Assembly: GCA_020724465.1 (NCBI GenBank)
Contig: DYGX01000021.1
Coordinates: forward strand, 1 to 62,753
DNA: 62,753 bases
From: Thermoflexus sp.
GTDB lineage: Bacteria > Chloroflexota > Anaerolineae > Aggregatilineales > Aggregatilineaceae
Direction of reading: 5' to 3'
The notes under the pieces are model-generated. The model did no database searches and was not told the DNA's origin. It worked only from the letters and a program-made list of their open reading frames with translations. Both the position numbers and the translations under genes were made by a program. Numbering within the stretch: the stretch's first letter is position 1; each line of letters opens with the position of its first letter. Below, piece by piece: positions 1 to 62,753 of the stretch.

Positions 1-107
1 AAGTATGCCAGATGAACCCTTCTTTTTTCTACTGTCGCCCCCTCAGCCCCGCGCGTGCCGGGGGTTGAGGGGGAAGTGAGGGCCGAAAAGCCCATCACAC
101 GCTCTAG
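1..107 (+). mobile_element. Partial CTAG-ended MITE-like element (right end)
   Basis: Read on the minus strand from 107, this stretch begins CTAGAGCGTGTGATGGGC. That matches the right terminal repeat seen at 40082, 56517, 13647 and 1798. The interior is a C-rich/G-rich inverted pair (CCCCCTCAGCCCC against GGGGTTGAGGGGG) like other copies of the family. A GATGAACCC tract near base 11 resembles the left-end repeat of copy 39982, but the extreme left end is lost or outside the window. The terminal CTAG (104-107) contains the stop codon of the adjacent minus-strand Nudix gene. Confidence 0.55.
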
Positions 108-1096
108 CGCAGCACCGGCCAGCGGTCGGGGTACGCCAGGTCCTGCCAGAGCTGCTGCATCCCGGCCATGCCGGGCGGCGCCCCCTGCGCCAGCAATTCG
201 CCGGGCGTCAGGAAGGCGACTTCGCTGATCTCGGTGTGGTCGGCGCGCAGGTGCCCGCCGGTGACGCGACACGCCAGCGCCAGCCCGACGCCGTGCACCA
301 CGTCCCCGTTGGGATAGGTGTAGAGCATGTCCTGGCTGTAGATGCCGATCACGCGCTCCGGCTGGACGATCAAACCGGTTTCTTCGCGCACCTCGCGGAT
401 CGCGGCGGCGGTCGTGGTCTCGCCCAGGTCGCAGTAGCCGCCCGGCACGTCGAACAGATCATCGTCGCGGCGGCGGGCGGCCAGCACGCGCCCCGCTTCG
501 TCGCGAATCACCGCCATGATGCCCGGCAGGATCACCGGCGCATGCCCGACGCGCTCGCGCAGAATCGGGTAGTAGGGAACCAGCGGCACGCGTGTGTAGA
601 CCGGCTCCAGCACCGCGTCGTGCGGGGACTCCAGCGCCGCGCGAACCATCGCCCGGTAGGCCGGGGGAAATTGCGGCAGCACCCGGTCGACCGGCAGCCA
701 GAAGACCTGAAGCGTCTCGCCGCCGTCCGCGCGGAGCGTGCCGCCAGCAGGCCGCGCCGTGACGCAGACCGTCCACTGCTGAACGTGATCGCCGTTGGGG
801 TAGAGCAGGTTGTAATCGGGGTGGCTGAACACGCCGACCAGCCGCTCAATCTCGACGTCCAGCCCGGTCTCTTCGCGCGTTTCGCGCCGGGCGCAATCCG
901 CAATGCTCTCGCCCAGCTCCAGCGCGCCGCCCGGCAGGCCGAGCCAGTCGAAGTCATAGCGGCGCTGGACCAGCAGCCGCCCGGCGTCGTCGAACACCAG
1001 CACAGTCGCGTAGACGAGATAAATCAGTTGGGGGCCGACCTGCGCGCGCAGCCAGCGCACGTAGCCATCGGCGCGGCTGACGAATGAATCGGTCAT
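104..1096 (-). CDS. Tandem Nudix hydrolase
   Basis: A 330-residue protein holding two complete Nudix domains. Both Nudix boxes fit G-x5-E-x7-REUxEExGU exactly: residues about 57-79 (ending RETREETGL) and 220-242 (ending REVREETGL). Nudix enzymes hydrolyse a nucleoside diphosphate linked to another moiety, using Mg2+ bound by the box glutamates. Both sites look intact, so this is a duplication within one gene rather than an active/dead pair. The start at MTDSF is chosen because the upstream 23 codons have no Nudix-like sequence and run into the divergent promoter region. The substrate cannot be told from the sequence. The stop codon lies in the CTAG end of a MITE-like element. Confidence 0.85.
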   Translation of the reverse strand: MTDSFVSRADGYVRWLRAQVGPQLIYLVYATVLVFDDAGRLLVQRRYDFDWLGLPGGALELGESIADCARRETREETGLDVEIERLVGVFSHPDYNLLYPNGDHVQQWTVCVTARPAGGTLRADGGETLQVFWLPVDRVLPQFPPAYRAMVRAALESPHDAVLEPVYTRVPLVPYYPILRERVGHAPVILPGIMAVIRDEAGRVLAARRRDDDLFDVPGGYCDLGETTTAAAIREVREETGLIVQPERVIGIYSQDMLYTYPNGDVVHGVGLALACRVTGGHLRADHTEISEVAFLTPGELLAQGAPPGMAGMQQLWQDLAYPDRWPVLR

Positions 1097-1231
1097 GGGT
1101 GGCGGTTGTTTCCTTGTGCAGTCAGTCTTCCGGCGGATTGTACCGGCACAGCAGGCAACTGTCACGCGGCGATCGTGTTATAACCCACATAGAGCATGGG
1201 CCGGCGGCCCAGAGCATACAAGGAGGGCAAC

Positions 1232-1609
1232 ATGAACCAAGCAAGCCTGGCGTCGCGCCTGATCGCCCTGATCATCGACACGCTCGTTCTGGTGGTGGTA
1301 GGGGGGATCGTCAGCGCGCTGATCGGCGAGGAGATCCTTGGGATCGGCGTCGGGTTCATCGTCGGTGTGCTGTACAACGGCTATTTCTGGACGCAGAACA
1401 ACGGCCAGACACCCGGCAAGAGCCTGATGGGCGTCCGCGTGGTCAAAACCAACGGCCAGGGTCTGACCTGGCTGGACGCGATCATTCGCTATGTCGGCTA
1501 CTACATCAACACGTTCCTGCTCTTCATCGGCTGGCTGTGGGCGATCGTCGACAGCAAAAACCAGGGCTTCCACGACAAGCTGGCTGGCACGGTCGTCGTT
1601 AAAGCCTAG
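1232..1609 (+). CDS. RDD family membrane protein
   Basis: A small 125-residue integral membrane protein with the RDD-family arrangement. A first hydrophobic span begins with ASRLIALIIDTLVL (the R..D signature), followed by a second span, the loop NNGQTPGKSLMGVRVV and a last span, ending FHDKLAGTVVV. The GKxxxGVRVV loop and the DxxxxTxVV end are hallmarks of RDD proteins. These are of mostly unknown function; some have been linked to ion or solute transport. The start is set by an AGGAGG ribosome site at 1220-1226, six bases before ATG 1232. It is monocistronic and divergent from the Nudix gene. The TAG stop (1607-1609) lies inside the CTAG end of a MITE-like repeat. Confidence 0.85.
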   Translation: MNQASLASRLIALIIDTLVLVVVGGIVSALIGEEILGIGVGFIVGVLYNGYFWTQNNGQTPGKSLMGVRVVKTNGQGLTWLDAIIRYVGYYINTFLLFIGWLWAIVDSKNQGFHDKLAGTVVVKA

Positions 1610-1798
1610 CGGCTGTTATGAACTTTGCAGACCGGGCCGTGTAAAGTAAGCCGGCGCCGCGCGTAGGGGCCGAGCTTGCTCGGCCCGTGCGAAAGACGGG
1701 GTCAAATGCGCGGTGGTAGGACAGCGGGCGATGCCAGCATCGCCCCTACGAGAACATCCAACACCGCCGCTTTCCGTCAAGTGCGTTACAGGCTCTGG
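1606..1798 (+). mobile_element. CTAG-ended MITE-like element, copy A1
   Basis: A 193-bp non-coding element. The left end reads CTAGCGGCTGTTATGAACTT; the right end, read from 1798 on the other strand, is CCAGAGCCTGTAACGCACTT, an imperfect inverted repeat of it. The interior has two small palindromes (GGGCCGAGC/GCTCGGCCC near 1670 and GGGCGATGC/GCATCGCCC near 1730). The same ends, interior and order recur in inverted orientation at 13647-13837. No coding capacity is seen, so mobilisation would need a transposase supplied elsewhere. Confidence 0.75.
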
Positions 1799-1833
1799 CG
1801 GGCCTGGGCGCCATCTCAGGCGAAGGCTTAGCC

Positions 1834-1862
1834 TTGACAGGCCCCCGGCGGACTGTTAGAAT
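1834..1862 (+). promoter_or_regulatory. Sigma-70-type promoter of tRNA-Ala
   Basis: TTGACA at 1834-1839, a 17-base spacer and TAGAAT at 1857-1862. This is a perfect -35 with a five-of-six -10 at optimal spacing. Initiation is expected near 1869, about ten bases before the mature 5' end of the tRNA. Confidence 0.85.
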
Positions 1863-1878
1863 CCCGGCTAGTCGAAAG

Positions 1879-1951
<73 letters not shown>

Positions 1952-1959
1952 CACCCAAG

Positions 1960-1980
1960 CCCGCCGCCCGGCGGGTTTTT
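1960..1980 (+). terminator. Rho-independent terminator of tRNA-Ala
   Basis: CCCGCC (1960-1965), loop GCCC, GGCGGG (1970-1975), then five T residues. It ends the tRNA transcript 9 bases after the discriminator base. Confidence 0.85.
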
Positions 1981-2035
1981 GGTTAGTCCCGCACTCTCCA
2001 TCGTCGACGCAGGCGAGCACACCGAGGAGCACATC

Positions 2036-3103
2036 ATGGACGCCGCCACCATCGCCCGGCATCGACTCCACAACCACCATATCATACAGCCCCGGCTCCA
2101 AACCCCGTCCGAAATCGTCGGCTGGCTCGGTGCCATCCAGGGGCAGGACTACGCAGGCACCAAGTGGTCGATCGGGCTGCGCCTGCCCGGCAGCACCGAT
2201 GCGAGCATCGAGCGCGCATTCGACGAGCGCGCCATCGTCCGCTCGTGGCTGCTGCGCGGGACGCTGCACGTCGTCGCCGCCGACAACCTCGGCTGGATGC
2301 TCGACCTCATCGCGCCGCGTGTCATCGCCGGCAATGCCCGCCGCTACCGGGAACTGGAACTGGACGACGCAACGCTGGCGCGCAGCAACGACATCCTGGC
2401 CGCCGCCTTGCGCGACGGCGCGCAGCGCGAGCGGGGCGAGCTGCTGGCGATCCTGGAGCAGCATGGCATCTCGACGGCGGGCCAGCGCGCAGCCTATATG
2501 CTGCAGCGCGCCTCGCTGGACGGGCTGATCTGCCAGGGTGCGGCCCGCCGCAACAAGCCCACTTTCTACACCTTCGACCACCTGCCGCGCTCTCGCACGC
2601 TGGTCCGTGACGAGGCCCTGGCCAAGCTGGCGCGGCGCTACTTCACCAGCCGCGGCCCGGCCACCCTGCAGGACTTCATCTGGTGGTCCGGCCTGGCGGC
2701 CAGCGACGCCCGCGCCGGGCTGGAGAGCATCCGGTCGGAGCTGGTCGCAGAGACGGTGAACGGCGCGCAGGCCTGGCGCCCGGCGTCCGAGCCGCCCGGC
2801 GGGGAGCTTCCGCCCGTCCTGCTGCCGGGCTTCGACGAATATCTGCTCGGCTACCAGGATCGCAGCGCGGTACTCGATCCGCGCTTCGCGCAGCAGGTCG
2901 TCCCGGGTGGCAACGGCATGTTCAGCCCCACCATCGCGATCGGCGGGCGGGTCGTCGGGACGTGGAAGCGGGATGTGAAGAAACACGCCGTCGTCCTGAC
3001 GCGAAAGCTGTTCGAGCCGCTATCCGACGAGGACCTGCGCGCCTTCGAGCGCGCCGCGCAGCCCTACGGCGCGTTCCTGGGGCTGCCGGTCACGCAGGGA
3101 TAA
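2036..3103 (+). CDS. Winged-helix DNA-binding protein, AlkZ/YcaQ-like (HTH_42)
   Basis: A 355-residue protein of the HTH_42 (AlkZ/YcaQ-like) family, which folds as tandem winged helices. Characterised members are DNA glycosylases that remove bulky or crosslinked bases and use a Q-x-Q or Q-x-D motif. Here the motif region reads GAIQGQDYAGTKW (residues about 32-44), so a Q-x-Q pair is present. The family-typical RSWLLRGTLHVV and the LPGFDEYLLGYQDR segment near the C-terminus are also present. The start is ATG 2036 after GAGGAG at 2024-2029. It stands alone between the tRNA-Ala terminator and its own terminator. Glycosylase activity is inferred; many relatives are uncharacterised. Confidence 0.75.
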   Translation: MDAATIARHRLHNHHIIQPRLQTPSEIVGWLGAIQGQDYAGTKWSIGLRLPGSTDASIERAFDERAIVRSWLLRGTLHVVAADNLGWMLDLIAPRVIAGNARRYRELELDDATLARSNDILAAALRDGAQRERGELLAILEQHGISTAGQRAAYMLQRASLDGLICQGAARRNKPTFYTFDHLPRSRTLVRDEALAKLARRYFTSRGPATLQDFIWWSGLAASDARAGLESIRSELVAETVNGAQAWRPASEPPGGELPPVLLPGFDEYLLGYQDRSAVLDPRFAQQVVPGGNGMFSPTIAIGGRVVGTWKRDVKKHAVVLTRKLFEPLSDEDLRAFERAAQPYGAFLGLPVTQG

Positions 3104-3109
3104 GCGCAA

Positions 3110-3144
3110 CAGGCCGCGTCACGATGGCGGCGCGGCCTGCTTTT
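3110..3144 (+). terminator. Rho-independent terminator after the AlkZ-like gene
   Basis: CAGGCCGCG (3110-3118) pairs with CGCGGCCTG (3131-3139) across a 12-base loop and is followed by CTTTTC. It lies 7 bases after the stop codon and before the convergent GH3 gene. Confidence 0.75.
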
Positions 3145-3165
3145 CAAGCGGAGAACGGGAGCAGA

Positions 3166-5313
3166 TCAGGCGGGGCCGTAGAGGTGCGTGCAGATCGCCG
3201 GCTCGCCGCTGAGCGTGATCGTGGCCGAGACGGTCTCGGCGAAACCGGGCTGGCCGCCCCCGGCGAAGATCTCGTATTTGCCAGGGCGGATCCAGCGCGC
3301 GCCGTCCTCGTCCACCAGCGAGAACTGGCGCCCGTCGAGCGTGAACGTGACGCGCTGCGCGGCGCCCGGCTCCAGGTGAATGCGGCGGAACGCCTGCAGG
3401 CTGTGGCGCGGCGCGTAATCCGGCGCGTCAAGGGCGCGCAGGTAGACCTGCACGACCTCGTCCCCGGCGCGCGCGCCCACGTTTTCGACCTCAACCGTTA
3501 CGGTGACCGGCTCGCCCACCGCAAAACGCTTGGCGTCAACGCGCAGGCCGCGATAGGCGAAGCGGGTGTAGCTCAGCCCGTAGCCGAAGGGGTAGAGCGG
3601 CAGCCCGTCGAAATAGCGGTAGGTGCGGCCCGGCAGGTGATAGTCGTCGAAGGGGGGCAGGTCATCGAGCGAGCGGTAGACGGTCACCGGCAGGCGCCCC
3701 GCCGGGTTATAGTCGCCAAAGAGCACGTCCGCGATGGCCGCGCCGCCTTCCTCGCCGGGGTACCACGCCTCGAGAATGGCGGGCAGGTGGGCGTCCGCCC
3801 AGGGGATCGACAGCGGGCCGCCGTTCAGCAGCACCAGCACGACCGGCTTGCCCAGCGCGTGCAACTGCTGGAGCAGGGATTCCTGCACGGCGGGCAGCTC
3901 GATCGACTCCCGGTCGCCGCGCGGCACGCCATCGACGATCTCTTCCTCGCCCTCGACGCGCTGCGAGATGCCGCCCACGAAGATCACCACATCCGCGCGC
4001 CGCGCCACGTCGAGCGCCTCGGCGAATCCGTCTGTCGCGGGGTCGAGCAGATCGCAGCCCGGCGCGAACAGCACCTGGGTCTGCGGCGAGACGCGCGCGC
4101 GAAGGCCGTCCAGCGGCGTCACCGAGCGCGAGGGGATGCCGTTGTAGTTGCCCCACAGCACTTCCGCATCGTGGGCATTGGGGCCGATCACGGCCAGCGT
4201 CTTCAGCGCGGGGTCGAGCGGCAGCAGCCCGCCCTCGTTCTTGAGCAGCACGATCGCTTCGCGCGCTGCCTGCCGGGCCAGCGCGCGGTGCTCCGGCGCG
4301 TCGTTGACAGACGGGGGGATCTGCGCGTAGGCGACGCGCTCCGGCGGGTCGAACATCCCCAGACGAAAGCGCGTGCGGAACAGCCGCCTGAGCGAGCGGT
4401 CGATGGTCGCCTCGTCGATCAACCCGGCCTCGACCGCCGCGGGCAGCGCGTCGTAGGTGCAGCCGCAGTTGAGGTCGCAGCCGTGGTTGACCGCCAGCGC
4501 CGCCGCCTGCTCGCGCGTCTCGACCACGCGGTGATGCTTGTAGAGGTCGGCAATCGCCCAGCAGTCCGAGGTCACGTGCCCGTCGAACCCCCACCGCGCG
4601 CGCAGAATCCGCCCAAGCAGCGTCGGGCTGGCGCAGCATGGCTCGCCGTTGGTGCGGTTGTAGGCGCCCATGACGATCTCCACCCGCGCCGCGCGCACCA
4701 GCGCCTCGAAGGCAGGCAGGTAGGTGTCCCACAGCTCACGCGGGGTCACGCGGGCGTCGAAGTGATGGCGGTCGGCTTCCGGCCCGCTGTGAACCGCGTA
4801 ATGCTTGGCGCAGGCCGCCACCTTCAAATAGCGCGGATCGTCCCCTTGCAGCCCTTCGACGAACGCGATCCCCATCTGCGCGGTGAGGTACGGGTCCTCA
4901 CCGTAGGTTTCCTGGCCGCGCCCCCAGCGCGGATCGCGGAAGATGTTGATGTTGGGCGACCAGAACGTCAGCCCCTTATACCTGCCGTAATCCCCCTGCC
5001 GCACGGCTTCGTGATGTTTGGCGCGCGCCTCGTCCGAGATCACCTCGGCGATGCGGCGGTGCAGGGCGGTGTTCCACGTCGCCGCCAGCCCGATCGCCTG
5101 CGGGAACACCGTCGCCACGCCCGCGCGCGCCACGCCGTGCAAGCACTCGTTCCACCAGTTGTATGGCGGGATCCCCAGGCGCTCGATGGCGGGCGCCTCG
5201 TGCAGCATCTGCGCGGCTTTCTCGGCCAGCGTCAGGTGAGAAACAAGATCGTCCACGCGCGCGTCCAGCGGCAGATCAGGGTCCTGAAAGGGAAAGGTCT
5301 TTTGTGTTTCCAC
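3166..5313 (-). CDS. Glycoside hydrolase family 3 (beta-glucosidase/beta-xylosidase-like)
   Basis: A 715-residue GH3 enzyme with the usual three parts: N-terminal barrel (about 1-330), C-terminal alpha/beta domain (about 360-590) and an FnIII-like domain (about 610-705). NWWNECLHGVAR (52-63) is typical of the beta-xylosidase-like branch. KHY (170-172) lies in the substrate-binding region, and the nucleophile is predicted as Asp250 in TSDCWAI. GH3 enzymes release terminal beta-linked sugars by a retaining mechanism. There is no signal peptide, so it probably acts on imported oligosaccharides. The start is GTG 5313 with GAGGG upstream. No other carbohydrate gene adjoins it; the neighbour dtd is divergent. 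Confidence 0.88.
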   Translation of the reverse strand: METQKTFPFQDPDLPLDARVDDLVSHLTLAEKAAQMLHEAPAIERLGIPPYNWWNECLHGVARAGVATVFPQAIGLAATWNTALHRRIAEVISDEARAKHHEAVRQGDYGRYKGLTFWSPNINIFRDPRWGRGQETYGEDPYLTAQMGIAFVEGLQGDDPRYLKVAACAKHYAVHSGPEADRHHFDARVTPRELWDTYLPAFEALVRAARVEIVMGAYNRTNGEPCCASPTLLGRILRARWGFDGHVTSDCWAIADLYKHHRVVETREQAAALAVNHGCDLNCGCTYDALPAAVEAGLIDEATIDRSLRRLFRTRFRLGMFDPPERVAYAQIPPSVNDAPEHRALARQAAREAIVLLKNEGGLLPLDPALKTLAVIGPNAHDAEVLWGNYNGIPSRSVTPLDGLRARVSPQTQVLFAPGCDLLDPATDGFAEALDVARRADVVIFVGGISQRVEGEEEIVDGVPRGDRESIELPAVQESLLQQLHALGKPVVLVLLNGGPLSIPWADAHLPAILEAWYPGEEGGAAIADVLFGDYNPAGRLPVTVYRSLDDLPPFDDYHLPGRTYRYFDGLPLYPFGYGLSYTRFAYRGLRVDAKRFAVGEPVTVTVEVENVGARAGDEVVQVYLRALDAPDYAPRHSLQAFRRIHLEPGAAQRVTFTLDGRQFSLVDEDGARWIRPGKYEIFAGGGQPGFAETVSATITLSGEPAICTHLYGPA

Positions 5314-5475
5314 GCGGTTTACCCTCGGTCAAATGCCGACATCTCCGGCCAGCTTTTCCCCCGTATCATAGCCGCCTGAGGCGGATTCGGCTACTTGACG
5401 CGCCGCTTGCCTCTTGTGCCGCCAGGCCGTACACTCAGGCGCGAGAGTTGCGGGACCATCGATAAGGACAGGGCA

Positions 5476-5934
5476 ATGCGAGCGGTGCTTCAGCGCGTGT
5501 CGCGCGGCGTGGTGCGCGTCAACGGGGAGACGGTCGGCGAGATCGGCGCGGGGTTTGTGATCCTGGTGGGCGTCGGGCATGGCGACGGCGAGCCGCAGGC
5601 GGAGTGGCTGGCGCGCAAGATCGCCGGGCTGCGCGTTTTCGAGGACGCCGAGGGCAAGTTCAACCGCTCGCTGCTGGAAGTCGGCGGAAGCTGCCTGGTC
5701 GTGTCCCAGTTCACGCTCTTCGCGGACGCGCGCAAGGGCCGCCGTCCCAGCTTCGTCCAGGCTGCCCCGCCCGAAGTGGCCGAGCCGCTGATCGAACGCT
5801 TCGCGGCGCTCCTGCGCGCCGAGGGCGTGCCGCATGTGGCGATGGGCGTATTTGGAGCGCGGATGGCGGTGGAAATCCACAACGACGGCCCGGTGACGAT
5901 CTGGCTCGACACCGACGAGTTGATGCGCGGCTAG
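5476..5934 (+). CDS. dtd: D-aminoacyl-tRNA deacylase
   Basis: A 152-residue protein, the normal length for Dtd. It hydrolyses D-aminoacyl-tRNAs, protecting translation from D-amino acids. Both family motifs are intact: SQFTLFAD (residues 77-84), and NDGPVT (136-141) carrying the Gly-cisPro pair that excludes L-aminoacyl esters. The N-terminus [13 protein letters not shown] is standard, which fixes the start at 5476 although the frame is open upstream. It is convergent with the next minus-strand gene, and the two stop codons share one CTAG (5931-5934). Confidence 0.96.
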
Positions 5935-6269
5935 GGGCGCTGCTGGCGCGACCTGTCCTCGCGCGCCAGCAAGAGGGCTTCCAGCTCGTAGATTTCCTCG
6001 TCATCCAGCGAGTCGAGCAGATCCTCCGCGCGGCGGGGGCGGCGCCGCTTGGCTTTCGCCAGCGCTCGATCCGCTCCGCCGGTGTACCCCGGCGTGCCGG
6101 TCCAGACCGCTGCCGTGCTGATGGCCGCGGCCAACGCGATCACCAGGACAATGCCGAAGAGCTCGACGCCCGACGCGCGCGTGATCGCGCCCGTCACCGA
6201 CGTCAGCAGCGCAATCGTGATCGCCGTGAAGCACGACCAGATCAGCAGTGTTGCGACAATCCGTGCCAT
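5931..6269 (-). CDS. Small two-TM membrane protein with acidic tail
   Basis: A 112-residue protein not assigned to a family. Two hydrophobic spans (about 4-27 and 38-57) are followed by a basic stretch (KAKRRRPRR) and an acidic tail that begins [18 protein letters not shown]. The start ATG 6269 has GGGAGG upstream. It begins 20 bases after the DUF4013 gene and is probably co-transcribed with it. The acidic tail looks like a cytoplasmic interaction segment, but no function can be given. The longer open frame upstream of 6269 is only the shadow of the DUF4013 gene. Confidence 0.7.
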
Positions 6270-6289
6270 CGGCTGAGCCTCCCGCCGCG

Positions 6290-6940
6290 CTAATAGCCCT
6301 GAACGATCTGCCGGCCCGCCTGGCCGATCAGATGGCCGCTGGCAATCGAGCCGTAGAAGCCCAGCACGAAAATGCCCACGCAGGTCACCAGGGCCAGGGG
6401 CGAGATCACCGCCAGGATCAGGCTCAGCGCCAGATAGTACAGGAACAGATTCAGCAGCGTGCCGAGGTTGGCGCGCGCCTCGCGCCACAGCGCCCCGAAC
6501 TGCGTGAACTCGGAGAAGTTGCCCGTTTGCGCGTAGCGCATCGCGCCGACCCAGTACATCGCCACAGCCGGGATGCCGTACACAAGCGAGAGAAGCGCCA
6601 TCATGACCGACACGCACGCCAGCGCGAAATCGCCCGCCCCGGATCCGTCGGCGATGCCCGAAAGAAGCGCCATCACGCACCAAAACGGCACCAGCGGCAG
6701 CGCGTAGAGCAGCCCGGCCAGACCGGCCATCACCCCATCGGTAAAGACCTGCCCCAGATCGGCGGAGCCGGGCAGCGGGCGCCTGGAACCGCGCATGACG
6801 TTGCGGGCCACCCCGATCTGGTACCCCAGTCCGCCGATCCCGCCGATGATCGGCAGCAGCGTGATCAGCGAGCCGATCGCGATCTTGACCGGCCATTCTT
6901 CGTCCTCAAGCGGAAATTTCAGTGCGCGAACCAGATCCAT
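6290..6940 (-). CDS. DUF4013-type multi-pass membrane protein
   Basis: A 216-residue protein with about five to six hydrophobic spans and the N-terminal FPLEDEEWPVKIAIGSLITL arrangement seen in DUF4013 proteins. These are membrane proteins of unknown role, often beside other small membrane proteins. The start at MDLVRALKFP is supported by AGAGGAG nine bases upstream. The 30 upstream codons in the same frame are unlikely to be translated. It precedes the 112-residue protein in a probable two-gene unit. Confidence 0.75.
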   Translation of the reverse strand: MDLVRALKFPLEDEEWPVKIAIGSLITLLPIIGGIGGLGYQIGVARNVMRGSRRPLPGSADLGQVFTDGVMAGLAGLLYALPLVPFWCVMALLSGIADGSGAGDFALACVSVMMALLSLVYGIPAVAMYWVGAMRYAQTGNFSEFTQFGALWREARANLGTLLNLFLYYLALSLILAVISPLALVTCVGIFVLGFYGSIASGHLIGQAGRQIVQGY

Positions 6941-7056
6941 GCCCCCAACTCCTCTGACCAGCCATCGCGTCTGCGGCAGCCGGACACACGGCGATACGCG
7001 TAATTGTGTCTGCAATCGGTATACGCGCAACTCGGGCGTGGAGTTGCGGCGCGCGC

Positions 7057-8037
7057 TCAGTGCTCGTGGGGGAAGGCAGGTTGTCCGGCGGGCGCCGTTT
7101 CGCGCAGGCCATGCAGCCGCACAATGAAGCCAAGCCGCTGGCGGATCTGCTGCTCGACGAAGACGAACAGGAAAATCGAGGTCGCGGTCAGCACAATCGC
7201 CGGACCGGTCGCCACGTCGCCGTGATACGACACGTAGAACCCGACGATGCTCGACGCCGCGCCGATCAGCGCCGAGATCAGCATCATCGGCAGCAGACGG
7301 TGCGTCATCAGGTTGGCCGTCGCCGCCGGGGTCACCAGCAGGGCGACCATCAGGGCGATCCCGACGGTTTGCAGCGAGACCACAATCGTCACGCCGATCA
7401 GCACCAGGAGCAGCAGGCGGAACAGCTCCACCGGCAGCCGCAGGGTGCGCGCCAGCATGGGATCGAAAGAGATGATCAAGAACTCCTTGTAGAACAGCGC
7501 GACCACGGCCAGCACCAGCGCGCCGAAAATGACGATCAGGCGCAGGTCGCCGGCGGACACGCCCAGGATTTGCCCGAAGAGAATGTGCGACAGGTCGCCC
7601 GCGTAGTTGTCGATGCGCGAGATCATGGCGATGCCCAGCGCGAACATGGCGGCGAACACCACCCCGATCGCCGTATCTTCCTTGATGCGCTCGTGGCGCG
7701 TCAGCCAGCCGATGCCCAGCGCGCTGAGCACCCCGGCCACCAGGCCACCCCAGAACAGATCATCCGTGCGGCCGTTGGCGCGCTGGTACATGAACGCGAC
7801 CCCCGGCAGGATGGCGTGCGCCAGCGCATCGCCGAAGAACGCCATCCCGCGCACGACGACGTAGGTCCCCACCACGCCGCTGACGATCCCCACGACGATC
7901 GCAGCTTCCAGGCTGCGGGCCAGCAGCGGATAGCGCAGCGGCTCCAGCACCAGCGTCTCGAAATTAGCCGCCAGCACCGCCCAGCCGTCGCGCAGCGCGC
8001 CCCAGATCCCAAGCGCGGTCATCCAGCTTCCCATCAT
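7057..8037 (-). CDS. Metal ABC transporter permease (ABC-3 / ZnuB-MntB family)
   Basis: A 326-residue polytopic permease of the ABC-3 family, which imports Zn2+, Mn2+ or Fe2+. Typical features are GTYVVVRGMAFFGDALAHAI (early loop and helix), GVVFAAMFALGIAMIS and ALMVALLVTPAATANLM. About eight to nine TM segments are expected. It is the last gene of a minus-strand run (Fur-type regulator, ATPase, SurE, permease), with SurE lying unusually between ATPase and permease. No substrate-binding protein is present nearby. Several Met codons near the N-terminus leave the exact start uncertain; MTALG five codons in is an alternative. Confidence 0.88.
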   Translation of the reverse strand: MMGSWMTALGIWGALRDGWAVLAANFETLVLEPLRYPLLARSLEAAIVVGIVSGVVGTYVVVRGMAFFGDALAHAILPGVAFMYQRANGRTDDLFWGGLVAGVLSALGIGWLTRHERIKEDTAIGVVFAAMFALGIAMISRIDNYAGDLSHILFGQILGVSAGDLRLIVIFGALVLAVVALFYKEFLIISFDPMLARTLRLPVELFRLLLLVLIGVTIVVSLQTVGIALMVALLVTPAATANLMTHRLLPMMLISALIGAASSIVGFYVSYHGDVATGPAIVLTATSIFLFVFVEQQIRQRLGFIVRLHGLRETAPAGQPAFPHEH

Positions 8038-8067
8038 CCCGCCTCACACCTCGTTTCAAACCTGCCA

Positions 8068-8898
8068 TCACGCATCGTTCCCGGAGCCGTCGGCCGGGGC
8101 ATCTTCCAGCAGCGCGCGGAGTGAGTCGCGCCGGACGTTGGCCGTAATGTCAATCGTCAGCGGCGTAACCGAGATCATGCCCTGGCTGAGCACCGCCGCG
8201 TCGCTGTCGGCGGCCAGGTTCAGCTCGCGGTTGATCTCGTATCCCAGGCGCCACTCCTCGTCCAGGCGCACGCGGGTTGGCTTGAGCGGGCGGAAATACG
8301 CCCCGCGCTCCAGCCGGGTCAGCCGCCAGGGAGTCTGGCGCGTTGCCCCGGCGGGAATGTCGACCTTGAGCAGATCCACCTCAGGCGGACGCCTGGCCCT
8401 CAGCCAGCGCTCGGCGAAATAGCGCGTAAAATACATCGCCACGCTGAAATCGACCGAGGCATCGTTGTTGAGGTGCATGGCCGGGTCCGGCACCTGCAGC
8501 GAGACGGCCAGCGCCGGGATGCCGTGCGCCGCCGCTTCCATCGCCGCGCCGACCGTGCCCGAGACCGTCACGCCCGTGCCGACGTTCTCGCCGTAATTGA
8601 TGCCCGATACCGCCAGCGAAGGCGCCCGGTCGGCCAGCTCCAAAATGCCGTACTGCACGGCCTGCGCGGGTGAGACGTTCGCCCGGTACGCTTTCCAGCT
8701 TGCGCCATCCAGCCCGATCGTCACCTCATAAATGCGGCCGTCGTAGAAGGGGGGCATGCTGCGCCCCATGCCGGACTGCTGGTGAGCCGGCGCGACGATG
8801 AGCAGATCGCCCAGCCCGTCGAGCGCCGCCGCCAGGGCGGCCAGACCCGGCGAGTCGATCCCGTCGTCGTTGGTGATCAAAATCAGCGGCCTGGTCAT
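8068..8898 (-). CDS. surE: 5'/3'-nucleotidase SurE
   Basis: A 276-residue SurE-family nucleotidase that dephosphorylates nucleoside monophosphates. The metal-binding N-terminus ILITNDDGIDSPG (Asp11, Asp12), the HQQSGMGRSM loop and VSGINYGENVG are all intact. The start ATG 8898 has GGAGAG upstream; the 37 extra codons of open frame before it have no SurE homology. It lies 37 bases after the ABC ATPase and 30 bases before the permease gene, so it is embedded in the metal-uptake transcription unit. SurE needs a divalent metal, which may be the functional link. Confidence 0.93.
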   Translation of the reverse strand: MTRPLILITNDDGIDSPGLAALAAALDGLGDLLIVAPAHQQSGMGRSMPPFYDGRIYEVTIGLDGASWKAYRANVSPAQAVQYGILELADRAPSLAVSGINYGENVGTGVTVSGTVGAAMEAAAHGIPALAVSLQVPDPAMHLNNDASVDFSVAMYFTRYFAERWLRARRPPEVDLLKVDIPAGATRQTPWRLTRLERGAYFRPLKPTRVRLDEEWRLGYEINRELNLAADSDAAVLSQGMISVTPLTIDITANVRRDSLRALLEDAPADGSGNDA

Positions 8899-8935
8899 TG
8901 TCTCTCCACCACTACAAGCCGGGCTGCCCGGCGCC

Positions 8936-9841
8936 TCACTCGCGCACCGCCTCGGGGACGGGCTGCGGATGCGCGGGCGCGTGATGATCGCCGTGCGCGT
9001 CGTGATCATGGCATGGCTTGTCGGCCACCATTACATACCCGTCGCCGTCCCGCCACAGCGCGATCCGGTCACCGAACGTCTCGGCCAGAAGCTGCGGCGT
9101 GTAGACGGCCTGCGGATCGCCAAACGCCAGCATCCGCCCGCCGTTCATCAGCAGCAGCCGGTCGAAATGCGTGGCCGCCTGCACCAGATTATGCGTCGCC
9201 AGCAGCACGGCGATCCCTTCGTCGCGCAGGACGTCCAGCACCTCGTAGATGTCAGCCTCGGCCTGCGCGTCCACACCCGTAAACGGCTCGTCCAGCAGCA
9301 GGACATTCGCGCGCTGGGCGAGCGCCCGCGCGATAAACACGCGCCGCCGCTGCCCGCCCGAAAGCTCGCCGATCTGCCGCTTGCGCAGCGCCCACATCCC
9401 GACTCGCTCCAGCGCCTGCCGCACGGCCTCGCGGTCGCGCCGGCGCGGGAGCAGCACATAGCCGATCTGCCGCGCCCGCCCCATCATCACCACATCCCAA
9501 ACCGTGACCGGGAACTTCCAGTCGATGGCCTCGTATTGAGGAACATAGCCGATCATGGTGTGGCTCTGGCGGCACGGCGCGCCCTGGATCGAGATCTCGC
9601 CCTGATGCGGCAGCAGCCCCACCAGCGCCTTGAACAGCGTGGACTTGCCCGCGCCGTTCGGCCCGATGATCCCGACGCGCTGGCCCGCGTACACATCGAA
9701 CGAGACGTTCTGCAGCACCGGCTTGCCGTTGTAGCCGGCGGACAGGTTCTGGACCGCCAACACCGGTGCCGATGGGGTGCAATCTGCGGCTGCCACCTCA
9801 TGCGCGTCGGCGGGCAACGCCTCGAACAATCGCTCTGCCAT
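8936..9841 (-). CDS. Metal ABC transporter ATP-binding protein with His-rich tail
   Basis: A 301-residue ATPase of the ZnuC/MntB-type importer family. Walker A is GPNGAGKS (60-67), the signature LSGGQ (160-164), Walker B VLLLDEP (180-186), and the H-loop lies in LLATHN. PQYEAIDWKFPVTVWDVV is typical of manganese/zinc ATPases. The C-terminal tail contains HDHDAHGDHHAPAH, a likely metal-binding or sensing extension not found in minimal ZnuC. It is placed between the Fur-type regulator (24 bases upstream) and surE. Metal specificity is not resolved. Confidence 0.9.
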   Translation of the reverse strand: MAERLFEALPADAHEVAAADCTPSAPVLAVQNLSAGYNGKPVLQNVSFDVYAGQRVGIIGPNGAGKSTLFKALVGLLPHQGEISIQGAPCRQSHTMIGYVPQYEAIDWKFPVTVWDVVMMGRARQIGYVLLPRRRDREAVRQALERVGMWALRKRQIGELSGGQRRRVFIARALAQRANVLLLDEPFTGVDAQAEADIYEVLDVLRDEGIAVLLATHNLVQAATHFDRLLLMNGGRMLAFGDPQAVYTPQLLAETFGDRIALWRDGDGYVMVADKPCHDHDAHGDHHAPAHPQPVPEAVRE

Positions 9842-9864
9842 GATGGTTCGCCCCTATCTGCTGC

Positions 9865-10341
9865 TTAACGAGCAGTCGCATCGATGGAGTCGTCATGCGT
9901 GTGTTCAGCCGCGTCCTGCGCCTGACACGCCGCGCACAGCCCGGACACTTCCAGCCAGTGCCCGGTGATCGCGTACCCGGTGCGCTCGGCGACCGTGTCC
10001 AGAAAATCGCCCAGATCGCAGCCGGCGATCTCGACCACGCAGTGACAGCGCTCGCAGACGACATGGTGTGTGTGCCCTGGGCTGGCGATGGCGAAACCAT
10101 GACAGCCATCCGCCAGATGCACAGCCCGCACCGTGCCGAGCAGCTCCATCAGCTCCAGCGTGCGATAGACCGTCACCAGCCCCAGCTCGTGATACAGCTT
10201 CTGGCCGCGCTGCTGAATCTCCGCCGGCGAGAGGGGTTTGGCCGCCCCCAGAAGCGTCTGCACGATGGCACGACGCGGCTGCGTCAGCTTGTACCCATGG
10301 ACGCGGAACTGCTCCGCAATCGCTTCATAACGATCCGCCAT
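9865..10341 (-). CDS. Fur-family regulator (Zur/Fur-like)
   Basis: A 158-residue Fur-family repressor. The winged helix covers about residues 1-85 (YKLTQPRRAIVQTLL, then LVTVYRTLELM as recognition helix). The dimerisation domain has the HTHHVVCERC region and two CxxC pairs (96/99 and 136/139) for structural zinc. The C-terminus ends with a His/Asp-containing tail. As first gene of a metal ABC unit it probably represses that unit when metal is replete; Zur is the likeliest subtype but Fur or Mur cannot be excluded. A palindrome resembling a Fur-family operator lies 35 bases upstream. Confidence 0.88.
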   Translation of the reverse strand: MADRYEAIAEQFRVHGYKLTQPRRAIVQTLLGAAKPLSPAEIQQRGQKLYHELGLVTVYRTLELMELLGTVRAVHLADGCHGFAIASPGHTHHVVCERCHCVVEIAGCDLGDFLDTVAERTGYAITGHWLEVSGLCAACQAQDAAEHTHDDSIDATAR

Positions 10342-10375
10342 CTGTCCGGCCTCACTGCTCCAGGCTGCGGATAAA

Positions 10376-10390
10376 TGAAAAGGTTTTTCA
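10376..10390. promoter_or_regulatory. Candidate Fur/Zur operator
   Basis: A perfect 6-3-6 inverted repeat, TGAAAA-GGT-TTTTCA, in an AT-rich pocket 35 bases upstream of the Fur-family start codon. Position and symmetry fit an autoregulatory site. The sequence is not a textbook Fur box, so binding is inferred. Confidence 0.45.
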
Positions 10391-10461
10391 ATAAGGGATT
10401 CTAAAGACCGGAGCCGGGCCTGTCAAGGCTCGATGCCACCGGACCTGAGAGCCGGGATCAA

Positions 10462-11820
10462 TCAGGGGCGAATCTGTTCGAGGTACGCCGCGACGTCATC
10501 GTCGTGCAGCTCGCCGATGTGCTGCACGCGGATGATCCCCGCGCCGTCGATGATGTACGTCATCGGGATCTGCGCGACGTTCCACCGCGCAAAGAAGGCG
10601 GTGTCGGTTTCCAGCGCGACCGGCAGGCTCAGGTCGAGCCGCGCCAGAAAGTCGCGGACGTCCTGCTCAGTCTGGCCTGCGTTAGGATCGGTCACCGCGA
10701 CCACGCGCACCCCTTCGTCACGGTACGTCTCGTAGACTTGTTGCAGCAAGGGCATTTCCGCCTCGCAGGGAACGCACCACGTCGCCCAGAAGTTCAACAG
10801 CAGGATCTCGCCGTCCGCCGCGCCGATGCGCAGCGCGCTCCCGTCGAGCAGCGTCAGAGTGTGCTCTGGGGCGGGCTGGCCGACCAGGCTTGGCAGAGGG
10901 GTAGCGGTGGGCAGCGGGGTCGGCGGGACGAACGTCACCGCGGGTGGCGAAGGGAAGCGCATCTCCGGCAGGGGCGGGGGCAAATCGTCATCCGGGCGGT
11001 TGGTGATAACCGCGATCGCGATCAGCGCCGCCACCGGCACCAGCAACGCGGGAACGGCCCATAGCGGCCAGCGGCGGGCAGCGGGCGCGCCTTCGCGGCG
11101 GGCAGCCTGCACCCGGCGGCGCGTGGCCGCCGTGACGCGCAGGAAGTGCCGCAGGTGTGGCAGCGGGCGGATGTGGCTCCCCTCGCCCGCGTAGATCGTG
11201 CGGATCGGCACCCAGTCCAGCCGGTAGCCGAGCAACACGCAGGTGACGATCATCTCGACTTCGAACTCGAAGCCGTGCTCGCGGCTCTCCAGCGTCGCTT
11301 CCAGCATCCGCCGGCTGAGCAGGCGATAGCCCGACTGGTTATCCGGCGCGTGCTGGCCCAGCGCCCACGAAAAGAGCCAGGTTCCCAGCCGGTTGGAGAT
11401 ATTGCGCGGGAAGGGCATCTGGCTGAAATTGCGCTGCCCGATCACCAGATCGGACTCGTGCGCCGCGTAAGTCTGGAGAAATGTCGGGATCTCGGCGGGG
11501 TCGTGCTGGCCGTCGGCGTCGAGCATAATCACGGCGTCGTATCCGCGCTCCAACGCCCAGCCGAACCCGGCCCGCAGCGCGGCGCCTTTGCCCTGGTTGG
11601 GCACCTGCCGCAGCACTACCGCCCCGGCATCCTCGGCCAGCCGGGCGGTATCGTCAGTCGAGCCGTCGTCGACGACCAGCACCGGCAGATGCGCCCGCGC
11701 CGCCTCGATCACCGCGCTGATGCGCTCCGCCTCGTTGTAGGCAGGGATGAGGGCCAGCACCGCCTTGCCCGAGATGGGATCAACGGCGCGGGGGTGAATG
11801 GATTCAGGCTGCTGCACCAT
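10462..11820 (-). CDS. Fusion: family 2 glycosyltransferase + TlpA-like thioredoxin
   Basis: A 452-residue single frame joining two normally separate proteins. Residues about 18-240 form a GT2 (dolichol-phosphate mannosyltransferase-like) domain with LALIPAYNE, VVDDGST and the metal-binding DAD at 101-103. A hydrophobic span (about 252-273) and a Pro/Thr-rich linker (274-312) follow. Residues 313-452 form a TlpA/ResA-type thioredoxin with WCVPC (348-352) and the cis-Pro segment IPMTY. The expected topology places the transferase in the cytoplasm and the thioredoxin outside. Both active sites look intact and there is no frameshift between them. The gene stands between the Fur-type gene and the PII-like gene, with no obvious partner. 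Confidence 0.85.
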   Translation of the reverse strand: MVQQPESIHPRAVDPISGKAVLALIPAYNEAERISAVIEAARAHLPVLVVDDGSTDDTARLAEDAGAVVLRQVPNQGKGAALRAGFGWALERGYDAVIMLDADGQHDPAEIPTFLQTYAAHESDLVIGQRNFSQMPFPRNISNRLGTWLFSWALGQHAPDNQSGYRLLSRRMLEATLESREHGFEFEVEMIVTCVLLGYRLDWVPIRTIYAGEGSHIRPLPHLRHFLRVTAATRRRVQAARREGAPAARRWPLWAVPALLVPVAALIAIAVITNRPDDDLPPPLPEMRFPSPPAVTFVPPTPLPTATPLPSLVGQPAPEHTLTLLDGSALRIGAADGEILLLNFWATWCVPCEAEMPLLQQVYETYRDEGVRVVAVTDPNAGQTEQDVRDFLARLDLSLPVALETDTAFFARWNVAQIPMTYIIDGAGIIRVQHIGELHDDDVAAYLEQIRP

Positions 11821-11847
11821 CGGGCGATTCCCTCGGTCCCCCGCACA

Positions 11848-12210
11848 CTACATTGGCGCTGCTCTGGACGGCCCCAGCCCTTCCACGCGCTCGACCGGGA
11901 CCACGAACGCGATACCGGCGTTGGGGCTGTTGAGATCGCCCAGAACGCGGCGGGCAGCCTCAAGCAGCGCGTCGACCAGCGAGTCGTCCACCACGGACAG
12001 CAACGTCTGGTTGGATTCCTCAAGCTGGCGCATCACGCTCGCCATGGAGACAAAGAACGGGATTTCGAGCGTCTTTCCTTTCTGGCGCAGGTGATGCAGC
12101 CCGTGCGTGTCAATCAGGGTCACACCCGGCGCGCCCGCCGCTTCCCAGGCTTCGGCGACTTCCAGCCCTTTCTCGATTTTGGATGTGATCAACAAGACCA
12201 GCTTAGCCAT
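11848..12210 (-). CDS. PII-like regulatory protein linked to a cation/proton antiporter
   Basis: A 120-residue protein with a PII/CutA-like ferredoxin-type alternation. An N-terminal strand MAKLVLLITSKI is followed by a helix (EVAEAWEAAG), then GVTLIDTHGL, a variable mid-section in the T-loop position, a helix DALLEAARRVLG and a closing strand AGIAFVVPVERV. PII-like proteins sense nucleotides or metabolites and often control the transporter encoded beside them. The start ATG 12210 overlaps the stop of the upstream antiporter gene by 8 bases, indicating translational coupling. Fold assignment is by pattern only and the ligand is unknown. Confidence 0.65.
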   Translation of the reverse strand: MAKLVLLITSKIEKGLEVAEAWEAAGAPGVTLIDTHGLHHLRQKGKTLEIPFFVSMASVMRQLEESNQTLLSVVDDSLVDALLEAARRVLGDLNSPNAGIAFVVPVERVEGLGPSRAAPM

Positions 12211-13483
12211 CGTCGTGCTCCTTTGCGATCGCTTGCGATACGCCAGCCCCAAAGCGAAGCGGCTCAGGCTCACTGGTTCGCTGCCGGAAAACAAGGCGGA
12301 CCAGCGGCGGGGTCAGAACGGTGGTTAGCAGAATAACCAGGAATACGGGCTGGAACAGCTCATTGGTAAGCAGGCCATTGGACAGGCCAAGCGTGGCGAT
12401 GATCAGCCCCACTTCGCCGCGCGAGATCATGCACACGCCCAGGCGAAACGCCTCGCCTTTGCTGAACCCGCCGATGTACGCGCCCAGGCCGCTTCCCAGC
12501 ACCTTCGAGAGAATGGCGGAAACCAACAGCAAACCCGCCAGCGGCAGCAGACGTGGATCGATCGCTTTGAGATCGACATTCAGCCCCACGCTGACGAAGA
12601 AAATGGGCACCAGAAACGTATAGCAGACATGCCGCACGGCTTCGAGGATTTCGGTTTTGACTCGCTCTGTGATCCGGCTGAGGCCCAGCCCGGCGATAAA
12701 CGCGCCGGTAATGGTCGCCACGCCGCCCAGCACCTCGGCGGACCAGCCAAAGAGCAGCGCCATGACCAGCGCGAACGCCGCCACGCTGTTGGTTAGCTCG
12801 CGCTGATGGTCGAACCAGTTGAACAGCGGCGGCAACACAAACCAGGCAACCAGCATGGCACCGCCCATATAGAGAATCATCTTTGCCAGAATCCAGCCGA
12901 TGCCGGCGGCAGAGGTAGTCTCGCCCGAAGTGCCCAACACGGCCAGCACAATCGACAGAATCAAGATCGCCAGCACATCGTCGACGACTGCGGTCGCCAG
13001 CAGCCCGATCCCTTCTTTCGTGCTCAGAACGCCCAGTTCAAGCAGGGTTTGGGCCGAAATGCTGACCGAAGTTGCGGCCAGCACCACGCCCACAAACAAG
13101 GCCGGCTGCAAGCCATAATCGAACGGCAACACAACCGGGATCGCCATCGCCACCGGCAGTAAGGCGCCAATGGCTCCACCCCACAGCGCCACTCGTCGAA
13201 CCGAGAACAACTCCTGCAAATGCACTTCGAGGCCCACGCTGAACATCAGGAACAACACACCCAGCTCAGCCAGATCGTGAATCGACTGGTACAGGTGCTC
13301 GGCGTCGCTCAGCGTGCCCCAGTGCAGGATGTCGAGCACCGTGGGACCCAAAACTACGCCCGCCAACAGCTCGCCAAAGACGCGCGGCTGCCCCAGCGAA
13401 CGCGCCACAGCACCGGCGAGCTGCGCTGCGGCAATGATCAGCCCCAGGTCCAGGAAGAGTAGAATGACCCCCCCGGTCTCCAT
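12203..13483 (-). CDS. CPA2-family cation/proton antiporter
   Basis: A 426-residue membrane protein with about twelve to thirteen TM segments of the KefB/NapA (CPA2) type. It contains RVFGELLAGVVLGPTVL, LAELGVLFLMFSVGLEVHL, the unwound-helix VVDDVLAILILS carrying the paired Asp residues of electrogenic exchangers, and FVSVGLNVDL. There is no C-terminal RCK/TrkA-N domain; the following gene encodes a separate PII-like protein, which may provide regulation instead. The start at 13483 is preceded by AAAGGAG. The transported ion (Na+ or K+) is not decidable from sequence. Confidence 0.88.
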   Translation of the reverse strand: METGGVILLFLDLGLIIAAAQLAGAVARSLGQPRVFGELLAGVVLGPTVLDILHWGTLSDAEHLYQSIHDLAELGVLFLMFSVGLEVHLQELFSVRRVALWGGAIGALLPVAMAIPVVLPFDYGLQPALFVGVVLAATSVSISAQTLLELGVLSTKEGIGLLATAVVDDVLAILILSIVLAVLGTSGETTSAAGIGWILAKMILYMGGAMLVAWFVLPPLFNWFDHQRELTNSVAAFALVMALLFGWSAEVLGGVATITGAFIAGLGLSRITERVKTEILEAVRHVCYTFLVPIFFVSVGLNVDLKAIDPRLLPLAGLLLVSAILSKVLGSGLGAYIGGFSKGEAFRLGVCMISRGEVGLIIATLGLSNGLLTNELFQPVFLVILLTTVLTPPLVRLVFRQRTSEPEPLRFGAGVSQAIAKEHDDG

Positions 13484-13579
13484 CGGTGCTCCTTTCTTCC
13501 AACGACAGCATGTCCGCGCTCAAAGGTACCGGAATATACCCCGCCTGGCCACAACTTTTCCAGGCCGGGTGGTCGGGGG

Positions 13580-13620
13580 CAGAAACGAAACGGACCGGCT
13601 CGCAGGGGATACCGGTCCGT
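13580..13620 (-). terminator. Minus-strand Rho-independent terminator
   Basis: On the minus strand ACGGACCGG (13620-13612) pairs with CCGGTCCGT (13598-13590) across a 13-base loop, followed by TTCGTTTCTG. It lies beyond the MITE-like element, about 215 bases after the stop of the secreted-protein gene. It may be that gene's original terminator, now separated by the insertion. Confidence 0.55.
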
Positions 13621-13646
13621 CCCTCAGGCTCGCGGCGCAGCGTGCG

Positions 13647-13837
13647 CCAGAGCGCGTTATGCACTTGACAGGGGGCGGCGGTGTAGGCTGGGTGGGAGGG
13701 GCGATGCTTGCATCGCCCGCTGCCCCACCACCGCGCCTTTGACCCTGACTTTCGCGCGGGCCGGGCCTGCTCGGCCCCTACGCGTGGCGCTGGCTTCCCC
13801 CTACGGTCCGATCGGCAAAGTTCAAAACAGCCTCTAG
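13647..13837 (-). mobile_element. CTAG-ended MITE-like element, copy A2
   Basis: A 191-bp element, the inverted counterpart of the copy at 1606-1798. Read on the minus strand it starts CTAGAGGCTGTTTTGAACTT and ends with the complement of CCAGAGCGCGTTATGCAC. The interior shares the GTAGGGGCCGAGC tract, GGGTCAAA, GCGCGGTGG and the GGGCGATGC/GCATCGCCC palindrome with copy A1. The terminal CTAG holds the stop codon of the gene ending at 13834. With this element the stretch 13484-13833 contains no gene. Confidence 0.75.
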
Positions 13838-14910
13838 AACAGGAAGTTGCAGATCGGCTCCGGGATCAGGCCGGCGTCGCAGGCTTCGCGCGCCAGGCGC
13901 AACGCCGCCGGGTTGACGAAGAAGAACCGGTTCGATGGGCCGCCAATGCCGGACGCGACGACAATCCGCGGGATGACGATGTTGTAGAACATGATGTTGC
14001 GCGGCAGCAGATTCAACGACGGCATGCGGTTCAGGTCGTCCTGGCTCAACGGCTGCGGCGCCGTCCAGTCGCAGTCGCCCACCGGCTGGTCGTTCTCCTG
14101 GCGGTCCAGCCCCAGGTCTTCTTCCTCGTCCAGGCAGATCTCCACAAAGAAGCCCGGCGGGACCAGCGTTTCGTTGGGCGAGTCCGGGTTGACCGTCGCC
14201 ATGCCGTAGATCGTCGTCAGGCGCAGCCGATCGCCGGTGGTGCGGTCGAAGTTGGGCAGCACTTCGAGCAGAATGGTGCCTTCCAGCCGGATCAGCGCGT
14301 CGTTGATCACGAGATCGATCACCTCGTCCGGCTCGCTCTGAACAAACAAGAATGGCGGGATGGCTTCGCGGCATTCCGGCGCGTCGAATAAATTGCGCAG
14401 ATAAGCTTTTTGCAGGGGCGCCCAATGCTCGTCATCAAGGATCAAATCGCCGTTCTCGTCGTATTCAGGCATGGTAGCCGCTTCCAGCTCAACCCCGCCC
14501 GGCAGGATATAGAGCAGCTCCGCGGTCTCAGGCTCGCCCGTCTGTTCGTTCAGACCGGTGTAGGCGTCGATCTTGACGACCGCGAAGCCCCAGGTCCGGC
14601 CGTCAAGGTCAAACTCGGAAGTCGTGACGCTGGCCACTTCGGTGACCGGCAGGCGATCTCCCGGCGCGTCGAACGCCCCGACCGGCCAGGTGACGCCTTC
14701 GATGGGCAGCGCCTCGGCGTCGTCGTAGCCATAGCAGATGCTATTGCTATCCAGCCGGGCACAGCTTGTACCCAGTTCGTTAATGACACGCCGGATGAAC
14801 TGCTGGCAGGTGTTCTGATTTCCTTGCGCGGCCGCCGGCCCGGCTGGCAGAAGAAATGACCCGCCGATCGCGACCAGAATGAGCGCAGAACTCATAGCTC
14901 GCCAACGCAT
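13834..14910 (-). CDS. Secreted protein of unknown function
   Basis: A 358-residue protein not assigned to a family. A clear signal peptide (basic MRWRAMSS, a hydrophobic core, then PAGPAAAQG as probable cleavage region) sends it out of the cell. The mature part is acidic. It starts with a Cys-containing helix-like segment (NTCQQFIRRVINELGTSC) followed by SNSICYGYDD, and has scattered Cys pairs (for example CREA, CLDE, GDCDW, EPIC) that may form disulphides. A similar Cys-spaced N-terminus occurs in other Chloroflexota secreted proteins as far as I recall. The start ATG 14910 has AAGGAGTCC upstream; the open frame before it lacks support. Confidence 0.7.
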   Translation of the reverse strand: MRWRAMSSALILVAIGGSFLLPAGPAAAQGNQNTCQQFIRRVINELGTSCARLDSNSICYGYDDAEALPIEGVTWPVGAFDAPGDRLPVTEVASVTTSEFDLDGRTWGFAVVKIDAYTGLNEQTGEPETAELLYILPGGVELEAATMPEYDENGDLILDDEHWAPLQKAYLRNLFDAPECREAIPPFLFVQSEPDEVIDLVINDALIRLEGTILLEVLPNFDRTTGDRLRLTTIYGMATVNPDSPNETLVPPGFFVEICLDEEEDLGLDRQENDQPVGDCDWTAPQPLSQDDLNRMPSLNLLPRNIMFYNIVIPRIVVASGIGGPSNRFFFVNPAALRLAREACDAGLIPEPICNFLF

Positions 14911-15371
14911 TGGAAAGGACTCCTTATTCTTCTTCCCGCCTACCTGATACGGAATTGTAGCGCGGCTTAATGAGAACATCATGGCTATGGGCAGATAGAC
15001 ATATGTGTATCATAGCACCAAAAACGAGAATACTGTATCTGAAGATTTCATTAAATTGGAGCAGTGGAGGCTTGTAACCTTAGAAAAAGCTAGCCAGTCG
15101 CTTGCGCGACTGCCACCAGATGCTACAATACGCGCAGAAGATACCGGGTCAGTCCCTTTCCCGGTGCGCGGTCGTTGACCATGGACACCGGATGTTCCTT
15201 GACGCGAATGTCAGGCATCCGCCTTTTGGCGCGTCAAACACCCTGCTGGTAGATCCGAATCCTATCTCGATCGCTTAGCACAACCCAGATCCTATCTCGA
15301 TCGCTTAGCACAACCCAGCGCGAGCGGTGTCTCTCGAAGTCTCCGCCTCGCGAAACTCAAGCAGGAACGCT
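14911..15371. other. 461-bp AT-richer intergenic region with tandem repeat
   Basis: A divergent spacer between the secreted-protein gene (minus) and the BY-kinase gene (plus). It holds an AT-rich tract (14985-15060), short imperfect palindromes, and two tandem 30-bp units just upstream of the BY-kinase. No ORF with coding character and no RNA gene was recognised. Promoters for both flanking genes are expected here, but I could not place convincing -35/-10 pairs. Confidence 0.6.
15259..15318. repeat. 30-bp perfect tandem duplication
   Basis: Two exact head-to-tail copies of a 30-base unit (15259-15288 and 15289-15318), each containing CTCGATCG and TTAGCACAACCCAG. They end 53 bases before the BY-kinase start codon, so they lie in its leader or promoter. 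Being exact, the duplication is recent or maintained. Confidence 0.95.
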
Positions 15372-17027
15372 ATGGAACTGGTTGCGTACATACGATTGTT
15401 TCGCAAGTGGTTTTGGCTGCTCTTTCTGGGCGCTTTTCTGGCGGGTGGCGCGGCCTTTCTCACGGCCAGCCGCCGGCCCGACATGTACCAGGCGGACGTC
15501 ACGATCCAGGTCGGCAGCTCGCTGGACACGCCTAACCCCCAGCTCGGCGATCTCAATACCGGCGCGGCGCTGGCCCAGACCTACGCGGTGCTCGCCAAGA
15601 GCCGCAATGTTCTTGAGGCGGCCATCGAAGCCCGCGATTTTCCGCTTTCGGCGGCCGTTCTGGGAAACGCGCTGACGGCCCAGGTCATTCAAGGAACCTC
15701 GCTGCTGCGGCTGACGGTAACGTACAGCGACCCCGTGCTGGCGGCGGAGATGGCCAGCGAAGTGGCGCGGCAGTTGATTCTCAACAGCCCGTCGAACCTG
15801 ACGCCGGAACAGCAGGCGCAGATCGACCTCGCCAACGAGGAAATCCGCCAGTTAACGTCGGAATTGCAGCAGGCGCGCGAGGAATTGAACAGCATCGACC
15901 GGCAGATCACCGTAGCTCAAGACCCCGCTACGCTGGCCGAACTGCGCGAACAGCGCAATACCATCGCCGACCGCATCGTGAACATCTCGGCCAACATCGC
16001 GCAATACTCGAACACCGTCGCCGGACTCCAGCGCCGGACCAACTCGCTGACGGTTGTCGAAGAAGCACGCATCCCCACCTCGCCCACCGGCAACAACATT
16101 TTCTCCACCACGCTCCTCGGCGCGATGGTCGGCGGGGCGCTGGCTGCCGGAGTCGCGCTGCTGATCGAATATCTGGACGACACGATCCGCACGCCGGACG
16201 AGGCGACACAAACGCTGGCCGTGCCCACTCTGGCGGCGATCCCGCGCTTTGGCAAATCGCGCGACAGCTACCCGCAGCGCCTGATCACCTATCACGATCC
16301 GGGATCGCCTGTTTCGGAGCAGTACCGGACCCTGCGCACCAACCTGCTGTTTGCGTCGAACGGGAGCTGGGCGAAAGGCGCCTACGTGATCACCAGCCCT
16401 GGCCCGTCCGAAGGCAAGAGCGTCACGGTCGCGAACCTGGCGGTGACGATGGCCATGGCCGGCCTGCGCGTGCTGTTGGTGGACGCCGACCTGCGACGCC
16501 CCCGCATCCACGAGGCGTTTGGGCTGAAGAACGAAGTGGGCCTGTCCACGCTGCTCTCAGCCGATCCGAATGAGATCTCGCCGGATGGGGGACGCAGCGG
16601 GCTGCCGCAGAACCTGCTGGAATGCCTGCAAGACACCGAGGTTCCCGGCCTGCGTGTGATCCCCAGCGGGTTTGTGCCGCTCAACCCGGCGGAGGTGCTT
16701 GGCTCGATCGCGATGCAGCACTGGTACGAGGTGTTTCGCTCGTCGAAGAACGTCGATATCGTGCTGTTCGACACCCCGCCCTGCCTGGTTGTGGCCGATG
16801 CGTCGGTGCTGGCGGCGGCCATCAAGGCGCCGGTGGTGATGGTCCTCGACGCGGGCGAGACCCGCCGCGCCGCCGCGCTGCGCGCCAAAGAGCAGATGGA
16901 CCAGCTTGGCATCGAGGTCAAGGGCGTGGTGCTCAACGCCGTCAGCGCGCGCGAACAGGGCTACAACTACGGCGGAAGCTACTACTATTATTACTACGCG
17001 CAAGACAAGTCGTCTCGCAAGCAGTAA
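15372..17027 (+). CDS. Polysaccharide-type tyrosine autokinase (BY-kinase)
   Basis: A 551-residue Wzc/CpsD-like protein that controls export and chain length of surface polysaccharide. An N-terminal Wzz-type domain has TM1 (about 12-33), coiled-coil segments rich in Glu/Gln (about 140-230) and TM2 (about 245-270). The kinase domain contains Walker A (SPGPSEGKS), Walker A' (LLVDADLRRP) and Walker B (VLFDTPP). The C-terminal tail has a tyrosine cluster (YNYGGSYYYYYYAQD), the autophosphorylation target. The start is ATG 15372 with AGGAA before it. It heads a plus-strand run with the DUF4012 and CapD-type genes. Confidence 0.93.
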   Translation: MELVAYIRLFRKWFWLLFLGAFLAGGAAFLTASRRPDMYQADVTIQVGSSLDTPNPQLGDLNTGAALAQTYAVLAKSRNVLEAAIEARDFPLSAAVLGNALTAQVIQGTSLLRLTVTYSDPVLAAEMASEVARQLILNSPSNLTPEQQAQIDLANEEIRQLTSELQQAREELNSIDRQITVAQDPATLAELREQRNTIADRIVNISANIAQYSNTVAGLQRRTNSLTVVEEARIPTSPTGNNIFSTTLLGAMVGGALAAGVALLIEYLDDTIRTPDEATQTLAVPTLAAIPRFGKSRDSYPQRLITYHDPGSPVSEQYRTLRTNLLFASNGSWAKGAYVITSPGPSEGKSVTVANLAVTMAMAGLRVLLVDADLRRPRIHEAFGLKNEVGLSTLLSADPNEISPDGGRSGLPQNLLECLQDTEVPGLRVIPSGFVPLNPAEVLGSIAMQHWYEVFRSSKNVDIVLFDTPPCLVVADASVLAAAIKAPVVMVLDAGETRRAAALRAKEQMDQLGIEVKGVVLNAVSAREQGYNYGGSYYYYYYAQDKSSRKQ

Positions 17028-17066
17028 CCCGGACGCGCCGCCGGACGATTGGGACTGCCGAAGACC

Positions 17067-19085
17067 ATGCACGAACTCGACACCGAAACCCTGCCCGAAC
17101 TGGTAAAGCCTCAGGGCCATCGCCGCCGCCGGCGCAGCCGCAGCACGCCGCTGCGCAAGCTGCGCCGCCGCATCCGCCGCATCAACTTCCGGATGCTGGT
17201 GGTGGTCCTCGTCAGCGTTCTGGCGGTGGTCATCATGGGCAGCCTGGTGCTGGTCTTCAACGCGCGCAGCCAGGTGACCGATGCCTGGAACGGCCTCAGC
17301 CGCGTGATGGCCAGCATCAACCGCACGCCTGGTACCGAACTCACCCTGGCCGACTTCGAGCGGCTGCAAGCCAGCGTCAACGAGCTGGACCAGCGCCTGC
17401 GTAGCGCGCACCGGCAGACGTCGTTCCTGCGGCCTGTAGCCTTCGCCAGCGCCGATGTCGAGACCGCGCTCGTCACCCTGGACGCGGCGCGCGAGCTGAC
17501 ACGCGCCGCCAAGGAGATGCTCAACGGGTTGGGCCCCACGCTCTTCTTCCTGACCGAAGGCGAAAAAGGCGAAACCGTCAACCCGCAGTTTTCATCGGGC
17601 GAGCGTGTGGTCGAGCTGCTGCAACTGGGGCGGGGGCAGTTCCTCAGCGCGGACACGCACCTGCGCCGCGCCGAGACTCTCATCGCCGGGCTGCGGCTCG
17701 AGGACGTCTCCCCGTCGCTGCTGGTCACCGTGGATGGGCTGGCACGCCATCACGCGCAGGTGCGCGAGATCAACGATTTGCTGCTCGACGCGCCGGCGCT
17801 GCTGACCGTCGCGCTCGGCCTGGACGACGAGCAGTCCTATCTGGTGCTGTCGGCCAACAGCGACGAGCTGCGCCCTTCCGGCGGCTATATCAGCACCTAC
17901 GGCTGGATGACGGTCCGCAAGGGGCGCATTGCCGATTTCAACTACAGCGCAACCACGCCCACCAGCCCCAATCCCCCGCCGGCGGAGATGGCGAGCGAGA
18001 TCCAGATTCCGCCGTGGTGGATTCAGTACGCGCAGCCGATCTATGCCGCCTGGGACAGCAGTTGGTATGCGGATTTCCCGTCTACGGCGGCGATGGCGGC
18101 CTGGTATTACGACAACGGGGGCAACCCGGCCTCGCCGGTCGATGGCGTCATCGGGATCGACCTGGTCGGCTTCGAGTACATCTTGCAGGGGCTGGGCAGC
18201 GTGACGATCGCCGAGTACGGCGAGCGCATCACGCCGGAGAATTTCCGCGAGGCTGTGTACACCATCCGCGCCGAGGGCAGCGACGACGAGCATAAGCAGT
18301 TCGTCGCGGCACTCTACCGGCAGATCCTGACCGATTGGCAGCAGGTCGACCCGGAGCGCAACGCCGGCCTGCGCCGGGCCGTGCTTCAGGCGCTGCGCGA
18401 GAAACACATCATGATCTACTTCGTCGACGCCCAGCTCAACAATGCGATTAATGCGCTGGGGTGGTCCGGCAAGCAAGAGCCGGGCGTGGATCGCGATTAC
18501 CTGCTGGTGGCCGATGCCAACCTGGGTAGCAAGTCCAGCCGCGCGGTGCTGCGCCAGACCACCTATGACGTCGAAATCCTGCCTGACGGCACGCTGGAAA
18601 GCACCGTCGCCGTGAGCTACGACTTTCCGGCGCGCGTGGCTGAACTTGACCCGGCTGTTGCCCCCGCGCACTACAACGACATCAACTATCACACCATCCT
18701 TCAGGTTTTCGCCCCGGCAGCCAGCACGCTGATCGGGTTCGACAACGTGCCCTTCGAGCCAACCGTCGCGACCACCGCCGAACACACCCTGTTTGTGTCG
18801 AATCTGCAGGTGGACTATAATGCCAGTTTGCGCGTCCGATATACGTACCGGACCCCACAGCTTGTCGAGAGCATCGGGACGTACCGCCGCTATCGTCTGT
18901 TGATTCAGAAGCAGCCGGGCACGCTCGCCGAGCAGGTCGACGTCCAGCTCCGGCTGCCGCCGGGGGCGCAGGCCGTCCATATCGCGCCTGAGCCAACAAA
19001 CAGCTATACGCTGGACCAGCCGATCCTCGAGTTTCGGTTCAGCCTCACTGCCGACCAAACCATCGACGTCATCTTCACGCGCTAA
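17067..19085 (+). CDS. DUF4012 membrane-anchored protein
   Basis: A 672-residue protein. A strongly basic cytoplasmic stretch (HRRRRRSRSTPLRKLRRRIRR in part) precedes one TM helix (about 42-65), and a large extracytoplasmic part includes the DUF4012 core with ANSDELRPSGGYISTYG. That core is found in proteins encoded beside polysaccharide-synthesis genes and distantly recalls LytR-type transferases, but no activity has been established. The gene follows the BY-kinase by 39 bases, which supports a role in surface glycan assembly or attachment. The start is taken at MHELD; an in-frame ATG six codons earlier is possible. Confidence 0.82.
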   Translation: MHELDTETLPELVKPQGHRRRRRSRSTPLRKLRRRIRRINFRMLVVVLVSVLAVVIMGSLVLVFNARSQVTDAWNGLSRVMASINRTPGTELTLADFERLQASVNELDQRLRSAHRQTSFLRPVAFASADVETALVTLDAARELTRAAKEMLNGLGPTLFFLTEGEKGETVNPQFSSGERVVELLQLGRGQFLSADTHLRRAETLIAGLRLEDVSPSLLVTVDGLARHHAQVREINDLLLDAPALLTVALGLDDEQSYLVLSANSDELRPSGGYISTYGWMTVRKGRIADFNYSATTPTSPNPPPAEMASEIQIPPWWIQYAQPIYAAWDSSWYADFPSTAAMAAWYYDNGGNPASPVDGVIGIDLVGFEYILQGLGSVTIAEYGERITPENFREAVYTIRAEGSDDEHKQFVAALYRQILTDWQQVDPERNAGLRRAVLQALREKHIMIYFVDAQLNNAINALGWSGKQEPGVDRDYLLVADANLGSKSSRAVLRQTTYDVEILPDGTLESTVAVSYDFPARVAELDPAVAPAHYNDINYHTILQVFAPAASTLIGFDNVPFEPTVATTAEHTLFVSNLQVDYNASLRVRYTYRTPQLVESIGTYRRYRLLIQKQPGTLAEQVDVQLRLPPGAQAVHIAPEPTNSYTLDQPILEFRFSLTADQTIDVIFTR

Positions 19086-19306
19086 ATCCTATCCGTCCGG
19101 CTGATTACTCAGCTTCTTTAGCGTGTATGTGTATGCTACAGGCAGAATTACACGAATAGCATTTGTGTCTCAGTGAACAACCTGAAAAAACTGTGAAATA
19201 TCGCTAACAGGACTAAACTCCTTTTCTACAGTATGTTATTCTAACGTATACTAAAACCTGGTGTGAGCCTGGGGAACTCACACAAGTGGGGACATAGGGG
19301 GGATGC
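19086..19306. other. AT-rich spacer, probable promoter of the CapD-type gene
   Basis: A 221-bp spacer with the lowest GC content of the neighbourhood. TATACT at 19247-19252 is a good -10 candidate 55 bases before the next start, but the -35 is weak. No terminator hairpin with a T-run was seen after the DUF4012 gene. Confidence 0.4.
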
Positions 19307-21226
19307 ATGTCAGGCCGGGAGTCAAAAAGATCGCGTTGGCGGCGCTACGCTTGTGGCGTCAAGCGCATCGCGCCTCTGGCTACCAGCGATGCGCTCATTC
19401 TTGCTACCGCCTATATGGCCGCCTACTCGGTGCGCACCGTTTCGTTCTATCACCGCATCGAGGCGGCAAGCCTCACCTTCTTTCTCTTCGCCCTCGCTGC
19501 CATGCTGGCAGCACTCTACCTGTCTGGCGCTTATCACCGCATCTGGAGCCGCACCAGCGGCCACGACGTCGCGGTCATCGTTCGGGCCGTGATCGCCGTT
19601 ACGGTCATCGTTGGCGCTGCTGACTTCCTGATGCGCCCGCGCCCGATCCCGCTCAGCGTCGTGCTGGTCAGCCATATCCTGGCGCTGACCGGTTTTGTCG
19701 CCGTGCGCTATCGCTCGCGGTTGATCAGCGGGCTGGAATGGCGCTGGCGAGCGGTCTGGAGGCAGGAATTCCCCCAGCAGCCGCTCAAGAAACGCGTGCT
19801 GATCGTCGGTGCCGGCGAGGCCGGTCACATCACGGCCATGCGCCTCAAACACCGGCCTGCAACTGCCCAGGAGCAGTATGACGTCGTCGGGTTTGTGGAC
19901 GACGACCCCGCCAAGCAGGGCATGTACCTTGAGGGCACCCGCGTGCTGGGCACCCGGCAGGATATCCCGGACCTGGTCGAGGAGCACAACATCGAGCTGA
20001 TTGTCGTGGCCGTCCACAACATCAGCGGCGCGGAGTTTCGCGACATTTTGCAGTACTGCGAGCAGACCCGCGCCCGGATCAACCTGATCCCCGACGTGCT
20101 GGCTCTGCTGCGCGGCCGGGCGACCGCGCCGCTGCTGCGCGAGGTCCGGCCCGAAGACCTGCTGGGGCGGCCATCGGTGGGCTGGCATGAGAGCGTCGAT
20201 GTGACGCCGGTGACGGGCAAAACGGTTCTGATCACCGGCGCGGCCGGCTCGATCGGCTCCGAGCTGTGCCGGCAGATGCTCCAGTACGCCCCCCGCAAAC
20301 TGATCATGGTTGACAACAACGAGAGCGGGCTGCACGACCTGATAACCGAACTTTCAGCCAAGCCGGGCGTTGCCAACGCGCTGCATCCGGTCCTGGTCGA
20401 TATTACCAACGCCGAGATGCTGGAGCCGGTGTTCGCCGACCACCGCCCCCAGCTTATTTTCCACTCCGCGGCGTACAAGCATGTCCCTATGCTGGAGCGT
20501 TACCCCGGCGAGGCGATCCGCGTCAACATCGGCGGGACGCGGCTGGTAGCCGAGCTGGCCTGCGCCTATCGCGCCGAGCGTTTCGTCCTGATCTCCACCG
20601 ACAAAGCCGTGCACCCCGCCAGCATCATGGGCGCCAGCAAGCGGATCTGCGAGAAGATGATCTACGCGTTGGCGCAGCGCTGCGACAATGCCACGCTGTT
20701 CACCGCGGTGCGCTTTGGGAACGTGCTGGGCAGCCGGGGAAGCGTCGTGCCAACTTTCGAGCGCCAGATCGCGGCAGGCGGCCCCGTTACCGTGACCGAC
20801 CCGGAGATGACGCGCTACTTCATGACCATCCCGGAAGCCGTCAACCTGGTCATTCACGCGGCCTGTCTGACCCAGGGCGCGGACCTGTTCATGCTGCGCA
20901 TGGGCGAGGTCGTGCGGATTGTCGAGCTGGCCGAGCGGATGATCCGCCTGCACGGCTTGCGCCCGTATATCGACATCCCGATCAGTTTCACCGGCCCGCG
21001 CCCTGGCGAGAAGCTGCACGAAGAGCTGTTCACCGGCGATGAGACCCAGGTCCCCACCGTCCATCCGGACATCGTGCAGCTTGTCAGCGTGCAAAACGGC
21101 AATTCCCCACACGATTTTCTGGCCGAGCTGGATACCTTGATCGAGTCGGCCTGCGACCACGAGACGGCGCGGCGGCGTGTGCGCGAGCTTGCCGGCTGCC
21201 CGAAAACGGAACCGTCGCCCCACTAG
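19307..21226 (+). CDS. CapD/WbpM-type nucleoside-diphosphate-sugar dehydratase/epimerase
   Basis: A 639-residue membrane protein of the CapD/PglF/WbpM group. Four N-terminal TM segments (about 20-140) precede a first Rossmann module (VLIVGAGEAGHIT, about 165-280) and the catalytic SDR module, which begins VLITGAAGSIGSE. The SDR active-site region reads STDKAVHPASIMGASKR, the S-M-x-x-K variant typical of UDP-GlcNAc 4,6-dehydratases of this group. These enzymes make precursors for deoxyamino sugars of surface glycans at the inner face of the membrane. The start ATG 19307 follows a G-rich ribosome site. It completes the polysaccharide run begun by the BY-kinase. Confidence 0.92.
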   Translation: MSGRESKRSRWRRYACGVKRIAPLATSDALILATAYMAAYSVRTVSFYHRIEAASLTFFLFALAAMLAALYLSGAYHRIWSRTSGHDVAVIVRAVIAVTVIVGAADFLMRPRPIPLSVVLVSHILALTGFVAVRYRSRLISGLEWRWRAVWRQEFPQQPLKKRVLIVGAGEAGHITAMRLKHRPATAQEQYDVVGFVDDDPAKQGMYLEGTRVLGTRQDIPDLVEEHNIELIVVAVHNISGAEFRDILQYCEQTRARINLIPDVLALLRGRATAPLLREVRPEDLLGRPSVGWHESVDVTPVTGKTVLITGAAGSIGSELCRQMLQYAPRKLIMVDNNESGLHDLITELSAKPGVANALHPVLVDITNAEMLEPVFADHRPQLIFHSAAYKHVPMLERYPGEAIRVNIGGTRLVAELACAYRAERFVLISTDKAVHPASIMGASKRICEKMIYALAQRCDNATLFTAVRFGNVLGSRGSVVPTFERQIAAGGPVTVTDPEMTRYFMTIPEAVNLVIHAACLTQGADLFMLRMGEVVRIVELAERMIRLHGLRPYIDIPISFTGPRPGEKLHEELFTGDETQVPTVHPDIVQLVSVQNGNSPHDFLAELDTLIESACDHETARRRVRELAGCPKTEPSPH

Positions 21227-21250
21227 ATCCCCGTTGCCGGCGCGATCGCG

Positions 21251-21299
21251 TATAATACCTCTACGGCGCCCGGCGCGGGGATCGCCTCGCGCCGGGCGC
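21251..21299 (+). promoter_or_regulatory. Consensus -10 followed by a leader hairpin
   Basis: TATAAT at 21251-21256 is an exact -10, though no good -35 sits 16-18 bases upstream. Ten bases later a strong inverted repeat, GCGCCCGGCGCG (21266-21277) and CGCGCCGGGCGC (21288-21299), would form a 12-bp stem in the leader of the methyltransferase-like gene. No T-run follows, so it is a leader structure rather than a terminator. Confidence 0.5.
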
Positions 21300-21345
21300 G
21301 ATGTTCATCTCGCCCCATCGCCCGGTCAAGTAGAAAGCAAGGGAT

Positions 21346-22290
21346 ATGGCGCTGGACAGCCTCTGGCACGCCTATAACACCGCCGGGTACGAGGCCCTGC
21401 GCGCCTCCCCGCGCGAGGACGCGCTCGAACACTTCTATGTCGCGCTGGTGGCGTACGGCCACGATGACTACCCCGAAGCCGCAGCCGCCGCCCGCGAGGC
21501 CGTCCGACGCCAGCCATCGAACCAGGTCTTCGAACAAGGCGCCCTGTATCTTGAGCGGGTGCTGGCGCAGGGTAAGGCATCCGTTTACGTGGATGGCGAA
21601 GCGTTCGCCGCGTTCATCCGCGGCGGGAGCAACACCGCGCTGTACGCGCAGACCAGCGAGGCCCTGCACACCGTCTACGATGAGTACGAGGCGCTTTCGC
21701 TGCTCGATATTGGCGTCGGCGACGGGCTGGCGCTGCTGCCCGCGCTCACACAGAACATCCGCCGGCTGGACCTGATCGAGCCGTCTGAGGCGATGCTGCT
21801 GCAAACCACGCGTCAGCTGGACGCCTGGCACGTCACGTACCGGGCGCACCAGATGACGATCCAGGAATTCATCAAGGCCAGCGCCCCCACCTGGGACGTG
21901 ATTCAGGCGACCTGGAGCTTGCAGTCCGTACCGCCGGCGGATCGCCCCAAAATCTTCGCCTGGCTGAAAGCGCACGGCGCCCGCGTGTTGATCGCCGAGT
22001 TCGACGTGCCGGAGTTCGACGCGCTGTACGAACCGGCCCGCGTGCAACACATCGTCGCGCGCTATCAAGACGGGCTGGCAGAATATGAGGGTGACGGTGG
22101 GCGGGTCGCTCAGGGATTTCTGATGCCGGTCATGTTCGGCTACTTCGACCGCAGCGCGGCACGCACCAACTACGAGGGGCCGATCGCCGCCTGGGCTGAA
22201 GGGCTGCACGCCGCCGGCTTCGAGCAAGTGGACACGACGCTGATCTACCCGTACTGGTGGGCCGATTCGTACCTGATCGACGCCCGCTAG
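21346..22290 (+). CDS. Class I SAM-dependent methyltransferase-like protein
   Basis: A 314-residue protein. About 100 N-terminal residues look helical and TPR-like (EHFYVALVAYGHDDYPEAAA), followed by a Rossmann-type methyltransferase core with SLLDIGVGDGLALLP (SAM-binding motif I) and IEPSEAM after the second strand. Motif I has GVGDG rather than the usual GxGxG, which is acceptable. The substrate is unknown. The start is ATG 21346 after AAGGGAT. It is convergent with the TPR gene, and the two stop codons share one CTAG (22287-22290). Confidence 0.72.
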   Translation: MALDSLWHAYNTAGYEALRASPREDALEHFYVALVAYGHDDYPEAAAAAREAVRRQPSNQVFEQGALYLERVLAQGKASVYVDGEAFAAFIRGGSNTALYAQTSEALHTVYDEYEALSLLDIGVGDGLALLPALTQNIRRLDLIEPSEAMLLQTTRQLDAWHVTYRAHQMTIQEFIKASAPTWDVIQATWSLQSVPPADRPKIFAWLKAHGARVLIAEFDVPEFDALYEPARVQHIVARYQDGLAEYEGDGGRVAQGFLMPVMFGYFDRSAARTNYEGPIAAWAEGLHAAGFEQVDTTLIYPYWWADSYLIDAR

Positions 22291-22697
22291 CGCCGCAGAA
22301 TACGCCGCAGGTCGCGCAGGCTCTGCTCGACTTCTGCGCGGTCTTCCTCGCAGATCCCGCTGCACACGCGCAGATACATCTCCAGATCGGCAATCGCGCC
22401 GAGGTAGTCGCTGTTGAGCTTGCGCGCCATCGCGCGGTTGTAGTAGGCCATCGCGAAACTGGGGTCGCGCCGGATCGCGGCGCCATAGTCTGCGATCGCG
22501 GCGTCGATCTTGTTGAGCTGGCGGTAAGCGTTGGCGCGGTGGAAATAGGGGTCAGGCTCGTGCGGCGCGAGCTGGATGGCCGCGGTGAAATGCTGGATGG
22601 CGCGGACGTAGTCGTGCTGCTCGTAGCGCGCCAAACCGCGATTCAGCAACCCCTGGAACGCCGGCTGATCGCCCTGCGGCCACGCTGGCCCTGTCAT
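22287..22697 (-). CDS. TPR repeat protein
   Basis: A 136-residue cytoplasmic protein made mainly of three tetratricopeptide repeats: LNRGLARYEQHDYVRAIQHF, PYFHRANAYRQLNKIDAAIADY and AYYNRAMARKLNSDYLGAI. These are protein-protein interaction scaffolds. A C-terminal charged helix (EDRAEVEQSLRDLRRILRR) ends it. No partner is encoded on the same strand nearby; the next minus-strand gene upstream starts beyond 24 kb. Confidence 0.85.
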   Translation of the reverse strand: MTGPAWPQGDQPAFQGLLNRGLARYEQHDYVRAIQHFTAAIQLAPHEPDPYFHRANAYRQLNKIDAAIADYGAAIRRDPSFAMAYYNRAMARKLNSDYLGAIADLEMYLRVCSGICEEDRAEVEQSLRDLRRILRR

Positions 22698-22839
22698 ACT
22701 GCCCCTGCGCCCTCACGCGTCCGTCTCTCGCCGTGATGCTCGTGGTTAATCTGACTGCCGTCCGCTTAATTCGTGCAGATTATGAAGCAGGCGGCGCTCA
22801 AGTGCCAACCGGCCCGTCAGGGAAGTGCCCGTCGCCTGA

Positions 22840-24021
22840 TCATGCGCCGAGCGCGTAGCGCCCGTTCAGCTCCGGAGCCAGGGCGAGCACCGCTGCCAGA
22901 AAATACGCCAGCCAGATCGCGCCGCTGCGCAGATCCGCCAGATGGGCTGTCTCGCGCCCGGTGTGCGCGTGAGCCATCGGCGGGCCGGTCAGCGCCAGGA
23001 TCTTCGCCCAGCGCCCCAGCGCCAGATCGTCGCTGCGCGACAGATAGCCGGTGTTGAACTGGACCGTACCCGGCCGCGCCGCGTTGACCCCTGCCGCCAG
23101 ATCGAGCGCCAGCGCGTGGAAGTTGGGCGGCACAATCGAGCCGCGCCCCCAGCCTGCGATCGTGCCGTGCGACACCCCGGCGCCCAGGCGTGGAGGGCTT
23201 TCGGGGGCGGCGCCGTGCGCATCGACCACCACCACGCCGCGCGGCGGGGGCAGAGTGTGCGCCAGGCGGGCCGCGCCGTGCCCGAAGAACGCGTCCGGCG
23301 GACCTTCTTCCTGATCGCTGAAGACGACCAGCAGGCGCACGCCTCGCTCGTGCAGGGCGTCCTCGACGCGGGCAAGCGCCGCCACTGCCAGCAGCGCCAT
23401 CAGCACGCCGAGCGCGTTGTCCAGACCGGTGCCGGTCACCGAACCATCGTCGCCGCGCCGCGGCTCGACGTCCAGCACGATTGTATCCTGCCAGGCCAGC
23501 GCCCCCTCGGCGGCTTCGAATGTCAGCGTGTCGTGCCCGCCCGACCGGCGCGAGACAAGCACGCCGCGCGCCCCGGTGGCCAGCCGCCCATCGACGAAGC
23601 GCAGCGCCCTGGCCCCAGCGCGATCCTCGCCCTCGGGGAAGCGGTTGGCGCAGATAGGCACCAGATCGCCACGCTCTGGCGCGCGCACACGGAACGAGGG
23701 CCGGTCCATGTGCGCCACCACGACGATATCGGCAGGCGCGCCAGCAGACGGTTCGCCCGCGCCCAGCCATAATGCCGCGTTGCCGGTGGTTCCCAGTTCG
23801 CGGATCCAGCGCGCGCCCAAACCTAACTCGCTCGCCAGGCCGCCGATCGCCTCGCCGACCGCGCCGGGCAGATTCGCCCCGCCGGACGGCGCGGGCGCGG
23901 CCAGCAGGCGGCGCAGCAACGGCCAGGCCGCGTCGTCCGCCTGCAAGGGCGGGAGATCGGCCAGCGCGCGCGTCAGCGCCGGAACCGCCTGAGTCAATGC
24001 GTCGAAGGGCATGGCGCTCAT
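22840..24021 (-). CDS. M42/M20-type metallopeptidase-like protein (divergent)
   Basis: A 393-residue protein with the di-zinc aminopeptidase layout. HMD (His104, Asp106) in VVVAHMDRPSF, the bridging Asp in GTGLDNALGV, the EE pair in VFSDQEEGPP, an Asp in VVVDAHGAAP, and a C-terminal His in MAHAHTGRETAHL are in the right order for all five metal ligands plus the catalytic Glu. It is more divergent from classic M42 enzymes than its neighbour. Its start overlaps the upstream M42 gene by four bases (ATGA), so the two are translationally coupled and may form a hetero-oligomer. The substrate is unknown. Confidence 0.72.
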   Translation of the reverse strand: MSAMPFDALTQAVPALTRALADLPPLQADDAAWPLLRRLLAAPAPSGGANLPGAVGEAIGGLASELGLGARWIRELGTTGNAALWLGAGEPSAGAPADIVVVAHMDRPSFRVRAPERGDLVPICANRFPEGEDRAGARALRFVDGRLATGARGVLVSRRSGGHDTLTFEAAEGALAWQDTIVLDVEPRRGDDGSVTGTGLDNALGVLMALLAVAALARVEDALHERGVRLLVVFSDQEEGPPDAFFGHGAARLAHTLPPPRGVVVVDAHGAAPESPPRLGAGVSHGTIAGWGRGSIVPPNFHALALDLAAGVNAARPGTVQFNTGYLSRSDDLALGRWAKILALTGPPMAHAHTGRETAHLADLRSGAIWLAYFLAAVLALAPELNGRYALGA

Positions 24022-25070
24022 CCTCGTGATAGGTCGGGCTCAGGGGCGTGCAGCGCCGCCGCCAGCAGGTCAACTGCCGCCGCCACGTCGCGCAGATCGA
24101 CCGTTTCCAGCGGGGCGTGCTTGCCGCGCAGGGGCAGGCCGATCAGCGCGCCCGGCACGGCCAGCGGCAAAGTAACGCGCGCGTCGCTCATCAGGCCGCG
24201 CACCGCGTCATGCTGAACCGACAGCCCCGCTTCCGCCGCGATCTGGGCCAGGTGTGCGCGCAAGCCGGGATGCGCGTGCCAGCCGTTCAGCCCGCTGAGG
24301 TAGAGGTAAGCGGTCAGGACCGGGCCGCCTCCCAGGCGCACGGCGCCCCGGCCTGCCGTTTCGGGCGTGTCATAGCTGAGTGTGCCGTCGACAAACAGCG
24401 CGTAATCCGGCCGGGCCTGGACCAGCGCGTGCATTGCCCCGGCGCAGGTCGTTTCTTCCTGCGCGCTGGCGATCAGATAGACGGTGCAGGGCGGCGGGTC
24501 GGCGCGCAGGCGCGCGGCAAGCGCCAGCAGGACCGCGCAGCCCGCGCGGTTATCGAGAGAGGGGCTGGCGAGCATCGTCTCGCCCAGCGCGACCGCGTGC
24601 GGTGCGAAGGTGACCGGCGTGGCGATCGCGATGGTGGGTGCCAGGGCCGGATCGACCTCAACCGCCAGATCGTCGACCTCGACGGTGAGATCGCCGGGCC
24701 GCGCCAGATGTTGGGCGCGCACGCCGATCACGCCCAGGTGCGGCCCGACCTGCACCGCCGCGCCGGGCAGCGCCTTGAGATTCACCCCGCCGACCGCCAC
24801 CACCCGCAGGAAGCCCGCCGGGTCCACCTGCTTGACCAGGAACCCGACCGTGTCGCTGTGGGCGACCACCGCCACGCGCGGCGCGCCCGTCTCCGGGCCG
24901 AAGCGCGCGGTCACGTTCGCCAGCGCGTCGATCGTCACGGCATCCGCCAGCGGTGCCAGCCGCCCGGCCAGATGGCGCGCGATGGCGTCCTCATGCCCGG
25001 CCGGGCCGGGGATGGCGGCCAGCTCGATAATCTGCGCGCGCAGCGCCGGCAGGTCGGGGGGTGAGATCAC
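24018..25070 (-). CDS. M42 family metallopeptidase
   Basis: A 350-residue aminopeptidase of the M42 (tetrahedral TET/FrvX) family. Metal and catalytic residues are in place: His71 and Asp73 in VVAHSDTVGF, Asp173 in SPSLDNRAG, Glu205-Glu206 in SAQEETT, Asp228 in FVDGTLS, and a His in GKHAPLETV. The start is GTG 25070 with GGAG upstream. It lies 14 bases after a nucleoside hydrolase gene and overlaps the second peptidase, giving a three-gene minus-strand operon. FrvX-type relatives often sit in sugar or nucleoside catabolic loci, in line with the context. Confidence 0.85.
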   Translation of the reverse strand: MISPPDLPALRAQIIELAAIPGPAGHEDAIARHLAGRLAPLADAVTIDALANVTARFGPETGAPRVAVVAHSDTVGFLVKQVDPAGFLRVVAVGGVNLKALPGAAVQVGPHLGVIGVRAQHLARPGDLTVEVDDLAVEVDPALAPTIAIATPVTFAPHAVALGETMLASPSLDNRAGCAVLLALAARLRADPPPCTVYLIASAQEETTCAGAMHALVQARPDYALFVDGTLSYDTPETAGRGAVRLGGGPVLTAYLYLSGLNGWHAHPGLRAHLAQIAAEAGLSVQHDAVRGLMSDARVTLPLAVPGALIGLPLRGKHAPLETVDLRDVAAAVDLLAAALHAPEPDLSRG

Positions 25071-25084
25071 GCGGTGCTCCGGGT

Positions 25085-26014
25085 CTAGGACAGCATGCGA
25101 TAGAACAAGTCGTGCACGCCCTCGGTATTCAGCGCCGTGACAACATGCACGTTCGGAGCGCGCTGGCTGATGCCCATGTAGTCGACCACGGTCTGGCCGC
25201 GCGTGAGCATGCCCTGCAACTCGATGGTCACGTAGAGGTGCTGGCTTTCTACGATCAGGTCCGGCTCCAGCGCGATCGCCATCGCCAGCGGGTCCGGCAG
25301 CAGATAGCCCGGCACCTGCCGGAACTGGCGCAGAAACTGAACGGTCGAGGTGGTGATCGCCCGGAAGAACTCCGCAGCAGGCGTTCCCAGCCCGGCCAGC
25401 GTGTCGTACTGTTGCCAGCTAAAGCTGTGCTTGAGCGTGGTTTCCCACGAGAGCATCGTCGAGGCAGGGAACGCGTCGAGCGTGACCAGCACCGCTTCGG
25501 GGTCGCAGAAGGCGTTGAACTCGGCGGTCAGGTTGCGCGTGTTGCCCAGCGCCGAGATGGTGCCGCCCATGAACACCAGCGCGCCGACCTTGTCTGGGAA
25601 GGACGGATCCAGCCGGCAGGCCAGCGCCAGATTGGTGAGCGGCCCCAGCGCCACAATGGTGTAGGCCCCCGGCGCCTGGTTGGCCAGCCGCACCAGGGCG
25701 ATCGCCGCCGCTTCCGGTTCGGTCTTGCCGTGCGTTCGGCGCTCGCCGCGATAGCCACCCAGGCCGTCAGCGCCGTGCACGCGCTCTTCCGGCTCCCAGA
25801 AGCCGGGAACCAGTGGCTGGTCTGCCCCACGATAGACCGGCACGCGCGCCCCCATCAGGTCCAGCACGGTAAAGACGTTGTGGATCACTTTGTCCACATG
25901 CACGTTGCCGGTCACCGTCGTGATCGCCTCGACGCTCACGCCCGGATGCGCCAGCGCGAGCATGATCGCCTGCGCGTCGTCCACACCGGCATCGGTATCA
26001 ATGATCAATCGCAC
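25085..26014 (-). CDS. Nucleoside hydrolase (IUNH family), paralogue 1
   Basis: A 309-residue nucleoside hydrolase, which cleaves the N-glycosidic bond of ribonucleosides to base and ribose. The Ca2+/ribose-binding N-terminus reads IIDTDAGVDDAQAI (Ala replacing the usual Pro), and GPLTNLALA and FMGGT are present. The C-terminal active-site segment reads LLPDPLAMA, lacking the His of the HDPxA motif of purine/pyrimidine-nonspecific enzymes. The start is GTG 26014, supported by GAAAGG eight bases upstream; the longer open frame to 26104 is less likely. It is first in an operon with two M42-type peptidases and divergent from the BMP transporter. Confidence 0.88.
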   Translation of the reverse strand: MRLIIDTDAGVDDAQAIMLALAHPGVSVEAITTVTGNVHVDKVIHNVFTVLDLMGARVPVYRGADQPLVPGFWEPEERVHGADGLGGYRGERRTHGKTEPEAAAIALVRLANQAPGAYTIVALGPLTNLALACRLDPSFPDKVGALVFMGGTISALGNTRNLTAEFNAFCDPEAVLVTLDAFPASTMLSWETTLKHSFSWQQYDTLAGLGTPAAEFFRAITTSTVQFLRQFRQVPGYLLPDPLAMAIALEPDLIVESQHLYVTIELQGMLTRGQTVVDYMGISQRAPNVHVVTALNTEGVHDLFYRMLS

Positions 26015-26221
26015 GAATCGAACCTTTCGTTGCACATGAGGTTGCGGGCTGTCCACACGGCCCACAGACAAGGGGCTAATAGCTCTGTCGAAGGGTCGGG
26101 ACAAAGCGGCTACTATACCACTTGAGCAGGCGCCGCACCAGGAGCCAGCCGGCCCGGCGCAAACGCTTCGTCAGCCGGAGAATTACGGTCCTCCGCCCTT
26201 TTGTAATATCCCTCAAAATGC

Positions 26222-26250
26222 TTGACGCTACCCGGTCCGCAGGTTATAGT
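26222..26250 (+). promoter_or_regulatory. Promoter of the BMP transporter operon
   Basis: TTGACG (26222-26227), a 17-base spacer and TATAGT (26245-26250) give five-of-six matches in both boxes. Initiation near 26257 would leave a leader of about 40 bases before the TAGGAG ribosome site (26285-26290) and ATG 26297. Confidence 0.7.
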
Positions 26251-26296
26251 TAGTGGTACCTTGCGGCTCTAATAGTGCCCACTTTAGGAGAAACCA

Positions 26297-27472
26297 ATGA
26301 CCCGTTCGAGAATACTATCCCTGGCTCTCCTGCTTGCGCTTTCCATAACGACTCTCGTCGGCATCCCCGCAGCAACAGCTCAGGACGAACCACTCCGGAT
26401 CACCCTGGTCGTGAACGGTGTGCTGGGCGACAAGTCATTCTTCGACTCAGCACAGCGTGGTATGGACCGCCTGATCGACGAGGGGTATAACGTCACCATC
26501 AACACCCTTGAGCTGGGTATCGATCCGGCCAACTGGGAAAGCGGCCTGGCCGACGCGATGGCCGACACCGACGCCTACGACCTGCTGATCGTGGGCACGT
26601 TCCAGATGGGCGAATTCCTCGCCAAGCGCGTGCACCTGTATCCGGACAAATACTTCATCATGTACGATGATGCCGTCCGCTACGACGACCCCGAATTCTG
26701 CGTGGAAGGCTGCACCAACGTCTATTCGGTGACCTACGCCCAGAATGAAGGCTCGTTCCTGGCGGGGGTGTACGCCGGAGCCATCACCCGCAGCGATCTT
26801 GAGGGTATCAACCCGGAGCACATCATCGGCGCCATCGGCGGCCAGGATATCCCCGTGATCAACGACTTCATTGTCGGCTACGAACAGGGCGCCTGCCTGG
26901 TCAACCCGGACAACCAGACCCTGATCCAGTACGCGGGCGGCTGGAACGACCCGGCCAAGGGTAAGGAAATCGCCCTGGCGATGTACGAGCAAAAGGCCGA
27001 CATCGTCTTCCAGATCGCGGGCGGCACCGGCGTAGGCGTCTTTGAAGCGGCCTATGAGCAGGGGAAGTACGCCATTGGCGTTGACTCCGACCAGGCGCTG
27101 ATCATCGCCGAGACCGACCCTGACCAGGCGCAGCACATCCTCACCAGCATGATGAAGAACGTCGACAACTCGCTCTACCGCGCGGTGGATCTGTTCCTGG
27201 CGGGCGAGCTGCCGTTTGGTGAAGCCGAAGTGCTGGGTATTGCCGAGGGCGGCGTGGGCCTGGCCGAGAACGATATCTACGAGGACAACACGCCCGAGTG
27301 GATCCTTGACCTGATCGACGCGGTGTCCGACGCCGTGGACGAGGGCGCGATCACGATCAACACTGTGTTCGAGGACCGCGTGGAGTTGGGCTACAACCTG
27401 GCAACGGTGGGCCTGCCCTGCTCCGAGCAGCCCGAAGTTGACTTCGACGTGAGCGAGTTCCTGCCGGAATAG
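26297..27472 (+). CDS. BMP-family nucleoside-type ABC substrate-binding protein
   Basis: A 391-residue secreted protein. The signal peptide runs about residues 1-28 (ending IPAATAQ before DEPL); it lacks a lipobox Cys, so it is not an obvious lipoprotein. The mature part is a BMP/Med-type periplasmic-binding fold: LVVNGVLGDKSFFDSAQRG (first strand and phosphate-like loop), YAQNEGSFLAGVYAGA and VFQIAGGTGVGVFEAA are characteristic. Members bind purine or other nucleosides for import. It is first in a plus-strand run with a double ATPase and two permeases and has its own promoter. A hairpin after the stop may reduce read-through, giving binding protein in excess. Confidence 0.92.
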   Translation: MTRSRILSLALLLALSITTLVGIPAATAQDEPLRITLVVNGVLGDKSFFDSAQRGMDRLIDEGYNVTINTLELGIDPANWESGLADAMADTDAYDLLIVGTFQMGEFLAKRVHLYPDKYFIMYDDAVRYDDPEFCVEGCTNVYSVTYAQNEGSFLAGVYAGAITRSDLEGINPEHIIGAIGGQDIPVINDFIVGYEQGACLVNPDNQTLIQYAGGWNDPAKGKEIALAMYEQKADIVFQIAGGTGVGVFEAAYEQGKYAIGVDSDQALIIAETDPDQAQHILTSMMKNVDNSLYRAVDLFLAGELPFGEAEVLGIAEGGVGLAENDIYEDNTPEWILDLIDAVSDAVDEGAITINTVFEDRVELGYNLATVGLPCSEQPEVDFDVSEFLPE

Positions 27473-27494
27473 GAACCGTTCCGAACCGACCGCG

Positions 27495-27524
27495 AGGGGT
27501 GAGCGAACGCTCACCCCTGATTTT
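27495..27524 (+). terminator. Terminator/attenuator between binding protein and ATPase
   Basis: AGGGGTGAGC (27495-27504) and GCTCACCCCT (27509-27518) form a 10-bp stem with a GAAC loop, followed by GATTTTAT. It lies 22 bases after the BMP stop codon. Partial read-through into the ATPase and permease genes is expected. Confidence 0.75.
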
Positions 27525-27695
27525 ATACTTGGTAGCTTGCCATTGATGGCTCAACCGCGTGCCACCGTTGCCCGGTGATGCCCGCATGCATTGTGGAAAG
27601 TCACCCACGATTGTCTCCACTGTGGATGAGCGACCCGCTACAATTCTGCTGCACCGGATAGCACGGCGTCCGGCTGACAAGTGGGAAGTGTTTGC

Positions 27696-29243
27696 ATGAC
27701 CCTTATTCAGGCAATCGACATCGTCAAAGTCTATCCCAACGGGGTGTTGGCGAATGACCACGTGAACCTCTCGGTGAACCAGGGCGAGATTCACGCGCTG
27801 GTGGGCGAAAACGGCGCCGGCAAGACCACCCTGATGAAGGTGCTCTATGGCCTGGAGCACCCCACCTCGGGCGAGATCCGGCTGCGCGACGAACCCGTCA
27901 CCATCCACAGCCCTCAGGACGCGATCGACCTGGGGATCGGGATGGTGCACCAGAACTTCATGCTGGTCAATTCCTTCACCATCGCGCAGAACATCGTGCT
28001 AGGGCGCGAGCCGACCAACGGGCGCAGGCTGCGCGTCGACTTCGAGCAGGCGATCAAAGACACCGAGGCGCTATCCAGACAGTACGGCCTGTATGTGGAC
28101 CCGCTGGCCCGCGTCGATACCGTGCCGGTCGGCATGCGCCAGCGTGTCGAGATCCTTAAGGCGCTCTACCGTGGCGCCGAGATCCTGATCCTCGATGAGC
28201 CGACCGCCGTCCTGACCCCGCGCGAAACCGAAGACCTCTTTGACGCCATCCGCCAGTTGGTTAACGCCGGTAAAACGGTCATTTTCATCACGCACAAGCT
28301 GCGCGAGGTGATGGCCATCTCGGACCGCGTCACGGTCATGCGCGACGCGCGCACGGTGGGAACCGTCAATACCGCCGAGACGAGCGAGGCCGAGCTGGCC
28401 CGCATGATGGTAGGGCGCGAGGTTTTCATGGTGGTGGACCGCCCACCCGTCCAGCGGGGCCGGCCCGTGCTGGAAGTGAAGAACCTGACCTACATCAACG
28501 AGAACGGGCGCACCCTGCTCGACAACGCCTCGTTTCGTGTGTATGAGTCGGAAATTCTCGGCATCGCCGGCGTCGAAGGCAACGGGCAGACCGAGCTGGT
28601 CGAAGTGCTGACGGGGTTGCTGCCGGCCACCAGCGGCGAAGCCTACGTCGACGGCGTGCCGGTCTTGGGCGCAGGGCCGCGCCGGGTGCGCGAGGCCCGG
28701 GTGGCGCATATCCCCGAAGACCGGCTGACCAACGGCGTCGCCCTCACCGCCACGATCAACGACAACCTGATCGTTGACCGCTATTACCGCCCACCGTATA
28801 CGAATAGCGGCCTGCTGAACCTGGAGCAGATCCGTCTCAGCGGCGAAAACCTGATCCGGCAGTTCAACATCCTCGCCCCCAGCGGCGAGCTGCCGGTCGC
28901 TTCGCTGTCGGGCGGCAACATGCAGAAGGTCGTGGTCGCGCGCGAGCTGTCGGCGTCGCCCCGCCTGCTGATCGCCGCGCAGCCGACACGCGGTGTGGAT
29001 ATCGGCGCTATCGAGTACATTCACCAGCAACTGATCGACCAGCGCACCAACGGGCTGGCGATCCTGCTGGTGTCGGCGGACCTGCAAGAAGTCATGAAAC
29101 TGTCGGATCGCATCATGGTTATGTATAACGGCCAGATCGTCGGCATCTTCCGCAACACACCGGACCTCTCCGAAGAAACACTGGGCTTGTACATGCTGGG
29201 CGCTCAGCGGCAGTCACCGGAAGAAATGGAGCAGCTTCAATGA
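27696..29243 (+). CDS. Nucleoside-type ABC transporter ATP-binding protein (double NBD)
   Basis: A 515-residue ATPase with two nucleotide-binding domains in one chain, as in RbsA/YufO-type importers. NBD1 has Walker A GENGAGKTT (about 40-48) and Walker B ILILDEP. Its signature is degenerate (PVGMRQRVE), as usual in this family. NBD2 has the degenerate Walker A GVEGNGQTE, signature LSGGNMQK and RGVD near its end. It energises uptake by the two permeases downstream. The start is taken at MTLIQA after GGAAGTG. Its stop overlaps the permease start (ATGA), so they are coupled. Confidence 0.93.
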   Translation: MTLIQAIDIVKVYPNGVLANDHVNLSVNQGEIHALVGENGAGKTTLMKVLYGLEHPTSGEIRLRDEPVTIHSPQDAIDLGIGMVHQNFMLVNSFTIAQNIVLGREPTNGRRLRVDFEQAIKDTEALSRQYGLYVDPLARVDTVPVGMRQRVEILKALYRGAEILILDEPTAVLTPRETEDLFDAIRQLVNAGKTVIFITHKLREVMAISDRVTVMRDARTVGTVNTAETSEAELARMMVGREVFMVVDRPPVQRGRPVLEVKNLTYINENGRTLLDNASFRVYESEILGIAGVEGNGQTELVEVLTGLLPATSGEAYVDGVPVLGAGPRRVREARVAHIPEDRLTNGVALTATINDNLIVDRYYRPPYTNSGLLNLEQIRLSGENLIRQFNILAPSGELPVASLSGGNMQKVVVARELSASPRLLIAAQPTRGVDIGAIEYIHQQLIDQRTNGLAILLVSADLQEVMKLSDRIMVMYNGQIVGIFRNTPDLSEETLGLYMLGAQRQSPEEMEQLQ

Positions 29244-31378
29244 ACCCGCGACGCTCCCTTGCCACCCGCTCAGGCGGCCTGCTGGTCCTCAGCGTGCTGA
29301 TCGGTCTGCTGCTTCTGCTCGCCATCAGTATGCGCGTGTTCGGCATCACGGCCAGCATGAGCCTGGACGAAATGCGGGGCGCCATTCAGGCGGCGCCCGA
29401 TTACGGGGCGATCCTGCTGGTCAACGCGCTGATCGGCGTCTCGATGATGCTGATGATCTACGAGCTGCGCTGGGACGCCCTGCGCGTGATTCTGACCGTC
29501 GCGGTGGCGCTGGTCTTTGGCTACCTGATGACCGCGTTCTTCAATCTGGACGCGGCCAACCGGCTCTCGTCGGGCGAGTTCCGCGTCAACGTCGTGTCGG
29601 ATGTCGGGCCGCTGGTCGATATCTACTATGGAGACCGGCCTTCGGGCGAGTTCACCGGGCCGGATGCCGACGAGCCGCTCACGGAAGCGTCGTATCGCTT
29701 CGCGGGCAGTGCCGGCGACGTGCTGACCATCATGGCGTTTGCCGAGGAAGAAGACTCGCCGCTGGACCTGCAACTCACCCTGTTGGGGCCGGATGGCGAG
29801 GCCGTGGCCGAGAACCTGGACGCGTCCGACGAGCAGCGCCAGGAGTACCGCCGCCAGCTTGAAAGCCCCGGCGACGCGATCCTCGAAAACATCGAGCTGC
29901 CCGCGGACGGCGTATACACCATCGTGGTCCGGCCCGAGCCGCAGTCCGAGGTGCAGGTCGGCGAGTTTAACGTCCGCCTGGACACGGACGCCCCTTCGCC
30001 GATTGATTTCACCTATAACCAGCCAATCGGGGCCGTCTTCAACGCGCCCAACGTCGATAACCCGCTCACCGAAGCCTCGTATCGCTTCCTGGGGCGAGCG
30101 GACGACCGGGTATCAGTGCTGGCCTATGTCTTCCGCTCGAACATCGAGGTCGATCTCCAGGTCGAGCTCATCGGCCCGGACGGTAGCGTGCTCGGCCAGG
30201 CCAACGACTCGACCGAGGAACAGCGCGCCACCTTCCGCGGGCTGCTCCAGCGCGAGACCGATGCGGCACTGGAAGGCGTCCGGCTGCCAGAAGATGGGAT
30301 CTACACTGTGCGGGCGCGCCCCGAGCCGGTAGGCTTCGGCACCAAACTCAGCGAGACGGTGAAAGCGACCAATAAAGCCTACAATGCGTTTCTGTTCGGC
30401 CCGCTGAGCCGTCTCAACCGCTGGGTGACGTGGATCAAAGACGCCATCACGCTGATCATGCTCGGCCTGGCGATCGCGATCGTCTTCCGGGCGGAGCAGT
30501 TTAGCCTGGGGGCCGAGGGGCAATTGTACTTCGGCGCGCTGGTGTCCGGCGTGATCGGCTTGAGCTTCGGAGAGATTCCCAAACCGGTGCTAGTCCCGCT
30601 CGCGCTGCTCTCGGCGGCGACGGCGGGCTTTCTATGGGGCCTGCTGCCCGGCGCGCTGAAGGCGTATCTGGGCGCAAACGAGCTGGTATCAACCTTGATG
30701 CTCAACACCATCGCCATGCGCTTCTACGAGATGGTGCTGACCTTCGAACTCCAGCCCCCCAACGCCGGCTATACCGCGTCCGACTGGATCCCGGACAACG
30801 GCCTGCTGGCGCCGATCATCGACGTCAGCGGCGACCAAGTGACGATCGCTGTGTTCATCCTCATTCTGATTGTGCTCTTCGCCTGGGTGCTGATCCGGCG
30901 TACGCCGATCGGGTATGAGATCCGCATGATCGGCGCCAACATCAAGTTCGCCAACTACGGCGGCGTCAACACCAAGCGCACCATCATGCTCGCCATGGCA
31001 ATCAGCGGCGCGGTCGCCGGCCTGGCCGGGGCGCATCTGGCGCTGGGCATCCATCGCAAGCTAATCCTCAACATCTCGCTGGGTATGGCGTTCGAGGGCG
31101 TGGTTGTCGCGCTGCTGGCGCGCAATAACCCGCTGGTCGTGCCCTTCACCGGCTTGCTCTACTCGTATCTGCGTGTCGGCGCGCAGTTCATGGAGCGTGA
31201 CGCCAACGTCAGCTCCGAGGTGGTCCGCATCATCCAGGCGGTCGTGATCCTGCTCATCACCGCCGAGGCGCTCGTGACGTTCGTTCAGCGGCGCCGGAGA
31301 GTGCGCCGCGACCGGCTGAGTTCCGACATCCAGCCATCCGAGCGGCTGATGGCCGCGCCGCCGCAGCCGCCCGCCTAG
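29240..31378 (+). CDS. BMP-type ABC permease with two extracytoplasmic PPC-like repeats
   Basis: A 712-residue permease, about twice the usual YufP-type length. Three TM spans (about 11-34, 56-76, 82-100) are followed by a soluble insert (about 105-370), then the standard permease core (about 395-690) with FSLGAEGQLYFGA, ANELVSTLMLNTIA and GMAFEGVVVALLARNNP. The insert holds two clearly homologous units (about 141-234 and 270-363). Each contains PLTEASYRF, DLQ(L/V)xLxGPDG and a LPxDGxYT end, which resembles PPC-type beta-sandwich domains of secreted proteins. They should sit on the outer face, perhaps aiding substrate capture or docking of the binding protein. Start and stop fit a tight operon. 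Confidence 0.88.
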   Translation: MNPRRSLATRSGGLLVLSVLIGLLLLLAISMRVFGITASMSLDEMRGAIQAAPDYGAILLVNALIGVSMMLMIYELRWDALRVILTVAVALVFGYLMTAFFNLDAANRLSSGEFRVNVVSDVGPLVDIYYGDRPSGEFTGPDADEPLTEASYRFAGSAGDVLTIMAFAEEEDSPLDLQLTLLGPDGEAVAENLDASDEQRQEYRRQLESPGDAILENIELPADGVYTIVVRPEPQSEVQVGEFNVRLDTDAPSPIDFTYNQPIGAVFNAPNVDNPLTEASYRFLGRADDRVSVLAYVFRSNIEVDLQVELIGPDGSVLGQANDSTEEQRATFRGLLQRETDAALEGVRLPEDGIYTVRARPEPVGFGTKLSETVKATNKAYNAFLFGPLSRLNRWVTWIKDAITLIMLGLAIAIVFRAEQFSLGAEGQLYFGALVSGVIGLSFGEIPKPVLVPLALLSAATAGFLWGLLPGALKAYLGANELVSTLMLNTIAMRFYEMVLTFELQPPNAGYTASDWIPDNGLLAPIIDVSGDQVTIAVFILILIVLFAWVLIRRTPIGYEIRMIGANIKFANYGGVNTKRTIMLAMAISGAVAGLAGAHLALGIHRKLILNISLGMAFEGVVVALLARNNPLVVPFTGLLYSYLRVGAQFMERDANVSSEVVRIIQAVVILLITAEALVTFVQRRRRVRRDRLSSDIQPSERLMAAPPQPPA

Positions 31379-31388
31379 GAGCACGTCG

Positions 31389-32837
31389 ATGTTTGACACC
31401 AATCTCGTTCAAAACGTACTCGAAGGGATTTTCAGCGCGGCCTTTCTGGCGTCGATCCTGCGTGTGACGACGCCGATCCTGCTCCCGTCGCTGGGCGCGC
31501 TGATCTCGGACCGGGCGGGCGTGATCAACATCGGCCTGGAAGGCACGATGCTTGTCTCGGCCTTTACCGGCGTGGTGTTCAGCGCCTATTCGCTGGACTG
31601 GTTCGGCGAAAGCACCGGGCGCCTGATCGGCCCCTGGGTGGGGCTGCTGATGGGCGTGGTGCTCGGCGTGCTGATGGCGTTGCTGCTGGCGGTCTTTCAT
31701 CTGCGCTTCCGGGCGAACATCATCCTGTCCGGCATCGCGCTCAACATCCTCGGCTCGGCAGCGACCGTGGCGATCATGTTCGAGCTGACGGGCGACCGTG
31801 GCAATACGCAGGGCAACCTGCGCAGTATGCGCATGCCCTTCATCCAACTGCCGGACTTCCTGGGCGATATCCCGGTGGTTTCGTTTTTCTTCCGCATCTT
31901 CGACAACCAGAGCGTGATGACGTGGATCGCGTTCATCGCCGTGATCCTGGTGTGGTACTTCCTCTACCGCATGCCGACCGGCATCCACCTGCGCGCGGTT
32001 GGCGAGAACCCGGAAGCGGCGGCCTCGGTCGGCATCCGCGTCACGCGCATCCGCTATCTGGCGCTGGCCCTCAGCGGCCTGCTGGCCGGGCTGGGCGGCG
32101 TCCACATGAGCATGGGCTACCTGACCTTCTTCCAGCGCGACATGACGTCCGGGCGCGGTTTTATCGCTCTGGCAACTCCCTATCTGGGCGGCGGCCACCC
32201 GGTGGGAACCGGCCTGGCGTCGCTCGTCTTCGGGTTCTTCGACGCGCTCTCGATCCGCGTCGGCTCGCTGGAGATCCCCTCGCAACTGCCGCAGATGCTG
32301 CCCTATATGGCGACGGTCATGGCGCTGGTGATCTACGCGCTGCAGTCGCAACTGGCCGCGCGCGTACGGACGCTGCGCTCGGCAGAAGGCGCGGGTTTCG
32401 ACGCCGCCTTCTGGAAAGCAATCCGCCAGTTGAGCGTGCTGCATATGTTCATGGCGATGCTGGCCGTGTTCGGCATCATCATCAGCATCGGCATGTTCGC
32501 CGCGCCGGACGGCTTCAAAGGCCCGGAGCGCGCCTATCCGCTGGCCACGATCATCGGTGCGATCTCACTGCTGCTGATCGTCCTCAACCTGCCGTTTATG
32601 CTGAAGGTCGAGCGGATCGGCGCTCATGTCGCGCGCGCGGCTGCTGTGGCGATTCTCTCGCTGTGGGTCTATCTGGGCATCCTCTTCGATCTGATGCTGT
32701 ACACCACCACGCTGAAAGACCTGGCGCTGATCCTCGGCTTCGGCGCCGGGCTGGTTGCGGCGGCGGCGATCTGGCTGGCGCTCGGCGGCTACTATCTGCT
32801 CACCGGGCACCGCCGGCGCGCGCCCGTCCCGGCCTGA
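31389..32837 (+). CDS. BMP-type ABC permease 2 with extra C-terminal membrane region
   Basis: A 482-residue second permease of a YufPQ-type nucleoside importer. The core (about 1-320) has the family marks LGALISDRAGVINIGLEG, RANIILSGIALNILG, RAVGENPEAAASVGI and GRGFIALATPYLG. Residues about 345-475 form an additional region with about four hydrophobic spans that normal YufQ proteins (about 300-320 residues) lack. It starts 10 bases after the first permease and completes the transporter. The role of the extra membrane region is unknown. Confidence 0.9.
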   Translation: MFDTNLVQNVLEGIFSAAFLASILRVTTPILLPSLGALISDRAGVINIGLEGTMLVSAFTGVVFSAYSLDWFGESTGRLIGPWVGLLMGVVLGVLMALLLAVFHLRFRANIILSGIALNILGSAATVAIMFELTGDRGNTQGNLRSMRMPFIQLPDFLGDIPVVSFFFRIFDNQSVMTWIAFIAVILVWYFLYRMPTGIHLRAVGENPEAAASVGIRVTRIRYLALALSGLLAGLGGVHMSMGYLTFFQRDMTSGRGFIALATPYLGGGHPVGTGLASLVFGFFDALSIRVGSLEIPSQLPQMLPYMATVMALVIYALQSQLAARVRTLRSAEGAGFDAAFWKAIRQLSVLHMFMAMLAVFGIIISIGMFAAPDGFKGPERAYPLATIIGAISLLLIVLNLPFMLKVERIGAHVARAAAVAILSLWVYLGILFDLMLYTTTLKDLALILGFGAGLVAAAAIWLALGGYYLLTGHRRRAPVPA

Positions 32838-32963
32838 TACTGAGGGCTGTTTGCGCGGATGACGGGGGCGGCGCGAGCCGCCCTCTGCACAGAGCGGGCG
32901 GGGCCGAGGGGCACACGGCAGGACGCCGGCCCCGCGCCCTGACTGCGTTGAAGGAGTATGCGC

Positions 32964-33971
32964 GTGTCCGATCTCAAGAGCAAGATCCTGGGCGGGCTGT
33001 ACGGTCAGGCAATGGGCGACGCCTGGGGCATGCCCGCCTATTTCACCATCGACCAGACCTGGCAGGCCTACGGCGGCTGGATCACCGCGTTCCTGCCCGG
33101 CCCGGCGGACCATCCGGTGCATTTCGGCCTGCCGCCGGGGCGCATCACCGACGACTCCGAGCAGGCGTTCTCGCTGGCGCAAGCGTTCATCCGGCACGGC
33201 GGCGTCAGCCTGGAAGCGGCGGTCGAAGCCATCATCGCCTGGTACGACCGCGTCGGGGGCGACACCTCGCCCTATGTCGGGCCGAGCACGCGGCGCGGCG
33301 TGCAGGCGCTCAAGCGCGGCGAAGATCCGCGCCAGACGGGCAACTGGGGCGACACCAACGGCGCGCCGATGCGCATCTCGCCGGTTGGGCTGCTGCACCC
33401 CGGCGACCCAATGGGCGCCATCGAGGACGCGGCGATCGTCAGCATGCCCACGCACAACACCAGCGTTGCCGTGTCAGGCGCGTGCGCGGTCGCGGCGGCG
33501 ATCGCGGTTGGCATGCTGCCCGGCGCGACGCTCGACGCGATGATCGCGGCGGGGATGATGGGCGCGGAGATCGGCGCGACGAAAGGGCGCCCCTGGCTGG
33601 GGCCGTCGGTGGCGCGGCGCATCCGTATGGCGGTGGATATCGCGCGCGGCCCCGGCGACGCGCTGGCCCGCCTGCGCGAGCTATATGATGTGGTCGGCAC
33701 CTCGCTCTCGGTCCCGGAGACGGTCGGCTCGGCCTTCGGCGTGCTGGCGATGGCCCAGGGCGACCCAAAGCAGACCGCCATCTACGCCGCGAACCTCTCC
33801 GGCGACGCGGACACGGTCGGCGCCATCGCCTGCGCCATGGCCGGGGCGTTCAGCGGCATCGAGGCGTTCGACCCGGCGATCCTGGCCGCGCTCGACGCCG
33901 ACGAAGTGACCGCCTCGTACAACATCCGCGCGCTGGCGGACGGGCTGCTCGCGCTGGTCGAAGGCCGCTGA
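32964..33971 (+). CDS. ADP-ribosylglycohydrolase family protein
   Basis: A 335-residue protein of the DraG/ARH family. These hydrolyse N- or O-glycosidic bonds to ADP-ribose, and some members act on other ribosyl compounds. The di-metal ligands are visible: GDAWGMP near the N-terminus, ITDDSEQ (Thr-Asp-Asp) and SGDADTVGA (Asp-x-Asp-Thr) near the C-terminus. GTG 32964 is preferred because AAGGAG (32951-32956) lies seven bases before it, whereas ATG 32958 is only one base from that site. It begins the catabolic half of the nucleoside cluster after the transporter genes, so a ribosyl-hydrolase role on imported nucleoside derivatives is plausible. Confidence 0.85.
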   Translation: MSDLKSKILGGLYGQAMGDAWGMPAYFTIDQTWQAYGGWITAFLPGPADHPVHFGLPPGRITDDSEQAFSLAQAFIRHGGVSLEAAVEAIIAWYDRVGGDTSPYVGPSTRRGVQALKRGEDPRQTGNWGDTNGAPMRISPVGLLHPGDPMGAIEDAAIVSMPTHNTSVAVSGACAVAAAIAVGMLPGATLDAMIAAGMMGAEIGATKGRPWLGPSVARRIRMAVDIARGPGDALARLRELYDVVGTSLSVPETVGSAFGVLAMAQGDPKQTAIYAANLSGDADTVGAIACAMAGAFSGIEAFDPAILAALDADEVTASYNIRALADGLLALVEGR

Positions 33972-33973
33972 TC

Positions 33974-34942
33974 ATGGCGGGGCACGTCGTCTCCGTCGGC
34001 GACCTGGTGCTGGATATTATCCTGCCGGTCCGGCTGCCGGTCGTCGGCGGCGAGCACCAGGAACCGGCTTCCCGGCAGGTGGAGCCGGGCGGCGCGGCGA
34101 ACTTTCTGTTCGCGGCGCGGCACATGGGCCTGCGCGTCTCGGCGGCGGGTGCGGTCGGCGCGGACGTCTTCGGGCAGTTGATCCTCGACACCCTGCGCGC
34201 CGAAGGGATCGACACCGCGCATATCCTCGCCCTGCCCGGCTCGACGACCACGCTCGTCATCGCCCTGGCCGATACCACGACCGGGCAGCATACCTTCCTG
34301 GGCCACTACGGAACCGGCGAAGATGTGCCCTATCCAGCCGGGCTGGACACGACGATCGCCTCTGCCGACTTGCTGTTCGTGATGGGCTACACCTTCGCCG
34401 AAAAGCGGGTGGTGCCGATGGCTCTGCGCGCGCTGGATCGGGCGCGCCAGGTTGGCATCCCGGTCTATCTGGACGTGGGGCCGTTTATGGCGGCGGTCCC
34501 GCCGGAGCGGGTGCTGCACATCACCGCCCGCGCAGACCTGATCCTGATGACCGAGGACGAGGTCGGGCTGGTGAGCGAAGGGCGCGCCGGGGACGAGGCA
34601 TATGCGCAGTTGCTGGCGCGCGGTCCGCACACCCTGATCGTCAAGCGAGGCGCGTCCGGCTGCACGATCATCACCCGCGACGGTCAGACGCACGTGCCGG
34701 GCTACCCCGCCGAGGTGGTCGATACCATCGGTGCGGGAGACTGCTTCGCGGCGGCGTTCGTCGCCGGGCGGCTGAACGGGCTGAGCCTGGTCGACGCGGC
34801 GCGGCTGGCAAACGCGATGGGCGCGGCCACCGTCCAGAAAGCCGGGGCAGGCCGCAACGCGCCGACCTGCGCGGAAGTGCTGGCCGTGCTGGAGCGGGCC
34901 GGCGAGCGGCTGGATTTTCGATGCGCACAGGATTCAACTTGA
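33974..34942 (+). CDS. PfkB-family sugar/nucleoside kinase (candidate pseudouridine or ribose kinase)
   Basis: A 322-residue ribokinase-fold enzyme. The N-terminal GDLVLDIILPV, the GGAANFLFAARHMG loop, and VVDTIGAGDCFAAAFVAG with the catalytic Asp and anion hole are all intact. It starts two bases after the ADP-ribosylglycohydrolase stop and is followed by psuG 40 bases later. In many bacteria psuG is paired with a PfkB-type pseudouridine kinase (PsuK), so this gene is the best candidate for that step. Ribokinase activity on ribose from the nucleoside hydrolases is the alternative. Confidence 0.85.
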   Translation: MAGHVVSVGDLVLDIILPVRLPVVGGEHQEPASRQVEPGGAANFLFAARHMGLRVSAAGAVGADVFGQLILDTLRAEGIDTAHILALPGSTTTLVIALADTTTGQHTFLGHYGTGEDVPYPAGLDTTIASADLLFVMGYTFAEKRVVPMALRALDRARQVGIPVYLDVGPFMAAVPPERVLHITARADLILMTEDEVGLVSEGRAGDEAYAQLLARGPHTLIVKRGASGCTIITRDGQTHVPGYPAEVVDTIGAGDCFAAAFVAGRLNGLSLVDAARLANAMGAATVQKAGAGRNAPTCAEVLAVLERAGERLDFRCAQDST

Positions 34943-34982
34943 GCGGGCGCCGGCACGGCGCACCAGGCAAAGGGCACGCACC

Positions 34983-35912
34983 ATGAAGGATGCACTTGTG
35001 TTTTCCGAAGAAGTGGCCGCCGCGCTGATGTCCGGGTCGGCGGTGGTGGCGCTCGAATCGACGCTGATCACGCATGGCTTCGCCTATCCGGCCAACGTCA
35101 CGACGGCGCTGGCGATGGAAGACGCCATCCGCGCAGAAGGCGCCGTCCCGGCCACGATCGCCGTGCTGGACGGCAGGATCACGGTTGGCCTCAGCCGCGA
35201 GCAGATCGAGATGCTGGCCGGGCTGGGGCAGGTGGGCGTGCGCAAATGCTCGCGGCGCGACCTGCCGATCGCCATCGGGCTGCGCCAGCACGGCGCGACG
35301 ACCGTCGCCGGGACGATGATCGCGGCGCATCTGGCCGGGATCAAGGTCTTTGCCACCGGTGGGATCGGCGGCGTGCATCGCGGCCACCCGCAGGACATCT
35401 CGGCGGACCTGATCGAGCTGGGTCGCACGCCCATCACCGTCGTCTGCGCGGGGGCGAAGTCGATCCTCGACCTGCCGCTGACGCTCGAAGTGCTCGAAAC
35501 GCAGGGCGTCCCGGTACTTGGCTACGGGACGGACACCCTGCCCGCGTTCTACAGCCGGTCGAGCGGGCTGCCGATCGACCAGCGCGTGGACACCCCGGAA
35601 GAAGTCGCGGCCATCGTCGCGGCACGGGACGCGCTCGGCCTGCAGCACGGCACGCTGGTCACGGTCCCGGTGCCGGAAGCGGACGCGCTTCCGGTGGACG
35701 AGGCGGAGCGGGCCATCGAGCAGGCCACCCGCGAAGCCGACGCGCAGGGCATCCATGGCAAGGACGTCACGCCGTTTGTGCTGGCGCGCGTGCTGGAGCT
35801 AACCGGCGGGCGCTCGCAGGCAGCTAACATCGCAGCGCTGGTCAACAACGCGCGCGTTGGCGCGCAGATCGCGCTCGCGATTGCCGGGGCAGCCAAAGTC
35901 ACGGGGGCGTAG
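34983..35912 (+). CDS. psuG: Pseudouridine-5'-phosphate glycosidase
   Basis: A 309-residue PsuG. It cleaves the C-C bond of pseudouridine 5'-phosphate to uracil and ribose 5-phosphate. Recognisable blocks are VALESTLITHGFAYP near the N-terminus, VGVRKCSRRDLP, KVFATGGIGGVHRG, and the segment beginning VVCAGAKSILDLP. The Glu and Lys residues associated with Schiff-base chemistry in this family are present in these blocks. It follows a PfkB-type kinase and is followed, two bases later, by a nucleoside hydrolase. Confidence 0.96.
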   Translation: MKDALVFSEEVAAALMSGSAVVALESTLITHGFAYPANVTTALAMEDAIRAEGAVPATIAVLDGRITVGLSREQIEMLAGLGQVGVRKCSRRDLPIAIGLRQHGATTVAGTMIAAHLAGIKVFATGGIGGVHRGHPQDISADLIELGRTPITVVCAGAKSILDLPLTLEVLETQGVPVLGYGTDTLPAFYSRSSGLPIDQRVDTPEEVAAIVAARDALGLQHGTLVTVPVPEADALPVDEAERAIEQATREADAQGIHGKDVTPFVLARVLELTGGRSQAANIAALVNNARVGAQIALAIAGAAKVTGA

Positions 35913-35914
35913 GG

Positions 35915-36865
35915 ATGGCGCGCAAAATCATCATCGACACCGATCCGGGCGTGGATGACGCGATGGCGATCTTCTTCGCGCTGCGCTCGCCGGAGCTGGA
36001 CGTCATCGGCCTGACGACCGTCTTCGGCAACGTCCACACCGATCTGGCCACCACCAACGCGCTGCGCCTGCTGGAGATCGCCGGGCGGACCGACATCCCG
36101 GTTGCCAAAGGGGCGGACGATCCGCTGGCCGGGCCGTTCAAGGGGCCGGTTCCCTTCGTGCATGGCGACGACGGCCAGGGCAACGCCAACCTGCCCGCGC
36201 CGCGCTCTCGCCCCATCGACCAGCCCGCGGCGGCCTTCATCGTGGAGCAGATCATGGCCGCGCCGGGCGAGATCACGCTGGTGCCGATCGGCCCGCTGAC
36301 TAACATCGCGCTCGCCCTGCGGCTGGAGCCGCGCATCGCGCAGCACGTCAAAGAGGTCGTGCTGATGGGCGGGAACGCGCTCTGCCCCGGCAACGCGACC
36401 CCCGCCGCCGAAGCCAACATCCACAACGACCCCGAAGCGGCAGACGTGGTCTTTGGCGCGGGCTGGCCGGTGACGATGGTCGGGCTGGATGTGACGCACC
36501 AGGTCAACATGACGCCAGAACATCTGGCGCGCTACGCCGCGTCGGACGACCCGCTGGCGCAGCATATCGCCCGCATCATACCCCACTACCGCGCCTATTT
36601 CGAGCGCGCCAATCCGGGGATGCGCGGCATTTACGTGCACGACTCGTCCGCAATCGCCTATGTGATCGACCCGACGCTCTTTGAAACCAGGCAATGGCCG
36701 CTCCGGGTCGAGACGCAAGGCGTCAGCCGGGGCAAAACCTGGCCGGCGGTCGGGACGGGCGCCGAGCAGTTGCCGGCGGCGTGGCGCAATCGCCCGCCGG
36801 TCAATGTCTGCGTCGGCGTGGACGCGGAACGCCTGATCGCGCTGGAAGCGGGACGGCTGACGTAG
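35915..36865 (+). CDS. Nucleoside hydrolase (IUNH family), paralogue 2
   Basis: A 316-residue nucleoside hydrolase with the canonical IIDTDPGVDDAMAI metal/ribose-binding motif, GPLTNIALA, VLMGGN, and a C-terminal YVHDSSAIAY segment that keeps the active-site His. Of the three paralogues in the window this is the one with the complete classical motif set. It therefore probably hydrolyses common purine or pyrimidine ribonucleosides to base and ribose. It starts two bases after psuG. Confidence 0.93.
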   Translation: MARKIIIDTDPGVDDAMAIFFALRSPELDVIGLTTVFGNVHTDLATTNALRLLEIAGRTDIPVAKGADDPLAGPFKGPVPFVHGDDGQGNANLPAPRSRPIDQPAAAFIVEQIMAAPGEITLVPIGPLTNIALALRLEPRIAQHVKEVVLMGGNALCPGNATPAAEANIHNDPEAADVVFGAGWPVTMVGLDVTHQVNMTPEHLARYAASDDPLAQHIARIIPHYRAYFERANPGMRGIYVHDSSAIAYVIDPTLFETRQWPLRVETQGVSRGKTWPAVGTGAEQLPAAWRNRPPVNVCVGVDAERLIALEAGRLT

Positions 36866-36959
36866 CCGGGTTCCGTCCCTGTAAAGTTCATGGCCCGGCG
36901 GCCTGGCTGAATTTCCGCACGCGTGGTATGGAACGAACTGCAACTGGAGCAAACCTAGT

Positions 36960-37931
36960 ATGACTCGTAAGATGATTATCGACACCGACACCGCCTCGGA
37001 CGACGCCGTCGCGATCATGATGGCGCTGCAAACGCCCGACATCGAGGTCGAGGCAATCACTATCGTCGCCGGAAACATGCCGGTTGACCAGGGCAGCATC
37101 AACGCGCGCTACACCGTCGAGTTGTGCGGCAAGGACGTGCCGGTCTATCACGGCGCGGACGCCCCGCTGACACGCGAGGTCTATCGCGCCTACTTCTTCC
37201 ACGGGCCGGACGGCATGGGCGGCATGAACTATCGGACCACGCGCCCGGTCGCCGAGGGGCACGCGGTCGACGTGCTGATCGACACCATCAAGGCCAACCC
37301 CGGCATCATCCTCGTCACGCTCGGCCCCTTGACCAATGTCGCCCTGGCGCTCGCCAAAGCGCCGGAGATCGTCGGGAACGTCAGCCGCTGCGTGGTGATG
37401 GGCGGCGCAGCCTGCACCGTCGGCAACATCACCCCTGCCGCCGAGTACAACATCTGGTGCGACCCTGAGGCGGCGCGGATGTGCTTCCGCTCCGGCCTGC
37501 CGATCGAGATGGTCGGTTGGGAGCTGTGCCGCGGCGAGGCGAACCTCTCCGACGAAGACATGCGCTACTGCAAAGAAGTCATCAACACGCCGCTGTCGCA
37601 CTTCGCGATCGACTGCAACATCTCGGCGCTGGAAGCCAACCGCAACTGGCTGGGCGACCCCGGCCTGGGCCTGCCGGACCCGGTCGCCATGGCGATCGCG
37701 ATCGACCCGACGATCTGCACGCGGAGCAGCAAACACTACGTCGACGTCGAGTGCGACGGCACGTTCACGCGCGGCATGACGGTGGTCGATCAGCTGGGCG
37801 TGACGGGGTATGACACGGCCAACGTTGAGATGTGGCGCCCGCTGCGCGAAAAGGGCGAGCCGTGGGTCACGGTTTGCTGGGAGATCGACGCGCAACGCTG
37901 GAAAGACCTGCTCTACCAGACGATGCGCTGA
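36960..37931 (+). CDS. Nucleoside hydrolase (IUNH family), paralogue 3
   Basis: A 323-residue paralogue with an altered N-terminal motif, [14 protein letters not shown]. The three Ca2+-ligating Asp positions are kept but Pro-Gly-Val is replaced by Thr-Ala-Ser. GPLTNVALA and VVMGGAA are normal. The C-terminal segment reads [10 protein letters not shown], lacking the His that precedes Asp in paralogue 2. It is Cys-rich for this family. The changes suggest a different nucleoside or nucleoside analogue as substrate. It is separated from paralogue 2 by 94 bases and followed by an unusual decamer repeat array. Confidence 0.9.
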
Positions 37932-38056
37932 GTAGCAAAATGCAGCAAAGAACAGCAAAAAGCGGCGATGAACAGCAGGAAAGTAAGTATCCCTGCCTTT
38001 AGCTGCTTTTAGCTGTCTTTAGCTGTCTTTAGCTGCTTTTAGCTATTTCTGGCTAT
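37931..38056. repeat. Two opposed arrays of a 10-bp repeat
   Basis: Left arm 37931-37980: five 10-base units related to AACAGCAAAA. Right arm 38001-38050: units AGCTGCTTTT, AGCTGTCTTT, AGCTGTCTTT, AGCTGCTTTT, AGCTATTTCT, preceded by a partial unit at 37991. The right units are nearly the reverse complement of the left ones, so the arms could pair as a long imperfect hairpin around 37981-37995. It lies between the third nucleoside hydrolase and the frameshifted kinase and ends just before that gene's ATG. Confidence 0.85.
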
Positions 38057-38062
38057 CAACAC

Positions 38063-38961
38063 ATGAGCGAGCGTTACGACTTCCTGGGCGTGGGCGGGCT
38101 GGCGGTAGACTGGCTGATCGCTATCGATCGGCCCCTGCCGCTCGCCGACGAGAAGGTCCCGGCCCGGCTGGTGGGCAAGCTGCCGGGCGGCTTCATCGCC
38201 AACGCGACCTGCGCCGCCGCCCGGCTCGGCCTGCGCGCGGCGTATGGCGGCTGGGTGGGCGACGACGCCGACGCGGACCTGCTGGCGGACGATTTCCGCG
38301 CGCATGGCGTGGACCCGGCCGGACTGGTGCGCGTCTCTAGCGCGGCGACGCCCTTCACCGTCGTGATCACCGACGAGGCCGCCCGCCGCGCGATCCTGCT
38401 GCCGGACTCGTCGCTCTACCACCAGCCGCTCACCCCCGATCACCTGGCGCTGGCGGGGCGATCGCGCGTGGTCTATACCTATCCGCGCGACGCGGCGTGG
38501 GTCGAGGCGCTGGCAAACGCAGCGCACGCAGGCGGGGGCCTGTTCGCGCTCGATGTAGAGAGCGCCGTTCCCCTGCGCGGAGCTGCGCTGCGCGCTGCGA
38601 TCGCGCCGAGATCGTGTTCGCGCCGCACGAGACACTCGCCGCGCTGCACGCGGGGCCGCTGCGCGAGCTGGTGCGCCCGGAGCAGTGGATCGTCATGACG
38701 GGCGGGGGCGAAGGCGCGTGGGGGATCGCGGCGGGGATGGCGGAGCCGGTTCACCAACCGGCGCGGCCTGTCCAGGCGGTGGACACGACCGGCGCGGGCG
38801 ACTGCTTCCACGCGGCGCTGATCGCGGCGCGGCTGGACGGTGCCAGCCTGGCGGATGCGCTCGCCTTTGCCAGCGCAGCAGCGGCGCTCAAGGTGCAGCA
38901 CCGGGGTGCGCGAGGCGGTCTGCCGGCTCGCGCCGAGGTCCAGGCGTTCCTGGCGACGTAA
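38063..38961 (+). pseudogene. PfkB-family kinase interrupted by a frameshift
   Basis: Two overlapping frames together make one ribokinase-like protein of about 299 residues. The first (from ATG 38063) runs YDFLGVGGLAVDWLIAIDRP through LDVESAVPLRGAALRAAI. The second continues from about AEIVFAPHETLAALHAG to VDTTGAGDCFHAAL and LPARAEVQAFLAT. The switch falls near 38600-38612 and corresponds to loss of one base. All kinase motifs, including catalytic GAGD, survive once the frame is restored. It is either a recent inactivation, an assembly/sequencing error, or (less likely) recoding; no classic slippery heptamer is obvious. Confidence 0.85.
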
Positions 38962-39034
38962 ACAGCCCGCCTGCTATAACTGAGGTGACGGCGCGGTGCG
39001 GCATGTCCGTTCGCTCTCCAGGACGAGGTAGCGC

Positions 39035-39967
39035 ATGATCGAGTATATTGCGTTTGGCATCATCATCGACGACATCGTTTTCCCGGACGGCCACACGCAG
39101 ATGAGCGTGCTGGGCGGCGGCGGTCCGCAGACGGCCTGGGGCATGGCCGCGGCGCTCGGCTCCGGCGAGACGGTCGGGCTGGTGGCGGGAGTCGGCCCCG
39201 ACCTGGACGCGCGCGCCCTTGGCCCGGTGCGCAGCGCCGGGATCGATCTGAGCGGCGTGCGGGTGACCGAACTGCCCACGCCGCGCGCCTGGCAGACCGT
39301 CGAGGCGAACGGTCGCCGGGTTCAGACCTGGCGCGTCCCGCCGGAAACATTGGGGCCACAGCTTGCCCGCCGCTTGGACGTGCTGCCGTCCCAGTACCGC
39401 GACGCGCGGGCGTTTCACTGGGGCATTCACCCCGGCGAGGGGAACTGGCTCGACTTCGCGCGCTGGCTGCGCGAGCAAGGGCGTCTGGTCAGCCTGGAGC
39501 CGTTTCGCCCGCCGGACGCCCCGCTCGACGATGACGCGCTGCGCGAGCTGCTGGCGGCGTGCGACGTGTTCTCGCCCAACTGGGACGAGGCCGTGCAGAT
39601 CACCGGCAGCGACAACTACCGCGCCATGCTGGAGCGTTTTCGGGCGCTGGGCGGCCAGGTGCTGGCGGTGCGGCGCGGTCCGGATGGGGCGGATGTCTGG
39701 CGGCTGACCGAAGGGCGCGGCGTGCACGTCCCGGCAGTCGACACCGCGCCGGTTGACGTGGTGGGCGCGGGGAATGCGTTCTGCGGCGCGCTGATCGCCC
39801 GTCTGCACGACGGGATCGGCGAGGCGGCGTGCCACGCCAGCGTTGCCGCGTCATACCTGATCGAGCAAGTCGGGCTGCCGCCCCGCCTGCCCAATCCCGC
39901 CGATTACGCGCGGCGGCTGGACGAGGTCCGCGCCGGACGCCGGCTGCTGAGCTTTGATGACGTGTGA
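39035..39967 (+). CDS. PfkB-fold protein with GAGN in place of GAGD (variant 1)
   Basis: A 310-residue ribokinase-fold protein of an unusual subgroup starting IAFGIIIDDIVFPDGHTQMS with a GGGGPQTAWGMA loop. The catalytic segment reads DVVGAGNAFCGAL, so the general-base Asp is replaced by Asn (about residue 247). A similar substitution is, to my recollection, seen in MAK32-like PfkB proteins. A close paralogue with the same change lies at 41775. Either catalysis uses another base or the protein is a sensor or pseudokinase. The ribosome site ACGAGG (39023-39028) supports the start. Confidence 0.82.
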   Translation: MIEYIAFGIIIDDIVFPDGHTQMSVLGGGGPQTAWGMAAALGSGETVGLVAGVGPDLDARALGPVRSAGIDLSGVRVTELPTPRAWQTVEANGRRVQTWRVPPETLGPQLARRLDVLPSQYRDARAFHWGIHPGEGNWLDFARWLREQGRLVSLEPFRPPDAPLDDDALRELLAACDVFSPNWDEAVQITGSDNYRAMLERFRALGGQVLAVRRGPDGADVWRLTEGRGVHVPAVDTAPVDVVGAGNAFCGALIARLHDGIGEAACHASVAASYLIEQVGLPPRLPNPADYARRLDEVRAGRRLLSFDDV

Positions 39968-39981
39968 GGTCAGGCGCGGCC

Positions 39982-40082
39982 CTAGAGGCTGTGATGAACC
40001 CCTCACTCCAAACCCCTTTCGCTGCCCCGCTGAGCGAAAAGGGCGGCGTGTTGGGGGGCGAACAGTGCCTGACACGCGCTAG
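39982..40082 (+). mobile_element. CTAG-ended MITE-like element, copy B1
   Basis: A 101-bp element with CTAG at both ends. Left end CTAGAGGCTGTGATGAACCC; right end, read from 40082, CTAGCGCGTGTCAGGCAC. The interior carries CCCCTCACTCCAAACCCC and a TTTCGCT/AGCGAAA palindrome. It fills the space between two convergent genes, and its right CTAG provides the stop codon of the minus-strand DsrE-like gene. Confidence 0.75.
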
Positions 40083-40444
40083 ATCGTGATGACTCTGTCC
40101 GCGCGCCACTGCGCCTCGATGATGTCGGCCATGCTGCCCATCAGACCGACACGATGCTGCTCGACCAGCGCGAGAGCGTTCAGACAGGTGGTGCATACAA
40201 TGAGTGCCACGCCCTGTACTTCGAGCGCGCGCAGCGCGTCCAGCAGGGGCGAGCCGTCGCAGGCCAGCCGCACGCCCTCGGCATAAAAGCACACGGCGGC
40301 AGGGAGCTTGCCATCGGCGAGCAGAAGCTGAAAGTACTTGACGACCAGCGTCTGCTGCAATTCAGGGGCGGCTTCGCCCATCCCGTTGCGGGTCACCAGG
40401 ATGACCGTCGACGGTGACGCGGACGAGCTAGAAGGCGGGTTCAT
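40079..40444 (-). CDS. DsrE-like small protein
   Basis: A 121-residue protein resembling the DsrE/YchN fold and the C-terminal domain of YedF-type proteins. VILVTRNGMGEAAPELQQTL opens the fold, FYAEGVRLACDGSPLLDAL follows, and a conserved-looking Cys pair occurs in VICTTCLNALAL. Such proteins take part in sulphur or selenium relay or are uncharacterised. The start ATG 40444 has GGGAGAA upstream; the first 11 residues are a Ser/Pro-rich extension. It is the only minus-strand gene between 26 and 45 kb, and its stop lies in the CTAG end of a MITE-like element. Confidence 0.72.
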   Translation of the reverse strand: MNPPSSSSASPSTVILVTRNGMGEAAPELQQTLVVKYFQLLLADGKLPAAVCFYAEGVRLACDGSPLLDALRALEVQGVALIVCTTCLNALALVEQHRVGLMGSMADIIEAQWRADRVITI

Positions 40445-40594
40445 GTGGAGTTCTCCCGATGCATCGCGGCTGCGCGACGGGCCGCAAAACCCGGCCCATT
40501 GTATCACAACAACCGGGGCGCGCAGTTAGCGTTTGGTGTCTTTCAGCCGGCTGCCGGAGCAGGCAGCGCGGCCTGCCAAGTAAGGATGTTCGAG

Positions 40595-41758
40595 ATGAGC
40601 GATCGCTCCCCCATGCACCAGCAGATCGACACGCTGCCGCAGCTTCTGCGCGAGATCGCCGGGCCGTTCGACGCCTCGGCGCGCGCGACGTTCGACTTCG
40701 AGCTGTGCCATTCGGTCAAGCGCATCTATCTCGTCGGCTGCGGCGATAGCTATCACGCGCCGGTCGGCGCCGAGCTGGCGTTTCACCAGCTCACCGGCGT
40801 GCCGACCCAGGCCGTCAGCGCGCTGACCTTCAGCCGCTATCTGGTCGGCTTTCTGCCCGAAACCGGCCCGCATACCAACCTGGTGATCGCCGTGTCGGTT
40901 TCCGGCGTCGTCAGCCGGACCATCGAAGCCCTGCGGCTGGCCCGCCGGGCGGGCGCGGTCGGCGTGGCTTTGACCGGCGCGCCCCAGGCCCCCCTGGCGC
41001 AGTCCGCCGAGAAGGTCTTCCAGACGGCCGTCCCGCCGCTGCCCGATGAGCTGGCCGGGATGGTCGTGCCGGGCGTGCGCTCGTACCTGGCCTCGCAGGT
41101 CGCGCTCTACAGCGCCGCGATCCGCATCGGCGAGGTGCGCGGCCATCTGACCACCGCTCAGGCGGACGCTTACCGGGCCGAACTGCGCGGGCTGGCGGAC
41201 GTGCTCGCCGCGACGATTGCCGCCTGCGAGCCGGTCGCCCGCGATCTGATGGCCCAATGGCGCGACATCCCGGAGTTCGTCTACGTGGGCGCGGGGCCGC
41301 TGTACGGGGTGGCGATGTTCAGCGCGGCGAAGATGCTCGAAGCAAGCGGCGACCCGGCGATGGCACAGGAGACTGAGGAGTGGGCGCATCTCCAGTATTT
41401 CAGCGCCCGGCCCGACACGCCGACCATTCTGATCAGCGCCGCCGATCGCGACGCCGACCGCATGGCGGAAGTGGCACGCGCGGCGCAGGCCATCGGGCGG
41501 CGGACGGTTGGCGTGCTGCCCGACGGCGAGCAGGCGATCCGCGCCTACGTCGACCACGTCCTGCCCGTGAGGGGCACAGTGCGCGAAGGCTTCGCGCCGC
41601 TGGTCTACAGCATCCCCGGCGAACTGCTGGCGGCAGAGCGGGCCGCGGCCATCGGCGCGCGCTATTTCCGCGATTTCGGCGGCGGGCGCACCGTCGACTG
41701 GGCGGACGGCGCGAGTCGCATCCGCGACAGCCACCTGCTCGACGAGGTCCGGCGCTGA
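40595..41758 (+). CDS. SIS-domain sugar-phosphate protein (isomerase/deglycase-like)
   Basis: A 387-residue protein with two SIS domains, as in the isomerase half of GlmS and in fructosamine-6-phosphate deglycases (FrlB-like). The first SIS has IYLVGCGDSYHAPVGAELAF and a VIAVSVSGVVSRT phosphate-binding loop (Ser-rich); the second has VYVGAGPLYGVAMFSAAKM and the EEWAHLQYF segment. No glutaminase domain is present. Lying between two PfkB-fold genes, it probably acts on a phosphorylated sugar or sugar-amine produced by the cluster. The start at 40595 has AAGGA eight bases upstream. Confidence 0.83.
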   Translation: MSDRSPMHQQIDTLPQLLREIAGPFDASARATFDFELCHSVKRIYLVGCGDSYHAPVGAELAFHQLTGVPTQAVSALTFSRYLVGFLPETGPHTNLVIAVSVSGVVSRTIEALRLARRAGAVGVALTGAPQAPLAQSAEKVFQTAVPPLPDELAGMVVPGVRSYLASQVALYSAAIRIGEVRGHLTTAQADAYRAELRGLADVLAATIAACEPVARDLMAQWRDIPEFVYVGAGPLYGVAMFSAAKMLEASGDPAMAQETEEWAHLQYFSARPDTPTILISAADRDADRMAEVARAAQAIGRRTVGVLPDGEQAIRAYVDHVLPVRGTVREGFAPLVYSIPGELLAAERAAAIGARYFRDFGGGRTVDWADGASRIRDSHLLDEVRR

Positions 41759-41774
41759 GCCGGCGGAGGTTCTG

Positions 41775-42695
41775 GTGGCCGAATCGTTTTATCCGGCGTA
41801 TATCTGCGTGGGCGGGATTATCATCGACGACATCGTCTACCCCGATGGCCGAACGGCGATGGGCGTGCTGGGGGGTGCGGTCACGCACGCCGCCGCGGGG
41901 ATGGTCATCTGGGGCCAGCGACCGGGAATGGTGGCGAACGCCGGGCGCGATTTGCCCGAGGACATCCGCCTGCGCCTGAACCGGGATTTCGACCTGCAAG
42001 GGATGCAGTGGCTGGACCTGCCCCAGGCGCGCGCCTGGCAGTTATTCGAGTGGGATGGCCGGCGCACCGAGGTGTTCCGCGTGGACGAAGTGGACCCATT
42101 TCTGCACGGGCCGGACGTGGACGCGCTGCCGGACACCTATCGCGCGGCGCGGGGTGCGTACCTGCTGTGCGATGGCACGCTCGCGCCCTGGCGCGAGGCG
42201 CTGCCGCAGGCGACCCTGCTGTGGGAGCCGAACCAGCACTTCATGACGCGGGAGAACGCCGCCGCCTTCCGCGCGGCGCTGCCGCTGGTAGACATCGTCT
42301 CGCCCAATCTGCTCGAAGCTCAGACGCTCTACGGCGAACCCGACCCGGCGGCGCTGGTTCGCGCCATGCTGGACGACGGCGCGCCCGTCGCCGTGCTGCG
42401 CATGGGCGAGCGCGGCTCGATTGCCGGGCGCCAGGGCGACCCGGACCTGCTACGCGTCCCGGTGGTGCCCGTCGACGCGATCGTGGATCAGACCGGGGCG
42501 GGCAACACCTACTGCGGCGCGTTCCTGGTCGGCTGGTGCGAGACGCGCGATCTGGTTCAGGCGTCGTGCTGGGGAGCGGTGGCGGCCTCGTTCGCGCTGG
42601 AAACGACCGGCGTCGCCGATCCGCCGCCCAATTACGTCGCGCTGCGCGACGCGCGCTGCGGCGAGCTGTTGAACCGTCTGACCGTGGCGCGCTGA
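41775..42695 (+). CDS. PfkB-fold protein with GAGN in place of GAGD (variant 2)
   Basis: A 306-residue paralogue of the protein at 39035, starting YICVGGIIIDDIVYPDGRTA. The catalytic segment reads VDQTGAGNTYCGAF, again Asn for the catalytic Asp (about residue 244). The shared substitution and shared N-terminal IIIDDIV(F/Y)PDG identify a distinct subgroup duplicated around the SIS-domain gene. The start is GTG 41775 with GGAGG upstream. It probably forms an operon with the SIS-domain gene (16 bases apart) and the GNAT gene. Confidence 0.83.
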   Translation: MAESFYPAYICVGGIIIDDIVYPDGRTAMGVLGGAVTHAAAGMVIWGQRPGMVANAGRDLPEDIRLRLNRDFDLQGMQWLDLPQARAWQLFEWDGRRTEVFRVDEVDPFLHGPDVDALPDTYRAARGAYLLCDGTLAPWREALPQATLLWEPNQHFMTRENAAAFRAALPLVDIVSPNLLEAQTLYGEPDPAALVRAMLDDGAPVAVLRMGERGSIAGRQGDPDLLRVPVVPVDAIVDQTGAGNTYCGAFLVGWCETRDLVQASCWGAVAASFALETTGVADPPPNYVALRDARCGELLNRLTVAR

Positions 42696-42721
42696 GCCGG
42701 ACACCCCGCGAGCGATCGCAG

Positions 42722-43660
42722 ATGTGGAGTGACGACGTGCTGACCCGCTTGACCCGACCCATGACCCCTGCGGATCGGGAGCTGGTGCGCCAGATCGACC
42801 GGGACGCCTTCGAGCAGGTGCGGCGCGAGCGGGGCCAGCCTGGCGAAGGCTTGAGGCTGCGCACCGCCGAGAACATCGCCGCGGCTTTCGACCGGCCTCT
42901 GCCGGGCGTCGTGCTCGAAGAGCCGCGCGGGCGCGTCGTCGGCTACTGCTTTACCCATGTGTGGGGGTCGCTGGGCTGGCTGGGCACGCTGGGCATCACG
43001 CCTGCCCGGCAGGGGTTGGGGCTGGGGCGCACGCTGGTCAGCGCCGGGCTGGCGGCGCTTGAACAGGCCGGCTGCACCACGTTCGCGCTCGAAACCATGC
43101 CGGACAGCGGGCGGAACCTGGCGCTCTATGCCCGGCTGGGGCTGAACCCGCACCACATGACTTTCCTGTGCCAGGGCGCGCCGCAGCTCGCCCGCGAAAC
43201 GCGCTGGACGATTTGGACGGGCGGGGACGACGCGCTGCGCGCGGTTGCCGGGGCGCTGGTGCCCGGCCTGGATCCGACCCCGGCGGCAGAGTGGCTCCGG
43301 CGCGAGGACGCCGGCGAAACGCTCGTCTGGCGCGACGACGCGGGACAGCCGGTCTGCTTCGCCACGCTGCGCCACGGGCCGCGCCGCCAGGGGCAGATCC
43401 CGGTCTACCTCACCGTCGAGGCGGCGGCCTGCCTGCCCTCTGCCGCGCACGAATGGCCGCGCTTTCTGGCCGAGATGCAGACCTACGCCGTGCAACGCGG
43501 CAAGGCCGGGCTGGTGCTGCCGGTCAGCGGGCAGCAGAGCGCGCTGCTGCGCCGGCTGCTCGACAGTGGCATGCGCATCGTGCACACGCGCGTCCGCATG
43601 CTGCGCGGCGAGGCGCTCGGCGCTCCGGACGCGCTGCTGCTGCTCACGCTCGCCATGTGA
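42722..43660 (+). CDS. GNAT-type acetyltransferase, probably two GNAT domains
   Basis: A 312-residue protein. The N-terminal half is a clear GNAT with motif A LGITPARQGLGLGRTLVSAGL and ETMPDSGRNLALYARLGLNP. The C-terminal half (from about residue 170) has GNAT-like strands and helices but a degenerate acetyl-CoA loop. Such tandem GNATs often retain only one active site. Start choice is uncertain: ATG 42722 is used here, but GTG 42737 has a better-spaced GGAG. The substrate is unknown. It follows the SIS/PfkB genes by 26 bases and may acetylate a sugar-amine or antibiotic-like compound. Confidence 0.78.
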   Translation: MWSDDVLTRLTRPMTPADRELVRQIDRDAFEQVRRERGQPGEGLRLRTAENIAAAFDRPLPGVVLEEPRGRVVGYCFTHVWGSLGWLGTLGITPARQGLGLGRTLVSAGLAALEQAGCTTFALETMPDSGRNLALYARLGLNPHHMTFLCQGAPQLARETRWTIWTGGDDALRAVAGALVPGLDPTPAAEWLRREDAGETLVWRDDAGQPVCFATLRHGPRRQGQIPVYLTVEAAACLPSAAHEWPRFLAEMQTYAVQRGKAGLVLPVSGQQSALLRRLLDSGMRIVHTRVRMLRGEALGAPDALLLLTLAM

Positions 43661-43775
43661 CGGCGCCCGCACGCCGGGCGGATCGCTCCAACCCATTGAC
43701 CGGACGCGCATCCCGTTCTAAGCTGGAATCAGAAGACGCAGGGGGGCGACGACATCGAGAATGTGAGGCAGAACC

Positions 43776-45710
43776 ATGATCGCGATCCTGCGGCGCCTGT
43801 TCCTGACGCTCTGGGGGCTGACCCTGCTGGCTGCGCCGATCGCGCTGCCGGAGCCCGGCGCGCGAGCCGCTGCCCAGGCTGACGAGCCGCATACCATCGT
43901 CGGCAGCTTCGCGACCACCAACCCGATCTACCCGCTGATTGGGGCCGAGTTCGGCGCCATCCTCTACGACCTGGCCGGCGAGATTAACCGCGATTACGGC
44001 TTTGTCCCCGCGCCCGAATCGCAGGTGATCGGTGTTGTCCAGGGGACCATCTCGCGCGGCACCTATACGCTTGCGCTCCCTGATGCACCCACCGCCACCT
44101 GGCTGGATTTCGACGGCGATCCGCATACCCCGGCGGTTCAGGTCTATACCACCGGGCTGTATATCAACTATCTGGGCGACGAGCGCATCAACCGGGGCGA
44201 AACGCTGTTCACCGCGTCGGTCACGTTCCAGCCGCTGAGCCAGGACATCGCCGGGGGGTATGTGGTGGTCTGGTCGGCAGAGGAAGGCGCGCTGTTCCCG
44301 GCCGGGCCGGGTTCGGATGGCGCGGCCTTCACCGCTGACGACCCGCTGATGCCGCTGCCCGCCGGGTGGAGCATCGTCAACCTTGACGAGCGGCCCTACA
44401 GGATCATTCGCGAGCCGGTGGTCGAGATCCCCATCGTCGAGAGCCTCGGCGCGCTCAACGACTATTCAGCCCTGACCTACCGCGCCGCGTGGGAGCAGTT
44501 CTTCGCGCGCGTGCGCGAAACGTACCCCTTTGCGGCGGAAAAAGAGGTGGATTGGGACGCGATCTACAATGAGATCACCCCGCTCGTCGGGCTGGCGACA
44601 AGCGACCTGACCTTCCACCTGCTTATCACCCGGTTCGGCGAGCTGCTGGCCGACACCCACGTCGGCTATGCATCCGTGCCGATCCTGCAAAACCTGCTCA
44701 TCGGCGGCGTGGGCATCAGCGGGCTGGTGATGACGGACGATGGCGAGCTGGTCGTGACCGGGGTAGGCCGCGGCTCTCCGGCGGCGCAGGCCGGGATTCA
44801 GGTCGGCGACATCCTGACGAGCATTGACGGCATACCGGCGGCGCGGGCGCTGGACGAAACACCCTTGCTGCTCAGCAGCGCCTCGACACCGCACGGGCGC
44901 GCATTCTTCCAGGCGATGACCCTGTTGCAAGGCCGCATTGGCTCGTCGGTGACGCTGCGCTGGGAAAGCCCGGACGGCGAGCGCGAAGCGACGCTCACCC
45001 GCGTACCGGACGCGAGCGCGCTGCTCACCGCGCTGGGTCTGGCGGGGTCGTCCGGCCGGGTTGTTGAGGGGCGCGTGCTGGATTCCGGCCTGGGCTACAT
45101 CCGGGTGCGCAGCTTCGCGCAGGAAGTGAGCGCCGCTGCTGGCCTGTTCGCCTCGGCGCTGGAAGACCTGATCGCCGCCGGCGTGCCGGGAGTGATCATC
45201 GACGTGCGCTCCAATTCCGGCGGCATCCCGCAGCTTGCGATGGCGATGGCCGGGCACTTCTTCACCGACTACGAGCGCGTGATCGATCTCTACTACGCAG
45301 ACGGCAAAGGCGATTTTCAGTATCGCGGCTTCATCGAGATCCTGGTCAGCGAGCCGCACTACGCCGGCCCGGTCGCCGTGCTGGTCGATCCGCTGACGGG
45401 CAGCGCGGGCGACGTCTTCGTCTACGCCATGCGCTTCCACAACCGCGCGATTGTGGTCGGCCACACGCCGACGGGTGGCTTTACCGGCGAAGTCAGCGAC
45501 GGGCAGTACCTGCTCCCTGGCGCGCTGACGGTCCAGGTCCCCACCGGGCGCCCGACCGATCCGCTCACCGGCGCGACCGTGCTCGAAGGGGTGGGGGTCG
45601 CGCCGGATGTGCGCGTCCCGCTCACGCGCGAGACTGTCCTTTCGCCGGAAGATGAAGTGCTCCAGGCCGCCGAAGCCGCGCTGCTGGCCCTGATCGCCGC
45701 GCAGCCCTAG
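43776..45710 (+). CDS. Secreted S41-family protease with PDZ domain
   Basis: A 644-residue exported protein. The signal peptide is about residues 1-34 (ending ARAAAQA). A family-unknown N-terminal beta-rich region (about 40-220) precedes the PDZ domain (about 305-360, LVVTGVGRGSPAAQAGIQVGD) and the S41 tail-specific protease domain (about 405-620). The latter has IIDVRSNSGG and the predicted nucleophile Ser in LTGSAGDVFVYAM. These enzymes cleave C-terminal tails of extracytoplasmic proteins. A downstream hairpin may end the transcript. Its presence beside the nucleoside cluster may be incidental. Confidence 0.85.
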   Translation: MIAILRRLFLTLWGLTLLAAPIALPEPGARAAAQADEPHTIVGSFATTNPIYPLIGAEFGAILYDLAGEINRDYGFVPAPESQVIGVVQGTISRGTYTLALPDAPTATWLDFDGDPHTPAVQVYTTGLYINYLGDERINRGETLFTASVTFQPLSQDIAGGYVVVWSAEEGALFPAGPGSDGAAFTADDPLMPLPAGWSIVNLDERPYRIIREPVVEIPIVESLGALNDYSALTYRAAWEQFFARVRETYPFAAEKEVDWDAIYNEITPLVGLATSDLTFHLLITRFGELLADTHVGYASVPILQNLLIGGVGISGLVMTDDGELVVTGVGRGSPAAQAGIQVGDILTSIDGIPAARALDETPLLLSSASTPHGRAFFQAMTLLQGRIGSSVTLRWESPDGEREATLTRVPDASALLTALGLAGSSGRVVEGRVLDSGLGYIRVRSFAQEVSAAAGLFASALEDLIAAGVPGVIIDVRSNSGGIPQLAMAMAGHFFTDYERVIDLYYADGKGDFQYRGFIEILVSEPHYAGPVAVLVDPLTGSAGDVFVYAMRFHNRAIVVGHTPTGGFTGEVSDGQYLLPGALTVQVPTGRPTDPLTGATVLEGVGVAPDVRVPLTRETVLSPEDEVLQAAEAALLALIAAQP

Positions 45711-45732
45711 GGTGCGCCGGGCGCGGCAGAGT

Positions 45733-45771
45733 GCAAAAACAGCGGGCCGTCCTGTCTGGGTGGACGGCCCG
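45733..45771 (-). terminator. Terminator of the PucR-type gene
   Basis: On the minus strand CGGGCCGTCC (45771-45762) pairs with GGACGGCCCG (45752-45743) over a 9-base loop, followed by CTGTTTTTGC. It is strong in the minus direction. In the plus direction only GTCTTCG follows, so it may act weakly for the S41 gene too. Confidence 0.82.
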
Positions 45772-45794
45772 TCTTCGCGCGGGGTGCCAGGCGT

Positions 45795-47447
45795 CTAGAC
45801 GCTGCCGGACGTATCGAGCAAGCGGCGGACTTTGAGCGCCAGATGCAGGTTGAGCCGGACGTTGGAGTCGTCCATGTCGAGCTGGATGATCTCGGTGATG
45901 CGGCTCAGGCGGTAGACCAGCGTGTTGCGGTGGATGTTGAGCACATGGGCCGTGCGCGCCATGTTGCCGTTGTTGGTGAAGTACGCGTTGAGCGTCGGCA
46001 GCAGATCGGTGTTGTGCTGCTCGTCATAGCGCGACAGCGGCGCCAGCCAGTGATCGCAGAAACTCTGTAGCAGCTTGGGATCGCCCACGCCCAGCAGCAG
46101 CTCGTACAGGCTGAGGTCGCCGAAAAACGCGATCTGCGAGTCATCCCACATCTGCTCGGAAAGCGTCAGGGCGCGCTCGGCTTCCTGAAACGACTCGCGC
46201 AGAGCGGTCAGGCCCATCACCGCGCGCCCCACACCGGCGACAATCTTGCCGTCAGGCGCGGCGGCGGTCAGCACACCGTGCAGGTGCTGAACCATCTGCT
46301 TGAGACGCTGAGTCTGCTGTGGCTCGTCGAGCGGGAAGAACAGCACCGCCCGGTCCACATACTGCCCGACAGGCGCCTGGATGCGTCGCTGGTGCATTTC
46401 GGTTTGCAGCAGCTTGACCATCCGCTCGGGCGAGAACGCGCCGCCGACGCGGTCGGTTGCCGGCAACCAGTGAAACAGGACGATGGCATACCACATGCCG
46501 GAGCGGAAATTATCCTTCTCGGCGCGCAGGGTCAGCAGGGCATCGTCCGCCGCCGGGCTGCTCAGCCAGTCGCTGATCCAGTCGCGCACGACCGGGTGCT
46601 CGGCGGTGGCTTCGGCGGCTTGCTGGCGGACCAGCTCGCGCACGAACAGCCGCTCGCTGTATTCCAGGGCCATCAGGTCGAAGTCGTCCGGCGCGTCGCC
46701 CGCGCTGAGCACCGACAGATAGCCGAGCAGTTGGCCTTCGTGAATGAGCGGCACGGTGATCCCGGCCGGGCTGCGGATGATCTGCCAGTCGTCTTCGAAG
46801 AAGGCGCGATCCTGCAAGTCGAAGCGGCGCACGAATTCGGCCCCGCCGGCCAGCGCCAGGTGCGAGTCCCACTCGTGGCCGGTGGTCGACGCGGGCAGGC
46901 CGCGGCTGAGGACGTGCCCTTTACGGTTGTGGATCACAACCGGGCGGTCGAGCATCCGGGCCAGGGCGTTGAGCATCGTGGTCAGCCCGCGATAGCTGGC
47001 CGCGTGGCGCTGCAGCGTTTGCTCCAGCTCGAAGGCGCGCTGCGCGAGCTGCGCTTCACGGTTGGTCAGCAGCCGCTGCACGGCGCGCTCGACATGCGGC
47101 AACGCGGTCCGCTCGGGCAGGGTGATGAGCGGGAAATTGTGCTGTTTGGCGATCTGGTGAGCCGCCGGGGGGATCGTCCCGCGCACCGCCAGCGCCGCGG
47201 CGCGCAGTTGGATCAGCTCCGCCGCGATCGTCTCCAGCGAGAGCGGCTTTTGATAGTTTGCCAGGGTGGAAGTCGAGACGAGCACCAGCTCGCCCCCTTC
47301 GATGTCCGCGAAGATCGGCGGGCGGGTGCGCAGGGAGCATACCCAATTCACCGGCGCCTCAAGCGACCCTGTCAGCAAGCGGCTGCCAATGGGCAGAGCG
47401 AGCTTAAGGAGCTGGTGGACCGTCGTTGAGGTTGAGACGGCTGTCAT
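45795..47447 (-). CDS. PucR-family transcriptional regulator
   Basis: A 550-residue PucR/CdaR-type regulator. The N-terminal PucR sensory domain (about 8-125) is followed by a GAF-like middle (about 150-280), a GGDEF-like CdaR segment (about 310-420) and the C-terminal HTH_30 domain with LNAYFTNNGNMARTA and NIHRNTLVYRLSRI. Members control purine or other nitrogen-compound catabolism. Divergent from the nucleoside cluster's last genes, it is the obvious candidate regulator of that cluster. The start is ATG 47447 with GAGGAGAAG upstream, preferred over the 16-codon longer frame. Confidence 0.9.
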   Translation of the reverse strand: MTAVSTSTTVHQLLKLALPIGSRLLTGSLEAPVNWVCSLRTRPPIFADIEGGELVLVSTSTLANYQKPLSLETIAAELIQLRAAALAVRGTIPPAAHQIAKQHNFPLITLPERTALPHVERAVQRLLTNREAQLAQRAFELEQTLQRHAASYRGLTTMLNALARMLDRPVVIHNRKGHVLSRGLPASTTGHEWDSHLALAGGAEFVRRFDLQDRAFFEDDWQIIRSPAGITVPLIHEGQLLGYLSVLSAGDAPDDFDLMALEYSERLFVRELVRQQAAEATAEHPVVRDWISDWLSSPAADDALLTLRAEKDNFRSGMWYAIVLFHWLPATDRVGGAFSPERMVKLLQTEMHQRRIQAPVGQYVDRAVLFFPLDEPQQTQRLKQMVQHLHGVLTAAAPDGKIVAGVGRAVMGLTALRESFQEAERALTLSEQMWDDSQIAFFGDLSLYELLLGVGDPKLLQSFCDHWLAPLSRYDEQHNTDLLPTLNAYFTNNGNMARTAHVLNIHRNTLVYRLSRITEIIQLDMDDSNVRLNLHLALKVRRLLDTSGSV

Positions 47448-47593
47448 GGTCTTCTCCTCACGGGTGAACGACCGGGTCGCGCTAGATCGATGCAATTCGG
47501 GTGGTCAGCGGGCGAGAAATGTTACCTAAAATTGTATGAATTGCCTAAACATCTGTCTTCGGGCATGTCTTATGAGATTCACACGAACAGTTT

Positions 47594-47608
47594 TGTGCAC
47601 TTTGCACA
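47594..47608. promoter_or_regulatory. Palindrome, candidate PucR operator
   Basis: TGTGCA (47594-47599), spacer CTT, TGCACA (47603-47608): a perfect 6-bp inverted repeat in the AT-rich tract 147 bases upstream of the PucR-type start. Autoregulation is plausible; the binding protein is unproven. Confidence 0.4.
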
Positions 47609-47718
47609 GATTTGCCCCTCTCTGTTGGGCGATATCCCTTGCCATATTCACTAACCGTAGTATTAACCAATGCTCTACAGAAGAACCGCTGCGTCTGGCG
47701 CGCGGTGGGCGAGCGTCG

Positions 47719-47747
47719 TGGACAAGGCGCCGGCGAGCGGTTATACT
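47719..47747 (+). promoter_or_regulatory. Sigma-70-type promoter of the TPR membrane protein
   Basis: TGGACA (47719-47724), 17 bases, TATACT (47742-47747): five-of-six in both boxes at optimal spacing, giving a start near 47754 and a leader of about 60 bases before ATG 47813. Confidence 0.65.
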
Positions 47748-47812
47748 CGCCTCGCGCGGTCTGGGGCCCACGCGCTCCGGCAGACGCAACATGATCTCAC
47801 GCGAGAGCGGTT

Positions 47813-48907
47813 ATGTCTGAACACGAACATCACGACGAGACCCTGCCGCCGGAGCCGGATCCCCGGCCCGACGCGAGCAGCCCGATCACCGAGCCGCCGC
47901 CCGGTGAGGGCGACACTCAGCCTCAGGCGCCGGCCACCGCCGCGCCCCCTGCTATGCCAGCCGAGCCGCCGGCTGCCTGGGACGACACGGCACCCCGGCC
48001 ACCCCGCCCCGCGCCGCCCCCGCAGGCAACGCCCGCGCGGACGTTGCTGCTGCTCACGCTCATGCTCGGGATGCTGTGCATCTGCATGACGATGGTTGGG
48101 CTGGGCGCCGTCGCCGGATACCGCGACGGTCTGGCGACCAACGAAGCCAAGGCGACGCAGGCCGTCGCCACCGAGATCGCGCAGCAGTACGCCGCCGGGA
48201 TGGAGAATCTGGAGCAGGGCTTGTACGAGCTGGCGGTCGCGCGGTTCGAGTGGATCGTCGAGACAGTCCGGCCCCCGGCGCGCTATCTGGGCGACAGCGC
48301 GGCGTGGCTGGAAATCGCGCGCACGGCGGCCGCCATCACGCCGACCGCGACGCCATCCCCGACCAGCGCCGTCACCGCCACCCCCACGCCCACGCCGCAG
48401 CCCACGCGCACGCCGATCCCGACCGTGCCCACCGAGGCGACCGCCGCGCCGGACCCCACCAACCCGGCCTATCTCTACGACCAGGCGGCGCGGTCGATGC
48501 GGCTGGCCCACTACGAAGACGCGATCGAGTGGCTGCGCTCGCTGCGCGCGCTCGACCCCAACCACCGCCCGGCCGAAACCCAGGCGATGTTGATGGAAGC
48601 GCTAACCCTGCAAGGGCGCATCTATCTGCGCGGCGCGAACGAGGACGGCACCGATCAACTGGCGCGCGGCGTGCTGCTGATCTACGAGGCAAACGAGCTG
48701 GGGACGGTCGAGCCGCAGAGTCTGCTGTACGAGGCGGATGTCGCCGAGCGTTACCTGAACGCGCGCAACGCGCTCAACGGCGGCCACTACGCCCAGGCCG
48801 TCGCCATTCTGGAGCAGCTTTGCGCCGAAGCGGAATCGACCTGCAACTGGAGCTATCGGGGTGTCAGCGTGCGCGAACTGCTCGAGCGCGCGCGGGCCGG
48901 TTCCTGA
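47813..48907 (+). CDS. TPR-containing single-pass membrane protein
   Basis: A 364-residue protein of unknown function. A Pro/Glu/His-rich cytoplasmic region (1-76) precedes one TM helix (about 77-102). A helical segment with a first TPR-like unit (ENLEQGLYELAVARFEWIVE) is followed by a Thr/Pro-rich linker (about 178-218) and a C-terminal TPR-like domain (AARSMRLAHYEDAIEWLRSL onward). The layout suggests an extracytoplasmic scaffold. It has its own promoter and no operon partner. The ribosome site is weak, but the start is bounded by the promoter. Confidence 0.75.
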   Translation: MSEHEHHDETLPPEPDPRPDASSPITEPPPGEGDTQPQAPATAAPPAMPAEPPAAWDDTAPRPPRPAPPPQATPARTLLLLTLMLGMLCICMTMVGLGAVAGYRDGLATNEAKATQAVATEIAQQYAAGMENLEQGLYELAVARFEWIVETVRPPARYLGDSAAWLEIARTAAAITPTATPSPTSAVTATPTPTPQPTRTPIPTVPTEATAAPDPTNPAYLYDQAARSMRLAHYEDAIEWLRSLRALDPNHRPAETQAMLMEALTLQGRIYLRGANEDGTDQLARGVLLIYEANELGTVEPQSLLYEADVAERYLNARNALNGGHYAQAVAILEQLCAEAESTCNWSYRGVSVRELLERARAGS

Positions 48908-48984
48908 ACGGCACCGGGTCGGCTGCACACCCGGCGACCGCCCCCGGATCTTGCCTCTGCTCGATGGGCAGGCGACTGCCGCGC

Positions 48985-49422
48985 TCAGCGCTCGCCGTGC
49001 ACGTCGCCCAGCACCTCACCGACGATTGCCAGAAAGTCATGCGGCATAATCGGCTTGGCGATCCAGAAGTCGATCCCGAGCTCCTCGACTTCGGGCACGA
49101 GATTCGGGCGCGCCGTCAGAATGATGACCTTCATGGCGCTGAGCCGGGGCACGCGCCGCACGTGGCGCAGCACATCGATCCCCGAGACGACCGGCATCGC
49201 CAGATCGAGGATCAGCAGATCGGGCGTGTGCTGCTCAAGCAGCTCGATCGCCTCGTCCCCGCTGAGCGCCGCAAGCTGGCGGCACTGCAGCCGCTCGATG
49301 AGGCTCGAAAACAGCTTGAGCAACCCCGGCTCGTCATCCACCAGCAACACCAGCGGCGCCTGCCGAGCATCGGATTCGTGTCCCGCCATTCGTGCAGTTT
49401 TCCCTTCGATTACGCCTTGCAT
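48985..49422 (-). CDS. Single-domain response regulator (receiver only)
   Basis: A 145-residue protein consisting of one receiver domain. VLLVDDEPGLL provides the acidic pair, LLILDLAMPVVSG the phosphoacceptor Asp, VIILTA the Thr/Ser position and WIAKPIMP the conserved Lys. No output domain follows, so it signals by protein contact, like CheY or Spo0F. The start is uncertain: ATG 49422 (GAGG four bases upstream) or ATG 49389 (GAAGGG at longer spacing). It lies 12 bases after the formamidase-like gene and has no adjacent kinase. Confidence 0.85.
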   Translation of the reverse strand: MQGVIEGKTARMAGHESDARQAPLVLLVDDEPGLLKLFSSLIERLQCRQLAALSGDEAIELLEQHTPDLLILDLAMPVVSGIDVLRHVRRVPRLSAMKVIILTARPNLVPEVEELGIDFWIAKPIMPHDFLAIVGEVLGDVHGER

Positions 49423-49434
49423 CCCGCCTCGCGC

Positions 49435-50091
49435 CTAGGTCAAAGGCCGCAATACCGCGCGCACCGGGCTGCCACACACCCCGGCCACCCTCAGCGGCAG
49501 TGCGATCAACTCATAGACCCCGTCTGGCACCCCCGCCAGACGCAACGTCTCCAGATTGGCCATTCCATGCGCCAGCAGCCGGTGATGGACCGGCAGATCC
49601 CGGCTGTCGAAGCGGTCAACGGACGGGCAGTCCAGACCCAGCAGCACGGCACCCCGCGCCGCGAGCCAGTCGACCAGCTCGACGGTCGGATAGGGGAAAT
49701 CGTCCGGCCAGCGGTCGTCGGGCAGGTCGCTCACCCAGGTGTGGATCAGCAGCCGCTGCAGCCCGCTCAGGTCGCGCCCGGCGAAATCTTCGGGCACGAT
49801 CCCGCCCCGCTCGCGTGCGATCGTCACAACGTGGGCCGGACCGAGATAGCGCTCTAGCGGCAGCGTGTCGGGATGCGCGCCGCCCGTCAGCACGTGATAG
49901 GGCGCGTCGGCGTGGCTGCCGGTGTGCGCGCTGAGCGTGAGCGTGGTCAGGTTTACGGATGCGCCGTCCGCGATGCGCAGCACGTGCTCAGCGTGAAACG
50001 GGGTATCGCCCGGCCAGACCGCCAGCGTGGGCGTAATCGTGTGGCTGATGTCATACAGGCGGGGAGAATCGCCGATCGATGCAGATGGCAT
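49435..50091 (-). CDS. Kynurenine formamidase-like (cyclase family) hydrolase
   Basis: A 218-residue metal-dependent hydrolase of the KynB/cyclase family. YDISHTITPTLAVWPGDTPF opens the protein. The metal motif region is SAHTGSHADAPYH, NLETLRLAG follows, and GSPVRAVLRPL closes it. KynB converts N-formylkynurenine to kynurenine in tryptophan breakdown. The next upstream minus-strand gene encodes a kynureninase-like enzyme, which supports that assignment, though other cyclase-family substrates remain possible. The start is ATG 50091. Confidence 0.85.
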   Translation of the reverse strand: MPSASIGDSPRLYDISHTITPTLAVWPGDTPFHAEHVLRIADGASVNLTTLTLSAHTGSHADAPYHVLTGGAHPDTLPLERYLGPAHVVTIARERGGIVPEDFAGRDLSGLQRLLIHTWVSDLPDDRWPDDFPYPTVELVDWLAARGAVLLGLDCPSVDRFDSRDLPVHHRLLAHGMANLETLRLAGVPDGVYELIALPLRVAGVCGSPVRAVLRPLT

Positions 50092-50277
50092 GCTGCGCTC
50101 CTGAGCCGGTGCGGGCTGCCGCCTATTCTACCCGGACGCAGCGAGTTGTCCATTAACTCGGCGGCTTCGGGGCGCTTTCAAACCAATTACAAACTTTATA
50201 GTCATCCGGCGCGAAGCGCGACAAAACGACCGCCTTTAGCACCAGGAAACCGCCGTGTTACCGGTGGCCAGGCTGCC

Positions 50278-51498
50278 TCACGTCACGAAGGCGCGCCGGC
50301 CGGCGTGCCGCTCCCACGCGCCGGAAGCGAGGATCGCGCCGATGGCGTTGATCACCTGGCGCAGCTCGTCGTCGCTGTTGTAAAAATGCGGCGAGATGCG
50401 GATCCCCGCGTTCTCGCGGTAGTCGATCACGATGTCGCGCGCCAGCAGCTCGCGCGAGACTTCATAGGCGTGCGGCGGGTTGACGGTCACCGTGCCGCCG
50501 CGCCGGGCCGGGTCGCGGGGCGAGTTGACCGCGTAGCCCGCCTGCTCGGCCAGCTCGATCAGCAGCGCGGTCTGGCGCAGCGACTTGCGGCGGATGGCTT
50601 CAACGCCCACCTGCGCGATGATCTCGACGCCGGGGCGGTTGGCGTACAGGCTGGGGATGGCGGGCGTGCCGTTCAGAAAGCGGAACGCGTCATCGCGGAA
50701 GTCGATCTCGCCCACCTCGAAGGCGAACGGCCGCCGGTGCGCCATCCAGCCCGTCAGCCCTGGCCGCGCCGTGCGCAGGTGATCGGGCCGCGCGTAAAGA
50801 AACACGCCGCCTGGCCCGCCACACATCCACTTCAGCACGCCGCCCAGGTAATAATCGACGTTGAGCGCGGTCACGTCAAACGGCACGATCCCGCAGGCGT
50901 GATAGCCGTCGAGGATCACGGTCGCGCCGACCGCGTGCGCCTTCTCGATGATCGGCTGCACATCGAGGATATACGCGCTGCGAAACAACACGTGGCTGAT
51001 GGGGACCAGCAGCGTCCGCTCGTCGATGGCGTCGATGATCTTCTCGACCGGGACGGTCACGCCGCCGTCCTCGCTCTCGACCATGTGCAGCTCCACGTGC
51101 TGCGGCAGCATCCCGCGCAGGACGTAATAGACCGAGGGGAAGATGCCGGACTCGATCACAACCTTGTTGCGCGGGCCGTCGAAGTCGAACGCCGAGAGCA
51201 GGATCCCCATCGCCAGGGAGATGTTCTGGTGCATCGAGACGGTGTCCGGCGGCGCGCCGATGATGCCCGCGATCTGGTTGCCGAGCGCGACGTTCATCTC
51301 CCACCAGCCTTCGCCCCAGGCGCGCACGCCGCGTGTCGCCCAGGTGTCCGCATACTCGCGCAGGCTGTCATACACCGCGCGCGGCATGGCGCCCAGCGAG
51401 TTGTTGATCAGATAGGTGCACTGGCTGAGGATCGGAAACTCGTCCCGCCAGGCAAGCAGGGGATCAGCATGTGACTCGGGAGAAAGTGCGGAACTCAT
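50278..51498 (-). CDS. PLP-dependent class V aminotransferase fold, kynureninase-like
   Basis: A 406-residue PLP enzyme. DGYHACGIVPFDVTALNVD contains the cofactor-binding Asp and the region preceding the PLP lysine, and GGVLKWMCGGPGGVFLY carries the Schiff-base Lys. A kynureninase-like arrangement (INNSLGAMP at the N-terminus, RFLNGTPAIPSLYA later) and the neighbouring formamidase suggest cleavage of kynurenine to anthranilate and alanine. Cysteine-desulphurase-like alternatives are less likely because the segment with the catalytic Cys of that group is missing. 186 bases without a gene separate it from the formamidase gene. Confidence 0.8.
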   Translation of the reverse strand: MSSALSPESHADPLLAWRDEFPILSQCTYLINNSLGAMPRAVYDSLREYADTWATRGVRAWGEGWWEMNVALGNQIAGIIGAPPDTVSMHQNISLAMGILLSAFDFDGPRNKVVIESGIFPSVYYVLRGMLPQHVELHMVESEDGGVTVPVEKIIDAIDERTLLVPISHVLFRSAYILDVQPIIEKAHAVGATVILDGYHACGIVPFDVTALNVDYYLGGVLKWMCGGPGGVFLYARPDHLRTARPGLTGWMAHRRPFAFEVGEIDFRDDAFRFLNGTPAIPSLYANRPGVEIIAQVGVEAIRRKSLRQTALLIELAEQAGYAVNSPRDPARRGGTVTVNPPHAYEVSRELLARDIVIDYRENAGIRISPHFYNSDDELRQVINAIGAILASGAWERHAGRRAFVT

Positions 51499-51529
51499 CG
51501 GCTGCCATCCTGTTTATCACTGCGATCAC

Positions 51530-51568
51530 GGCGCAAACACATAGCGCAAACACATAGCGCAAACACAT
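51530..51568. repeat. 13-bp tandem repeat, three units
   Basis: GGCGCAAACACAT followed by two exact AGCGCAAACACAT units, head to tail. It lies in the 93-bp spacer between the kinase-fusion gene stop and the kynureninase-like start, about 32 bases upstream of the latter's start codon on the minus strand. Confidence 0.9.
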
Positions 51569-51591
51569 ACAGACGTAAGCCGCCCACGCGA

Positions 51592-52746
51592 TTAATCGCC
51601 GGCGCGGCGGGCGACGACCCGCACCGCGTTGGGGATCGGGCGCCCCGCCACCAGGATCAGGTAGCCGCCGCCGCCCGCTCCGGAGAGCTTCCACCCCAGC
51701 GCCTGATCGCGCATCTGATCGATCAGGCGGGTGACCTGGGGCGTGAGCATCTTGGGAAACATGGCGACCTGCGCCTCAAACGAGCGCCGCACCGCCGCGC
51801 CGAACGCGGCCAGGTCGCGCGCCAGGATCGCGTCCCAGGCGGCGTCAGCGGCGGCGGCCAGCGCCCCGGCCCGCTCGCGGTTGATGTGCGTGTCCGACAG
51901 CACGTCGAAATCACCCTGGCGCGGCCCCAGCGTGATCAGATACAACGCCTGCTCGACGAAGCGTAGCGCGTCTTCGTCCTGCACCTGGTCGATGCGCGAT
52001 GGCCAGTAGGCCCCTTCGTAGTAGGCCCGCGCCAGGCCGGGAAAGACGATCCCGATCGCGTCCTGCGAGCCGGAGATCTCCTTGGTGCCGGGCGGGTTGT
52101 CGTAGGCGAACAGGATTTTGGCCAGCTTCTCCGGATCGCCAGGGGGCAGGCGCGGCCCCCACAGATCGATGGCGGCATTGCGCGTGCTGGACGCCATGCC
52201 GCTGCGCTCGTTGAACTCGATCGTCGGTTCGATGGAGAGCGTGATCACCGCGCCGGGATGGTGCTGCGAGACGAACGGCTGATCCAGCCAGCCGCCGGCC
52301 AGGTCGATACGAAAAGGGATGCGGTTGAGCGCGCGCAGCGCCGTGCTGGAACGTGGCTCCAGGCCGGGGTGCGGCTCGCGCGAGAGGACCACGTACTCAA
52401 CCCCGTGCTCCTCGCAAAGTTGTTGCTTGTCCGGCGTGTGACCGTCCTCGTTGACCACAAAGATATCCGGTTTGAGCGCCTTGAACTCGTCAACAAAATC
52501 CAGCAGGCCAGACCCGCGGGAGATGAACGCGTCTTTGACGTAGCTCACCGACTTGACCATAAAGAGCCGCTCCTGCTCCGAGTTGACCGGCGGGCGGCCC
52601 TTCAGCTCGTACACGGTCCGGTCGGACCCCAGCGCGACGTACAGATCGCCGAACTCGGCGGCGGCTTTGAAGAAGGCGATGTGTCCGCTGTGCAGCAGGT
52701 CGTAGCACCCGCTGACCATCACTTTCTTGCGTGTGTTTTCCGCCAT
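51592..52746 (-). CDS. Fusion: cytidylyltransferase-like + GHMP kinase
   Basis: A 384-residue bifunctional-looking protein. Residues about 8-135 are a TagD/HldE-C type nucleotidyltransferase with SGCYDLLHSGHIAF (HxGH at 19-22) and PRSSTAL in place of the ISST motif. Residues about 140-384 are GHMP-kinase-like: RIPFRIDLAGGWLD, the ATP-loop variant SGMASSTRNAA (about 182-191), GSQDAIG and LSGAGGGGYL. The pair would phosphorylate a sugar and then activate it with a nucleotide, as in heptose or fucose salvage. The order kinase-after-transferase differs from HldE. Divergent from uxuA. Confidence 0.85.
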   Translation of the reverse strand: MAENTRKKVMVSGCYDLLHSGHIAFFKAAAEFGDLYVALGSDRTVYELKGRPPVNSEQERLFMVKSVSYVKDAFISRGSGLLDFVDEFKALKPDIFVVNEDGHTPDKQQLCEEHGVEYVVLSREPHPGLEPRSSTALRALNRIPFRIDLAGGWLDQPFVSQHHPGAVITLSIEPTIEFNERSGMASSTRNAAIDLWGPRLPPGDPEKLAKILFAYDNPPGTKEISGSQDAIGIVFPGLARAYYEGAYWPSRIDQVQDEDALRFVEQALYLITLGPRQGDFDVLSDTHINRERAGALAAAADAAWDAILARDLAAFGAAVRRSFEAQVAMFPKMLTPQVTRLIDQMRDQALGWKLSGAGGGGYLILVAGRPIPNAVRVVARRAGD

Positions 52747-52912
52747 AGCCCCATCTCACCCCGTCTCACACCGGCACGCGCCCGGCTCGATTGTGCCGCA
52801 GAGCGTCGCCACACCGCAAGGGCGCCGCCGGGCCGCGTTGCCCGGCACGCAGACATCGTATATCATCCCCCTGACAGCGCCACGGAGCAAGCCCAATCGG
52901 GGGCGGAGAGAC

Positions 52913-53980
52913 ATGCAGCTGGGACTCGGACTCTACCGGCATATGCTGACGCAGGACAACTACCGGTTCGCGCGGCAGGCAGGCGCGACGGCGATCGTCG
53001 CGCACCTGTGCGACTATTTCGCTGAGGGACCGCGCATCCCCACCACGGGCGAGCAGGGGTGGGGCCTGGCCGGGCGCGGGCTGGAAATCTGGGAGCCGGA
53101 AAATCTGCTGGCGCTCAAGCAAGCGATCAACGCCGAAGGGCTGGAGCTGGCCGCCGTCGAAAACCTGGACCCGATGCTGTGGCACGATGTCCTGCTCGAC
53201 GGCCCGCGCAAAGCGGAGCAGTTGGAGACGGTCAAGCGCATCATCCGCGCTTTCGGCGAGGTCGGCATCCCGATCCTCGGCTACAACTTCAGCATCGCGG
53301 GCGTGTGGGGGCATGTCGAGGGGCCGTATGCCCGCGGCGGCGCGGCGTCGGTCGCCTTCCTGGGGCCGGACGGCCCCGCCGAAACGCCGATCCCCAACGG
53401 GATGGTCTGGAACATGATCTACGATCCGGACGCGCCGCCCGGCACGATGGGGACCGTCACGCCGGAGCAGCTCTGGCAGCGGCTCGATGACTTTCTGGCG
53501 GCAGTCTTGCCGGTGGCCGAAGAAGCCGGCGTGCAGCTCGCGCTGCACCCGGACGACCCGCCCATGCCCACGCTGCGCGGCACGGCCCGCCTGGTCTACC
53601 AGCCGTCCCTCTACCAGAAGCTGCTGGACATGCGCCCCAGCCCTGCCAACAAACTGGAGTTCTGCATCGGCTCGCTGGCGGAGATGGCCGAGGGCGACAT
53701 CTACGACGTGATCGATATCTACAGCCGCCAGGACGCGATCGCGTATGTGCATTTCCGCAACGTGCGTGGCAAAGTGCCCCGCTATCACGAGGTGTTTGTG
53801 GACGAGGGCGACGTCGACATGCTGCGCGCCATCCGCATCCTGCACGCCAACGGCTACAACGGCGTGTTGATCCCCGATCACACGCCACAGATGACCTGCG
53901 CCGCGCCCTGGCACGCCGGGATGGCGTTCGCGCTGGGCTACATGCGCGCTGCGATCCAGGCCTGCGGCTGGCGACTGTAA
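52913..53980 (+). CDS. uxuA: Mannonate dehydratase
   Basis: A 355-residue UxuA-type enzyme that dehydrates D-mannonate to 2-keto-3-deoxy-gluconate in glucuronate breakdown. Recognisable parts are ILGYNFSIAGVWGH, LALHPDDPPMPTLRGTAR (metal-ligand region), and YVHFRNVRGKVPRYHEVFVD with EGDVDM. The start is ATG 52913, preceded by GGAGAG; the open frame extends 62 codons upstream into the divergent promoter region and is not credible there. No other glucuronate genes lie beside it; the neighbour on the left is the sugar kinase/nucleotidyltransferase fusion. Confidence 0.93.
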   Translation: MQLGLGLYRHMLTQDNYRFARQAGATAIVAHLCDYFAEGPRIPTTGEQGWGLAGRGLEIWEPENLLALKQAINAEGLELAAVENLDPMLWHDVLLDGPRKAEQLETVKRIIRAFGEVGIPILGYNFSIAGVWGHVEGPYARGGAASVAFLGPDGPAETPIPNGMVWNMIYDPDAPPGTMGTVTPEQLWQRLDDFLAAVLPVAEEAGVQLALHPDDPPMPTLRGTARLVYQPSLYQKLLDMRPSPANKLEFCIGSLAEMAEGDIYDVIDIYSRQDAIAYVHFRNVRGKVPRYHEVFVDEGDVDMLRAIRILHANGYNGVLIPDHTPQMTCAAPWHAGMAFALGYMRAAIQACGWRL

Positions 53981-54034
53981 CGCCCTGCACGGGGTGGCTT
54001 CCCCGCACCCCCAAACCCCTTTGCAGAGGCGCGC

Positions 54035-54568
54035 TTACACGTCCGCCTGACCGCCGATCCACAGCCAGGGCCACGCGCCGGGCGCGTCGGCCAGACCGGC
54101 CGCCACCGGAAGCTGCCCCAGCTCGTATAGCGCGGTGCTCAGCCGGTACTCCGACCAGAACACCTGGCGGTGATAGCCCGGCTGCCAGACGCGGTAGATC
54201 GCGCCGCCCCACACCGGCGAATAGCGCAGCACCCGGTCGAGCGAGTCATCGTCCGCGCGGCGGATTTGCTCCAGCACCCGCGCCGCCACCCGCGCTTTGA
54301 CGGCTGCCACGAACGCGTCGAGCGCGGCAGAGCCGGCGGGGCCAACCACCAGCCGCACCCATGCCGGCATGATCAGCGCGCCCCACAGCGTCCCCGGTGC
54401 ATTCGGCGCGCCGGCCCGCACCGCCTCGAACGCCGCCCGCGCAAGGCGAGGGCGCTCCAGCAGCGGCGCGTGATCCTGCACGACAAGCGTCACCTGCGCG
54501 TAGAAATCGCGCGGCTCGTCGTCCAGCCACGCAGCGAGCAGATCGCCCGCGCCGTCCAGCTCGTCCAC
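54035..54568 (-). CDS. Degenerate REP-associated transposase-like (RAYT/Y1) protein
   Basis: A 177-residue protein whose layout follows the Y1/IS200-like REP-associated transposases: IMPAWVRLVV matches the usual MPNHVHLLV position, and WQPGYHRQVFWSEY then LYELGQLPVAAGLADAPGAWPW match the GYHDRV...NPVRAGLV..WPWSS end. Both His of the HUH metal site are replaced (Trp and Arg), so single-strand DNA cleavage is unlikely. A candidate Tyr remains in GYH. The start is GTG 54568 with AGGA seven bases upstream, preferred over TTG 54583, which lacks a ribosome site. It may be a domesticated or decaying gene. Confidence 0.65.
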   Translation of the reverse strand: MDELDGAGDLLAAWLDDEPRDFYAQVTLVVQDHAPLLERPRLARAAFEAVRAGAPNAPGTLWGALIMPAWVRLVVGPAGSAALDAFVAAVKARVAARVLEQIRRADDDSLDRVLRYSPVWGGAIYRVWQPGYHRQVFWSEYRLSTALYELGQLPVAAGLADAPGAWPWLWIGGQADV

Positions 54569-54678
54569 CGGATTTTCCTGCAACCGTTAATCGAATTCTA
54601 AACTTCCTATAAGCTGCGGATCAGCAGCACGGTGTATACTTGAATATCCACCGCCAACCTCAGAGAAGGACAGCAGCC

Positions 54679-56355
54679 ATGCGCCGATCCCACGCCTTCC
54701 TGACCGGCGCGCTGGTGGGTGGTCTGCTCACCGCGCCTTTGATCGCCCTATTATATCTGGCCGACCGGCTCGGAGACTTCCCGTTCGTCCCCTACACCCT
54801 CTTCGACTGGCTGGGGCGCGTCCTGCCCGGCGGCGTGATCACGCGCGTCATCGAGGGCATGGTCCGCGCGATCCGCACGCTGAACCTGGGCGAGACATCC
54901 GGCACGGCCAAAACCATCGAGAACGGGATGGGCATCCTGGCCCTGCTGGCGATCGGGATCGCGGCGGGGGCGGGGCTGTTCGCCGTCCGGCACGCGCTCG
55001 ACCGGCGCCTCACGGAGCGCGCCCGCGCCGTGCCCGGCCTGATCACCGGCGCGCTCGTCGGCCTGCCGCTGATCCTGATCACCCGCCACATGCTCTACAG
55101 CCCCGGCACCGCCTTCACCGCCGCCGCGCCGGAAGCCCTGGCTCTGGCATGGCTGGCGCTGGCCTTTCTGGTGTGGGGCGCGGCCCTGGGGCGGGTCTAC
55201 GACCGGCTGTACCCGGCGCCCGGCCACATCAGCGAGGAACCTGCCCCGTTGGGAGCATCCGTCACCCGCCTGGACCGCCGCCGGTTCCTGATCCGGCTGG
55301 GCGGCGCGACGGCAGCGATCACCGTGGCTGGCGCCGGCGTGGGCCGGCTGATCGCCTACCTGGAAGCGCAGGACTTGCAGGCCACCATCGAGGCGCGGCG
55401 GCGCGCTGCTGAGGCCATGCCCGCCGGTCTGCCCAACGCCGGAGATCCGGTCGAGCCGGCGCCCGGCACGCGCCCCGAATACACGCCGCTGGAAGACCAC
55501 TATCGCATCGACATCAACTCGCGCCCGGTCGAGATCGACGGCAGCGCGTGGCGGCTGCGGATTCATGGCCTGGTCGATCACCCGCAGGAACTGGCGCTCG
55601 ACGATCTGATGGCGCGCTACCAATCGCACGACCAGTACGTGACGCTCGCCTGCATCTCCAACCCGATCGCGGGCGACCTGATCAGCACCACGCGCTGGAC
55701 GGGCGTCCGCCTGCGCGACGTGCTGGCCGACGCCGGGGTACAGCCGGGCGCGGCCTACCTGCGCGTGCGCTCCGCCGATGGCTTCCACGAAACAGTTGAC
55801 CTCGCGCTGGTGGACGAAGAACCGCGCCTGCTGCTGGCTTACCAGTGGGACGGCATCCCCCTGCTGCCGCAACACGGTTACCCGCTGCGCCTCTACATCC
55901 CCGATCGCTACGGGATGAAGCAGCCGAAGTGGATTACCGAGATCGAGGTCACCGGGGAATACGAAGAAGGGTATTGGGTCGTGCGCGGCTGGGACGCGGT
56001 CGCGCAGATGCGCGCCACCTCGGTGATCGATGTGGTGGCCGCCGACAGCGCCTATTCCGACCCGGCCACCGGGCAGATGCTGATCCCGATTGGCGGGATC
56101 GCGCACGCGGGCGCGCGCGGCATCTCGAAAGTCGAGGTGCGCGTGGACGACGGGGAATGGGCCGAAGCCCGGCTCCGCGCGCCGCTCTCCGAAACAACCT
56201 GGGTCATCTGGCGCTACGACTGGCCGTTTGCCCCCGGCGAGCACACCTTCACCGTCCGCTGCACCGAGGGCGACGGCACGCCGCAGATCGCCGAGCGACG
56301 CCCAACCGCTCCCAGCGGCGCAACCGGCCTGCACAGCGTGTCGCGCTCGCTCTAG
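54679..56355 (+). CDS. Membrane molybdopterin oxidoreductase (sulphite oxidase-like) with internal Tat motif
   Basis: A 558-residue protein. Four TM spans (about 8-28, 84-105, 119-136, 152-172) are followed by a twin-arginine-like segment LDRRRFLIRLGG directly before a fifth hydrophobic span (about 205-225). The catalytic domain (about 270-440) has the oxidoreductase molybdopterin fold with the Mo-ligating Cys in VTLACISNP (Cys325), and a Mo-co dimerisation-type domain closes the protein. The substrate is unknown; no c-type haem partner is adjacent. The start is ATG 54679 with GAAGGA. Its TAG stop lies in the CTAG end of a MITE-like element. Confidence 0.85.
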   Translation: MRRSHAFLTGALVGGLLTAPLIALLYLADRLGDFPFVPYTLFDWLGRVLPGGVITRVIEGMVRAIRTLNLGETSGTAKTIENGMGILALLAIGIAAGAGLFAVRHALDRRLTERARAVPGLITGALVGLPLILITRHMLYSPGTAFTAAAPEALALAWLALAFLVWGAALGRVYDRLYPAPGHISEEPAPLGASVTRLDRRRFLIRLGGATAAITVAGAGVGRLIAYLEAQDLQATIEARRRAAEAMPAGLPNAGDPVEPAPGTRPEYTPLEDHYRIDINSRPVEIDGSAWRLRIHGLVDHPQELALDDLMARYQSHDQYVTLACISNPIAGDLISTTRWTGVRLRDVLADAGVQPGAAYLRVRSADGFHETVDLALVDEEPRLLLAYQWDGIPLLPQHGYPLRLYIPDRYGMKQPKWITEIEVTGEYEEGYWVVRGWDAVAQMRATSVIDVVAADSAYSDPATGQMLIPIGGIAHAGARGISKVEVRVDDGEWAEARLRAPLSETTWVIWRYDWPFAPGEHTFTVRCTEGDGTPQIAERRPTAPSGATGLHSVSRSL

Positions 56356-56517
56356 GGTGGCCCCTCAACCCCCGGCCCCTTCTCCCTCGGTGGGAGCGCG
56401 TACGACGACCGAAAGCCCCTCTCCCCGCGACGCAGTCGCCGAGGGAGAGGGGTTTGGGGTGAGGGGCAGCCCCTCTCCCCGCGACAGGCGAGAGCGACCG
56501 TGCCGGACACGCTCTGG
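56352..56517 (+). mobile_element. CTAG-ended MITE-like element, copy B2
   Basis: A 166-bp element. The left CTAG (56352-56355) carries the stop of the preceding gene. The right end read from 56517 is CCAGAGCGTGTCCGGCAC, matching other right ends. The interior has repeated CCCCTCTCCC tracts facing GAGAGGGG and GGTGAGGGG, giving a long C-rich/G-rich hairpin potential. The left inner repeat is degenerate compared with copy B1. Bases 56518-56618 up to the next gene contain nothing recognisable. Confidence 0.6.
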
Positions 56518-56618
56518 TGGAGGCGAGCCGTCTTCTGGCGTTTTCGGCCCGCGCCCGGTAGAGTAAACGCGCGATCCGGGCTGCGGCCCGGCGAGCGGCA
56601 TTCTACCGAGCGAGCGGT

Positions 56619-58253
56619 ATGGGCACAGTCATCGGCGAAACCGTCGCCGTCACCCCACCTGACACCACCGGCGAAAGCGCGCCCCCGGCGGGCATGGTCC
56701 GCGCCACGGGCGTGATCGCGCTGGGCAACATCGCCAGCCGCGTGCTGGGGCTGGTGCGCGAGATGCTGCTGACGGCGCTGTTCGGCCCCGGCGCGGCGGT
56801 GGACGCCTTCAACCTGGCGATCATCGTCCCGCGCGGGCTGTACGACCTGCTGATCGGCGGCCACGTCAATTCGGCGCTGGTCCCGGTCCTCAGCGCCTAC
56901 GCCGCCCGCGAGAACCGCCGCGACCTGTGGGAGCTGGTCAACCGCCTGCTGGGCGTGGTGCTGGTCTCGCTGGCCGTGCTGGTGCTGGCGCTGGAGCTGT
57001 TCGCCCCGCAGGTGATCGGCCTGATCGCGGACCAGGACGCGGCGCCGGAAGTGATCAACCTGGCAACCGACCTGCTGCGCGTCACCGCCCCGGCGCTGAT
57101 CTTCCTGAGCCTGTTCGCCGTGCTGTCCGGCCTGCTTTACGCGCTGCGGCGCTTCACCTGGCCGGCCTTCGCCTCGACCGTCTTCAACGGGACGATCGTG
57201 CTGGTCACGCTGGCGCTGTACCGCCCGTTTGGCATTACAGCGGTGGCGCTCGGCTGGCTGATTGGCGCGCTGGTGCAGCTTCTGTTGCAGGCCCCTGGCC
57301 TGCGCGACGCCCGCCTGCGCGTGCAGCTTGGCGGGGCGCTGCACCACCCCGGTCTGCGGCGGATCGGGGTGCTGTACATCCCCGTCATGGCGACGCTGGC
57401 GCTGGACGTGCTGGTCAACCGGCCCTTCAGCTACAATCTGGCGTCGCGCACGGGCGAGGGCAGCATCTCGTATATGTCGTGGGCCACCACGCTGATCCAG
57501 TTCCCACAGGGGCTGGTCGCGATTGCGATCTCGGCGGCCATCCTGCCCACGCTGTCGCGCCAGGCCGCCGCGCCGCACAGCGCGCTCCAACCGTTCCGGA
57601 TCACGCTCGGCCAGGGGCTGCGGCTGGCGCTGGTGCTGATCATCCCGGCGGCAGTCGGTCTGTTCGTGCTGGCCGAGCCGACCGTCGCGCTGCTGTTCGA
57701 GCGCGGCAAATTCGACGCGAGCGACACCGCCCGGACGGCGCTGGCGCTGCGGCTATATTTGCTGGGGCTGCCGTTCGCGGCGGTCGATCTGCTGCTGGTG
57801 TTCGCCTTTTACGCGCGGCAGAACACGCTGACTCCGGCGCTGGTGGGCGTGATCTCGCTGGCGGCCTACATGGCGATCGCGATCGGCCTGCTGCCGTGGT
57901 ACAGCTTCTTCGCGCTCATGATCGCGGACTCGGTCAAGCACGCGGTGCATTCCGGCGTCTCGGCCTGGCTGCTCTATCGCGGCCTGGGCGGCTATGGCGA
58001 CCAGCGTCTGATCCGCACGGCGGCGCGGGCCGGGCTGGCCGCCGCCGGCATGGGCCTGCTGACGTTTCTGGTCGCCGCAGGGCTGGAAAGCGTCCTGCCG
58101 CGCAGCCTGCCCGGTCATCTGGCGATCGTGTGCGGGGCGGGCGGCGTGGGGCTGATGGTCTACAGCGCGCTGGCCTCGCGGCTGGGGCTGGACGAGTGGC
58201 GCTGGATCCGCGATCTGCTGCGCCAGAGGCTGGGCCGCGGCCCGGTTTCCTAG
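56619..58253 (+). CDS. murJ: Lipid II flippase MurJ
   Basis: A 544-residue polytopic membrane protein of the MviN/MurJ family, with about fourteen TM segments. It flips lipid-linked peptidoglycan precursor across the membrane. Typical blocks are SRVLGLVREMLLTALFGPGAAVDAFNLA, IPRGLYDLL-like VPRGLYDLL, and LFERGKFDASDTARTALALRLYLLGLPF. Peptidoglycan synthesis is thereby implied. The gene stands alone after the MITE-like element, with 70 bases before the methyltransferase gene, which may be co-transcribed. Confidence 0.93.
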   Translation: MGTVIGETVAVTPPDTTGESAPPAGMVRATGVIALGNIASRVLGLVREMLLTALFGPGAAVDAFNLAIIVPRGLYDLLIGGHVNSALVPVLSAYAARENRRDLWELVNRLLGVVLVSLAVLVLALELFAPQVIGLIADQDAAPEVINLATDLLRVTAPALIFLSLFAVLSGLLYALRRFTWPAFASTVFNGTIVLVTLALYRPFGITAVALGWLIGALVQLLLQAPGLRDARLRVQLGGALHHPGLRRIGVLYIPVMATLALDVLVNRPFSYNLASRTGEGSISYMSWATTLIQFPQGLVAIAISAAILPTLSRQAAAPHSALQPFRITLGQGLRLALVLIIPAAVGLFVLAEPTVALLFERGKFDASDTARTALALRLYLLGLPFAAVDLLLVFAFYARQNTLTPALVGVISLAAYMAIAIGLLPWYSFFALMIADSVKHAVHSGVSAWLLYRGLGGYGDQRLIRTAARAGLAAAGMGLLTFLVAAGLESVLPRSLPGHLAIVCGAGGVGLMVYSALASRLGLDEWRWIRDLLRQRLGRGPVS

Positions 58254-58323
58254 CGCCGGCCCGGCACGCTTTGTATAATCGCGCCTAGCATGCGCGCACG
58301 CGCAAAGTTTTGAGGAGTACGGC

Positions 58324-59130
58324 TTGTCCGAGCAGCCCCAACCGGTCCCGCCCGACCGCTACACCGAGGAATATTTCCTGACGGCCTGCGAGGGCTACGA
58401 GGACTTTCTGCAAAGCGACGGCGAAAACCTCTCGCGACGCCTGAAGGCAGCGTTCGCGCTGGCGGCAGTCGAGCCGGGGATGACGGTGCTGGATGTGGCC
58501 TGCGGGCGCGGCGAGATCGTGCTGCACTGTGCGCGGCTGGGCGCCAACGCCTACGGCTTCGACTACGCGCACGCCGCGATCAAGCTGACCCGCGCGCTGC
58601 TCGCCCGCGAGCAGGACAGGCTGCCGGGGGTAGCTGCGGTGGTCCAGGCCGAGGCCAAGCGCTTTCCGTTCCCGGCGCGCCGCTTTGACCGCGTGCTGAT
58701 GTTCGACATTGTGGAGCATCTGCACCCCTGGGAACTGCATGCTTCGCTGCAAGAAGTGCGCCGCGTGATGAAAGACGACGGGCGGCTGATCATTCACACC
58801 GCGCCGAACATCTGGTACGACCGCTACGCCTATCCGATCGTGCGCCGGGTGCGGACCCTGATGGGACAGGGGGCGGCCTACCCCGCCAACCCGCGCCAGT
58901 TCCTGGTGGAGCACAACCAGGAAGTGCACGTCAACGAGCAGTCGATGCTCAGCCTGCGGCGGGCGCTGCGCCGCGCGGGGTTCAACAGCCACGTGTGGCT
59001 GGATTCGCCGCCGCAGGACCGCCGAGAGAACATCGTGCTGGACACGGTGCGCGCGGCGCTGTTTCGCTGGCCGCCGTTTCGCTGGTTCTTCGAGCGCGAG
59101 GTGTTCGCCATTGCCGAGAAGCGGCGCTAG
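58324..59130 (+). CDS. Class I SAM-dependent methyltransferase
   Basis: A 268-residue methyltransferase. Motif I is TVLDVACGRGEIVLH, FDRVLMFDIVEHLHPWEL is the post-strand-4 segment typical of the UbiE/COQ5-like Methyltransf_11 group, and a C-terminal region HETVHVNEQS-like (EVHVNEQSMLSLRRAL) follows. The start is TTG 58324 with GAGGAG seven bases upstream. The substrate is unknown; position after murJ hints at envelope or lipid modification but does not prove it. The TAG stop falls in the CTAG of a MITE-like left end. Confidence 0.85.
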   Translation: MSEQPQPVPPDRYTEEYFLTACEGYEDFLQSDGENLSRRLKAAFALAAVEPGMTVLDVACGRGEIVLHCARLGANAYGFDYAHAAIKLTRALLAREQDRLPGVAAVVQAEAKRFPFPARRFDRVLMFDIVEHLHPWELHASLQEVRRVMKDDGRLIIHTAPNIWYDRYAYPIVRRVRTLMGQGAAYPANPRQFLVEHNQEVHVNEQSMLSLRRALRRAGFNSHVWLDSPPQDRRENIVLDTVRAALFRWPPFRWFFEREVFAIAEKRR

Positions 59131-59280
59131 CGGCTGTTCTGAACTTCTCACCCCAAACCCGCTGCCTGCTGACCCCAAGTGGGTGAGGGGGCGAGCAGCA
59201 CATGCAGGCAAGCGGGGCAGGCAAGTGGAGCAAGCTTGGTCCTGACAAGGCCGGTTCGCACGCCGTCTGGGGAGTGGTAG
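59127..59280 (+). mobile_element. MITE-like left end, degenerate copy
   Basis: Begins CTAGCGGCTGTTCTGAACTT, identical in pattern to the left ends at 1606 and 13837, followed by CTCACCCCAAACCCGC and GGGTGAGGGGGCGAG as in the B copies. No clear right end was found before the sortase gene at 59311, so the limit at 59280 is approximate. Confidence 0.5.
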
Positions 59281-59310
59281 TCAGGTATTGGTAGCCGTAT
59301 AGGTTTTACG

Positions 59311-60414
59311 ATGCGCGACAAACGACCTGTAGACGAACTCTCAATCGAAGAACTGGAGCGCATCCTCGCCATTCGCAAGCGCGAGGCGCGCCGCAAGCGG
59401 CTGCAGCGGTACGATGACCGCGGGCGCCGCCTGCCGATGCCGCTGATCGAGGACGCGCCCCCGACCCCGGAGCCGGCCCCGGAGCCGCAGCAGCACGAGG
59501 CTGCCGCGCAGGTCCCGCCACCCGAGCCGCCGGTCACCTACGACATCACCGACGAGCTGCCCCGTTTTGAGGATGAGGACGAAGACGAGCCGGTCATTCT
59601 GGTGCGCAAGGCCGCGCAGGTCCCGCCATCCCCTCACGGCAAAGCCGCGTCACCGCGCCGCCGCAGCGTCTTCGACAGGGTGCTGCTGGGGATCGAGGTC
59701 GTGGGCGTGCTGGGCATCATCGGGATCCTGATCTGGGGCGGCTATCTGATCCTGACGGAGAACCAGAAGATCGACGCGCTCGAACAGAAATCGGCGCAGA
59801 TCCAGCAGGAAGCCGACGCACTGCGTGCTTCGCCCACCCCGCGCCCGGAGTTGACGATCAACCTGGCGGATTATGTGCTGCCGGGCGGGCACTATTCGCC
59901 GACCGATCCGACGCGCGGCGGGCAATTCAACCTGGACGAACTGCCGCAGAGCATCCGCCCGGCGGTGGCGTCGCAGCTGAGCGCACCACCCGCCCCGATC
60001 CCCACGCCGCAGCCGACCAGCCCGACGCGCATCGTCATCCCGGCGATCAATGTGGACGCCGCGATCTACGGCGGGGACGACTGGTTCGCGCTGCAAAAAG
60101 GCGTCGGGCACTATGTCAACAGCGCCAACCCCGGCGAGCACGGCAACATGGTGCTGACGGCTCACAACGACGTCTACGGCGAGATCTTCCGCTATCTGGA
60201 AGATCTGGAGCCGGGCGACGAAGTGCGTATTCAAGCCGACAACGGCAAGTGGTATACTTACCGCGTGCGCGAGAGCCACATCGTCGAGCCGAGTGAGACA
60301 TGGGTGCTCGCCAACCAGAACCAGCCCACGGTCACACTGATTACCTGTCACCCGTACCGTGTGGACACCCATCGCTATGTTGTGTTCGCCGATCTGGTCG
60401 GCGAGTCGTTCTAG
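59311..60414 (+). CDS. Sortase (class D/E-like)
   Basis: A 367-residue membrane-bound transpeptidase. A long charged, Pro/Glu-rich cytoplasmic region (1-118) precedes one TM helix (about 122-148), a short helix and Pro-rich linker, and the sortase beta-barrel (about 238-367). The catalytic triad is visible: His285 in LTAHNDVYG, Cys346 in LITCHPYR and Arg355 in VDTHRYVV. Sortases attach proteins with a C-terminal sorting signal to the wall or polymerise pili. No substrate with a recognisable LPxTG-type tail was found in the window. It is followed 53 bases later by a small TM protein. Confidence 0.9.
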   Translation: MRDKRPVDELSIEELERILAIRKREARRKRLQRYDDRGRRLPMPLIEDAPPTPEPAPEPQQHEAAAQVPPPEPPVTYDITDELPRFEDEDEDEPVILVRKAAQVPPSPHGKAASPRRRSVFDRVLLGIEVVGVLGIIGILIWGGYLILTENQKIDALEQKSAQIQQEADALRASPTPRPELTINLADYVLPGGHYSPTDPTRGGQFNLDELPQSIRPAVASQLSAPPAPIPTPQPTSPTRIVIPAINVDAAIYGGDDWFALQKGVGHYVNSANPGEHGNMVLTAHNDVYGEIFRYLEDLEPGDEVRIQADNGKWYTYRVRESHIVEPSETWVLANQNQPTVTLITCHPYRVDTHRYVVFADLVGESF

Positions 60415-60467
60415 GCGCTGCCCTGCCCGGATGGCAGCAGCGCGCGATCTGAGGAGCAGCCCGCCTT

Positions 60468-60740
60468 ATGGCGAAGAAGAAGCAAAACCCCAACCTGCCG
60501 CAGGAAACCCTGGCTCGCGCTCGCCGCGAGCTGTACGGCACATCCAGCCCGCTCGTCGCGCCACGCGAAGAGACGGAACCCGCCCCGGTGCCCGCCCCGC
60601 GCCCGGCTGCGCCGCGCCCGGCAACAGGGCCGGTCGACCTGCACGTGCAATACGCCTACGTGATCCGCGACCTGCGGAACATGGGTATTCTGGCCGCGGT
60701 CTTCATCGGCGTGCTGGTGATTCTGTCGCTGATTGTGTGA
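60468..60740 (+). CDS. Small single-TM protein
   Basis: A 90-residue protein of unknown function. A Lys-rich start (MAKKKQNPNLPQETLARAR), a Pro/Ala-rich middle and a C-terminal TM helix (about 68-90, GILAAVFIGVLVILSLIV) make it a likely tail-anchored membrane protein. It follows the sortase by 53 bases and may be co-transcribed. Convergent with the histidine kinase gene. Confidence 0.72.
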   Translation: MAKKKQNPNLPQETLARARRELYGTSSPLVAPREETEPAPVPAPRPAAPRPATGPVDLHVQYAYVIRDLRNMGILAAVFIGVLVILSLIV

Positions 60741-60778
60741 TCGCCTGCCGGAGAAGGATTCGCCCGCCAGAGGGAGCG

Positions 60779-62641
60779 TCAGCGCGGCGCCTCGCCGCCA
60801 GGCGCTCCCGCGTTGCCCGGCTGTTCGCGGCTGCGCGTCCGCCGGCCCCGTAGTTCCAGCATGGGCGCGGCTTGCGAGCCGCTCTCGGCCCCCGAACGTA
60901 GCGGGAGCGCGATCGTGATCTTCGTGCCCCGGCCCGGCACGCTCTGGATGCGCAGCGTGCCCTCGATCAGTTCCGCCCGCTCGCGCATATTGACCAGCCC
61001 CAGGCTGCCGCGCCGGTCGTAGCTGGCCGTGACCGCGTCGACATCGAAGCCCACCCCGTTGTCTTCGATCTCCACGATGACATACGCCTCGCGCTGGAAC
61101 AGCCGCACGACGATCTGCTGTGCCTGGGCATGCTTGCGGGCGTTGTTGACCGCTTCCTCGATGATGTAGAACAGCACGCCCTGCGCGTGGGTATCGAGAT
61201 ACGTCTCGACATCCGGCTGCACCTGCAGCGTGACCTCAGTGTCGTGCGTGTCGCGCATTTTCTCGGCAAGCTGGCCCACCGCCGCCACCAACCCCTGCGA
61301 TTCCAGCACCAGCGGGCGCAGGGTAAAGAGCATGTGACGGATCTCTTTGGTCGTGCGCCGCGCCAGCTCCTCGACCTTCCACAGCTCCTCGATGGCCTGC
61401 TGAGGCTGGCGCTCGATCAGGCGGCGGATGTAGTTGACGCGCATCGCGATGGCGGCCACGCTCTGCGTCGGCCCGTCGTGCAGGTCGCGCGCGAGCTTCT
61501 TGCGCGCGTCTTCCTCGACCGCCACGATCTTCTCTTTCTCGTTGAGCAGCGTCTGGTACAGCACGGCGTTTTGCAGCGAGAGCGTGGCCTGCGTGCCGAT
61601 CGCGCTGAGCAGCTCGGCGTGCTCGTCGGAAAACGCGTTGGGCTTGTTGCAGCCGAAGACCAATGCGCCGTAATGTTCAAACCCGGAGCGCAGCGGGATG
61701 ACCAGCAGCGATTTTGCGTCTTGAAACCCGACGAAGTACCGCAGTTCCGGATCGTGCAAAGCTTCACCGGCGAAGACGGGCTCGGCCTGTTTGAGCGCCA
61801 GGCCGAGGATCCCGCGGCTGCCGGCCACTTCGACCTGCTCGTCGCTGCGCGTCAGGTGGCGCGAGGAGACGACGCGCAGCTTATCTTCCGCGCCCTGGAA
61901 CAGCAGCGCCGCGCTGACGACGCGCGTCTGTGGATCGCGCTCGTTGAGCAGCAGCGCGCCCGCATCCTGGGCGGCTTCGAGCACGCGGCGATAGTCCAGC
62001 GAGGCGCTCAGCGTGTTCGCCATCTCGTAGATCGCGCGCGCCCGCTCGCGCGTGGTGCGCAGGCGGGCCGCCTCGCTCTCCAGCAGATCGACCGCCTTGT
62101 TGCGCCACGTCCACCCGCCCGACCGCAGCACCGCGCCCAGCACGCCGAGCACGGCCAGAAAGACCAGACTGAGGCCCAGCTCCGCCGAGCGGCGCGGAGT
62201 CAGCGCGGGGAGCTGGCTGGCAGCCGCCAGGGTCACCAGCGCCAGCAGCACGAGCGTGATCGTGATGCCCACCCAGCGATAGCGAAACGCGGCGTTGAAG
62301 ATCGCCAGCGTGCCAAGCAGGATCAGCGGGATCGCCGCGCCCTGATAGGCCCACAGGAACAGCCCGGCCAACGCGCTGTCGAACAGCAGATCCAGCGCGC
62401 CCAACACCCCGTCGCTGAGCAGCGGGATGAGCGTCAGCCCGCCGAGCAACAGGTTCCCTGCGGCGGCCACCGCCAGGGCACCGAGCAGGCGCTGCGGGTC
62501 GACGGAGATGCCCTCCAGCAAGACCTCATCGGCCAGCGCCAGCAGCCCCACACCGGCAATAAACACCCAGCGGAGCCAGAACAGGGCGCGATCAAGCTGG
62601 TGCGGCGCGCGGGGCAAAGTGACGGCTAGGTTCAACGACAT
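60779..62641 (-). CDS. NarL-type sensor histidine kinase with membrane and GAF domains
   Basis: A 620-residue sensor kinase. The N-terminal region (about 15-185) holds roughly six TM spans, followed by a linker helix, a GAF domain (about 215-370), the HisKA_3 dimerisation domain with the H-box DLHDGPTQSVAAIAMRVNY, and a HATPase domain (VEIEDNGVGFDVDAV, GSLGLVNMRERAELI). It would pass phosphate to a NarL-type response regulator, none of which is in the window. The start is ATG 62641; the open frame beyond it only translates the tRNA-Val gene. The leader is short because the tRNA terminator ends just upstream. Confidence 0.9.
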   Translation of the reverse strand: MSLNLAVTLPRAPHQLDRALFWLRWVFIAGVGLLALADEVLLEGISVDPQRLLGALAVAAAGNLLLGGLTLIPLLSDGVLGALDLLFDSALAGLFLWAYQGAAIPLILLGTLAIFNAAFRYRWVGITITLVLLALVTLAAASQLPALTPRRSAELGLSLVFLAVLGVLGAVLRSGGWTWRNKAVDLLESEAARLRTTRERARAIYEMANTLSASLDYRRVLEAAQDAGALLLNERDPQTRVVSAALLFQGAEDKLRVVSSRHLTRSDEQVEVAGSRGILGLALKQAEPVFAGEALHDPELRYFVGFQDAKSLLVIPLRSGFEHYGALVFGCNKPNAFSDEHAELLSAIGTQATLSLQNAVLYQTLLNEKEKIVAVEEDARKKLARDLHDGPTQSVAAIAMRVNYIRRLIERQPQQAIEELWKVEELARRTTKEIRHMLFTLRPLVLESQGLVAAVGQLAEKMRDTHDTEVTLQVQPDVETYLDTHAQGVLFYIIEEAVNNARKHAQAQQIVVRLFQREAYVIVEIEDNGVGFDVDAVTASYDRRGSLGLVNMRERAELIEGTLRIQSVPGRGTKITIALPLRSGAESGSQAAPMLELRGRRTRSREQPGNAGAPGGEAPR

Positions 62642-62643
62642 AC

Positions 62644-62691
62644 CCCAAAACGAAAGATGCCGCAGAAGCGATGGAACCGCTGCGGCATCTT
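62644..62691 (-). terminator. Terminator of tRNA-Val
   Basis: On the minus strand AAGATGCCGCAG (62691-62680) pairs with CTGCGGCATCTT (62665-62654) across a 14-base loop, followed by TCGTTTT. It lies 8 bases after the tRNA 3' end and about a dozen bases before the histidine-kinase start codon. Confidence 0.85.
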
Positions 62692-62698
62692 CAAACGA

Positions 62699-62753
62699 TG
62701 GGCGCGAAGGGACTCGAACCCCTGACCTCACGGATGTGAACCGTGCGCTCTAA
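62699..62753 (-). tRNA. tRNA-Val (anticodon CAC), 5' end outside window
   Basis: The 3' 55 bases of a tRNA on the minus strand: end of the D-arm, anticodon stem CACGG/CCGTG with loop TTCACAT (anticodon CAC, reading GTG), a five-base variable loop, T-arm AGGGG-TTCGAGT-CCCTT, acceptor strand CGCGCCC and discriminator A. CCA is not encoded. Confidence 0.88.

Follow-up and report, generated by a model that had tools for sequence, protein, structure and literature searches.

Two PPC-like units predicted in the first extracellular core loop of an ABC permease from Thermoflexus sp.

What might a pair of homologous PPC-like domains do inside a membrane channel? The PPC domains of secreted peptidases belong to secreted enzymes, whereas at the locus described here two such units are predicted as an internal loop insert of an ABC permease. 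The locus lies on contig DYGX01000021.1 of Thermoflexus sp. (assembly GCA_020724465.1), of which 62,753 nt of the forward strand were analysed as a whole (the window).

The importer locus and the insert of permease A

Judged from its sequence, the 712-aa open reading frame encodes one of the two permeases, permease A, in a nucleoside ABC importer of the BMP type (Table 1). It matches PF02653 with 137.9 bits (Pfam cut-off 26.8), and BPD_transp_1 is absent from its Pfam matches up to E 0.1; its match to NF047929 (putative B6 ABC transporter permease 2), at 117.4 bits, falls far below the equivalog cut-off of 400. The binding protein matches PF02608 with 196.6 bits, and a BMP-family binding protein, a tandem ATPase and a second permease are present in the cluster and conserved across the ortholog loci. 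The substrate would be a nucleoside, given the BMP family of the binding protein and the adjoining nucleoside hydrolases.

Table 1. Features of the importer locus, in window coordinates
Feature	Position	Strand	Remarks
Nucleoside hydrolase	25085..26104	-	divergent from importer operon
BMP/PnrA-type nucleoside-binding protein	26297..27472	+	signal peptide without lipobox
Tandem ABC ATPase	27696..29243	+	
Permease A	29240..31378	+	712 aa; single open frame; BPD_transp_2 family; insert-bearing
Two extra N-terminal TM helices of permease A	29276..29464	+	residues ~13-75
TM3 (core helix 1) of permease A	29483..29545	+	residues ~82-102
Extracellular insert of permease A (predicted)	29549..30394	+	residues 104-385; 282 aa
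PPC-like unit 1	29573..29941	+	residues 112-234
PPC-like unit 2	29960..30328	+	residues 241-363
Core TM2-TM10 of permease A	30425..31291	+	residues ~396-684
Permease B	31389..32837	+	482 aa
C-terminal tail of permease B	32376..32834	+	four hydrophobic segments; occurs with insert
ADP-ribosylglycohydrolase-family protein	32958..33971	+	neighbour kept among ortholog loci
PfkB-family kinase	33974..34942	+	neighbour kept among ortholog loci
Indigoidine_A family protein	34983..35912	+	presumably of the pseudouridine-5'-phosphate glycosidase type
Nucleoside hydrolase	35915..36865	+	
Nucleoside hydrolase	36960..37931	+	

The original prediction had described, within this frame, an insert of 260 residues made of two homologous units with three shared motifs. 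The motifs do occur twice each (PLTEASYRF at residues 146-154 and 275-283, GPDG at 183-186 and 312-315, LPxDGxYT at 220-227 and 349-356), and the insert is present, although slightly longer than had been thought. Units 1 and 2 align without gaps over 123 residues with 41.5% identity (BLASTP E 5e-36), and their Smith-Waterman score of 269 was equalled in none of 2000 shuffles (30.5 +/- 5.4). Modelled alone, the insert is predicted to be folded (pLDDT 82.2, pTM 0.76), and unit 1 resembles the collagen-binding domain (CBD) of the collagenase ColG (1nqj_A; Z 12.4, rmsd 2.1 over 94 aa) and the PPC domain of a Bacillus anthracis collagenase (5sv5; Z 12.1). The unit-level fold matches rest on unit 1, and the tandem CBD 5iku aligns across the two units (22..258; Z 10.8, rmsd 12.2). 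The Pfam PPC family PF04151 (cut-off 25.9) scores 23.6 against the whole of permease A and 28.2 against the insert alone, on unit 1 only, and matches seven of 36 insert sequences at E <= 0.01; PDB sequence searches with the insert gave chance-level matches only (best E 0.23). Both units are predicted as PPC-type beta-sandwiches, as had been proposed, and this fold is well supported.

The permease core of the model resembles HmuU, BtuC and 2nq2 (Z 16.7, 15.6 and 14.2 by VIA structure comparison), these being the relatives among the VIA matches listed, beyond which MalF- or DALI-type relatives are possible. Structure alignments to 4g1u, 5b58, 5b57 and 2nq2 start at model residues 66-73, most of them at TM3; TM1 and TM2 are probably extra, and TM3 the first helix of a 10-TM core. 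The two extra helices are present in insert-less orthologs too. Helix boundaries were assigned by hand from hydropathy windows and AF2 helices, rather than by a trained topology predictor, with nine TM segments found by hydropathy and 12 by AF2. The full-length model is moderate (pLDDT 67, pTM 0.57), with parts of the insert below pLDDT 50; it found nothing at E <= 0.001 in Foldseek, and PDB sequence searches with permease A found no permease relative. Helix parity gives good support to the predicted location of the insert in the first extracellular loop of the core, which agrees with its earlier placement after TM3 and outside the cell rather than in the cytoplasm.

Spread and evolution of the insert

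Among 59 non-redundant orthologs, the linker occupied by the insert has three discrete lengths, 11 aa (n = 3), 156-158 aa (one unit, n = 47) and 277-283 aa (two units, n = 9), which share the same flanking helices and recur across many separate assemblies. The alignment was drawn from 68 rows, from which L001 and L006 (the window itself), L009 (by its sequence the same genome as L038), the duplicates L021 and L022, the two-unit L016 and L039 (cut at a contig end), the insert-less but cut L026 and the broken frame L082 were removed. Most of the aligned permeases with the insert (47 of 56) have one unit, not the two of the architecture originally put forward.

On a tree of the core, the fewest possible changes are one gain (or loss) and one duplication, and the two-unit clade has support of 100/98. 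The insert profile was matched in 62 of the 154 genomes of the order; in 400 genomes sampled across the phylum, no strong match was found other than the window's own. Divergence is quicker in the insert than in the core, with mean identities of 0.56 and 0.70, and the insert's dN/dS of 0.06-0.35 in eight ortholog pairs indicates that the units are under purifying selection. The two units retain 191 and 199 of the 234 positions that are conserved in single units. On these comparative grounds, the insert is a real, inherited, modular add-on, of which one lineage has doubled the unit. A reading of the insert as neutral decoration, or as an artefact of assembly or gene modelling, has nothing in its favour beyond the patchy spread; it is contradicted already by the ortholog series. 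The window's frame is unbroken, linkers of equal length recur among many distinct assemblies, selection is purifying and both units stayed conserved once duplicated, and we consider this reading highly improbable.

Possible roles of the insert

In Escherichia coli MalF, a BPD_transp_1 permease of a type I importer, the P2 region is an Ig-like domain placed between TM3 and TM4. Two published reports describe MalF P2 as contacting MalE directly through residues 91-271 (PMC3150292) and as the MalE contact site (PMC8134467). By analogy, the explanation we favour, at about even odds, is that the secreted nucleoside-binding protein docks on the PPC insert as on a cap, in the way that maltose-binding protein uses MalF-P2. 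The PPC domain would stand beside the mouth of the channel, where it would catch and orient the secreted, non-lipidated BMP and perhaps signal its loaded state through TM3 and TM4; a second unit would provide a longer arm or a wider contact surface, and nucleosides, once imported, would be broken down and put to use by the cluster's own hydrolases, kinase and glycosidase. The likeness to MalF-P2 is one of plan, a large extracytoplasmic domain in the first loop of the core after extra N-terminal helices (according to a moderate model here and general knowledge of the MalF layout), and does not imply homology of the domains. MalF differs in that here the permease is of the BPD_transp_2 family with a BtuC/HmuU-like fold, the PPC-like module comes in zero, one or two copies, and the contact is predicted. 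The claim of a new importer architecture holds insofar as insert-less orthologs lack the module, but was too strong in view of the similar plan of MalF and of the prevalence of one-unit relatives.

Once the core is accounted for, distances of the insert still correlate with those of the BMP (partial Mantel r 0.16-0.20, p 0.012-0.026, 47 loci), a weak covariation to be read with the caution that partial Mantel tests on tree-related data yield false positives; core and BMP distances correlate more strongly (r 0.42), and those of the insert and the cytoplasmic ATPase show no positive correlation (r -0.18). The covariation with the BMP weakly favours docking over a role, which we think unlikely, in which the units bind a wall, sheath or matrix polymer and fix the position or spacing of the importer in a layered Chloroflexota envelope with no BMP contact. 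Such anchoring would suit PPC-fold domains, whose most familiar examples bind substrate or collagen as parts of secreted enzymes (as in the ColG and ColH matches), and Pfam PPC has 16 matches in the Thermoflexus sp. genome, the window's own included, two of the other PPC proteins looking, by eye, membrane-anchored (L168) and secreted (L169). A multilayered envelope is also described for a member of the Chloroflexota (PMC13319060), but for an anchor a loop joining two core helices would be an unusual site.

The insert might instead be a structural or assembly element that stabilizes the pair of permeases A and B, tied to the permease B tail and with no docking role, which we regard as rather unlikely. 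Where permease B is present, its tail reaches at least 150 aa in 43 of 45 one-unit and eight of nine two-unit loci vs none of three without the insert (of the three exceptions, two are cut by the contig end and L017 has a tail of 120 aa), and distances of the insert also track those of permease B (r 0.16, p 0.028). Hydropathy, however, puts the tail in the membrane, which limits the scope for direct contact with an insert outside the cell. A further capture site that feeds the channel, with nucleosides, nucleotides or nucleic-acid fragments bound by the units directly, is suggested by ectodomains of the RNA-uptake proteins SIDT1/SID1 among the fold matches (Z 8-9), but such scores are common to many unrelated beta-sandwiches and the BMP should already supply a high-affinity site, which makes this reading quite improbable.

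A cap serving as a specific tether for a non-lipidated BMP was considered and rejected, lipoboxes being lacking in most binding proteins of this genome and in the BMPs of insert-less genomes. Beside insert-bearing permeases, 50 of 51 BMP rows have no lipobox (L071 being cut before its N-terminus); the single lipobox regex match, in L047, is upstream of the likely start. Of 43 binding-protein frames in the Thermoflexus sp. genome (all three BMP loci, 30 SBP_bac_1 loci and 10 of 30 Peripla_BP_4 loci), 39 have no lipobox, three have one, and one is without a called signal; L135, L137 and L139, second domains of frames already counted, were left out, as were L146-L162, lower-scoring rows of which several have LacI-type DNA-binding starts. 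The three genomes with insert-less orthologs encode BMPs that are 50-54% identical to the window's, also without lipobox, which presumably are the partners of the insert-less permeases; thus the cap would be unnecessary for holding a free binding protein. Free BMP and insert are not strictly linked, because G004 and G011, both with one unit, have their BMP relative within a lipid-anchored fusion protein instead.

Comparison with known systems and a second insert

The YufNOPQ system of Bacillus subtilis is a BMP/PnrA-type nucleoside importer. BMP/PnrA-type importers have a part list identical to that found here (BMP-family binding protein, ATPase and two permeases), as does Borrelia BmpD with BB0677-0679 (PMC7093131); the differences are the two extra N-terminal helices and PPC units of permease A and the hydrophobic tail of permease B. 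The CBDs of ColG and ColH, the PPC domain of B. anthracis collagenase and Tk-SP have their fold in common with the insert (Z 11-12), with a weak Pfam PPC match. The ligand-gated ion channel DeCLIC likewise has beta-sandwiches outside a membrane protein (6v4s and 9eva, Z about 10), but it is not a transporter and carries its extra domains at the N-terminus rather than within a loop. A search of the open-access literature for ABC permeases with a PPC domain found no paper, and related searches listed no title about such a permease.

The docking and signalling of binding proteins to importers is best known for MalF-P2, and a docking role of the PPC insert, if true, would mean that a different permease superfamily has a solution of its own, unrelated to that of MalF. 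Orthologs with zero, one or two units would then form a natural dose series for cap function, testable by comparison of orthologs or trimming of units, with a bearing on how binding proteins that are largely non-lipidated are kept functional at the surface of Chloroflexota.

Six related permeases of the order (L205-L208, L210 and L211) have, in the same first extracellular loop, an unrelated insert of ~290-420 aa that is probably a helical domain. We tentatively propose, with somewhat less than even confidence, that in this Anaerolineae order the loop of permease A is a docking platform on which unrelated domains (the PPC domain, later doubled, and the ~290-420-aa domain) were acquired independently, as a convergent MalF-P2-like cap with which BtuC-like importers would receive soluble, non-lipidated binding proteins.

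Fold and placement of the insert

Permease A, of a BMP-type nucleoside ABC importer, carries an insert ahead of its BPD_transp_2 match. The two units of this insert, at residues 112-234 and 241-363, align without gaps at 41.5% identity, the alignment scoring 44 standard deviations over 2000 shuffles; every motif that the original prediction had described as shared by the units was found in two copies. AlphaFold2 modelling of the insert together with 35 homologous inserts yielded two beta-sandwiches (pLDDT 82.2, pTM 0.76). By Foldseek the model was closest to 5iku, a tandem collagen-binding domain from ColG (E 1.8e-5). In the VIA-align ranking, whose rows mostly cover unit 1, collagen-binding/PPC domains came first, those from ColG (1nqj, Z 12.4, with an rmsd of 2.1 over 94 aa) and from B. 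anthracis collagenase (5sv5, Z 12.1). These models bear out the PPC-like character proposed earlier for the repeats, in that beta-sandwiches of the collagenase collagen-binding/PPC type are predicted. Since the Pfam PPC scores straddle the cut-off of 25.9 (28.2 for the insert alone, 23.6 for the whole protein) and the match is confined to unit 1, the PPC label leans on fold above sequence.

Features of permease A and its surroundings, and of related loci
Feature	Location	Description
Permease A	29240-31378 (+)	Open frame for 712 residues
Insert	Permease A residues 104-385	Two units
BPD_transp_2 match	Permease A residues 398-673	137.9 bits, cut-off 26.8 (Pfam)
Permease B C-terminal tail	From ~32376, within 31389-32837 (+)	Four hydrophobic segments, no Pfam match
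DNA methylase and overlapping ORF, one-unit locus L048	1880-4095	N6_N4_Mtase, E 3e-40 (methylase); no match (ORF)
Multidomain lipoprotein, L183 (G011)	4174-7743	Lipobox LAAC
BMP-permease stretch, L209 (G037)	2073-4349	759-residue open-frame stretch
Tandem Peripla_BP_4 pairs, window's genome	C44:103949-105667, C25:148149-149777, C25:84272-86101	Three open frames

The full-length model of permease A is moderate (pLDDT 67.2, pTM 0.57). In structural alignments the core resembles HmuU (4g1u, Z 16.7), BtuC (Z 15.6 and 14.5), 2nq2, which is a metal-chelate importer (Z 14.2), and BhuU (Z 12.7 and 12.2), although helical bundles at Z below about 13 may share a common arrangement. The alignments to HmuU, BhuU and 2nq2 begin at model residues 66-73, close to TM3, whereas both BtuC rows begin at residue 7. 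Going by the former, TM1 and TM2 are probably additional helices and TM3 is core helix 1, which would make the insert the first loop of the core. Because helix and charge counts put the N-terminus (three K/R, no D/E) in the cytoplasm and the basic C-terminus (seven K/R) inside, the insert is predicted to lie outside the cell, as had been claimed; five helices set it apart from loop 554-578, which we take to be the counterpart of the ATPase-coupling loop in such permeases.

Distribution and history of the insert

The insert profile was matched in 62 of 154 genomes of the order (E <= 1e-10): twice in 10, once in frames of 571-747 aa in 48, once in cut or broken frames in two (G521, G525), and partially in shorter frames in two (G499, G507). 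Among 400 genomes sampled across the phylum, with at most nine candidates scored per genome so that relatives may be missed, a strong match was found in the window's genome only. Three further genomes of this sample gave weak matches; two such loci (L164, L165) were non-permeases when read by eye. BPD_transp_2 is matched 32 times in the window's genome, with the insert profile inside just one of those frames.

From 68 rows with a strong match, 59 non-redundant full-length orthologs were aligned; the length between fixed columns is 11 aa in three (insert-less), 156-158 in 47 (one-unit) and 277-283 in nine (two-unit), and by hydropathy the three helices ahead of the insert are common to all states. 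In a maximum likelihood tree of the core, with the insert removed, the two-unit proteins form a single group (support 100/98) that adjoins three one-unit members of their family, all 12 together receiving 100/98. The three linker states require two changes on this tree, the minimum possible, and two units are a derived state of one lineage; whether the insert-less group, which sits on a long branch, never gained the module or lost it depends on the root. In eight ortholog pairs, dN/dS was 0.056-0.349 for the insert versus 0.039-0.129 for the core. Positions conserved in single units are kept about equally by the two units of the nine two-unit proteins (191/234 and 199/234), and thus neither unit is degenerate.

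Gene neighbourhood and a second insertion

Recurring neighbours of permease A in the fetched loci are the BMP, ATPase, permease B, an ADP-ribosylglycohydrolase-family protein, PfkB and a nucleoside hydrolase, present respectively in 41, 47, 45, 41, 39 and 36 of 47 one-unit loci and in 8, 9, 9, 8, 7 and 7 of nine two-unit loci, part of the absences being contig ends. The three insert-less permease A/B pairs have no BMP or ATPase within the fetched stretches, and their genomes have BMP relatives at other places. Counted from the residue-310 equivalent, the permease B tail reaches 150 aa or more in 43 of the 45 one-unit loci and in 8 of the 9 two-unit loci, the remainder being two contig ends and L017, with 120 aa. 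Most of the long tails carry three or four hydrophobic segments; in the three insert-less loci the tail measures 2-6 aa. Among 16 BMP rows examined, a five-residue insertion and an extended C-terminus set the 13 from insert-bearing loci apart from the three that come from insert-less genomes. Insert, tail and BMP traits divide the same two branches, so that trait-to-trait pairing is not separable.

In the one-unit locus L048 the methylase and an unmatched ORF that overlaps it, possibly a restriction enzyme, lie between the BMP and ATPase genes. Similar frames were read in L058 and L072, pairs of similar size occur in L055, L070, L074, L083 and L084, and L060 has another methylase-like frame.

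Genomes elsewhere in the order hold six related BMP-type permeases (L205-L208, L210, L211; frames of 766-882 aa) that have one N-terminal helix, an (A/T)YxxLxE segment, extra residues and then the usual core. The extra residues sit in the first extracellular loop of the core, as the PPC units do, but at another point of it. This second kind of insert adds about 290-420 residues relative to two insert-less paralogs (distance 303-437 versus 17); it is acidic, has no Pfam match of its own in the six permeases and, judged by composition and eye, is probably helical. ATPase and permease B adjoin these permeases in all five wider stretches (all except L210). The two insertions look independent because they fall on opposite sides of the (A/T)YxxLxE segment, whose counterpart in the window reads AYNAFLFGPL, with PPC units ahead of it and the second kind behind.

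Possible roles of the insert, and observations on binding proteins

The insert is a real, probably folded, extracellular and evolutionarily stable addition to a known importer. Its PPC units could form a docking cap for the BMP, in parallel to the P2 region of MalF (91-271), for which PMC3150292 and PMC8134467 describe contact with MalE and rigid-body motion in simulation. Across 47 loci, insert distances track BMP distances once the core is accounted for (partial r 0.16, p 0.026; with all controls, partial r 0.20, p 0.012) and not the ATPase (r -0.18); they also track permease B (r 0.16, p 0.028), and core-BMP tracking is stronger (r 0.42). The insert-BMP tracking is the sole comparative hint at docking, and it was given little weight, since tests of this kind yield too many positives when the sequences are related. 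We consider the chances of a docking cap to be even; the insert may instead make contact with the wall, serve a structural role or capture ligand.

An explanation of the cap by a binding protein without a lipid anchor failed its controls, since the lipobox is also rare among the binding-protein frames examined in the window's genome and absent from the BMPs of insert-less genomes. In the window's genome, 39 of 43 binding-protein frames examined (L100-L145) show no lipobox, the signal peptides mostly having AxAQ-like ends, a scarcity unusual for a phylum considered monoderm; some tomograms (PMC13319060) point away from that view.

The lipoprotein of L183, also found in L182 (G004) with the same lipobox, combines two BMP and one SBP_bac_3 domains in a single chain (Pfam for L183 only) with E/A-rich linkers, its first BMP domain being a relative (75-80%) of the window's BMP; neither genome has a BMP beside permease A. 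In L183, read by eye, two frames come after it, one of 676 aa and one resembling an ABC ATPase; the L182 frame runs off its contig, and G010 has the second half only, at a contig end (L186). In L209 a BMP domain precedes a BMP-type permease with no signal peptide visible; the two may be genuinely fused or joined by an error of the assembly. Peripla_BP_4 domains are paired in tandem in three open frames of the window's genome.
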